Source: an uncultured Bacteroidota bacterium
GTDB taxonomy: Bacteria > Bacteroidota > Bacteroidia > Bacteroidales > GWA2-32-17
Direction of reading: 5' to 3'
DNA: 36,543 bases
Assembly (NCBI GenBank): GCA_903872185.1
Contig: CAIQJL010000207.1
Span: 1 to 36,543 of the forward strand
Under the pieces are notes generated by a model. The model searched no databases, was not told the DNA's origin, and worked only from the letters and a program-made list of their open reading frames with translations. A program made the position numbers and the translations under genes. Shown in pieces: positions 1-36,543 of this stretch. The first letter of the stretch is position 1, and each line of letters opens with the position of its first letter.

Positions 1-2499
1 AATACTTATTCGGGACAAGTTGAGCAATATTCTCATTTATTTACACAGGTTAATTTTCCTGCAGGAAAAACAGTCATTAATTTATCTTTTAACTGGAGAT
101 GTAAAGGGCAAACAACCTGGACAGGGTTAAAAGTATATTTAGTTCCAATTACAACTCCTTTAGTAGCTGGAGTAGCAATTGATGATACGTATCTTATTAG
201 TGGTTATGGAGCTGATTGGATGGGTATATACGCAGAATCATCTGTATGGCAAACTGAATCTATTTCTTTAGATTCTTCAAATTCTGGCACCTCAAAAATT
301 TTGGTATTTACATGGGTTAATAGTAATAGTTGGGGGGAGTATCAACCACCAATATCTATTGATAATGTAGAGTTAACAAGTAACTATGCTGTAAATGAAT
401 TACAGGCTGTTGTTGTAGGAGATAGTGTTGAATTAAAAGTATATGGACATACAGGTCTTGTTCAATGGCAACAATGTAATGATAGTAGTTCATGGATAGA
501 TATATCTGGGTATACACATGCTACCGAAAGATTTGTTGCCACTTGGAGTCCTACTTTTAAAATGTTTTATAGGGCACGGATTTCAGATAGTGATTGTTTG
601 CCTCATACTCCAACATATAGTAGTATAATTCGCCATAAGATTATTCCTGCTTATAGTATGTTAGAAGTAGGTGATTTTTATAAGGGAGGTGTTGTTTATA
701 CTACAGATGGAGCAGGAAATGGAACAGTAGTGCCACGACGTAATCAGATGGATAGTGTTATTTGGGGAGAATTAAATGTTTTTTTAAATGCGAGTAGTCA
801 TTCGGATGGAATTGCAAATACTTTAAATATTGTTAATGGGTGTTCTATTCGTCCTATTGCCGCAAGTGTTTGTTATGATCTTGCCATGGCACATTACAAT
901 GACTGGTATTTGCCTGCACATGACCAACTATTACAATTATATACTCAAAGTAGTATTATTGGTGGGTTTGAGGATGCTCGACCTTGTTGGAGTTCAACTG
1001 AAATATCTTATTCTCAAGCGTATACTCAACAGGGTGAATTATTGTCATATAAAACAGATCTATATAATATCAGATGTGTTAGAAATTTTACTTCTACTCA
1101 GAAAATGGTTTATTCTTATGTGTGGGCACCAGCTCAATATACAACAATTCAATATGTTTTACAACCTCAGTCACATTCGTTATGTGCAGGTGAAAACGTT
1201 AGTTTGTCTGTAGGTGTTTCGGGTACAAGCCCATATACATACCAATGGTATAAAGATGGGTTATTATTAAATGGTGCAACGAATTCGGTTTTGTCACTTA
1301 ACAATGTACAGTCATCTGAAGGTGGTATCTATACCTGTGAAAGCAGCAATACTTGTCGAACAATAATAAGTGATCCTGCAAATTTAAAAGTTATTGTACT
1401 TAATGTTAATTCTGGTGTCGATTCAAGAATATGTAAAGGTGCAAATTCTCAAATAAATATTACCTCAAGTAGTTCTTATCCTGTTATATCAGGTGTTTTG
1501 TCTTATTCGTGGATGCCAATAACAGGATTATCTTCTGGTTCAGTAGCCAACCCTCTAGCAAATCCAGTTCAATCTACAACTTATGCTGTTACATTAATTG
1601 ATCAGCTTGGTTGTACCGCTACAGATTCATTGACATTAACTGTGGGTGTTCCATTTGAAAATGAAGAAATTTGCTTAGTAACTGTTGATCAAACATCAGG
1701 TAAAAACAAAGTTATTTGGGATAAAACACTTAATGTAGGCACTCAGTATTATCTAATTTATAAAGAAACTGGTGCTAATGATTTTACTAATGTGGGTAAT
1801 GTTAATTATACTCAACCTGGCGAGTTTATTGATGTTTTTTCGCAACCACAGTCATATTCTAATAGATATAAAATTTCTTGTCTTGATACATGTAATAATG
1901 AATCGCAATTGAGTTTCTTTCATAAAACAATTAATCTTACATTATCTTCAAATGGAAGTACCATGGGTTTACAATGGAATGATTATATTGAAGAGAGCGG
2001 TTCATTTATTCCTTCGTGGTTCTACATTTATCGTGGCATTAATCCATCATCTATGGTTGTTATTGATTCTGTATCAGGTGGATTAGGTAGTTATAATGAC
2101 ATGAATATTTTTGATGTTTATTATTATAAAGTAGGGGTAAAAAGAACAAGTGGTTGTGGTAACAGTAAATCAATTATTTGGGCATATTCTAATCAGAAAA
2201 ATAATAGTTCATTACTTGGGATTGAAGACGTAACAATGGGTTCTATGAATATAAGTCCAAATCCTTTTTATGAAAGCACAACTATTTTAATTCCTAATGT
2301 TCAAATTTTAAATAATAATTCAAAAATACTGATTTCTGACGTTACCGGAAAAATTGTTAGAACAATTAATATCTCTAATTATAATATAAAACAGTCATGT
2401 ATTCAAATTGAAATTGACCGCGGTGATTTAAAACCCGGAATTTATTTTGTAGAGTTAAGTGGCAATAGAGTGTATAGGGGAAAACTTATTGTTGAGTAG
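1..2499 (+). CDS. T9SS-secreted protein with Lcl/DUF1566-like and Ig-like domains (5' partial)
   Basis: The reading frame is open from base 1, so the gene enters the window already in progress; the first internal ATG at 220 is not the true start. Visible parts in order: a beta-rich jelly-roll-like stretch (about 1-380); a domain also found at the N-terminus of the paralogue at 4986-7148 (about 400-640); an Lcl/DUF1566-like domain (about 670-1090) with the hallmarks DWYLPAHDQL, CWSSTE and RCVR; an Ig-like domain (about 1165-1395) with paired Cys and a GIYTC strand; a PKD-like segment; a fibronectin-like module starting PFENEEICLVTVD (about 1649-2170); and a T9SS type A sorting domain (SPNPFYEST ... 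GKLIVE). The protein is expected to be exported and anchored or released at the cell surface, perhaps for binding. Ligand unknown. Family calls are good; the function is inference. Confidence 0.85.
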   Translation, partial: NTYSGQVEQYSHLFTQVNFPAGKTVINLSFNWRCKGQTTWTGLKVYLVPITTPLVAGVAIDDTYLISGYGADWMGIYAESSVWQTESISLDSSNSGTSKILVFTWVNSNSWGEYQPPISIDNVELTSNYAVNELQAVVVGDSVELKVYGHTGLVQWQQCNDSSSWIDISGYTHATERFVATWSPTFKMFYRARISDSDCLPHTPTYSSIIRHKIIPAYSMLEVGDFYKGGVVYTTDGAGNGTVVPRRNQMDSVIWGELNVFLNASSHSDGIANTLNIVNGCSIRPIAASVCYDLAMAHYNDWYLPAHDQLLQLYTQSSIIGGFEDARPCWSSTEISYSQAYTQQGELLSYKTDLYNIRCVRNFTSTQKMVYSYVWAPAQYTTIQYVLQPQSHSLCAGENVSLSVGVSGTSPYTYQWYKDGLLLNGATNSVLSLNNVQSSEGGIYTCESSNTCRTIISDPANLKVIVLNVNSGVDSRICKGANSQINITSSSSYPVISGVLSYSWMPITGLSSGSVANPLANPVQSTTYAVTLIDQLGCTATDSLTLTVGVPFENEEICLVTVDQTSGKNKVIWDKTLNVGTQYYLIYKETGANDFTNVGNVNYTQPGEFIDVFSQPQSYSNRYKISCLDTCNNESQLSFFHKTINLTLSSNGSTMGLQWNDYIEESGSFIPSWFYIYRGINPSSMVVIDSVSGGLGSYNDMNIFDVYYYKVGVKRTSGCGNSKSIIWAYSNQKNNSSLLGIEDVTMGSMNISPNPFYESTTILIPNVQILNNNSKILISDVTGKIVRTINISNYNIKQSCIQIEIDRGDLKPGIYFVELSGNRVYRGKLIVE

Positions 2500-2511
2500 A
2501 AGTTAACATAA

Positions 2512-2538
2512 GGGGATTTGAATCAAATAACCTTTTTT
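2512..2538 (+). terminator. possible rho-independent terminator
   Basis: A small hairpin (ATTTGA/TCAAAT with flanking GG/CC pairing across a bulge) is followed by TTTTTT, 13 bp after the stop of the partial secreted-protein gene. The stem is AT-rich and weak. Confidence 0.35.
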
Positions 2539-2618
2539 ATTAATACATTTATTGAGTTTATTTAGCTTTAATTTAATTTATTTTTATTATCATTACAACG
2601 TTATTTTAAACATTTGTA

Positions 2619-4928
2619 ATGAAATATTTCTTATTAATTTTTATAGTATTTTTTAGTTTTAATGCGTTTTCGTCAAAGAGAGATAGTTTACTTTATGCTT
2701 TAAAGATTGAAAGTAATAAGCAAAAATTGGTTGACTTATACAACCAGCTTTCTAAGGAGTATAAAAGTATTAACCCCGATTCTTCTCTTTACTTTATAAA
2801 AAAATCATTAAAGTTATCAATAGAATTAAAATATGATAAAGGGGAAGCAGGTGCCTGTTTCAATTATGGTGCATATTTCAGAACTATAGCCAAACTTGAT
2901 AGTTCATTATTCTGGTATCAAAAATCTTTAAGTTATTATAATGCTTGTAATGATACAATGGAAGTATCGCGAACATTAAATTCTATAGGTAATATTTATT
3001 CAGAAAAACGAGATTTTTTAAATGCAATAAAATACTTTAAACAAAGCTTGTCATATAAAATACTAATAAAAGACAAGAAGGGGATAGGAATTAACTTGTA
3101 CAATATTGGTAATACATATTTTTATGATATAAGAAATTATAAGCTTGGCCTCGAAAATTATACGAAAGCAATTGAAATATTTACAGAAATAAATTATAAT
3201 ACTGGTTTAGCTTCTTGTTTAAACTCAATGGGGAATTTATATGAGGAATGGGGTAATTATAATTCAGCTATTGAATCTTATAATAGGGCGCTTAAATTAG
3301 AAGAAAATGATGAAAAGAAAATTGATTTATATAACAACATGGGCAATGTTTTTGTGAAAACACAAAAATACGATACTGCTCTTTTTAATTATTCAAAAGC
3401 ATTAGAAATAAGTAAACTATCAAATAGTCTTTTGGGCCAGGCAATTTCTTTAAAAAATCTTGGATTAGTATATAGCGAGATAGAAAATATAGAAAAGTCA
3501 AATGTTTATTTAAAAGAAGCACTTGCAATCTCTGAAAAAATTCAATTAAAGGATGTTGAGGCAGAGGTTTTATCGGCTATTGGATATTGTTATCTTTTTC
3601 AACAGGAATGTAAAAAAAGTCTTGATTATTTTCTTAAAAGTCAAAAAATAGCTACTGAAATTGATTATAAATCTGTAATCTCCAATAATTATATTTTTAT
3701 ATCAGAATCATATATGTGTTTGGGAGAAGGGAAAAAAGCTAAAGAATATTATAACAAACATATTGACGCACAAGAAATTGGTAATAAAGAATTAAATGAT
3801 CTACAAATAAAATACGAAACAGAAAAACAGGATAAAGAAATTCAACTACTTAATAAGCAGAAACAATTAAGCGAAGCACAACTTACCACTAAAATAGCAG
3901 AGTCTAAAACACAAAAAATAATAATTGCGGCTGCATTATTTTTTATTATAATTTTTATTGTATCTATAATCTTAATTGCTCGTCAATACAGACAGAAAAG
4001 GAAGGCGAATGAATTACTGGCAGCACAGAATAAACAGATAATTCATCAAAATGAAGAAATAACAACACAAAGAGATAAACTCTCAGAACAAAAGTTAGAG
4101 ATTCAGGCTTCAATTAATTATGCTTTACGAATACAGCAAGCTGTTTTGCCAATAGGGAAGGATTCTGCTGAAATTATGTTAGGAGATTATTTCCTGATTT
4201 TTAAACCAAAAGATATTGTAGCAGGAGATTATTTCTGGACTAAAAAAGTAAATGAATATTTAATTATTGCTGTAGCTGATTGTACGGGTCATGGAGTACC
4301 TGGAGCATTTATGTCAATGTTAGGAGTTTCATTTTTAAATGAGATTGTAAGAAAGCCTGATGTTACTCAAGCAAATGACATTCTTCATTACTTAAGGTTA
4401 TATGTTATTGACGCATTAAAGCAAAAAGGGCGTTTTGGCGAGCAAAAAGATGGTATGGATATGTCAATATGTGTAATTAATGTTAATACTTTAGAACTTC
4501 AGTATGCTGGTGCTAATAATCCATTATATATTATTAGAAAAAATATATCAGAAAAAGGAAAAAATGAATCTGATCCATTAGATTTAATAGAAGAAATTAA
4601 GGCTGATAAAATGCCTGTTGCGATTTATGAAAAGATGAATGATTATACTAATCATTCAATAAATCTTGAGGTAGGTGATAAGATATATTTGTTTACCGAC
4701 GGTTATGCTGATCAATTTGGAGGTGTAAAGGGAAAAAAATATATGTATAAACCATTTAAAAGGTTGTTAGCTGAAACTTCTGATTTGTCAATAAAAGAGC
4801 AAGGTGATCAACTCGAGAAAGTTCTTTATGATTGGATTAATCATAAAGATAAATTAACTAGTAGTGCCTTTGATCAGACTGATGATATTACAGTTTTTGG
4901 ACTAGAGATAATGCAAAGTGTTTCTTAA
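2619..4928 (+). CDS. TPR-containing SpoIIE/PP2C-type serine phosphatase, membrane-anchored
   Basis: Residues 1-19 form a signal peptide. About nine tetratricopeptide repeats (about 25-385) lie outside the cytoplasmic membrane. A transmembrane helix at about 434-455 is followed by a coiled coil (about 460-500), and a SpoIIE-type PPM phosphatase domain occupies about 500-765. Metal-binding acidic motifs are visible: GDYFW, AVADCTGHGVPGAFMSMLG, LFTDGYADQFGG and FDQTDDITVF. This architecture is common in Bacteroidota and is thought to couple an extracytoplasmic TPR sensor to dephosphorylation of a cytoplasmic serine phosphoprotein such as an anti-sigma-factor antagonist. No partner kinase or STAS gene is adjacent, so the target is unknown. 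It lies between two inverted paralogous secreted-protein genes and converges with the next gene. Confidence 0.9.
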   Translation: MKYFLLIFIVFFSFNAFSSKRDSLLYALKIESNKQKLVDLYNQLSKEYKSINPDSSLYFIKKSLKLSIELKYDKGEAGACFNYGAYFRTIAKLDSSLFWYQKSLSYYNACNDTMEVSRTLNSIGNIYSEKRDFLNAIKYFKQSLSYKILIKDKKGIGINLYNIGNTYFYDIRNYKLGLENYTKAIEIFTEINYNTGLASCLNSMGNLYEEWGNYNSAIESYNRALKLEENDEKKIDLYNNMGNVFVKTQKYDTALFNYSKALEISKLSNSLLGQAISLKNLGLVYSEIENIEKSNVYLKEALAISEKIQLKDVEAEVLSAIGYCYLFQQECKKSLDYFLKSQKIATEIDYKSVISNNYIFISESYMCLGEGKKAKEYYNKHIDAQEIGNKELNDLQIKYETEKQDKEIQLLNKQKQLSEAQLTTKIAESKTQKIIIAAALFFIIIFIVSIILIARQYRQKRKANELLAAQNKQIIHQNEEITTQRDKLSEQKLEIQASINYALRIQQAVLPIGKDSAEIMLGDYFLIFKPKDIVAGDYFWTKKVNEYLIIAVADCTGHGVPGAFMSMLGVSFLNEIVRKPDVTQANDILHYLRLYVIDALKQKGRFGEQKDGMDMSICVINVNTLELQYAGANNPLYIIRKNISEKGKNESDPLDLIEEIKADKMPVAIYEKMNDYTNHSINLEVGDKIYLFTDGYADQFGGVKGKKYMYKPFKRLLAETSDLSIKEQGDQLEKVLYDWINHKDKLTSSAFDQTDDITVFGLEIMQSVS

Positions 4929-4985
4929 TAATAAAAGCATAGTGATTCTGATTAATTTATTTTGTTATAATTAATAGCAAAATAT

Positions 4986-7148
4986 TTATTCAATCATTAT
5001 TATTCCTCTGTAAGAATTAGATTCATTTGTAAGTTGTACAAAATAAACGCCTGTTTTTAGTCCATTTTGTTCAATTTGTATTTCGCTACCACTAACTTGC
5101 TCTTCTTTTCTTACAATTCTGCCACTTGCATCAGTCAATATCATTAAGAATTTTGAATTAGCTGAATTGTTAAACTTAATTGTGGCACTCTCTTTAAATG
5201 GGTTAGGGTAAATAGTTAATATATTTGAATTAATATTATTCTGCTCAGAAATATATACTAAACCTCCGTTGTCCTTTTTATTAGAAAATGAATAGGTTGG
5301 TGTTTTAGTAGTATTACAACCACTTGCTTTTTCAACGCCTACCATATAATAATAAACATTAAATACATTTATATCGTTGTAGCTTGTTACAGAACCTGGA
5401 ACACTAGCTAACAATTGCATATTAGAAGGAGATGTTCCCCGATAAATATAATACATCGAAGGTTGAAATGAGCTACTGGCATCAATATAATGTGTCCATG
5501 ATAATCCCATTGTGCTGCCAAAAGCAGCAATAGTTAAATTCATTGTCATATGATAGTAGCTCTTTACAGATTCAACCTGGCAAACGTCAACTGAGGCAAT
5601 TTTATATCGGTTTGCGTATGCTTCTGGTTGACTAGAATAATCTATAAAAAAAGATGGGTCGTTGTATGGAACTGTTCCAATCCAGTTATAAACATTTAAT
5701 GCTACTTCTTTATAAACGTTGTAACTATTTGTTCCAACACCGGTTGTTTTTTCCCACATTATTTTATTTTTCCATGTAACTGTATCCACTGTTACAAGGC
5801 AAATGCGTTCGTTGTTGAACGGATATTGTACAAATACATTAACTACATCAGTTGACGTACAACCATTCTGGTCTGTAATGGTAACAGTGTAATCGGTTGT
5901 TGTTGTCGGATTTGCAGTTGGATTACTAATATTATATGATGAAAGATTTGTTGTTGGCGACCATGCATATGTTATAACTCCAGATAATGCTGGGTAATTA
6001 CTACTTCCCGTTCCATTAAGAATGGTATCAAAACCATTGCAGATTGACATGTCTGTTCCTGCATTGGCATTAAGTTGTATTACTTTGAGTGTGTCGTTAT
6101 CGCTAACAACAGTTCGACATACATTTGTTACCTGGCATGTGTAAAAACCTTCATCGGCAAGTGAAAGATTATTCCTAGTATATGTACTCGTTGTTTCTCC
6201 ATATATATCCAATCCATTTTTTCTCCATTGATAGTTTAATGGAGGCTCTCCTATTGTAGATACACTAAAGGTAACATTACTTCCAATACATTTATTTGGT
6301 GTTTGAGTTTGTGTTTGGCCAGTTACAGTTGCTTGAACTAATTCAATTGTTTGTGAAATGTCTAAAGTTGTAAAACTGTTGGATCTTCCAATAGGTCCAT
6401 ATGCTCTGATAGCACGGCACCAGCAAGTCCAATAATTCTTATTATATGAGTGTACCATTGTTCCATCCCAGAATTGTATAGCCCATGCATAATTCTGATC
6501 ATACTCTGTACTGCACCAATATAAACTAGAGCCCTGTAATCCACCAAAAAATGCCCTTTGCTGATAGAATAATAATAATTCATTATATGCAGGCATATAC
6601 CAGTCTGTATATCCGTTTACCACCGATTCATCGCAGATGCTTGCAGCTATAGGCCTTGAAGCGCAGTTTGATAATATTGCTGCAGTATTAGCTACTCCAT
6701 TGGTCATACTTGTTGCTCCTGTTACTGTATATGTACAGCCATAAGTGGTAGCCACATTATCAGATGTTGCACCAATTAATCCACTACCTCCGTTAACATA
6801 AAAAACTGTACCTCCACGAAATGAATTACCAATAACAACGGATGCAGTACTTGAAACAAGCTTATGCCTTATAACATAGCTGCGATAAGTGCCACAATTA
6901 GGAATACTATGAACATTAGCTCTGTAAAATCTTTTATTTGAAGGTGAAGCTGTTGCAACAAGTTGATACGGTGATGTAATAGCTCCTGCAATATTAGCCC
7001 AGTTTAAACTGTCGGTGCTTTCCTGCCATTGTATGTCGCCACTATAACCAGTTAAATTTAAACTAACGGTATCTCCAATAACCACTACCTGCTGAGCAAA
7101 TGCACATGTAGAAATTGTGATAAATATTAAAACAATTAAGTGTCTCAT
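4986..7148 (-). CDS. T9SS-secreted protein with Lcl/DUF1566-like and Ig-like domains
   Basis: Signal peptide MRHLIVLIFITISTCAFA. The layout matches the partial gene at 1-2499: an N-terminal beta domain (about 20-100, QWQESTDSLNW), an Lcl/DUF1566-like domain (about 105-250, with DWYMPAYNEL, YWCSTE and CRAIRAYG), an Ig-like domain (about 285-355, paired Cys and GFYTC), a PKD-like segment (about 360-430), the shared C-terminal module starting PFNNERICLVTVD (about 432-630), and a T9SS type A sorting domain (YPNPFKES ... GIIMIE). It is a complete paralogue in opposite orientation, probably exported to the surface by T9SS. The ligand is not deducible. The ATG at 7148 is preferred because it opens directly into the signal peptide. 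Confidence 0.88.
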   Translation of the reverse strand: MRHLIVLIFITISTCAFAQQVVVIGDTVSLNLTGYSGDIQWQESTDSLNWANIAGAITSPYQLVATASPSNKRFYRANVHSIPNCGTYRSYVIRHKLVSSTASVVIGNSFRGGTVFYVNGGSGLIGATSDNVATTYGCTYTVTGATSMTNGVANTAAILSNCASRPIAASICDESVVNGYTDWYMPAYNELLLFYQQRAFFGGLQGSSLYWCSTEYDQNYAWAIQFWDGTMVHSYNKNYWTCWCRAIRAYGPIGRSNSFTTLDISQTIELVQATVTGQTQTQTPNKCIGSNVTFSVSTIGEPPLNYQWRKNGLDIYGETTSTYTRNNLSLADEGFYTCQVTNVCRTVVSDNDTLKVIQLNANAGTDMSICNGFDTILNGTGSSNYPALSGVITYAWSPTTNLSSYNISNPTANPTTTTDYTVTITDQNGCTSTDVVNVFVQYPFNNERICLVTVDTVTWKNKIMWEKTTGVGTNSYNVYKEVALNVYNWIGTVPYNDPSFFIDYSSQPEAYANRYKIASVDVCQVESVKSYYHMTMNLTIAAFGSTMGLSWTHYIDASSSFQPSMYYIYRGTSPSNMQLLASVPGSVTSYNDINVFNVYYYMVGVEKASGCNTTKTPTYSFSNKKDNGGLVYISEQNNINSNILTIYPNPFKESATIKFNNSANSKFLMILTDASGRIVRKEEQVSGSEIQIEQNGLKTGVYFVQLTNESNSYRGIIMIE

Positions 7149-7165
7149 AGTATTTTTTGTTTAAA

Positions 7166-7173
7166 CAAACATA
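7166..7173 (-). promoter_or_regulatory. candidate -7 element for the 4986-7148 gene
   Basis: Reads TATGTTTG on the minus strand, matching the Bacteroidota -7 consensus TAnnTTTG, about 18 bp upstream of the ATG. No TTTG -33 box is seen at the usual spacing. It overlaps a 14-bp palindrome (TTTGTTTAAACAAA, 7156-7169). Confidence 0.35.
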
Positions 7174-7255
7174 CAATTTTTTTCTTATTTTGTATTGTTT
7201 ACTTTGTTTATTTTTTAGTTTTTATGGATTAATGAGTAGTCTTACAGAGAGCGAT

Positions 7256-7273
7256 ATATGTTATGTAACATAT
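7256..7273. promoter_or_regulatory. palindromic operator-like site
   Basis: ATATGTTA, a 2-bp centre, then TAACATAT: perfect 8-bp arms. The form suits binding of a dimeric regulator, but no cognate regulator is identified. Confidence 0.35.
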
Positions 7274-7431
7274 TATACGCAGTTACTGTATATTAACAGG
7301 CTTGATTTTGTATTTATTAAAAAGTAAGCACAAATGTTTATAGTGAAATTAGTTTTATTGTTGTTAACAAAGAGTCATATTAAATACAAGCAACCTATAA
7401 ATTGTTTTCAACGTATTAACATTTTAAAAAA

Positions 7432-7462
7432 TCGCAATTTGCGAAAAATACTATTTTTCGCA
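7432..7462. promoter_or_regulatory. two overlapping palindromes upstream of the propeller gene
   Basis: TCGCAA-T-TTGCGA (7432-7444) overlaps a second perfect palindrome with 11-bp arms TGCGAAAAATA / TATTTTTCGCA around one central base (7440-7462). They lie about 75 bp upstream of the candidate promoter at 7537. They are more likely an operator than a terminator, since the nearest plus-strand upstream gene ends at 4928. Confidence 0.4.
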
Positions 7463-7536
7463 CTTATATTATTAATCGTGAACTTCTAATAAAAGGGTTT
7501 TATTCAGTTTAGGGAAAATATTTAAAAGGAAATTAG

Positions 7537-7544
7537 TAGTTTTG
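7537..7544 (+). promoter_or_regulatory. candidate -7 element for the propeller-protein gene
   Basis: TAGTTTTG matches TAnnTTTG, 19 bp upstream of the ATG at 7564. No good -33 TTTG is seen at 19-21 bp spacing. Confidence 0.4.
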
Positions 7545-7563
7545 TAAAACAAATCATCACAAT

Positions 7564-10500
7564 ATGAAAAAATATTTAATTTTAATAATTTTAAGTTTAA
7601 CAATATTCAGTTTCTCTGAGGCGCAGATTTCGTGCGTTAATTATACTAATCCTAACAATGTGAAATGTATCGAAGTTGAAGGTGATTTCTTTTGGGCTGG
7701 AACGGCAGGTGGTTTATATAAATGGCATAAAAACGGTACCCTAATTGCCTTTTATGATGTTCACAATGGGCTTATAAACAATAATGTGACATGTATTAAA
7801 AAGGATTATATAACTGATGCGTTGTGGGTTGGAACCAGTGATGGATTATCGCGACTAGATGGTACAATATGGACATCTTACACAACTACAAGCGGTCTTG
7901 TTACAAATAATCTAACATCTATAGTAGTTGATTTAACCGGAAATGTTTGGGTTGGTGGTTGGGGTGGTGTTTCATGTTTTAATGGTAGTAATTGGATAAG
8001 TTATTCTGAAACTGATGGCCTTATAGGATATGGTGTTAAAGCTATTGCTGTAGATTTTCAGAATAATAAATGGATAGGAACCACAACAGGACTTTCAAAG
8101 TTCAACGGAATCACTTGGACAAATTATACAACTTCGGAAGGATTGTCTACCAATGATATTTCAGCCCTTGCAGTTGATGCCCAGAATAATATATGGATTG
8201 GAGTATGGCTTGTTGGTGTTTGTAAATTTGATGGCACTACTTTTACTGATTATACTATGGCAGATGGACTACCAACAAATGGTGTTAATTCAATGGCATT
8301 TGATGCGTTAGGTAATAAATGGTTTGCAACTTCTTCAGGCGTTGCAAAATTTGATGGAACTACATGGATAACTTATACGGCTATTGATGGATTAGTGAAT
8401 ACTTGGGCTCAAACAATAGTGATAGATTCTCAGAATAATAAATGGTTTGGAACTTATAATGGAATCTCAAAATTCGATGGTTCAAACTGGATAAGCTATC
8501 TTTCGCCACCTGGATTAGTTGATAATAATGTTTCAGATGTTTTAATTGATAATAACGGAAATAAATGGTTTTCCACCTGGGGTGGATTATCAAAATTTAA
8601 TGGTACTAGCTGGACTAATTATAATGCTAATAATAGTGGTTTAAATAGTCAGTTTGTTACTTCAATAGCTGTGGATGATAGTAATAATATATGGTGTGGT
8701 ACAGGTGGTGGTGTTTTTAAATTTAACGGAACTACATGGTCGGCATACTATAGCAGCGTTGGTGGATTATTACCAGGTGTAATACGTGATGTTTATATTG
8801 ATTCTATAGGAAATAAATGGTTTGCTACGACTAACGGGGTTTCTAAATTCAATGGTACGATATGGACAAATTATACTTCAGTAGATGGTCTTGTTAACGA
8901 TTATGTAAATGGAATAACTAGTGATAATAATGGAAATATGTGGTTTGCATGTATGGGAGGTGTCTCAAAATTTGATGGTTTAACTTGGACATCCTATACT
9001 GAAACTGATGGACTTTGTTTTTATCTTACAAATAAGATTACAGTTGACAGTCATAATAATAAATGGATTGCTACATATGGTGGAATTTCTAAATATAATG
9101 ACACAACATGGACCACATACAATATATTTAATGGACTAGCAGATAATACAATTTTTTCGATAGCCATAGATATGTATGATAATTGTTGGATTGCTTCGTC
9201 GGGAGGGTTGACAAAATTTGATGGTCAAACATTTATTAATTATACTACAACCAATGGATTGGTTAATAATAATATTTATTCTATAAAAATAGATTCTAAT
9301 AACAATAAATGGATAGGAACTTCAGGTGGAGTTTCAAAGGTAAATTGTGAGGCGCCTATAGTTAATTTTATAGCAGATACAGCATGTTTATCTCAAGCTA
9401 CAACTTTTATTAATGCTTCAGATAAAACAGATGCATTTACAAAATATGAATGGGATATTAATAATGATGGAAATACTGATTATACAAATGAAAACATAAC
9501 ACATATTTTTTCTTTAATAGGAATACATACTGTTAAACTCACTGCTTCTAACGAAAGTTGTTCTTCTGTTATAACAAAATATGTAAAAGTTAATTCATAT
9601 CCTCAGGTAAGTATTACTTCTCCAGGGTCAACCTCAGTATGTCAGGGAAATTTTGTTAATTTAAATGCGAATATTACAAATTTGCAAGCTGGGAATGCAT
9701 ACAGTTATGCTTGGTCTAATGGCAGTATAGAAAATAATATTAACACAAACATTTCTGGAAATTATTCTGTAACTGTAACTAATGAAAATTGTTCTGCATC
9801 TGCTTCAAATTCAATTGATGTTTTTATACAGCATCCATTCGAAAATGAAGAAATTTGCCTTGTAACAGTTGACACAATAACCTGGAAAAATAAAATTATG
9901 TGGGAAAAAACATCAGGAGTCGGAACCATAGGGTACAATGTGTTTAAAGAAATTGCGACTAATTACTACTCAAATATTGGATTTGTGCCTTATAGCAATC
10001 CTGCCTTCCTAATAGACTATGCAAGTCAGCCTGAATCATACGGAAATCGCTATAAAATCTCAGTTATGGATTCTTGTTTGAATGAATCGCAAAAAAGTTT
10101 TTATCATAATACAATGAATCTTACAATATCTGCATTTGGTAGTACTATGGGATTAAGCTGGACTCCGTATTTTGACCAAAGTGGAACTTTTATACCATCT
10201 ATGTATTATATTTATCGAGGCAATAATCCAATGAGTTTGTCTTTATATGATAGTATTCCTGGAACACAGACTAGTTATAACGACAATAATGTGTTTAATG
10301 TTTATTATTATATTGTGGGAGTAAAAAAAGATATTCCTTGTGATGTAAACGGAAGCAGAAATTCATTTTCAAATACAAAAGATAATAGCACATTGTTATG
10401 GATAAGCACTCAAACCTACGGCACTATAAAAGTTAGCCCAAACCCATTTACCGAAAGTACAACTATAACAATACCTAACTTTCAATTTTCAACTTTCGAC

Positions 10501-10683
10501 TTTCAACTTTCTATAATTGATATTACTGGAAAAACAGTTCGTATAATAGATTTATCAAAAGATAAAAACTATCAACAGTCGACTTTTAATTTAAAACTTA
10601 ACAGGGGAGATTTAAAATCAGGGGTGTATTTTGTAGAATTAAGAGGGGATAGGGTTTATAGAGGAAAATTAATTGTTAATTAA
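7564..10683 (+). CDS. T9SS-secreted protein with 14 two-component-regulator propeller blades and a PKD domain
   Basis: Signal peptide MKKYLILIILSLTIFSFSEA. Residues about 30-600 contain 14 repeats of the Reg_prop type (pattern W-[IVF]-G-T-x2-G-[LVI]-[SA]-K-F-[DN]-G-x2-W-x2-Y), the number expected for two seven-bladed propellers, as in the sensor half of hybrid two-component systems. Next are a PKD domain (about 610-690, with WDINNDGNTDY), a second Ig/PKD-like segment, the shared module starting PFENEEICLVTVD (from residue 759), and a T9SS type A tail (SPNPFTEST ... GKLIVN). No transmembrane helix or kinase domain follows, so this is a secreted propeller protein rather than a signalling receptor. 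Its role is probably glycan or protein binding at the surface (inference). Confidence 0.9.
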   Translation: MKKYLILIILSLTIFSFSEAQISCVNYTNPNNVKCIEVEGDFFWAGTAGGLYKWHKNGTLIAFYDVHNGLINNNVTCIKKDYITDALWVGTSDGLSRLDGTIWTSYTTTSGLVTNNLTSIVVDLTGNVWVGGWGGVSCFNGSNWISYSETDGLIGYGVKAIAVDFQNNKWIGTTTGLSKFNGITWTNYTTSEGLSTNDISALAVDAQNNIWIGVWLVGVCKFDGTTFTDYTMADGLPTNGVNSMAFDALGNKWFATSSGVAKFDGTTWITYTAIDGLVNTWAQTIVIDSQNNKWFGTYNGISKFDGSNWISYLSPPGLVDNNVSDVLIDNNGNKWFSTWGGLSKFNGTSWTNYNANNSGLNSQFVTSIAVDDSNNIWCGTGGGVFKFNGTTWSAYYSSVGGLLPGVIRDVYIDSIGNKWFATTNGVSKFNGTIWTNYTSVDGLVNDYVNGITSDNNGNMWFACMGGVSKFDGLTWTSYTETDGLCFYLTNKITVDSHNNKWIATYGGISKYNDTTWTTYNIFNGLADNTIFSIAIDMYDNCWIASSGGLTKFDGQTFINYTTTNGLVNNNIYSIKIDSNNNKWIGTSGGVSKVNCEAPIVNFIADTACLSQATTFINASDKTDAFTKYEWDINNDGNTDYTNENITHIFSLIGIHTVKLTASNESCSSVITKYVKVNSYPQVSITSPGSTSVCQGNFVNLNANITNLQAGNAYSYAWSNGSIENNINTNISGNYSVTVTNENCSASASNSIDVFIQHPFENEEICLVTVDTITWKNKIMWEKTSGVGTIGYNVFKEIATNYYSNIGFVPYSNPAFLIDYASQPESYGNRYKISVMDSCLNESQKSFYHNTMNLTISAFGSTMGLSWTPYFDQSGTFIPSMYYIYRGNNPMSLSLYDSIPGTQTSYNDNNVFNVYYYIVGVKKDIPCDVNGSRNSFSNTKDNSTLLWISTQTYGTIKVSPNPFTESTTITIPNFQFSTFDFQLSIIDITGKTVRIIDLSKDKNYQQSTFNLKLNRGDLKSGVYFVELRGDRVYRGKLIVN
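10479..10511 (+). repeat. heptanucleotide tandem repeat inside the T9SS sorting domain
   Basis: Units CTTTCAA, TTTTCAA, CTTTCGA, CTTTCAA and a partial CTTTC follow one another without gaps (about 4.7 copies of 7 bp). The tract lies in the coding sequence of the sorting domain and encodes a Phe-rich stretch (FQFSTFDFQLS). Because the unit is not a multiple of three, gain or loss of one copy would shift the frame. Confidence 0.75.
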
Positions 10684-10988
10684 GATTGTTTGACAATGTA
10701 GCTATTTGTTACTGAACGTATTGCTGCCTCTATGTTATTATTTCTTTAAATTAATATTCCTAAATGTATCTTCTATTTGTTATTATTTAAAGCCTATAAA
10801 TTCAATTATTATGCTTTTAATGTTTAGAAAAAAGTAGTTCTTCAATTTATAGTTGTCGAAAATTATTTTAGTCTTTTTATGAATTTTAAAAAAGCATAAT
10901 CTTTTTGATTGTCTGAAATAAATCTTCTCGTTTGTTATTCAATAAAGACTTTTTAAGTCAACCGAAGTTCAATTATTTATATCATTTG
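10684..10988. other. 305-bp convergent intergenic region
   Basis: AT-rich with no plausible gene. It holds only weak hairpins, such as ATTGT-TTG-ACAAT shortly after the propeller-gene stop, and the candidate terminator at 10947-10959. I see no other structure. Confidence 0.5.
10947..10959 (-). terminator. weak hairpin downstream of the archaemetzincin gene
   Basis: On the minus strand GACTT-AAA-AAGTC is followed by TTTATT, about 30 bp past the stop. The stem is only 5 bp. Confidence 0.25.
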
Positions 10989-11534
10989 CTATTTGTTGAC
11001 TGAATTTAATAACTCGTTTTTACATTTATGACAGAGGCTTGAACTTTTTTGATCAATATCTTCAACATAGGTTCCAGATCTCATTACACAATCTGAAACA
11101 TAGCAATGTATTAGTCCTAAAGTATGTCCTAGTTCATGAATAATTTCTTTACATGAACGTTCTAAAAGAAGATTTTCATCAGAATCAATTCCATATCGCT
11201 CATTACTTAATCTAAAAACAGAAACTACTCCTGTTCTCCCACCTAAATATGCTTGTCCGAATATGTAAGTGAAAATTGGAATAAAGAAATCTACATTAAA
11301 TAACCCGATTGTTTTTGACGAATCTGAAGCAAAATTATTTTCAATTTGTTTTAACAATAAATTAGCATTATACTGACGTCGTGCAGGATCATAATAATCA
11401 CTTAAATCGAGGTGTCCTTCTTTAATTTGGACTTTTATAAATAATTCTCGTTGAATATTTTTTGCAATATTCTGCAGAAAATCATTATCAAAGTAACCGA
11501 AAGAAATTAATGTGATATTTTGCAGATTCATCAA
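10989..11534 (-). CDS. amzA: archaemetzincin family zinc metalloprotease
   Basis: A 181-residue protein with the archaemetzincin signature: HELGHTLGLIHC (H133, E134, H137; third ligand H143), then C149-V-M151 with M151 as the met-turn, and a CHKC pair (C168, C171). The pattern HExxHxxGx3Cx4CxM...CxxC is diagnostic; C144, C149, C168 and C171 would bind the second, structural zinc. Length fits the prokaryotic family. No signal peptide is present, so it is probably a cytoplasmic peptidase. Its substrate is unknown, as for the family in general. It starts 49 bp after the sigma-54 regulator stop and may be co-transcribed with the two-component genes. Two adjacent ATGs (11534 and 11531) make the start ambiguous by one codon. 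Confidence 0.9.
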   Translation of the reverse strand: MMNLQNITLISFGYFDNDFLQNIAKNIQRELFIKVQIKEGHLDLSDYYDPARRQYNANLLLKQIENNFASDSSKTIGLFNVDFFIPIFTYIFGQAYLGGRTGVVSVFRLSNERYGIDSDENLLLERSCKEIIHELGHTLGLIHCYVSDCVMRSGTYVEDIDQKSSSLCHKCKNELLNSVNK

Positions 11535-11583
11535 ATTGTCTTAAATAAATATCTTCAAACATTAAAAAATGAATTCTAATTAA

Positions 11584-12927
11584 TTATTTTCCGGGAGATT
11601 TTAGGTTGTATTTTTTAATCTTATTGTACAATGTTACTCTGTCAACTTGTAATGCTTTTGCCGATCTTGAAATATTCCAATCATATTTAATTAGAATTTG
11701 AAAAATATGATTTTTTTCCTGTTCATCTAAACTTTCAGCAGAAGAGCTAAGAATGTTTTTTTCTAATGGAAAATCTTTTAAAGTAATTTTCTTCCCATTT
11801 CCAATAACTATTGCCCGTTCTATCATGTTTTCAAGTTCGCGAATATTTCCAGGAAAATCAAATTCTTCTAATCTTTTTAATGCAGATGAATCAATTGGGA
11901 TAATTTGTTTGTTCATTGACATACAGTATTTTTTAATAAAATATTCTGTAAGCAATGGAATATCACCAATTCTTTCTCTCAAAGGTGGTACATGAATATT
12001 AACAACGTTTAATCGATAAAACAGATCTTCACGAAAAGTGCCATCTTCTACCATTTGTTTTAGATTTCGATTTGTTGCACAAATAACCCTAAAATCTGAA
12101 TATATATCTTTATTTCCACCAACACGCATAAATGTTTTTGATTCTAAAACTCGAAGTAACTCAACTTGCATTTTTACTGATACAGTAGCAATTTCATCTA
12201 AAAAGATAGTGCCACTATCGGCCATTTCAAATCTTCCTTTTCTATTATACATTGCACCTGTAAATGCCCCTTTTTCGTGACCAAATAATTCGCTTTCCAA
12301 TAAGCTTTCAGTAAGTGCGCCACAATGTACACTAACTAAAGGAAAATATTTTCTTTGAGAATTTGAATGTATTGCTTTTGCAATAAGTTCTTTTCCAGTT
12401 CCGCTTTCACCTGTAATTATTACTGATGAATTAGATTGAGCAACGCTTTCTACTTTCTGAAGAACTTTTTTCATTGCTTCGCTGTTGCCAATTATATCTT
12501 CTACATTTTCTAATGTTACAACTCTTTCTTTTAGTGTTTCATTCTCATATGATAATGAAATTTGTTTTGAAGCGTTTCTAATGAGATGAGATAAATCATC
12601 TGGATCAAAAGGTTTTGTAACATAGTCAAAAGCACCATCTTTTAGCGCCTGAACAGCTGTGTCAACAGTAGCGAATGCAGTAATAACAATAACTATTGCA
12701 TCTTTTTTTAATGATTTAATTCTTCTAAGCATTTCTAAGCCATCCATGCCTGGCATTTTAATATCTGCTAGAATAATATCAAAATTTTCTGATTCAAGTT
12801 TTGATAGTGCGATTTTTGCATTTTCAGCACATTCAACGCGATAACCATCTTCAATAAACCAGCTAAAAAGAGACTCTCTTACTGATTCTTCATCGTCGAC
12901 GATTAATATTGATATTTTTTTGCTCAT
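11584..12927 (-). CDS. NtrC-family sigma-54-dependent response regulator
   Basis: The receiver domain (1-120) has D11/D12, phospho-acceptor D55 (ADIKMPGMDG), T83 and K105. The AAA+ domain (about 145-375) has Walker A GESGTGKE (173-180), the sigma-54 contact loop GAFTGA (220-225), a Walker B-type FLDEIA and the arginine region of RELENMIERA. A Fis-type helix-turn-helix closes the protein (about 400-443). When phosphorylated it should form a ring, bind enhancer sites and remodel sigma-54 holoenzyme. It overlaps the upstream histidine kinase by 4 bp (ATGA-type coupling), so the two are a cognate pair. The adjacent HybAB/GcvH-like cluster, with its sigma-54-like promoter, is the obvious target (inference). 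Confidence 0.95.
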   Translation of the reverse strand: MSKKISILIVDDEESVRESLFSWFIEDGYRVECAENAKIALSKLESENFDIILADIKMPGMDGLEMLRRIKSLKKDAIVIVITAFATVDTAVQALKDGAFDYVTKPFDPDDLSHLIRNASKQISLSYENETLKERVVTLENVEDIIGNSEAMKKVLQKVESVAQSNSSVIITGESGTGKELIAKAIHSNSQRKYFPLVSVHCGALTESLLESELFGHEKGAFTGAMYNRKGRFEMADSGTIFLDEIATVSVKMQVELLRVLESKTFMRVGGNKDIYSDFRVICATNRNLKQMVEDGTFREDLFYRLNVVNIHVPPLRERIGDIPLLTEYFIKKYCMSMNKQIIPIDSSALKRLEEFDFPGNIRELENMIERAIVIGNGKKITLKDFPLEKNILSSSAESLDEQEKNHIFQILIKYDWNISRSAKALQVDRVTLYNKIKKYNLKSPGK

Positions 12928-14600
12928 TGTTTATTTTCTTTAATTTCATTTTTTAAAGGAAATGTTATTGATATAGTTGTTCCTTTTCCGATTTCCGATT
13001 TTACACCAATTTTTCCATCGTGACTTTGTACTATTCCATGAACAATTGCCAACCCCAAACCTGTACCTCTTGCATTTTGTTTTGTAGAGAAAAATGGTTC
13101 AAAAATATGACTTGCATCTTCTTCTGCTATACCTGATCCGTTATCTATAAAATCAATGGTAATATGCTTTTCGTCTGGATTAAAAGTTCTAAATATAATT
13201 TCACCATTATCTGAAACAGCTTCTGAAGCATTTACTAATACTGCGATGCAAGCCTGTTTAATTTGATTTGGATTACAATATACGATATCAAACTTTGCAG
13301 AAAAATCCGCTATAAATATATGTTTTGCAATTTTCATCGAATGATTCATTAAATCGCTTGTTTCCTGCAAAACATCCTGTATATGTTTGTCTTCGAAAAA
13401 ATTCTGATCTTTTCTCGAAAAATCTAATAATCCTTTAACAATATCTCCGCAACGTTTAGTTTCATTTTCAATCATTTTTAAATGTTTCAATATTGACTCT
13501 TTTTTTACTACATCTAAATCTTGTGTAATTAATTGTTTGTGAACTAATTTGGTGTAAATTAGAATTCCGGATAATGGATTATTAATTTCGTGAGCTACAG
13601 AAAGTGATAATTTTCCAAGTGATGCAATTCTTTCTATATTTATAAGCTCATTCTGAGCTTGTCCTAACTCCTCTGACTTTTTTCGTACTTTATATTCTAA
13701 TTGTTGCGACCAGTTTTGCAACTCGTTGTTAGCAGCCTGTATATTATCAAGCATATCATTAAATGCAACAGATACCATTCTCATATCGTCCAATTGATTC
13801 GGATTTATTTCTAACCTAGTATTTCTATCACCTTTTGAAACAGCATCACTTGCTCTAATTAAATCATTTAACGGATTTTTTATTTTCTTGGTGGTAAAAA
13901 ATATTAAAAACCCAAGTAATAACAACGTGGTAAAAGTAGCTAAAATATAAAAATCTCGTGAAGACTTTTCCATTGTATCATCAAGATCCTTAAGTGGAAT
14001 TTTTATTACCAGAGAGCCAAGAACTTTTTCGCTTTGCGGGTGTGCATGACAAGAACTGGTATAACACGATTTTTCATTGAGAATGGGTGAATTTATCAAT
14101 AAATGCCGATCTATATTATCATTTTGGTTCATTTCGCATTCACTGTTAATTTCAATAATCTTATAGAAATTATCTTTTTCTGGTAATACTGATTTAATAC
14201 TAGAATGACAATCTAAACAATTTGGATTACTATGCCCAACTGTGCCTGTAGAGAAAGAAGAATACACAAGATTTTCTTTATTGTCGTATAAGTTAACTTC
14301 ATCTATTCCCGACATTCGATTTATAACATCGAGCATATTTTGTAATGTGCTTTTGTTATTTTCGAGCATGGATTGATATAAAGCACTTCCAACTAGTAAA
14401 GCAGCATTAGTACCTCGTTGACGAATTATACTTTTCATGTATTCTTCATTAACGGATCTGAAGATTATTCCAAAAGAAACAAAGAGAAAAATGGATAAAA
14501 TTGTAATAATATATACAACCCTTGTATATATCGAAGATCTGAATTTTACATATTTTTTAAGTAATGGACTTTGAAAGATATTTTTCATATTTAAAGCCAT
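12924..14600 (-). CDS. sensor histidine kinase with periplasmic haem c-like motif
   Basis: Transmembrane helices at about 27-48 and 218-237 enclose a periplasmic domain of about 170 residues. That domain carries a canonical CxxCH motif (C128-L-D-C131-H132) and a second looser one (C179-x4-C184-H185), suggesting covalent haem binding. A HAMP linker follows (about 238-292), then a coiled coil, a HisKA dimerisation domain with phospho-acceptor H337 (VAHEINNPLSG), and an HATPase domain with N, G1 (DNGSGIAEED), F (FEPFF) and G2 (GTGLGLAI) boxes. It overlaps the sigma-54 regulator gene by 4 bp. It lies downstream of the redox cluster on the same strand, so it probably senses redox state or a haem ligand and controls that cluster (inference). 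Confidence 0.92.
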   Translation of the reverse strand: MALNMKNIFQSPLLKKYVKFRSSIYTRVVYIITILSIFLFVSFGIIFRSVNEEYMKSIIRQRGTNAALLVGSALYQSMLENNKSTLQNMLDVINRMSGIDEVNLYDNKENLVYSSFSTGTVGHSNPNCLDCHSSIKSVLPEKDNFYKIIEINSECEMNQNDNIDRHLLINSPILNEKSCYTSSCHAHPQSEKVLGSLVIKIPLKDLDDTMEKSSRDFYILATFTTLLLLGFLIFFTTKKIKNPLNDLIRASDAVSKGDRNTRLEINPNQLDDMRMVSVAFNDMLDNIQAANNELQNWSQQLEYKVRKKSEELGQAQNELINIERIASLGKLSLSVAHEINNPLSGILIYTKLVHKQLITQDLDVVKKESILKHLKMIENETKRCGDIVKGLLDFSRKDQNFFEDKHIQDVLQETSDLMNHSMKIAKHIFIADFSAKFDIVYCNPNQIKQACIAVLVNASEAVSDNGEIIFRTFNPDEKHITIDFIDNGSGIAEEDASHIFEPFFSTKQNARGTGLGLAIVHGIVQSHDGKIGVKSEIGKGTTISITFPLKNEIKENKQ

Positions 14601-14694
14601 TATTTTCAGTATAATAAATTTACACTAAAGTTAGTATCTTAATTTATTAAAGTGTTGAAATATTATACTATTACATAACATATTCACATATGTC

Positions 14695-14702
14695 CAAATA
14701 TA
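14695..14702 (-). promoter_or_regulatory. candidate -7 element for the kinase/regulator genes
   Basis: Reads TATATTTG on the minus strand (TAnnTTTG) within the 213-bp gap upstream of the kinase, about 95 bp before its ATG. No -33 box is seen. A GTGTTGAA half-site (14652-14659) nearby matches the arms of the inverted repeat at 18700-18741. Confidence 0.3.
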
Positions 14703-14813
14703 ATACTATACTGTTAAATGAATGTTTTAGAATTTAATGTTTTATACCGAAATTTAAGCTACAATGCTTTATACAGTAGAACAAAATACAAGTCAAAATA
14801 TAAAAAATTAATA

Positions 14814-15527
14814 TTAAAATTGTAAAAATCTTTCTTGAAAATCATGCCAAACGGCATTTGATTGTTCAGAAAGCGGATGATCAACCAATTCACCGCCATC
14901 TTGAAGTACGACTAATGAAGGCTCTGTTGAATGTTTTTTAGTTGATTCTGCTATAAAATCTTTAAACCGCTGCATCTCAGTTTTAGCCCAATTTGTTGAG
15001 TCTTCGGCAAGATAGCAAGATTTTGTTTCATCAATCCATTTTGTAGGTTTAATTTTAAATATCCATCCCTTACCATATGGATCATTATTTAACAATTGAG
15101 GATTTTCTTTAAGATTTGTATTCGCTTGCAAAACTGTTCCCGATATCGGCGAAAATATTTGTAAAAGTTTATCGTCTTTTTCTAATTCTACTAACAAATC
15201 ACCTTTGTTGATAATTTCTCCTGATTCTTTTAGATTATTTAATTTCACTTCTCCTGTTGTATGAAGAAGAAAATCATCTAACCCAATAGATGCAGTTCCT
15301 GTTTTTTCCATATGTGCCCATGTATGGTTTTTGCTATAATAAATTCCTTGCGGAATTTTTAACATATCAAAAGAAAAAATATTTAAAACTTTAGTTATTT
15401 TTTGTTTTATTGATCCCTTTTTGTTTAACATTATCCAAAATGGAATTAGTATTATAAAAAAACTAATAATTGCAATATATTCGAATCCTTTAGTATCGAA
15501 TATATTAGAATAATTAAAACCGTCCAT
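14814..15527 (-). CDS. membrane-anchored GcvH-like protein A
   Basis: An N-terminal transmembrane helix (about 15-35) precedes a GcvH/lipoyl-like fold (about 57-155): YYSKNHTW, SIGLDDFLLHTTGEV, GDLLVELEKDDK, FSPISGTVLQAN and DPYGKGWIFKI align without gaps to glycine-cleavage H protein. At the canonical lipoyl-lysine position this protein has D119, with Lys at 120 and 117 instead. A tail of about 75 residues (NW-x-K ... KDFIA ... LQDGG ... VW-x-DFQ) is not part of GcvH and is shared with protein B (17658-18389). It lies 37 bp after the HybB-like gene, in the same direction. Likely a membrane-bound partner of the HybAB-like module rather than a glycine-cleavage component; its biochemical role is unknown. 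The topology of the soluble domain cannot be fixed from sequence alone. Confidence 0.8.
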   Translation of the reverse strand: MDGFNYSNIFDTKGFEYIAIISFFIILIPFWIMLNKKGSIKQKITKVLNIFSFDMLKIPQGIYYSKNHTWAHMEKTGTASIGLDDFLLHTTGEVKLNNLKESGEIINKGDLLVELEKDDKLLQIFSPISGTVLQANTNLKENPQLLNNDPYGKGWIFKIKPTKWIDETKSCYLAEDSTNWAKTEMQRFKDFIAESTKKHSTEPSLVVLQDGGELVDHPLSEQSNAVWHDFQERFLQF

Positions 15528-15564
15528 AATTGTATGTATTTAATATTTAAAACTATTTTGTTTA

Positions 15565-16794
15565 CTATTTTTCTTCTTTAACCCATTCTGGTGAATCTTT
15601 TAATACTGGCATTCTATTAATAACCCATCTAAATATCCATATTTCAGTGAAAATAACTGTAAATGTAACAACGATCTCCATCCACGAAGGAACATAACTA
15701 ACTGCGGCATCCCACCGGAAGCCTATAACAGTTACATTTAATCTATTTAAAATAATTCCTAACATTGTTAAAATAGCAGCAAATTTTACTGTAAAAATGC
15801 TGTTTTTCTTATAGCCAAAAACAAATAACAACATTGGGAGTAAAACAAATCCTAGCATTTCCATTAAGAACCAATATCCCATAGGTGTATCTAATAAATC
15901 CCATCTTTTACCATGAATAAAAACAAGCAATTGTAAAAAGAAATAAGCAAACATTGCTCCAGCACAAATTTTAGCAAGTCCAAGAATTATCCCTTTTTGC
16001 GCCCAGTGATTTTTTTCACTAATCTGTTTGAAAAATACTTTATGACTAATTGAACCTTCAAATATCACCATTGAAAGTCCAGCAAAAATACTTGAAACAA
16101 AAAACAAAATAGGAATAAATTCAGAATACCATAATGGATGTATTTTATCTTTTGCCATAAGATACAAAGCACCTAAACCCGACTGATGTAATGTAGATAA
16201 TGTTATTCCAAAAATTACTGCAGCAATAGTCATTCCTGAAAGAATTTTTCGCGCACGTTTTGCGCCTAACCATTCTGCAATTGCAGGAGAAAACTCTATC
16301 AATTGTGCTATCATATATAGCAAGAAGTGCCATGCAACTAAAAACAAAACAGAACTTGTTCCAAAACTATTTCCAATAATCGGATTAACAACATTCCATG
16401 GTCGTCCTAGATCTAAAAGTAAAGCACCGGCATAAAATACGTAAGCAAGAAAACCATTCAAAACAGTTACCCTTACAATAGAATGATATTTTTGCATATT
16501 TAAAATATAAACCATAAACGTTAGCACATAAGCACCACCGGCAAATGCTACGCCTGTAACAACATCAAATCCTATCCATAGACCCCATGGAACTTCTTGA
16601 GTAAGATTTGTAACAGCACCAATGCCATTTATAAAACGTATTACAATTAACACTATTCCCAATAAAATTACTGGAATAGAAATAATATTAAATGTAGTAA
16701 AGAATTTTCCTTTTGGTTTTAGTTCACTTAGAATAAATTTAAAAGTAGATTTACTTTTATTTTCATTTGATAAACTTATATCTGAATTATTCAT
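15565..16794 (-). CDS. HybB/NrfD-family integral membrane protein
   Basis: Ten predicted transmembrane helices and family hallmarks (VPWGLWIGFDVVTGVAFAGG, LLLDLGRPWN, LHQSGLGALY, HPLWYSEFIP) identify a HybB-like member of the NrfD/PsrC superfamily. Such subunits exchange electrons with menaquinone and pair with a HybA/NrfC-type ferredoxin, here encoded immediately upstream. I chose the ATG at 16794 because it overlaps the HybA-like stop by only 8 bp (ATGAATAA), suiting translational coupling, and gives 409 residues. An upstream in-frame ATG at 16836 would add a Lys-rich 14-residue extension inside the ferredoxin gene. No catalytic hydrogenase or molybdopterin subunit is encoded nearby. Confidence 0.88.
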   Translation of the reverse strand: MNNSDISLSNENKSKSTFKFILSELKPKGKFFTTFNIISIPVILLGIVLIVIRFINGIGAVTNLTQEVPWGLWIGFDVVTGVAFAGGAYVLTFMVYILNMQKYHSIVRVTVLNGFLAYVFYAGALLLDLGRPWNVVNPIIGNSFGTSSVLFLVAWHFLLYMIAQLIEFSPAIAEWLGAKRARKILSGMTIAAVIFGITLSTLHQSGLGALYLMAKDKIHPLWYSEFIPILFFVSSIFAGLSMVIFEGSISHKVFFKQISEKNHWAQKGIILGLAKICAGAMFAYFFLQLLVFIHGKRWDLLDTPMGYWFLMEMLGFVLLPMLLFVFGYKKNSIFTVKFAAILTMLGIILNRLNVTVIGFRWDAAVSYVPSWMEIVVTFTVIFTEIWIFRWVINRMPVLKDSPEWVKEEK

Positions 16795-17653
16795 TTTCTT
16801 CGTTTTTAATATTTTTATTCTTTTTAGTTGCTTCATAAATTCCTAATAATAGGGGAGGCAACAAAACAAAAACAGATGGTACACTAAATAAAAATCCTTT
16901 TGACAATTCAGGATAAGATTCATTTTGAAGTTTAGTGTTAAGTCCTAATTCGTTAAATGGAACAGAAGACAGATACATGAAACCTGTTCCTCCTGCTGTA
17001 TGTTCACCATAAATCTCATCAATGTATGTGTCTTTTCCTTCAGCAATTCTTTTTCTCGCTTCTGCTATTAATTCACGACGAGTTCCAAATTTAATGGCTT
17101 CTGCTGGGCAATTTTCTGCACAAACCGGAATGCCACCTTTTATAATCTTTTCATAACACATTGTACATTTCTGAATTTTCGGATTAGCACTATGGTATTC
17201 AAACTTTGGAACATCAAATGGACATGAAACCATACAATAGCGACATCCCATACATTTATCGCCATTCCAGGTTACCGGACCTTCCTTTGTTTTACACATT
17301 GCTTGTGTAAGACAAGCTGCTGCACATGCAGGTTCATTACAATGCATGCACTGTGTTTTAATAAAGAGTTCACCTTTTGAAGTTTTATAACAATTTAAAA
17401 CTGTACGATGATTTTCATCTGTTTTTCTTATATTACCAGCTTTTAATTCCCCTACAGGAGCAGGCAAACCATTCTTTTCGGCACAAAGAGTTTCGCAAGT
17501 TTGACAACCAGCACATCTTGTCGAATCATAAAGAATTCCATAAAACTCAACATCGCTATTCTTACTCTTTTCAATGCCGAAACTATCTAGAGCTAAAAGT
17601 GTAATACCTGCAACTCCTGCAGTTTTTAAGAAATCTCTTCGATTAATACCCAT
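16787..17653 (-). CDS. HybA-like four-cluster [4Fe-4S] ferredoxin, Tat-exported and membrane-anchored
   Basis: The N-terminus has a twin-arginine signal (NRRDFLK, then a hydrophobic stretch). Four cysteine motifs are complete: C47/50/53/57, C102/105/110/114, C134/137/140/144 and C163/166/178/182, enough for four [4Fe-4S] clusters as in HybA, NrfC, PsrB and DmsB. A C-terminal helix (about 251-270) should anchor it on the periplasmic side, as in HybA. It should pass electrons between the HybB-like quinone subunit and an unidentified periplasmic partner. Its start is 4 bp after the GcvH-like B stop and its end overlaps the HybB-like gene, so they are one operon. Confidence 0.92.
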   Translation of the reverse strand: MGINRRDFLKTAGVAGITLLALDSFGIEKSKNSDVEFYGILYDSTRCAGCQTCETLCAEKNGLPAPVGELKAGNIRKTDENHRTVLNCYKTSKGELFIKTQCMHCNEPACAAACLTQAMCKTKEGPVTWNGDKCMGCRYCMVSCPFDVPKFEYHSANPKIQKCTMCYEKIIKGGIPVCAENCPAEAIKFGTRRELIAEARKRIAEGKDTYIDEIYGEHTAGGTGFMYLSSVPFNELGLNTKLQNESYPELSKGFLFSVPSVFVLLPPLLLGIYEATKKNKNIKNEENE

Positions 17654-17657
17654 AATT

Positions 17658-18389
17658 TTAAATATTAATTAATGTAAAAGTTGAGTCAGAATTTCCAAAG
17701 TCGTATTTAGAAGTATTCATAAATTTTATTTGAAATTCTTCCCATACTTCTGGACCTAAATCTTCCAACACATTATCTCTAAGTATACCGCCATCCTGTA
17801 ATATTGGTTGTAATTCGGCATTGTTCGACTGCGCTATTATTGCAATAAAGTCTTTAAGACGAATAAATTCATTTTTTAACCAGTTCTTATATTTATCTGC
17901 CATAATTAAAAATTGCAAATCTCTTAACCAATTAGAAGGCTCAATAAGATATACCCATCCTTCATTATAAGGAGATGAATTTACCTTTGATGGATTTTTT
18001 ATAAGATCAACATTGTTAGATATAATTTTTCCTGAAATTGGAGCGCAAATAGTTAACTGTTTGCCAAATCTAATTATGGTAAGTATCGATTCACCTTTTT
18101 GGATTATATCACCAATATTTTTCATCTTAACTCTACTTAAAGGTCCAGTAACATGCAGTAAAAATTCATCAAGTCCAATCTTTACTGTGCCATTTTTTTC
18201 CATAAAGGCCCATGTGTGAGTTTTATCGAAAAATATGCCTTTTGGGATAGATATTGAGGCTTCGTTAAATACTCCGGAAAATACTTCAGATTTAACCGTT
18301 ATTCTCGATCTCTTTTTTCTACTATATTGAATTATTCCATCTATAGAGAGACAGATTACAACAAATGCTACCAAAATTAAGATTAACAT
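17658..18389 (-). CDS. membrane-anchored GcvH-like protein B
   Basis: A transmembrane helix at about 2-20 precedes a GcvH-like domain (about 48-146): FFDKTHTW, IGLDEFLLHVTG, GESILTIIRFGK, CAPISGKII and SPYNEGWVYLI. The ungapped alignment to H protein puts G109 where the lipoyl lysine should be, with Lys one residue later (K110), the same one-residue displacement seen in protein A. The C-terminal extension repeats protein A's pattern (NWLKNE ... RLKDFIA ... LQDGG ... VWEEFQ). It is the second gene of the cluster, 12 bp after the small ORF and 4 bp before the HybA-like gene. Function unknown; it is probably structural or electron-transfer-associated in this complex. Confidence 0.8.
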   Translation of the reverse strand: MLILILVAFVVICLSIDGIIQYSRKKRSRITVKSEVFSGVFNEASISIPKGIFFDKTHTWAFMEKNGTVKIGLDEFLLHVTGPLSRVKMKNIGDIIQKGESILTIIRFGKQLTICAPISGKIISNNVDLIKNPSKVNSSPYNEGWVYLIEPSNWLRDLQFLIMADKYKNWLKNEFIRLKDFIAIIAQSNNAELQPILQDGGILRDNVLEDLGPEVWEEFQIKFMNTSKYDFGNSDSTFTLINI

Positions 18390-18520
18390 GGTTTCTAGTT
18401 TTTAAATTTTGTTAATAAACTTCTTGTTTTGTTTCTTGTATTGAATTACTGCATCTAATGTGATAAACATCACTACAAATGCTACTAAGATTAAGATTAA
18501 CATGGTTTTATATTTTTAAT
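18324..18520 (-). repeat. imperfect tandem duplication of a leader and membrane-helix segment
   Basis: The 5' end of the GcvH-like B gene and about 17 bp before its ATG (18324-18406) resemble the 33-codon ORF and its own leader (18438-18520), offset by 114 bp. Both ORFs start MLILILVAFVV and have D at residue 17 and IQY at 20-22; about 15 of the first 22 residues match. Confidence 0.7.
18402..18503 (-). CDS. 33-residue single-helix membrane peptide
   Basis: ATG at 18503 and TAA at 18402 define a 33-codon ORF: a hydrophobic helix beginning MLILILVAFVV and a basic tail ending KKFINKI. It closely resembles the N-terminus of the GcvH-like protein whose ATG lies 12 bp downstream, including the sequence before the start codon, so it arose by tandem duplication. 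It could be a genuine small subunit of the membrane complex, as small single-helix peptides are in some oxidases, or the remnant of a duplication. Many matching codons differ only at synonymous positions (for example ATT/ATC, TTG/TTA, GTT/GTA), which favours maintenance as protein. Expression is unproven. Confidence 0.5.
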   Translation of the reverse strand: MLILILVAFVVMFITLDAVIQYKKQNKKFINKI

Positions 18521-18540
18521 TGTTATTTCAATTACTGGTT

Positions 18541-18558
18541 ATCCAATTATAGTACCAA
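18541..18558 (-). promoter_or_regulatory. candidate sigma-54 promoter for the HybAB/GcvH-like cluster
   Basis: On the minus strand the site reads TTGGTACTATAATTGGAT. Against TGGCAC-N5-TTGCA this keeps the -24 GG and the exact 10-bp spacing; mismatches are C to T in the -24 box and, more seriously, C to G at -12. It lies 38 bp upstream of the first ATG, leaving a leader of about 25-30 nt. The NtrC-type activator encoded in the same cluster makes it plausible. Confidence 0.4.
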
Positions 18559-18638
18559 TTAAAAAATTGCTATGTAATACTCACTAAATAAATGCATTAC
18601 AAGTGATGCTGTAAAATATATTTACACAAATAATGCTT

Positions 18639-18775
18639 AATATTTAAACACTTAAAATTGAAAAATGCCATAAGTGGCAAATAATAAGGCGGTTTGATCA
18701 TGTGTTGAATATTTAAACAGATGGTGAAAATTTCAACACATTTCAAATTTATAGTCTATTTCAAAGCATTTTCAA
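18639..18775. promoter_or_regulatory. candidate enhancer region for the sigma-54 activator
   Basis: Contains a perfect 10-bp inverted repeat ATGTGTTGAA (18700-18709) / TTCAACACAT (18732-18741); a palindrome TGCCA-TAAG-TGGCA (18666-18679); a 12-bp direct repeat AATATTTAAACA (18639-18650 and 18708-18719); and four TTTCAA units starting at 18731, 18741, 18759 and 18770. They lie about 80-235 bp upstream of the candidate sigma-54 promoter, the usual enhancer range. Confidence 0.45.
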
Positions 18776-18929
18776 ACTAATATTAAATTAATTGATTGGA
18801 TAATTAATAATTCATATCTCGTCTGCCTTTCAGAGACTTAGTTGAAAATGTCTTGAGATATTATTTTGCTTTAAAGAGTGTTACCTCGAACTTAAGGTAT
18901 ATTAATAATTATTAAAAAGTAACCTTTAT

Positions 18930-18961
18930 TTTGCTTGCTGGATTGTTAAATGTTATTTTTG
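18930..18961 (+). promoter_or_regulatory. Bacteroidota-type promoter for the metallo-hydrolase gene
   Basis: TTTG (18930-18933), a 20-bp spacer, then TATTTTTG (18954-18961) fits the -33/-7 consensus exactly, 40 bp before the ATG at 19002. Confidence 0.65.
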
Positions 18962-19001
18962 ACGATATACTGAAATGTTTTCAAAAAAATAAAAGTAGTT
19001 T

Positions 19002-20099
19002 ATGCAAATCTTGTTCGTATTATTCCTTATTCTAATCACTTCATTTATTGCTATACTAACTTTCCTTAAATCTCCAAGGTTTGGCAAATTACCCTCTGGG
19101 GAAAGATTAGATAAAATTAAAAAATCTCCTAATTATAAGAATGGAGCATTTCAGAATATAAGTCAAACACCAATAATGGCAGAGGATGTGAAATTTATTG
19201 CCGTTTTAAAAGAATTCATATTTACTAAAAATAAAAAACCAGTTGGTGTTTTACCTTCAATTAAAATCGATTTATTGAATTTAAATCCAAATGACAATAT
19301 TTTAGTTTGGTTTGGTCATTCATCATTTTTTATGCAGATTGAAGGGAATAAAATATTATTCGACCCAATTTTTAGTGGAGCTTCATCACCTGTTTCTTTT
19401 ACTACAAAAGCTTTTAAAGGGTCTAATGCTTATACAACTGATGACATTCCAGAAATAGATTATTTATTTATTTCGCACGACCATTGGGATCATCTTGATT
19501 ATGACACATTATTTATATTAAGGTCAAAAATAAAAAAAATAATTTGCGGACTTGGCACTGGCGAACATCTTGAACATTGGGATTACAATAAAGATATTAT
19601 TTTTGAAATGGATTGGAACGAGAAATTAGTATTCGAAAATAATTTTGTTGTGCATTCTGTTACATCAAGACACTTTTCAGGAAGAACATTACGACGGAAC
19701 AAAACATTATGGACTTCATTTGTTCTTGAAACAAATTTTTTAAAAATATTTATGGGCTGTGATGGCGGTTACGATACACACTTTGCCGAAATAGGAAAAG
19801 CATTCGGAGATTTTGATTTTGCAATATTAGAAAACGGACAATATAACAAAAGCTGGAAATATATTCACATGATGCCAGATCAGGTTATTAAGGCAGCAAA
19901 AGATTTAAATGCAAAAAGAATACTTCCTGTTCATTCATGTAAATTTGCTTTAGCAAATCATAAATGGCACGAGCCTTTAAAAACGATTACTGATTTAAAT
20001 AAGTATGAAAATTTAAATATTATAACACCCCTAATTGGCGAAAAAGTAGATTTATCTGATAGCTCACAAATATTTACCAACTGGTGGGAAAAAATATAA
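19002..20099 (+). CDS. MBL-fold metallo-hydrolase, UlaG/NAPE-PLD-like
   Basis: An N-terminal hydrophobic segment (about 2-22) serves as membrane anchor or signal. The metallo-beta-lactamase fold begins at about residue 100 (WFGHSSFFMQIEG, LFDPIF). The zinc motif is H159-D-H161-W-D163-H164, with later ligands in SRHFSG, GCDGGYDTHF and PVHSCKFALANHKWHEP. The pre-domain FGKLPSGERLDKIKKSPNY and the HDHWDHLD motif resemble the NAPE-PLD / UlaG-like group often annotated as RomA-like. The substrate could be a phosphodiester or lactone; it cannot be decided from sequence. Transcribed alone from the promoter at 18930, divergent from the redox cluster. Confidence 0.88.
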   Translation: MQILFVLFLILITSFIAILTFLKSPRFGKLPSGERLDKIKKSPNYKNGAFQNISQTPIMAEDVKFIAVLKEFIFTKNKKPVGVLPSIKIDLLNLNPNDNILVWFGHSSFFMQIEGNKILFDPIFSGASSPVSFTTKAFKGSNAYTTDDIPEIDYLFISHDHWDHLDYDTLFILRSKIKKIICGLGTGEHLEHWDYNKDIIFEMDWNEKLVFENNFVVHSVTSRHFSGRTLRRNKTLWTSFVLETNFLKIFMGCDGGYDTHFAEIGKAFGDFDFAILENGQYNKSWKYIHMMPDQVIKAAKDLNAKRILPVHSCKFALANHKWHEPLKTITDLNKYENLNIITPLIGEKVDLSDSSQIFTNWWEKI

Positions 20100-20127
20100 T
20101 ACTTTCTTTTATACTCCACAGATTCTT

Positions 20128-20159
20128 TTTGTACTTAAGTGTGTTAATGTTTATATTTG
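20128..20159 (+). promoter_or_regulatory. Bacteroidota-type promoter for the CDF-like gene
   Basis: TTTG (20128-20131), a 20-bp spacer and TATATTTG (20152-20159) match the consensus, 28 bp upstream of the ATG at 20188. Confidence 0.65.
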
Positions 20160-20187
20160 ACCGAACATAGTTTAAAGTGAAGAAATA

Positions 20188-21093
20188 ATGGTTGTTAATA
20201 ACAAGGAATCTTTTGCAATTAAATTATCTATTTATGGCTCAATAATAATGGCCATTACTGGCATTTTGGCGTCCTTGTTTGGAAATTCAATATCATTGTT
20301 GTTTGATGCACTATACACCTTAATAGCAATGACAATTTCAATAGTTGGATTGCGTATTTCAAAATTATTGAAAATAAAATACAGCTTAAGGTTTAATTTT
20401 GGGTACTATTCTTTTGAACCATTATTTGTACTGATTAATGGGTTATTATTAATGGGTTTAGCTGTTTCGTTATTTATTTCTTCAATTCAGTCAATTTTTA
20501 ATGGAGGTAGAATTATTGAACTGGCTGTAGTAACTGAATATCTTATTTTTTCAGTAATAGTATGCAGTAGTTTAACAATTATATTAAAATATTTTGCAAA
20601 AAAAACAAAATCTGAAATATTACATACTGAATCTATAAACTGGATGCTTGATGCACTTATAAGCGTTGTGGTATTAATAGTCTTCTTATTGTCTATTTGG
20701 TTAAAGCAAACTTCATATAATTTTCTGGTTCCTTATTTAGATCCAGGCATTACAATAATCTTAATTCTTTTTTTTGTTTATCAGCCTATTAAATTAATAA
20801 AATCCGGAGTTTATGATTTGCTTCTTGCTGCCCCACCTATAATATTTATTGAAGAAATAAAAGAAAAACTTTTAGAAAGTAAACAGAAATATGGTTTTCA
20901 AGAAATTAAAATAAATGCTGCAAAAATTGGAAGAACAACGTGCATTGAAATTATCTGCTCTTACGATAAAAATTTTGAAATTAAATCTATTGATACAATA
21001 GATAAGTTAAAAAGTCAGATTAAAACTGAAGTAGAAAGTTATTCGCAAAATCTTGATGTTAAGATTTCTTTAAATAGCATAAAACTTAACTAA
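20188..21093 (+). CDS. cation diffusion facilitator (CDF)-like membrane protein with degenerate metal site
   Basis: About six transmembrane helices and a short cytoplasmic domain (about 215-301) follow the CDF layout, with recognisable segments GNSISLLFDALYTLIA (TM2), FGYYSFEPLF and DPGITIILILFF (TM6). Canonical CDFs bind the transported metal through HxxxD (or DxxxD) in TM2 and HxxxD in TM5. Here the TM2 positions are Y43 and A47 and the TM5 positions N151 and D155, so only one of four ligands remains. It may use other ligands, carry a different ion, or be non-transporting. It has its own promoter and no linked metal-resistance genes. Confidence 0.8.
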   Translation: MVVNNKESFAIKLSIYGSIIMAITGILASLFGNSISLLFDALYTLIAMTISIVGLRISKLLKIKYSLRFNFGYYSFEPLFVLINGLLLMGLAVSLFISSIQSIFNGGRIIELAVVTEYLIFSVIVCSSLTIILKYFAKKTKSEILHTESINWMLDALISVVVLIVFLLSIWLKQTSYNFLVPYLDPGITIILILFFVYQPIKLIKSGVYDLLLAAPPIIFIEEIKEKLLESKQKYGFQEIKINAAKIGRTTCIEIICSYDKNFEIKSIDTIDKLKSQIKTEVESYSQNLDVKISLNSIKLN

Positions 21094-21115
21094 TTAATAA
21101 GTGATTAACTAAATA

Positions 21116-21147
21116 TATGTTACTCTCCCGAAACATCCTTATCTTTG
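21116..21147 (+). promoter_or_regulatory. candidate promoter for the SDR gene
   Basis: TATCTTTG (21140-21147) matches the -7 consensus 25 bp before the ATG at 21173. TATG at 21116-21119 gives a one-mismatch -33 box at 20-bp spacing. Confidence 0.5.
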
Positions 21148-21172
21148 CATTTAAAGAAAGACAGGATATTTA

Positions 21173-22726
21173 ATGGAACACACAACACAACAAAGAGAAA
21201 AATTAACCGAAGAAGAAATAAATAGCTGTATCTCAGTTTTAGAACATTTACTTCACAATGGCGATCAACTTATTCACTTGTCAGAAGAGCAAATTCTTAA
21301 GTTGATGAAAGCGGCAGGCCAAATTACCAGACCTGATAAAGCAGAAATATATAAAAGGAATAAAAGCGTAAAAGTTGCTAGAAAACAAGGAGAAATTGCC
21401 AATAATAGAAAGGCACGAGCAGCTACCAGTATACGTAGTGCAAGAACATCAAGTATTTTTGAAGCTCCTGCTCAAATTTCACTGCCAGAAGCTGAAAAAA
21501 TAACTGAAAAGAAATTTCTTTTATCAGAACAGAATTGTTATGTGTGCAAAAAACAATATACAGAAATTCATCATTTTTACGATTCTATGTGTAAAGAATG
21601 TGGGGATTTAAATTACACAAAGCGTTTTCAGACCTGCGACATGACTGGACAGATTGCACTAATTACAGGTTCCAGATTAAAAATTGGTTATCATGCAACA
21701 TTAATGATGTTACGTTCGGGTGCTACAGTAATCGCTACCACACGCTTTCCAGCAGATTCAGCAATACGATTTGCAAAAGAAAAAAATTTTTCTGATTGGA
21801 GTAATCGATTACATATATACGGCCTTGACTTAAGGCATATTCCAAGTGTTGAATTATTTGCATCCTATGTTGAGCAAAAATATGAACGACTTGATATTTT
21901 AATTAATAATGCAGCTCAAACAGTTAGAAGACCTTCGGGTTTTTATACGCATTTAATGGATAACGAAATGATTTCATTTCATCAACATTCAAGTGAAGTT
22001 CAGTTACTACTCTCTCATCATCAACAATGCTTGAATGAAATTGATAGTTTTAGTCTCCAAGAACCTGAATCTAAGAATGCATTAGCTGTTACCTGGACAG
22101 GACAAAAACCGGGTATTGGAATAAGGGCTTCGGCTCAACTTTCGCAAGTGCCATATAAATTTGACAATTCAATTGAAGCTAGGGAAGTTTTTCCAGAAGG
22201 AAAATTAGATGCAGATCTTCAACAGGTCGATTTAAGAACTACCAATAGCTGGCGCTTAAAATTAGGACAAATACAAACCCTTGAAATGGTAGAAGTACAG
22301 CTTGTTAATTCTATTGCACCATTTGTACTTTGCAACCAACTTACTGCATTAATGAGAAAAGATTATACGGGAAAAAAACATATTGTAAATGTTTCGGCAA
22401 TGGAAGGGAAATTTCATGGTTTTAAAAAAGCAGATAGACATCCTCACACAAATATGGCAAAAGCATCACTTAATATGTTAACACATACAGCGGCTAGTGA
22501 TCTTGCAAAAGATGGTATTTTTATGAATGCAGTTGATACCGGATGGGTTACAGATGAAGATCCTGCTGAACTTGCAAAACACAAACAAAAGGTACATGAT
22601 TTTCAACCTCCATTAGATATTGTTGATGGTGCAGCTCGTGTATGCGACCCTTTTATTGATGGTATTAATACAGGAAAACATTGGAGTGGAAGATTTTTAA
22701 AGGACTATTTTCCTATAAGTTGGTAA
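21173..22726 (+). CDS. short-chain dehydrogenase/reductase-like protein with N-terminal zinc-ribbon region
   Basis: At 517 residues it is twice the usual SDR length. Residues 1-115 are helical and basic with no recognised domain. Residues 122-143 form a CxxC...CxxC zinc-ribbon-like motif (C122, C125, C140, C143). A Rossmann SDR domain follows: TGSRLKIG (165-172) for the nucleotide, D219 in the LDL segment, NNAA (245-248), S408 (NVSAMEG) and K430. The catalytic Tyr of YxxxK is replaced by T426 (TNMAK). An insertion of about 120 residues (about 255-375) separates NNAA from the following helix. It is probably NAD(P)-binding; substrate and reaction are unknown. The downstream small membrane-protein gene begins 27 bp later and may be co-transcribed. 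Confidence 0.82.
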
Positions 22727-22753
22727 TTGCTTATTTTCTAAAACCAAAATCAT

Positions 22754-23269
22754 ATGCAGCGAATAATAATACTTATTTATGTAATTATTACAGCAACAAT
22801 AGCAATTTTTTGTACTATTCTTGAAATACAGCCTGCTCTTTTCATTATAAATATATTTGCTCCCAATGTGGGTGATAGCTATAGCATAAACATTGTTGTA
22901 CTTCTATTATGGTTTATTCTTCTTTCACCACTTTTGATTTTTTTAACAATTTCCAAACTCATTAGAAAAAAAGAGGACAAAAATATTTCACCTGAAAGAA
23001 CAGGAATTTTTATTACAAGAAAAAAGGCTTTTCAAAGCGCAATGGTAGGAATACCAATTTATATTAATGGTAAAAAAGCAGGAATTATTGACAATGGAAA
23101 AACAAAATTCTTCGATGCACCAATAGGCACATGCTCAGTTCATGTGGGCGTTGGCAAACAAGCTTCAGAGAAAGTACAGGTTATTATTACCGAAAAACAA
23201 CAATTACAGTTTGAACTTAAAATTAAACAATCAGTATTTACTGTAAAAATTATTTTAAATCAAATTTGA
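22754..23269 (+). CDS. small membrane protein with PEGA-like C-terminal domain
   Basis: Two hydrophobic helices (about 5-30 and 45-70) are followed by a basic linker (RKKEDK) and a beta-rich C-terminal domain of about 80 residues. Its pattern IPIYINGKKAGIIDNGKTKFF, then a G-T-C-x-V-H-V strand, recalls PEGA-type domains. No enzymatic motif is present. It follows the SDR gene by 27 bp on the same strand and converges with the epimerase gene 10 bp away. Function unknown. Confidence 0.7.
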   Translation: MQRIIILIYVIITATIAIFCTILEIQPALFIINIFAPNVGDSYSINIVVLLLWFILLSPLLIFLTISKLIRKKEDKNISPERTGIFITRKKAFQSAMVGIPIYINGKKAGIIDNGKTKFFDAPIGTCSVHVGVGKQASEKVQVIITEKQQLQFELKIKQSVFTVKIILNQI

Positions 23270-23279
23270 AATTAACAAA

Positions 23280-24266
23280 TCACATAAAAGTCTCCAAGCC
23301 ATCTTTAAAAGTCTTGTATTTTAAGTCTGGTAATAATTCATCCTTCATTCGTTTTGTATCGCCGTAGTATGAAACCATTCCTATTTTAATGAAGTCACGA
23401 GTCAAAAGAGAACGTGTTCCAAAGATCCAAGAATACTTTTCACAACAATTAGCAAAAAGCATAATAAGCCAAACTGGCATATTGTGCCATGGTTTTTTAT
23501 GTCTCCAATAAGGGCATGCAACTTCAAAATAATCTTGTAAAGTTTGAACACCATCATCACCTAAATGATAAATACCTTTTATATTTGGTTTTACAATTGC
23601 ATTTTCAAATGCAGTAAGAAAATCAGGTGTAGAAATAAAATGTACCCAAGTTGGTTTTTTCCATATTCCGAGTACCCAGTATTTTGCCAGTATTTTTGCA
23701 ACATCCATCATTAAAATTCCTTTTCCATACACCATTCCTAATCGTAATGATACTGCTTCAAACTGATTATTCTCAGCTTTCTTAAACAGGTATTTTTCTT
23801 CTTCCAAACGTGTGCGTGCATGAGCAGAACCAGGAGTAGCATCTAATTTCCCCGTTGCTGGTTTATCAGGAAAAGACTCACCTTCAACATGAGGGAAACT
23901 GCAAAGAATAATCTTTTTTACATTTTGTTCTATAGCAACATCAACTAAATTTTTAAAATATTCGGTATTTGTAATTGGCAAAAATTTATCAGGATTAGGT
24001 TTAAATAATATTCCTGCAAAATGCACAATTACATCAATATTTTTAAATGTCTCTGCCAATGTTTCCTTTTTTGAAAGATCTGCTTTTATAACTCTAATGT
24101 TTTCGCTTTTTAGTTCAGAAGAAACATCTTTTTTATGAATCATTAAATGCAGGTTTATCAGCGGATTTGGTTTTAAATGTGTTGCTAGTATTCCGCCAAG
24201 ATTACCCGCTGCGCCAGTTATTAGAACATTAATTTTATTTTCCATTTTAATTGTTTTATTTGGCAT
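23280..24266 (-). CDS. NAD-dependent epimerase/dehydratase-family protein
   Basis: An extended-SDR Rossmann fold: GAAGNLGG (18-25) nucleotide motif, D63 in KADLS, VHFAGI (81-86), and the active-site region with S123 (LCSFPHVEG). The usual YxxxK dyad is H149...R153 (HARTRLEEEK), followed by the typical SLRLGMVYG. Enzyme activity is therefore uncertain; related NAD-binding proteins act as reductases or regulators. The start at 24266 is used; an internal ATG at codon 8 (24245), just before KINVLITG, is equally plausible and gives 321 residues. It is convergent with the small membrane-protein gene. Confidence 0.82.
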   Translation of the reverse strand: MPNKTIKMENKINVLITGAAGNLGGILATHLKPNPLINLHLMIHKKDVSSELKSENIRVIKADLSKKETLAETFKNIDVIVHFAGILFKPNPDKFLPITNTEYFKNLVDVAIEQNVKKIILCSFPHVEGESFPDKPATGKLDATPGSAHARTRLEEEKYLFKKAENNQFEAVSLRLGMVYGKGILMMDVAKILAKYWVLGIWKKPTWVHFISTPDFLTAFENAIVKPNIKGIYHLGDDGVQTLQDYFEVACPYWRHKKPWHNMPVWLIMLFANCCEKYSWIFGTRSLLTRDFIKIGMVSYYGDTKRMKDELLPDLKYKTFKDGLETFM

Positions 24267-24331
24267 GGTGTGTGTTTTCCGCCGCTGAGATTATTCTGGA
24301 TGACAATATAATAATTTCCAATTATAAAACA

Positions 24332-24363
24332 AAAGGACTAAATAATTTAATATTTAGTCCTTT
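24332..24363 (-). terminator. terminator hairpin downstream of gcvP
   Basis: Perfect 12-bp arms AAAGGACTAAAT / ATTTAGTCCTTT around an 8-nt loop, 18 bp past the gcvP stop. On the minus strand the stem is followed by TGTTTT, so it should end gcvP transcripts before the epimerase gene. Confidence 0.7.
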
Positions 24364-24381
24364 ATTTTTAGTGTTTAAAGT

Positions 24382-27282
24382 TTATACTTCTACAGTCTTC
24401 ATCTCAAAAACTTCTTTTCTGTAACTTTCCATTGGAGCACATGTGCAAACAAGATTTCTGTCACCAAATGCATCATCTATTCTGCTAATTGTTGGGAAAA
24501 ATTTATTGTCGGCAACCCATTTCAAAGGATAAGCAGCTTTTTCGCGTGTATATTTGTGATTCCATTCATTTGCTAACAAATCACATGCTGGATGTGGTGC
24601 GTTTCTTAAAACGTTGTCGTTTTCGTCAGCTATGCCATCTTTTACTTCAATAATTTCATTGTATATACTCTTCATTGCATCAATAAAACGATCTAATTCC
24701 TGTAATGATTCACTTTCGGTTGGCTCAACCATTAATGTGCCATGAACAGGGAAAGAAAGGGTAGGGGCATGGAAACCATAATCCATTAATCGTTTTGCAA
24801 TGTCAGTTTCAATAATATGAGCCATGTCTTTAAATTTTCGGCAATCTAAAATCATTTCGTGAGCAACAAAACCATTTTCGCCTGTATAAAGAATATCGAA
24901 ATAATCTTTTAAAGAAGCGGCAATATAATTTGCATTTAATATTGCATATTTAGTTGCTTCTGTTAATCCTTTACCGCCCATCATTGTGCAGTAAGCGTGA
25001 GATATGGTAAGTACGCTTGCGCTACCAAATGGAGCAGCTGCAACTGCCTCAACACCTTTTAATCCCCCTGTTTTTACTACAGGGTGTTGTGGTAAGAAGT
25101 CAACCAAATGTTTTGCTACGCAAATAGGACCAACACCTGGACCACCACCACCGTGAGGAATAGCAAAAGTTTTATGAAGATTTAAATGGCAAACATCGGC
25201 ACCAATATGAGCAGGATTTGTTAATCCAACCTGTGCGTTCATGTTCGCACCATCCATGTATACTTGTCCGCCATATTGATGTATAATGTTAGTCATTTCA
25301 ATAATTGCACTTTCAAAAACACCATGGGTTGATGGATAAGTTACCATAAAACCACTTAAATTATCTTTATGCAGTTCAGCTTTTGTTTTTAAATCTTTTA
25401 AATTTATGTTACCAAGCTCATCACAATCAACCAAAACTATTTCCATACCAGCTTGTGCAGCACTTGCAGGATTTGTTCCATGCGCAGATGTAGGAATTAG
25501 CACGATGTTACGGTTTGAGTTTCCACGACTTTCATGATATTTTCTGATTACCATTAAACCTGCATATTCGCCAGCAGCACCAGAATTAGGTTGAAAACTG
25601 ATTGCAGCAAAACCTGTAATTTCGTTTAACATAGCACCTAATTCTTCCATTAATTGGAAGTAACCTTCAGCTTGATTTGCTGGTGCAAATGGATGCATAT
25701 TAGCAAATTCTGGCCAACTTAATGGAAGCATTTCTGAGGCTGCATTTAATTTCATAGTGCAAGAGCCTAAAGAAATCATGCTATGTGTTAATGAGAAGTC
25801 TTTGCGTTCGAGTTTTTTAATGTAACGCATCATTTCAGTTTCTGACTGATAATCTTGAAATATTGATTGTTTTAGAATTTTATCAGAGCGTTTGAAACTG
25901 TCTTTTAAAGAAATTGTTGTTGGGTATTCTTTTATTTCTGTATGTTGTTTTTCAGCTGCTGCTGCAAAAATATTTAGTATTTTGTTTAACCTGCATAAAG
26001 TTACGGTTTCGTCAAGTGAAATACCGATAGTATTTGAATCGATATAGTTAAAGTTAACTTCTTTTTCAATTGCGATTTTCTGAATTTTATCAGAAGCAAT
26101 ATTAGCTGGAAGTTTAACAATTAATGTGTCGAAATAATCTTTATTTTCTTGTATGTAACCAAATTCGGTAATTTTATTACTGATTAAAGTAGCAATAGAA
26201 TTAACGTGGTTTGCAATTCTCTTTAAACCTTCTGGTCCATGATATACTGCATACATTCCTGCCATTGTTGCAAGTAATGCTTGTGCAGTACATATATTAG
26301 ATGTAGCACGTTCACGTTTTATATGTTGTTCTCTGGTTTGTAAAGCCATTCTTAATGCAGTACGACCTTTAGTATCAACAGAAACTCCAATAATTCTTCC
26401 TGGCATTGTGCGTTTAAATGCATCGCGGGTTGCAAAATAAGCAGCATGTGGACCACCAAAACCCATTGGAATACCAAATCTTTGTGTAGAACCGAAAACT
26501 ATATCAGCACCCCATTCTCCTGGAGGAGTAAGTAAAACAAGGCTTAAAATATCAGCAGCAACAGCAACCATTACGCCTGAAGCGTGACATTTTTCGGTAA
26601 ATGATTTATAATCGTAAATAATTCCGTTTGATGCAGGATATTGAATAATTGCACCAAAACATTTTTCGTTTAATGTAAAACTTGCAAAATCTCCAGTTAC
26701 TACTTCTATTCCAAGAGGAGTAGCATGTGTGTTTATAACTGCCAGGGTTTGTGGAAAAACATTATTATCAACAAATAAAACATTTGCACCTGATTTTGCT
26801 TTTTCACGACTACGTGTATTGTGCATCATAATCATTGCTTCTGCACCTGCAGTGGCTTCATCGAGTAATGAAGCATTTGCAATTTCCATTTTTGTAAGTT
26901 CAATTACAACTGTCTGGTAATTTAATAAAGCTTCAAGTCTGCCTTGTGAAATTTCTGCTTGGTAAGGAGTATAAGAAGTATACCAACTTGGATTTTCTAG
27001 AATATTACGAAGTATAACGGATGGTGTTATAGTACCGTAATATCCTTTTCCTATATATGATTTGAAGAGTTTATTTTTAGATGCAGTTTTTCTTAATTTA
27101 TTTAAATATTCAAATTCACTAATTCCATCAGCTAAATTTAAAGGAGAGGTTAATCTGATGTTTGAAGGTACGGTTTTGTCTATTAATTCATTAATAGATT
27201 TTACTCCAATTTTAGCACACATTTTTTCAATTTCGTGATCTCGAGGTCCATTGTGCCTAATAATAAAATTTTCAGTTGCCAT
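24382..27282 (-). CDS. gcvP: glycine dehydrogenase (decarboxylating), P protein of glycine cleavage
   Basis: At 966 residues this is the full-length fused P protein. It decarboxylates glycine with pyridoxal phosphate and passes the aminomethyl group to lipoylated H protein. The PLP lysine is K704 in HLNLHKTFAIPHGGGGPG; the N-terminal half has the usual RHNGP start, ASLLDEATAGAEAM and GSTQRFGIPMGFGGPHAAY; SLGSCTMKLNAASEM and the SAHGTNPASA region open the second half. It stands alone, with no gcvT or true gcvH adjacent and a terminator following. The two GcvH-like proteins at 14.8-18.4 kb lack the canonical lipoyl lysine and are unlikely partners, so a true GcvH should be encoded elsewhere. 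Confidence 0.97.
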   Translation of the reverse strand: MATENFIIRHNGPRDHEIEKMCAKIGVKSINELIDKTVPSNIRLTSPLNLADGISEFEYLNKLRKTASKNKLFKSYIGKGYYGTITPSVILRNILENPSWYTSYTPYQAEISQGRLEALLNYQTVVIELTKMEIANASLLDEATAGAEAMIMMHNTRSREKAKSGANVLFVDNNVFPQTLAVINTHATPLGIEVVTGDFASFTLNEKCFGAIIQYPASNGIIYDYKSFTEKCHASGVMVAVAADILSLVLLTPPGEWGADIVFGSTQRFGIPMGFGGPHAAYFATRDAFKRTMPGRIIGVSVDTKGRTALRMALQTREQHIKRERATSNICTAQALLATMAGMYAVYHGPEGLKRIANHVNSIATLISNKITEFGYIQENKDYFDTLIVKLPANIASDKIQKIAIEKEVNFNYIDSNTIGISLDETVTLCRLNKILNIFAAAAEKQHTEIKEYPTTISLKDSFKRSDKILKQSIFQDYQSETEMMRYIKKLERKDFSLTHSMISLGSCTMKLNAASEMLPLSWPEFANMHPFAPANQAEGYFQLMEELGAMLNEITGFAAISFQPNSGAAGEYAGLMVIRKYHESRGNSNRNIVLIPTSAHGTNPASAAQAGMEIVLVDCDELGNINLKDLKTKAELHKDNLSGFMVTYPSTHGVFESAIIEMTNIIHQYGGQVYMDGANMNAQVGLTNPAHIGADVCHLNLHKTFAIPHGGGGPGVGPICVAKHLVDFLPQHPVVKTGGLKGVEAVAAAPFGSASVLTISHAYCTMMGGKGLTEATKYAILNANYIAASLKDYFDILYTGENGFVAHEMILDCRKFKDMAHIIETDIAKRLMDYGFHAPTLSFPVHGTLMVEPTESESLQELDRFIDAMKSIYNEIIEVKDGIADENDNVLRNAPHPACDLLANEWNHKYTREKAAYPLKWVADNKFFPTISRIDDAFGDRNLVCTCAPMESYRKEVFEMKTVEV

Positions 27283-27349
27283 TTTGTTTAATTTATATTA
27301 ATTTTACAAAATAAAGAATCGATAAAGGTAAAAAGAAGAATTTTACTTT

Positions 27350-27380
27350 TTTGTAATTAATCTCATGATTTTAATCTTTA
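27350..27380 (+). promoter_or_regulatory. weak promoter candidate for the 27400 gene
   Basis: TTTG (27350-27353), 19 bp, then AATCTTTA (27373-27380), which has two mismatches to TAnnTTTG. It is about 20 bp upstream of the proposed GTG start. Confidence 0.3.
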
Positions 27381-27399
27381 ATTTAAACAGTTGTTAATA

Positions 27400-28029
27400 G
27401 TGAAAATATTTATATCCATATTTATTTTATTACAGATAGTTACTTGCAATAATATTATTGCTCAGGATACTATTTGGTTTATGAGTGGCGAAAGATTAAT
27501 TACCTCTAATTATACTTTAAAAGTTGAAGATGGAATGCTTACATACTTCAATAAAAGAAATAAAGAAAAGAAAGTAGGTTTAGAATATGTTTTTTCAATT
27601 CATGAGAAAAACGGTAATGAAAGAGTATTTTACGAAGCAACATCGATAGATAATACACCTTTTTCTGTTGAGCAGATGAGAAGTTTTATGAAGGGTGAGT
27701 TTGAGGCTTCACAAAATTATCGTTCAAATGGCTCTTTTATAGTTGGTTTTGTTGCTGGTGCTGGTGGTTTTTACCTATTTCCTTTGGTCTTAAATGCACC
27801 TGTTTTTTATTCTCCAGTTATACCTGCTGCTAATAGTGCAGTAACAGGAATGATAAATCCAAGTGAAAAGAAAATTATAAAAAAATATCCTCAATATGCC
27901 GAAGATGAATACTTCAAGGCTGGATATACTGAAATAGGAAAGCAGAAACGAATATCCCATTCAATTGTAGGTGGAATTATAGGTATTGCAGCAGGTATTG
28001 TAAGCGCATTAATTATCAAGCCCTATTAA
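27400..28029 (+). CDS. exported hypothetical envelope protein with glycine-zipper helix
   Basis: I prefer the GTG at 27400, which gives MKIFISIFILLQIVTCNNIIAQ, a typical signal peptide. The upstream TTG at 27391 would add three residues to it. The mature part begins DTIWFMSGERL and is mostly beta-strand (about 25-90). It then has a Gly-rich hydrophobic segment (about 113-140) and a C-terminal glycine-zipper-like helix (SIVGGIIGIAAGIVSALII). No enzyme motif is visible. It stands alone, divergent from gcvP. Probably an envelope protein; function unknown. Confidence 0.75.
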   Translation: MKIFISIFILLQIVTCNNIIAQDTIWFMSGERLITSNYTLKVEDGMLTYFNKRNKEKKVGLEYVFSIHEKNGNERVFYEATSIDNTPFSVEQMRSFMKGEFEASQNYRSNGSFIVGFVAGAGGFYLFPLVLNAPVFYSPVIPAANSAVTGMINPSEKKIIKKYPQYAEDEYFKAGYTEIGKQKRISHSIVGGIIGIAAGIVSALIIKPY

Positions 28030-28080
28030 TTTCTGACTTTAATTCATTAGGCGAAATTATTTTTCCGAGATTTTTCTCAT

Positions 28081-28088
28081 TATCTTCG
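28081..28088 (+). promoter_or_regulatory. weak -7 candidate for the M16 operon
   Basis: TATCTTCG differs by one base from TAnnTTTG and is 18 bp before the ATG at 28106. No clear -33 box is seen. Confidence 0.28.
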
Positions 28089-28105
28089 CAAAAATCGTAA
28101 TTACA

Positions 28106-29344
28106 ATGATTAATTTTGATAAGTTTGAACTTGACAATGGTTTGCGAGTAATTGTTCATGCTGATAATACAACTCCTTTAGCTGCTGTAAATATTCTGTA
28201 TCAGGTTGGGGCAAGAAATGAAAATCCAGAACGCACAGGTTTTGCACATTTATTTGAACATCTTATGTTTGGTGGCTCAATCAATATTCCTAGTTATGAT
28301 GAGCCTTTGCAATGGGTAGGTGGCGAAAATAATGCTTTTACCACAAATGATATTACCAATTATCACTTAACATTACCTACTGAAAATATCGAAACTGCAT
28401 TCTGGTTAGAGAGCGACAGAATGTTAAGTCTGGCATTTACCGATAAAAGTCTTGAAGTGCAACGAAGTGTTGTGATTGAAGAGTTCAGACAAAGATATTT
28501 AAATCAGCCTTATGGCGATGTATGGCTTCATTTACGACCATTAGCTTATAAAGTTCATCCATATAAATGGGCTACTATTGGTATTTCCGAAGAGCATATT
28601 TCGGGAGTAAAAATGCAAGACGTAAAAGATTTCTTTTTTTCATGGTATGCTCCTAATAATGCAATTCTCGTTGTTACAGGAAATGTGCAAACCGAGGAAA
28701 TTAAGCGATTGGCAAATAAATGGTTTGGTGATATTCCAAAAAGAGAAATTTCTAAATCTGAAATTCCACAAGAGCCAGTGCAAACAGAAACACGCAGATT
28801 AGTTCTTGAAAGACCTGTTCCGATGGATGCAATTTATATAGCCTTTAAAATGCCAGGCAGAATGGATGTAGATTACAAAACTGTGGATATTATTTCTGAT
28901 TTGTTAGGAAATGGAAAATCTTCAAGATTATTCAGGATCCTTGTTATGGAAAAGAAAATTTTTGGCGATATTGAAGCATACATTACAGGCAGTATTGATA
29001 CTGGTTTGCTAATAATTGAAGGCAGAATTAATCCTGAAATAAGTTTCGAGAAAGCTGAAAGTGAAGTATTTCAAATATTAAATGAATTAACAGAAAATAT
29101 ATCAGAAACTGAACTCGAAAAAGTTAAGAATAAAGCTGAAGCAACTCTTGTTTTTGGATATATTGATATTTTAAATAAAGCAACAGGACTTGCATTTTTT
29201 GAAATGATGGGTGATGCCAATTTAATAAATACAGAACTGGAAGAATATCAATCAGTATCTGTTGTAGATCTGAAAATAGCTTTAAAAAAATATCTTAAAA
29301 TAGAGAATGCAAGCATTTTGTATTATAAGTCGATAAAAGAATAG
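28106..29344 (+). CDS. M16-family zinc metallopeptidase, catalytic subunit
   Basis: Inverse zinc motif H48-L-F-E51-H52 with downstream Glu ligand in VVIEEFRQRY (E125/E126) and the preceding QVGARNENPERTGFAH. The 412-residue length fits one half of a two-chain M16B peptidase. No signal peptide is visible, so it may act in the cytoplasm or be exported by another route. The partner gene starts 2 bp after its stop, so the two are translationally linked and should form an alpha/beta heterodimer like the mitochondrial processing peptidase. Substrate unknown. Confidence 0.93.
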   Translation: MINFDKFELDNGLRVIVHADNTTPLAAVNILYQVGARNENPERTGFAHLFEHLMFGGSINIPSYDEPLQWVGGENNAFTTNDITNYHLTLPTENIETAFWLESDRMLSLAFTDKSLEVQRSVVIEEFRQRYLNQPYGDVWLHLRPLAYKVHPYKWATIGISEEHISGVKMQDVKDFFFSWYAPNNAILVVTGNVQTEEIKRLANKWFGDIPKREISKSEIPQEPVQTETRRLVLERPVPMDAIYIAFKMPGRMDVDYKTVDIISDLLGNGKSSRLFRILVMEKKIFGDIEAYITGSIDTGLLIIEGRINPEISFEKAESEVFQILNELTENISETELEKVKNKAEATLVFGYIDILNKATGLAFFEMMGDANLINTELEEYQSVSVVDLKIALKKYLKIENASILYYKSIKE

Positions 29345-29346
29345 AA

Positions 29347-30630
29347 ATGGAAATTTTAAACAGAGATATAGCCCCCGATTTTAGATTAATTGATAAAATA
29401 AATATCAATACACCTAAAATTTATAAGTTGCATCAAACAATTCCGGTTTATGTTTTAAATGCAGGTACAGAGGATGTGATAAGAATGGAAGTTGTTTTTA
29501 ATGCTGGGTCAAAATTTTCAGACATTCCATTAGTTGCTGCATTTACAAATATGATGTTAAATGAAGGAACTACAAGCAGAACATCAAAACAACTTGCAGA
29601 AGAGTTTGATTATTATGGATCTTATTTGCAGTTAAGTGCCGATCGCGATTTTGCAGAAGCAACTTTATATACCCTTGGAAAGCATTTTGATAAAACTTTG
29701 GATTTATTAACAGATATTATTTTAAATCCATCTTTTCCTGAAGATGAGTTATCTGTACTTTTGGATAATAAACGTCAGCGATATAAGATTGATGAGCAAA
29801 AAGTTAAGACGCTATCTGCAAAGAAATTTAATGAAGTTATTTTTGGTAAAGAACATTTTTATGGAAGAAATGCAGAACTTTCACATTATGATTTAATAAA
29901 TTCGCAGCAACTAAAAGACTTTCATAAACGTCTATATCATAAAAATAATTGTAAGGTGATAATTTCGGGTAAAATAACTGATGATGTTTTGAAAAGATTA
30001 GAAAGCAATTTTAGTGTTTTTGATAGTATCGATTTTGACAATTCTTTTCTTTTACAAACTACTCAGCCTTCAACTGAAAAAAAACATTATGTTGAGAAAG
30101 CTGATGCAGTTCAGTCATCAATTAGAATAGGAAAACCGTTAATAAATAAACATCACGAAGATTATGCAGGAGTGCAGATTTTGAATACAATTTTAGGTGG
30201 TTATTTTGGTTCAAGGTTAATGTCAAATTTGCGAGAAGATAAAGGTTATACTTATGGAGTTGGTTCTGCAATTGCTTCTTTAAAAGATGCTGGATATTTT
30301 ACAACCGTTTGTGAAGTAGGAGCGGAGTCAACAAATTTGGCAATAACTGAAATTTACAAAGAATTATCTCGTTTAATAGATGAGAAAGTTGATAACGAAG
30401 AATTAGGAAGAGTAAGAAATTATATGTTGGGTGAATTTGTTAGAATGTTTGACGGTCCTTTTGCTCAATCTGATGCTCTTCGTTCAGTTATTGATTTTGA
30501 TATGGACGAAAATTATTTTGAAAATTATTTAAAAGTGTTGAAGAATATTACTCCAACTGATTTACAAAATTTGGCTGGTAAATATTTTCAGCCCGATACA
30601 ATGTATGAAGTAGTTTCTGGAAAAATGTAA
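29347..30630 (+). CDS. M16-family non-catalytic partner subunit
   Basis: Same fold as the preceding gene (VVFNAGSKFSDIPLVAAF ... MLNEGT), but the HxxEH ligands align to Ala, Asn and Met, so it cannot bind the catalytic zinc. It keeps the substrate-binding R/Y element typical of the non-catalytic chain (NLREDKGYTYGVGS). The pair would enclose a peptide in a closed chamber. It starts 2 bp after the catalytic subunit and ends 7 bp before a secreted protein, so the three genes form an operon. Confidence 0.92.
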   Translation: MEILNRDIAPDFRLIDKININTPKIYKLHQTIPVYVLNAGTEDVIRMEVVFNAGSKFSDIPLVAAFTNMMLNEGTTSRTSKQLAEEFDYYGSYLQLSADRDFAEATLYTLGKHFDKTLDLLTDIILNPSFPEDELSVLLDNKRQRYKIDEQKVKTLSAKKFNEVIFGKEHFYGRNAELSHYDLINSQQLKDFHKRLYHKNNCKVIISGKITDDVLKRLESNFSVFDSIDFDNSFLLQTTQPSTEKKHYVEKADAVQSSIRIGKPLINKHHEDYAGVQILNTILGGYFGSRLMSNLREDKGYTYGVGSAIASLKDAGYFTTVCEVGAESTNLAITEIYKELSRLIDEKVDNEELGRVRNYMLGEFVRMFDGPFAQSDALRSVIDFDMDENYFENYLKVLKNITPTDLQNLAGKYFQPDTMYEVVSGKM

Positions 30631-30637
30631 ATAAAGA

Positions 30638-32149
30638 ATGTTTCGCTTTTTATCCATATTATTTTTTTTGATTTTAACTGAGTTGGGATATGCACAAATT
30701 AATGATAATACTCCTCCTGATCTTCCAATTTTAGATTCGGTAAGTGTTGTAAATCCTATTAATGGCGATGTTCGCATTTCTTGGTTCTCATGTGATTCTG
30801 CTGATGTTAAATATTATATTATTTACCGATCAATTAGTACTTCATGGGAAATAATTGACTCTGTATTGGCACCAGCAACAACATATTTAGATACAGGAGC
30901 TGCTGGAAATTTTCATCCAGAATTATATAGACTTGCAGCTCAAGATGAAATGAGGAATAGAAGCCCTATGACTGGTGTAAGCCAATATCATAACACAATG
31001 TATGTTTTTCCATATCAGGATAGTGCAAATTGTCAGATGGCTATACGGTTAAATTGGAATAAGTATTTAAATTGGACTGAAGGAGTTCAAGAATACTTAA
31101 TTTATTTTAGTGAAAATTATGGCCCATGGACTTTTCTTTCTTCTGTTCCTGGAAACACTTCTGTTTATTTTCATGAAACCATTAATGATAATACTTCATA
31201 TTGTTATTATATAAGAGCGAAAAGTAATACTGGAAGAACTTCAACTTCCAATCATACTTGTTTTTTTACCAACTTGCCAGATTACCCTCATTTTATTAAT
31301 GCTGATTATGCATCTGTAGTTAGTGATAATAGAATTGAGGTTTCATTTACGTTAGATACGTTGTTTAATGTTAAAAAGAATTATAAGTTATTAAGAGCAG
31401 AAGGAAGTACAGGAGCTTTTATTCCAATTGCAAATTACAATAATTATACTTCTTTAAATTTAATTTATTACGATAATGTCGATGCAACAAAATCATGGTA
31501 TTATAAACTAGTAGCTGTAGATTTGTGTGGAAACTATGTTCTGTCATCTAATATCGCAAGAAACATTAATGTTACAGTAAAGTCAAACGAAGATGCAACA
31601 GAGACTGTTATTTGGAATACATATTTTAACTGGCTTGGTGGGATTGAAAAATATAATATTTATAGAATAGTTGACAATCAGTTACCTGTTTTAGCAGGTA
31701 CTACATTTATTGACACAGTTTTTATTGATGATATTTCATTATATTCAACAAATAGAACAGGAGTATCCGGTACATTTTGTTATTACATTGAAGCTGTAGA
31801 AGGCGATTTTAATCCATATAATGTTAAGGGTGAAAGTAAATCTAATATTTCATGCGCTACTCAATTTTCTAGAGTATTTATTCCCAATACTTTTACTCCT
31901 AATGGCGATATGTTAAATGCAGAATTCATGCCTGTTGTATCTTTTGTTGATGCGTCAAAATATGAATTTAAAATTTTTGATAGGTGGGGAGAAAAAATCT
32001 TTGAAACAACTGATCCATTAAAAGGCTGGGATGGAAAAATTAATGGACGTAAGGTTCCAGGTGGTAATTATGTTTATACACTTTTATATACTGATAATTC
32101 AGATAATAAGAAAGAAAAGACGGGGTATGTGTTTTTGTTTTATCCTTGA
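30638..32149 (+). CDS. T9SS type B secreted protein with fibronectin-like repeats and CHU_C domain
   Basis: Signal peptide MFRFLSILFFLILTELGYA. Three or four fibronectin type III-like repeats (about 25-400; RISWFSCDSADVKYYIIYR, then IRLNWNKYLNWTEGVQEYLIY, then VIWNTYFNWLGGIEKYNIYR) precede a gliding-motility-associated C-terminal domain (about 415-503): VFIPNTFTPNGDMLN, FKIFDRWGEKIFET, GWDGKINGRKVPGGNYVY. That C-terminal domain is the type B sorting signal of T9SS. The gene is 7 bp downstream of the M16 pair, an arrangement suggesting co-expression; whether the peptidase processes it is not known. Confidence 0.9.
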   Translation: MFRFLSILFFLILTELGYAQINDNTPPDLPILDSVSVVNPINGDVRISWFSCDSADVKYYIIYRSISTSWEIIDSVLAPATTYLDTGAAGNFHPELYRLAAQDEMRNRSPMTGVSQYHNTMYVFPYQDSANCQMAIRLNWNKYLNWTEGVQEYLIYFSENYGPWTFLSSVPGNTSVYFHETINDNTSYCYYIRAKSNTGRTSTSNHTCFFTNLPDYPHFINADYASVVSDNRIEVSFTLDTLFNVKKNYKLLRAEGSTGAFIPIANYNNYTSLNLIYYDNVDATKSWYYKLVAVDLCGNYVLSSNIARNINVTVKSNEDATETVIWNTYFNWLGGIEKYNIYRIVDNQLPVLAGTTFIDTVFIDDISLYSTNRTGVSGTFCYYIEAVEGDFNPYNVKGESKSNISCATQFSRVFIPNTFTPNGDMLNAEFMPVVSFVDASKYEFKIFDRWGEKIFETTDPLKGWDGKINGRKVPGGNYVYTLLYTDNSDNKKEKTGYVFLFYP

Positions 32150-32170
32150 TATTAATTTGTTTTTTTAATT

Positions 32171-32208
32171 AAATCACCAATAATTATTATAATTATTGGT
32201 GATTTTTT
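32171..32208 (+). terminator. strong rho-independent terminator
   Basis: Perfect 16-bp arms (AAATCACCAATAATTA at 32171-32186 and its complement at 32190-32205) with a 3-nt loop; the downstream arm runs on into TTTTTT (32203-32208). It follows the M16/CHU_C operon by about 20 bp and lies between convergent genes. Confidence 0.8.
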
Positions 32209-32225
32209 ATTCGAATATTTAACTA

Positions 32226-34208
32226 TTATTTGTGAATTTTAGTCACTGTAAATTCAGTTCGTCTGTTTAACTGATGTTCTGCTTCTGGACAATCTACTCC
32301 ATCTGCACATTTATTAATAAGTTTAGTTTTTCCGTAGCCTTTTGCTGTTATTCTGTGTTTGTCTATTCCTTTTGAAATAATATATTCAACAGCAGATTCG
32401 GCTCTTTTTTGGGAAAGGTTGTTATTGTAAATATTAGTTCCTCTAGCGTCAGTATGCGATCCAAGTTCAATGTCGATATTTGGATATTCATTTAAAGTTT
32501 TTACGAGTTTATCCAGTTCTACTGAAGCGTCAGTTCTAATATCCCATTTGTCGAAATCATAATAAATGTTTTCAATAGCGTATGATTTATTTTCTTCAAT
32601 TTTGTCTAATATTAAATCAACATACATAGTATCATTACTTCTGTTACTAGTTGTGTAAATTGATTTTGCCTGCTGAAAATATCCTTGCTTTGAAGCTGTT
32701 ATTTCATATACTGCACCACAGTTTTCTTTTTGAACCCAAATGCCATTTTCGTCAGTTACTTTTTGAGTGGAGTCTTCTTTAATTAAGTCTTCAAATTTTA
32801 CTTTTACATTTCCAAGTGGAATAGTCATTTTATCTTTTACTCTTTCTAATGTTGTAACATAAATCATAAGTTTCTTTGAGAAATAATATATGTCATCTTC
32901 TCCTTTTCCGCCTTCTCTGTTTGATGATAAATAACCTCTAACGCCTGATGTGGTAAAGTATGGTAAAAAATCATCTTTAGGTGAATTAATAGGATATTGC
33001 ATGTTTTCTGGTGTCGACCATTTATTTTTATCTCCATGTGTTTCAAAAATATCTAGTCCACCCATTCCAGAATGTCCATCGCTTGAAAAATAAAGTGTAC
33101 CATCTTTATCCAATACAGGGAAAACTTCCTTGTCTTCTGTGTTTATTGTTGCGCCAGCATTTACAGGACTAGACCATTTACCATCTGCTTGAAGTAAGGA
33201 ATAATAAATATCGCTGTTTCCATAACCACCAGGCATATTAGAAACAAAGTACATTGTTTTACCATCGGCTGAAATGCTTGGATGTCCAATAGAATATTCT
33301 TCTGAATTATTATATTCAAAAGGTTTAATGTCTTCCCATTTATTATTTACAAGTTTTGCTGAATAAATTTCAAGTCGGTTTACATAACTATCTGGAATTG
33401 GTGTGTCTTCCCAGCTTGTTGGGTCGCTATTTGATGGCAATGCTTTTGTCTTCTGTATCTTTGTTAAGGTGTAATAAATTCGATCAGAAGTTTTATCGAA
33501 AACTCCTGGTCCGTTATGAAATGTACTGTTTATACCTTCCATCAGAGCTGATTCATTTGGGGCTTTATCTTCATCCAATGCCGAAATACTAAACATTTTA
33601 AGGTAAGGATTACCTGTCCACCCAAATATTTCTTTAGAATCATATTGTTTGTTCTCGATTAATCTGTCAGAGGAATAAATAAAACCATTATTATAAGGAA
33701 TTAACCCAAAATCTGAGTTCTTACTATTAATACCTTCAACATTTGTTACATCATACGACATTGGGTTTGCAATCCAGTATTCAGCTTGTTTGCATGATTC
33801 AATCCATTTTGGTAATTTTAATGAACGGTCTGGAAATAAATCTGCATATCTTTTATATTGTATAATAGCATTTTCGTATTCACCAGATGATTTTAATACA
33901 TTAACGTAGTTCATCATTTCTGCCGAATTGTATACAGACATTGAATTAATTTTTGATAACCATTTTTGAGCTTCTCCAATGTCATTCATCATTAAATAAC
34001 AGTGTGCAATATCTCTTATGTCATCTGATTTTCTGGGAGTACTAGATTTGAAATGCTCATTGTAGGCTGTTAATGCATTTGAATATTGATAATTGTCTTT
34101 ATATTCTCTTGCTTTATTAAGTTTTCTTTGAGCAATTGAAGTACTAATTGATAATATAATAATAATCAATAAAGCACTTATTTTGAGTAAAGATTTATTT
34201 GATTTCAT
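32226..34208 (-). CDS. OmpA-family outer-membrane protein with TPR, PD40 and CRD domains (PorE-like)
   Basis: Signal peptide at about 1-26. TPR-like repeats (about 28-150) are followed by PD40/WD40-like beta-propeller repeats (about 160-450; SADGKTMYFVSNMPGG, DKDGTLYFSSDG), a carboxypeptidase-regulatory-like beta domain (about 460-535), and a peptidoglycan-binding OmpA C-terminal domain (about 540-657; IYYDFDKWDIR, GSHTDARG, NNLSQKRAESAV, GYGKTK). This domain order matches PorE and related T9SS accessory proteins that link the machinery to peptidoglycan. It starts 12 bp after the PorP/SprF gene, in the same operon. Confidence 0.9.
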   Translation of the reverse strand: MKSNKSLLKISALLIIIILSISTSIAQRKLNKAREYKDNYQYSNALTAYNEHFKSSTPRKSDDIRDIAHCYLMMNDIGEAQKWLSKINSMSVYNSAEMMNYVNVLKSSGEYENAIIQYKRYADLFPDRSLKLPKWIESCKQAEYWIANPMSYDVTNVEGINSKNSDFGLIPYNNGFIYSSDRLIENKQYDSKEIFGWTGNPYLKMFSISALDEDKAPNESALMEGINSTFHNGPGVFDKTSDRIYYTLTKIQKTKALPSNSDPTSWEDTPIPDSYVNRLEIYSAKLVNNKWEDIKPFEYNNSEEYSIGHPSISADGKTMYFVSNMPGGYGNSDIYYSLLQADGKWSSPVNAGATINTEDKEVFPVLDKDGTLYFSSDGHSGMGGLDIFETHGDKNKWSTPENMQYPINSPKDDFLPYFTTSGVRGYLSSNREGGKGEDDIYYFSKKLMIYVTTLERVKDKMTIPLGNVKVKFEDLIKEDSTQKVTDENGIWVQKENCGAVYEITASKQGYFQQAKSIYTTSNRSNDTMYVDLILDKIEENKSYAIENIYYDFDKWDIRTDASVELDKLVKTLNEYPNIDIELGSHTDARGTNIYNNNLSQKRAESAVEYIISKGIDKHRITAKGYGKTKLINKCADGVDCPEAEHQLNRRTEFTVTKIHK

Positions 34209-34220
34209 AATTGTATTTTT

Positions 34221-35174
34221 TTAGAAATACCTTGGAGTAAACATCTTTGTTTTAGGTTTTTTTGATAAATAATATCCAAGTAAAATTTCATGACCTGGAT
34301 AATCTTTTAAAGAAGAAATGGTTAGAGTGTATGCATATCCAATACGGAAATTTTCAGTTATGTTAATTTCAGTCATAAATAATAATGCATCTCTGCTTCT
34401 TAATGAATTATCAAGCTCTTTGGTGTTAAATATTTTTGCACCTGTTCGTACACTTGCACCAAGCCAGAATCTGTTATTATATAAAAGGAATCCGCTTAGA
34501 TCAATATTTGTTGGTGCTTTAAAGTCTTCTTTTATCATAAAACTTGGTTTAAAACGAAGTGAAGGACTTAGTTTAATTATATAGCCCGATGTTATATAAT
34601 AATGACTTGCCTGACCGGTAACCATTAAGTCTTGCGAAGAAAGAGTATTTGCTGTAAGATCTGAAATTGAAAATCCTACATAAAACATTTTACCATAAAG
34701 AAAAGCTCCTGCCTTAGAATCGAACCTATATGTATTTACTTGATTTAATGGAATTGCAGGATCAATTTCGTTCTGCATAATTAATTTATTTCCATCAAGT
34801 AAGAAATAAGAGGCACCAGCTGAAATTCCAAGTGATAATCTTAAATTCTGATTTAGTCTTATTTTATAAGCATAACTTCCATATAATGATCTTTGAGCTT
34901 GAGCTCCAATTTGATCATTAATCAAGTGCAATCCTAATCCCATTGAACTGCTTATCGGGCCTTCAATACTTACTGATTGAGTTGTTGGAGATCCATTAAG
35001 TCCAGTCCATTGCGAAGAGTATATGCCTTGAAAATTTAAATCTCCTTTTGTACCTGCATATGCAGGATTTATTATTAACTGGTTAAAAATATATTGTCCA
35101 AATTGTGCGTTTTGTTGAGCAAAGCTTACAACAGATATTAGCACCAGAGCTGTTATAATTAAAAGTGTTTTCAT
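34221..35174 (-). CDS. PorP/SprF-family outer-membrane protein
   Basis: Signal peptide MKTLLIITALVLISVVSFA, then the family hallmark QFGQYIFNQLIINPAYAGTK and SSQWTGLNGSPTTQ, with amphipathic strands to the C-terminus consistent with an outer-membrane beta-barrel. SprF-like proteins are needed for secretion or attachment of their partner SprB-like adhesin, and this gene sits directly downstream (26 bp) of one. It most likely serves the adhesin encoded at 35201-36543. Confidence 0.93.
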   Translation of the reverse strand: MKTLLIITALVLISVVSFAQQNAQFGQYIFNQLIINPAYAGTKGDLNFQGIYSSQWTGLNGSPTTQSVSIEGPISSSMGLGLHLINDQIGAQAQRSLYGSYAYKIRLNQNLRLSLGISAGASYFLLDGNKLIMQNEIDPAIPLNQVNTYRFDSKAGAFLYGKMFYVGFSISDLTANTLSSQDLMVTGQASHYYITSGYIIKLSPSLRFKPSFMIKEDFKAPTNIDLSGFLLYNNRFWLGASVRTGAKIFNTKELDNSLRSRDALLFMTEINITENFRIGYAYTLTISSLKDYPGHEILLGYYLSKKPKTKMFTPRYF

Positions 35175-35200
35175 GACTTTTGATTTTTATTTAAATGTTG

Positions 35201-36543
35201 TTATCTAAGAATTGTGATGTATCCGTTGAAAACTCTGTCTTCATCACACATTTTTACTTTAAGAATATAAAAGTAGGTACCTTCATTAAGTTGACTTCCA
35301 TCCCAGTCATTATGGTATCCTTTAACAGTAAGTACTTCATTTCCCCAACGGTTAAATATGGCAAGCTGGTTGTCAGGATATAATTCAAGATTATCAATAG
35401 TCCAAAGGTCATTTATCCCATCTCCATTAGGAGTGAAAACATTGTTTCTACCAAGTTCCATTTCTGTTTGTCCTGCAATAACAGGATTATTGAAATATGA
35501 AGTACAGCCATAATTATCTGTTACTGTAAGGTAATAATCACCTGCGTCAAGGCCTGAAATAGATGCGGTATTTTGTCCGTTTGACCAGTTATATTGGTAT
35601 GTGCCTTGTCCTCCTGTAGCTTGAATTGCAATTGAACCATCTTTCTTTCCGGCACAATTTGCATCAGTTGATGATAAAATTTCTACATTAATTGGAGTTT
35701 GTGGTTCAATGTAAAATTCTGTTTTAATACCACAACCCATTGGGTCAATAATATCAACTGTATGATTTCCTGCTGAAATGTTCTCTATTGTGTTATTTGT
35801 TAATAATTCGCCATTGTCTAAAATATAATTAAAAAGAGATGGGTCTGAGTTAACAACTATTTGTATAGCTGCATCATTTTTTCCATAACACTTATTGCCA
35901 GAAAGAATATTGATATTAGCTAAAATTTCAGCTGTTTCAACTGTTTTAAAGATATAAGCTTGAGATGTGCAATTATTTGCATCCATTACATATATTGTTA
36001 GGATTCCAACGCTGAGGCTATCAAAAGTGGTTGAAGTTTGATATGTTACACCGCCATCAATTGAATATTGGTATGATGGTGTTCCGCCTGTTGCACTTAT
36101 TTCTACTATTGCTTCATGGGTTCCAAAACAAACTAAATTTGATTGAATTGCTGAGATAGTAATAGAATCAGGACTGTTAATTTGTATTTGGTTGGTTGTT
36201 GATGTACACCCAAATTCATCTGTGATAATTATTGAATATGAACCTGCAACTAATCCTGTAAATATATTATTTGGTTGATTACTGTTACCATTAAGTGAGT
36301 ATGAATAGCTACCAGTTCCTCCTTGTGCATTTGCTGTTAGTTCACCATTGTTGCCATTGTAACATGAAATTGGTGAAGTTAATACTGCTGATGCCAAAAT
36401 GGTTGAAGGATTAGCAATAACAACAGATTGTGTATTAGTAAAACAACCGTTCTGATCATATACTGTTATTATATAAGAACCACTTGCTTGTCCTGAGAAT
36501 ACATTTGAACTTTGAGCCATTCCACCATTTAGTGAGTAACTAT
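35201..36543 (-). CDS. SprB-repeat surface adhesin with T9SS type B sorting domain (5' partial)
   Basis: The frame remains open to the right edge: the codons before the first ATG at 36520 read SYSLNGG and continue a SprB-type repeat, so the true start lies outside the window. The visible 447 codons hold several SprB-like repeats (pattern GSYSYSLNG, then GSYSIIITDEFGC or a variant) and a gliding-motility-associated C-terminal domain (VFTPNGDGINDLW, LAIFNRWGNEVL, WDGSQLNEGTYFY). It is a repetitive, cell-surface T9SS substrate, possibly an adhesin in gliding or attachment. It is followed by its PorP/SprF partner and the OmpA-type protein. Confidence 0.9.
   Translation of the reverse strand, partial: SYSLNGGMAQSSNVFSGQASGSYIITVYDQNGCFTNTQSVVIANPSTILASAVLTSPISCYNGNNGELTANAQGGTGSYSYSLNGNSNQPNNIFTGLVAGSYSIIITDEFGCTSTTNQIQINSPDSITISAIQSNLVCFGTHEAIVEISATGGTPSYQYSIDGGVTYQTSTTFDSLSVGILTIYVMDANNCTSQAYIFKTVETAEILANINILSGNKCYGKNDAAIQIVVNSDPSLFNYILDNGELLTNNTIENISAGNHTVDIIDPMGCGIKTEFYIEPQTPINVEILSSTDANCAGKKDGSIAIQATGGQGTYQYNWSNGQNTASISGLDAGDYYLTVTDNYGCTSYFNNPVIAGQTEMELGRNNVFTPNGDGINDLWTIDNLELYPDNQLAIFNRWGNEVLTVKGYHNDWDGSQLNEGTYFYILKVKMCDEDRVFNGYITILR

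Follow-up and report, generated by a model that had tools for sequence, protein, structure and literature searches.

GcvH-like proteins and neighbouring modules

GcvH (TIGR00527/PF01597) shares its fold and Pfam family with two proteins, designated here A and B, which we examined on a 36543-nucleotide stretch of DNA from an uncultured Bacteroidota bacterium (the window); unlike GcvH, A and B have no lipoyl lysine, carry a predicted membrane helix and a C-terminal extension, and lie in a different operon. A likewise divergent GcvH-like fold is that of GcvH-L of Streptococcus pyogenes (PDB 5a35; Z 12.4), which has a modified lysine and belongs to a macrodomain/sirtuin operon. Recruitment of a GcvH-like protein to a respiratory gene cluster, as here, is described for LbpA of the Hdr-like sulfur oxidation pathway, which has the canonical lipoyl lysine in the 95 proteins studied, two conserved cysteines (some archaeal LbpA excepted) and specific ligases (PMC6067878). 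Compared with LbpA as portrayed there, A and B have neither the lipoyl lysine nor conserved cysteines (a single A column exceeds 30% cysteine, at 43/103 proteins, and B has no such column), and the window contig is without a ligase-type gene.

The Fe-S protein and the NrfD-type subunit of the cluster are homologous to HmcB and HmcC, with 304.2 (NF045715) and 403.2 (NF045714) bits, below the NCBIfam cut-offs of 420 and 550, and HybA- and HybB-type models gave 228 and 253 bits, also below their curated cut-offs. Unlike Hmc/Hyb modules, this one has two GcvH-like subunits added, the adjoining Fe-S and NrfD genes sitting between B and A, and no hydrogenase or cytochrome gene was found in the window cluster. 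As a precedent there is pyruvate dehydrogenase kinase, a GHKL-type kinase on which the lipoyl domain L2 docks by means of its lipoyl-lysine. Structure comparison gave Z values of 5.4 and 5.2 for this kinase with L2 (PDB 3crk and 1y8n), but that lipoyl-lysine has no counterpart in A or B, and kinase contact here is putative. Among the matches listed for open-licence PMC papers, no title or abstract beginning dealt with lipoyl-less GcvH-like proteins or with this operon.

The conserved cluster runs in the order B, Fe-S protein, NrfD, A, heme-motif histidine kinase, sigma54-type regulator and M54 peptidase, and its features in the window are as follows.

17658..18389, minus strand: protein B, 243 aa (Pfam GCV_H 2.4e-21), with N-terminal helix 2-29, GcvH-like domain at about 47-174 and a C-terminal extension with QDGG
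18060..18068, minus strand: F108-G109-K110 codons of B, turn and first return-strand residue (counted from ORF start 18389)
16787..17653, minus strand: 4Fe-4S protein with Tat-type signal, HmcB/HybA-like (NF045715, Fer4 models, TIGR01409)
15565..16836, minus strand: integral membrane subunit, NrfD/HmcC/HybB-like (Pfam NrfD 1.3e-11; NF045714)
14814..15527, minus strand: protein A, 237 aa (Pfam GCV_H 1.5e-26; Foldseek 1onl_A, E 1.7e-12), with N-terminal helix 15-35, GcvH-like domain at about 56-165 and a C-terminal extension with QDGGE
15168..15176, minus strand: D118-D119-K120 codons of A, turn and first return-strand residue (counted from ORF start 15527)
12924..14600, minus strand: histidine kinase in which CxxCH and Cx4CH precede HAMP, HisKA and HATPase_c (Pfam)
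11584..12927, minus strand: NtrC-type response regulator with receiver, sigma54 activation and Fis-type HTH domains (Pfam)
10989..11534, minus strand: M54 (archaemetzincin-type) peptidase (Peptidase_M54 2.3e-23), closing the conserved cluster
24382-27282, elsewhere in the window: gcvP

By their Pfam domains (HisKA and HATPase_c in the kinase; receiver, sigma54 activation and Fis-type HTH in the regulator) the two signalling genes form an NtrC-type two-component pair. The Tat signal of the 4Fe-4S protein scored 20.4 bits with TIGR01409, above the cut-off of 16.7, and 21.3 bits with Pfam TAT_signal, below that of 22.7.

Compared with solved H-proteins, the AlphaFold2 models of both A and B have the GcvH fold, the B model superposing on the E. 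coli H-protein 3a7l with Z 18.6 at 1.2 Å over 128 aligned residues. Identity to the solved H-proteins other than 5a35 is 19-34%. Both proteins pass the PF01597 GCV_H gathering cut-off of 22.2 (93.1 bits for A and 76.3 for B) and miss those of TIGR00527 (88.9 and 64.7 bits; cut-off 115.85), NF002270 (89.3 and 77.6; 117) and GcvH_rel_desulf, NF045810 (57.9 and 49.4; 150). A and B match GCV_H strongly and may be misread as glycine cleavage H-proteins although the defining residue is missing; their clade deserves a name of its own and should not be taken as a sign of a glycine cleavage system. A link to glycine cleavage was considered and rejected, as gcvP was found, among the fetched stretches, only in the window and in one genome of the same genus (G168; L034, L100), and canonical gcvH lies on another contig; since no fetched stretch extends beyond about 10 kb, a more distant gcvP is possible.

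The hairpin at the lipoyl site

In HMMER alignments D119 of A and G109 of B pair with residue 65 of E. coli GcvH, the lipoyl lysine (reference sequence from PDB 3a8i_E), and a lysine follows one position later, K120 in A and K110 in B, as the sequence-only reading had placed them. The basic residue which it also reported two positions before the site is present in the window (K117 in A, R107 in B) but does not hold as a family feature, since this column is mostly Gln (68/103 A and 73/101 B proteins). It could be supposed that a one-residue indel hides the normal lysine of an ordinary lipoylated GcvH, with which the strong GCV_H matches would agree. Against such an artefact, the hairpin is gap-free in the HMMER alignments of A and B to both E. 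coli and Thermus H-proteins, it is flanked by near-invariant Gly and Pro (A G109 in 100/103, A P127 in 103/103 and B P117 in 101/102), the lipoyl position falls in the turn of both AlphaFold2 models, and the nearby lysine is replaced in relatives. We therefore regard an alignment artefact as extremely improbable, and rejected it on the gap-free hairpin, model turns and lysine replacements.

The models, in which a turn was read from the secondary-structure strings together with the alignments, place D118-D119 and F108-G109 in the turn, with strands at 111-117 and 120-125 in A and at 101-107 and 110-115 in B, and with the turns at 118-119 and 108-109 inside blocks of mean pLDDT 93 to 98. The return strand is modelled as starting from K120 or K110. 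The hairpin of A and B is better described as a turn remodelled on a central Gly or Asp than as a displaced lysine, and the Lys opens the return strand.

The family alignment bears out a shift beyond chance: the lipoyl column holds lysine in 1/103 A proteins (the relative L056) and in 0/101 B proteins, against 30/30 canonical GcvH proteins of the same order (best 30 of the 87 genomes with a match, taken as loci). Its composition is G84 D11 N5 S2 K1 in A and G100 D1 in B, counted after deduplication from 109 to 103 A and from 108 to 102 B sequences, one B row being unreadable at the lipoyl site. Across the family, the hairpin that presents the lipoyl-lysine in GcvH would have become a tight turn that usually reads (N/D)-G, and the residue after it, on the return strand, is mostly basic. 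Distant homologues, divided at an HMM score of 90 bits into 18 B-like (over) and 12 A-like (under) proteins, likewise have no lysine in the lipoyl column (0/18 and 0/12). Four distant loci each contain two B-like proteins. A tree, with unsettled bootstrap and long branches, was used only for its division into A, B, short-B and canonical sequences.

Loss of lipoylation and the +1 lysine

Two outcomes had been offered for the shift: either lipoylation was lost or it uses a conserved alternative site. The first is supported by the near absence of lysine from the lipoyl column (complete in the distant homologues), by the Gly/Asp turn and by the positional strictness of lipoylation set out below; the second finds no support as a general rule, as the +1 residue varies. 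Loss is the better of these two readings because the +1 lysine is replaced by Arg, Asn or Gly in 11/103 A proteins (K92 R6 N4 G1) and often in other classes, with Arg, Asn, His or Glu at this position in 12/18 distant B-like proteins and no tip lysine in 11/12 distant A-like proteins. Judged from the sequences, the models and the mutants of a different kind of lipoyl domain, A and B are very probably not lipoylated. In line with a lost carrier function, other contigs of the genome supply a canonical gcvH together with LipA and an LplA-like protein. Lipoylation is strict on lysine position in a dehydrogenase lipoyl domain, where, according to section 4.2 of PMC6270654, D41K/K42A is not lipoylated and neither D41K nor A43K leads to a second lipoylation; for the +1 position, that work tried A43K only alongside the proper lysine, and in a domain other than GcvH.

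Alternatively, the +1 lysine (K110 of B and possibly also K120 of A) might be lipoylated or otherwise acylated by a shift-tolerant ligase, the arm serving the membrane module by moving electrons or acyl groups. This lysine is invariant in B (101/101), a fact that plain loss leaves unexplained, and LipA and an LplA-like protein are encoded in the genome. The glycine system is not the only one with lipoate carriers, LbpA being an example, but that protein keeps the canonical lysine (PMC6067878), and the lysines one position off in the dehydrogenase domain argue against such tolerance. Nor was a nearby lipoate ligase found: ligase-type PF03099 matches in the genome lie only on contigs C328 and C260 and not on the window contig C207, and blastp with the genome's LplA-like and biotin-ligase-like proteins gave no match in 131 stretches, whose ORFs from 80-90 aa upwards were searched, as one-sequence queries by which a divergent ligase could be missed. 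LipA itself lies within the stretch of one genome, present twice (L036, L102). Overall we consider an alternative site improbable, although it may apply to B in this clade given its constant +1 lysine. The 131 stretches comprise 37, 80 and 14, with some genomes represented twice, and include a canonical gcvH locus (L069) and a B broken at a contig end (L068).

Operon conservation and a putative adaptor role

Because the carrier lysine is missing in A, B and nearly all of the operon relatives examined, the two proteins have probably taken on a task that does not involve carrying lipoate. We favour, as the probable explanation, that A and B are GcvH folds without lipoyl-carrier function that serve as cytoplasmic scaffolds or adaptors. 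One helix would tie each to the inner membrane, with the GcvH-like domain and the family-specific C-terminal extension facing the cytoplasm; this predicted topology agrees with a charge more positive behind the helix than before it in 106/106 A and 93/107 B sequences (not deduplicated), the bias expected of a cytoplasmic C-terminus being missing in the other 14/107 B. In most relatives B may have an extra outer domain resembling a periplasmic binding protein: the PBP_like_2 scores of the three scanned proteins with a long B were 57.4, 26.7 and 25.3 bits (Pfam cut-off 27). GCV_H is the sole Pfam match of the window B. The N-terminal start of the long B proteins looks signal-peptide-like by eye.

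The operon, which combines a quinone-linked electron-transfer module with a sensor kinase bearing heme motifs, is conserved across classes of Bacteroidota. From B to the peptidase it is complete in 58/80 named loci (best 80 of 315 relatives, from a scan with one peptide pattern at the A N-terminus; orders not deduplicated) and in 11/14 loci from other classes, fetched from 17 genomes matching the GcvH part (leaving out G339, G495 and G503). The kinase has CxxCH and Cx4CH within its first 230 residues in 70/73 relatives. In the order sample, where the regulator was searched for in 244 genomes and A/B in 247, and B was called where a reading frame outside A matched at E 1.6e-36 or below, B and the regulator share the same 35 genomes, of which 29 have A. 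In five of these 35 (L062-L066), B is accompanied by the kinase, regulator and peptidase genes and by no Fe-S, NrfD or A gene, and B at least thus tracks the signalling genes rather than NrfD.

These five genomes speak against A and B being purely structural subunits, whose GcvH-like domains stabilize the cytoplasmic NrfD face of an Hmc/Hyb-like quinone oxidoreductase while the two-component genes merely regulate. That explanation draws on the presence of NrfD together with A in 79/80 named loci (again the best 80 of 315 relatives) and on the fusion of A to cytochrome b561 in L061, and we rate it as unlikely; the evidence as a whole may fit an adaptor and a purely structural subunit alike. Our preference leans slightly towards the adaptor role. 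In such a non-catalytic role, as scaffold or adaptor, A would stand beside the quinone-linked module of Fe-S protein and NrfD (in one genome, L061, of a 7-heme cytochrome and cytochrome b561, A being fused to the latter and lying behind the former), and B would be the constant companion of the heme-motif kinase and sigma54-type regulator. Direct contact of A or B with the kinase is suggested only tentatively, as the co-occurrence of B and kinase may simply reflect one shared operon. More doubtful still is a part in cytoplasmic signalling in which a barrel-sandwich domain of lipoyl type, devoid of its cofactor site, would be the adaptor docked on a histidine kinase of bacteria; B and A would then signal to this kinase the state of the quinone-linked module and that of an outer ligand or heme sensor, as a bacterial counterpart, without lipoate, of the lipoyl-domain control of pyruvate dehydrogenase kinase. 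If the adaptor role is correct, the lipoyl-domain fold has been reused in signalling.

A multiheme partner was discarded as a constant part of the cluster, an ORF with at least three CxxCH motifs being found in only 3/37, 4/80 and 2/14 stretches. For a sigma54 promoter ahead of the operon, our own version of the -24/-12 pattern, applied over 500 bases, gave a weak signal before B (7/70 stretches against 1.9 in mono-shuffles) and before the kinase (7/76 against 4.45), with no match in the window. The M54 peptidase stands at the cluster end in relatives too.

Hairpin of the two GcvH-like proteins

Two membrane-anchored GcvH-like proteins, A and B, are encoded in the window:

14814-15527, minus strand: protein A, GcvH-like, 237 aa
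17658-18389, minus strand: protein B, GcvH-like, 243 aa

Both score above the Pfam GCV_H cut-off of 22.2 bits (93.1 bits for A and 76.3 bits for B), and neither reaches the NCBIfam cut-offs for true GcvH. Residues ~175-235 of both form a C-terminal extension beyond the Pfam model with a near-invariant QDGG/QEGG motif and W and F residues, and this extension is a mark of the whole A/B family. A tree in which the bootstrap had not settled gave supported groups for A (100/97), B (98/95) and canonical GcvH (100/100).

The hairpin, i.e. the loop that presents the lipoyl-lysine in true GcvH, was free of gaps in HMMER alignments of A and B to the E. coli and Thermus H-proteins. Counting Met as 1, the E. 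coli lipoyl lysine is Lys65, and alignment to E. coli GcvH places D119 of A and G109 of B at this site, in agreement with the sequence-only reading, which had also numbered the surrounding residues correctly (K117, D119 and K120 in A; R107, G109 and K110 in B). AlphaFold2 models, built from alignments of 81 (A) and 73 (B) sequences, gave mean pLDDT values of 83.6 and 87.7 respectively, with 93 to 98 in the blocks holding the hairpin, and the solved structures closest to both models were H-proteins (A with 1onl_A, E 1.7e-12; B with 3a7l, Z 18.6, 1.2 Å over 128 aligned residues). As the modelled strands stop at 117 and restart at 120 in A, and stop at 107 and restart at 110 in B, the predicted tip is a two-residue turn, D118-D119 in A and F108-G109 in B; in these models the return strand begins with the lysine (K120 or K110), which is not at the tip.

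Conservation of the lysine loss and its consequence for lipoylation

Relatives were collected by searching 247 genomes from the same order, plus stretches of these genomes, and by scanning named genome contigs, from which the best 80 of 315 relatives were taken; these 80 were titled as Bacteroidota MAGs (many of them Bacteroidales or Prolixibacteraceae), with one Chlorobiota and a few called only ‘uncultured bacterium’. The column aligned with Lys65 held G in 84, D in 11, N in five, S in two and K in one of 103 deduplicated A proteins, the single K belonging to a protein (locus L056) with the tip D-K-K, and the next column (+1) held K in 92, R in six, N in four and G in one. Among 101 readable deduplicated B proteins the lipoyl column was G in 100 and D in one, and the +1 column was K in all 101. 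As a control, canonical GcvH proteins of the same order (the 30 best matches) had K in the lipoyl column in 30/30 cases. In other classes of the phylum, a further 14 loci yielded 18 B-like and 12 A-like proteins, none of which had K in the lipoyl column; the +1 column of the B-like proteins was R in eight, K in six, N in two, H in one and E in one, and 11 of the 12 A-like tips were without any lysine. The basic residue reported two positions before the site holds for the A and B of the window (K117 and R107) but not for the family, where this column is usually Gln.

According to a review (PMC6270654) that describes mutants of a dehydrogenase lipoyl domain, shifting the lysine one residue toward the N-terminus (D41K/K42A) gave no lipoylation, and an additional lysine flanking the target on either side (D41K, A43K) was not lipoylated either; A and B have the +1 geometry, which the mutants described there cover only as A43K. 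Given the strict lysine position in these mutants, the Gly/Asp turn and tips in relatives that need no lysine, lipoylation of A and B has very probably been lost. The genome itself can probably make lipoyl proteins, since canonical gcvH and LipA lie on another of its contigs (C238) and an LplA-like protein on a third (C260); a second PF03099 match (C328) looks like a biotin ligase from its sequence, and the window's contig carries no canonical gcvH, LipA or either PF03099 match. A gcvP gene lies at 24382-27282 (minus strand), ~6 kb from the cluster, and was found among the other fetched stretches only in a same-genus genome. The point that resists a loss of lipoylation is the invariance of the post-turn lysine in B, with which an unusual modification limited to B would be compatible; we read this lysine as a binding or structural residue.

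Gene neighbourhood and co-occurrence

The cluster runs in the order B, Fe-S protein (HmcB/HybA-like, with a Tat-type signal), NrfD-type subunit (HmcC/HybB-like), A, histidine kinase, NtrC-type regulator and M54 peptidase. Of the 80 named loci, 58 had every gene from B through to the peptidase (with a second kinase in three of the 58), and the remainder were broken at contig ends or had some gene undetected; NrfD stood alongside A in 79/80. The distant loci had the whole cluster in 11/14, at about 21-46% identity (53-59% for the regulator). Kinases carried CxxCH and Cx4CH within the first 230 residues in 70/73 relatives, and one CxxCH in 11/11 distant proteins. The archaemetzincin-type M54 peptidase of the window (10989-11534, minus strand) is the last gene of the cluster in relatives too.

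When genome lists of the order sample were compared, B and the regulator occurred in an identical set of 35 genomes, 29 of which also had A; in a 36th genome outside this set (G017), the sole B was broken off at the end of a contig. Five of the 35 (loci L062-L066) retain B, kinase, regulator and peptidase and lack the Fe-S, NrfD and A genes. In a sixth, L067, the Fe-S protein is fused in one frame to the kinase ATPase domain; there (6932-10652) B is followed by this fused frame and the regulator is shortened, and the locus looks like a damaged or misassembled copy. L061 (3796-11690) has a seven-heme cytochrome in place of both the NrfD and the Fe-S gene, and its A protein forms a fusion with a cytochrome b561. 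These variants (L062-L066 and L061) indicate that the partner of A is a quinone-type membrane module, of one kind or the other, and that B tracks the signalling genes. L061 also has 19-heme and four-heme cytochromes upstream of B, and a few genomes share a small cytochrome with four hemes (176-179 aa) close to the cluster:

L186:9571-10110, four-heme cytochrome
L191:5526-6056, four-heme cytochrome
L061:6649-7179, four-heme cytochrome
L163:5169-5702, four-heme cytochrome

Predicted topology and possible role

B is at least 498 aa long in 61/73 B frames of the named loci. Three long forms were scanned:

L038:10789-12474, long B
L048:10972-12651, long B
L062:7662-9353, long B

Each has a domain like periplasmic binding proteins, then a membrane helix, then the GcvH-like domain; with a cut-off of 27 bits, the scores of the outer domain in the three proteins were 57.4, 26.7 and 25.3 (one clear, two borderline). 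The B of the window has the helix and no outer domain, and is one of seven short forms that group together with support (100/98). Charge was greater after the helix than before it in 106/106 A and 93/107 B proteins (three A rows and one B row were excluded for length or an absent motif), from which, by the positive-inside rule, we infer a cytoplasmic GcvH-like domain in A and most B proteins.

We propose that the GcvH fold of A and B carries nothing and serves for docking in the cytoplasm, held by a membrane stalk. A would be positioned at the quinone-linked module, and B may link the kinase to the outer domain in those forms that have one. Structures of pyruvate dehydrogenase kinase with L2, in which a lipoyl-type domain acts on a GHKL-type kinase, were among the structural matches and offer a precedent for such a contact, although there the contact uses lipoate. 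Among the titles and abstract starts listed in searches of open-licence PMC papers, none dealt with the operon or with lipoyl-less GcvH-like proteins. The closest published case found was LbpA, likewise GcvH-like and encoded in a respiratory cluster, which in contrast retains the lipoyl lysine (in the 95 proteins of that study, PMC6067878).

Upstream of B, within 18313-18527 (minus strand), lies a 33-aa single-helix ORF that arose when the beginning of B was duplicated (101 nt, 76% identity), and the same-genus locus L034 has a similar ORF of 32 aa starting 111 bases upstream of B.
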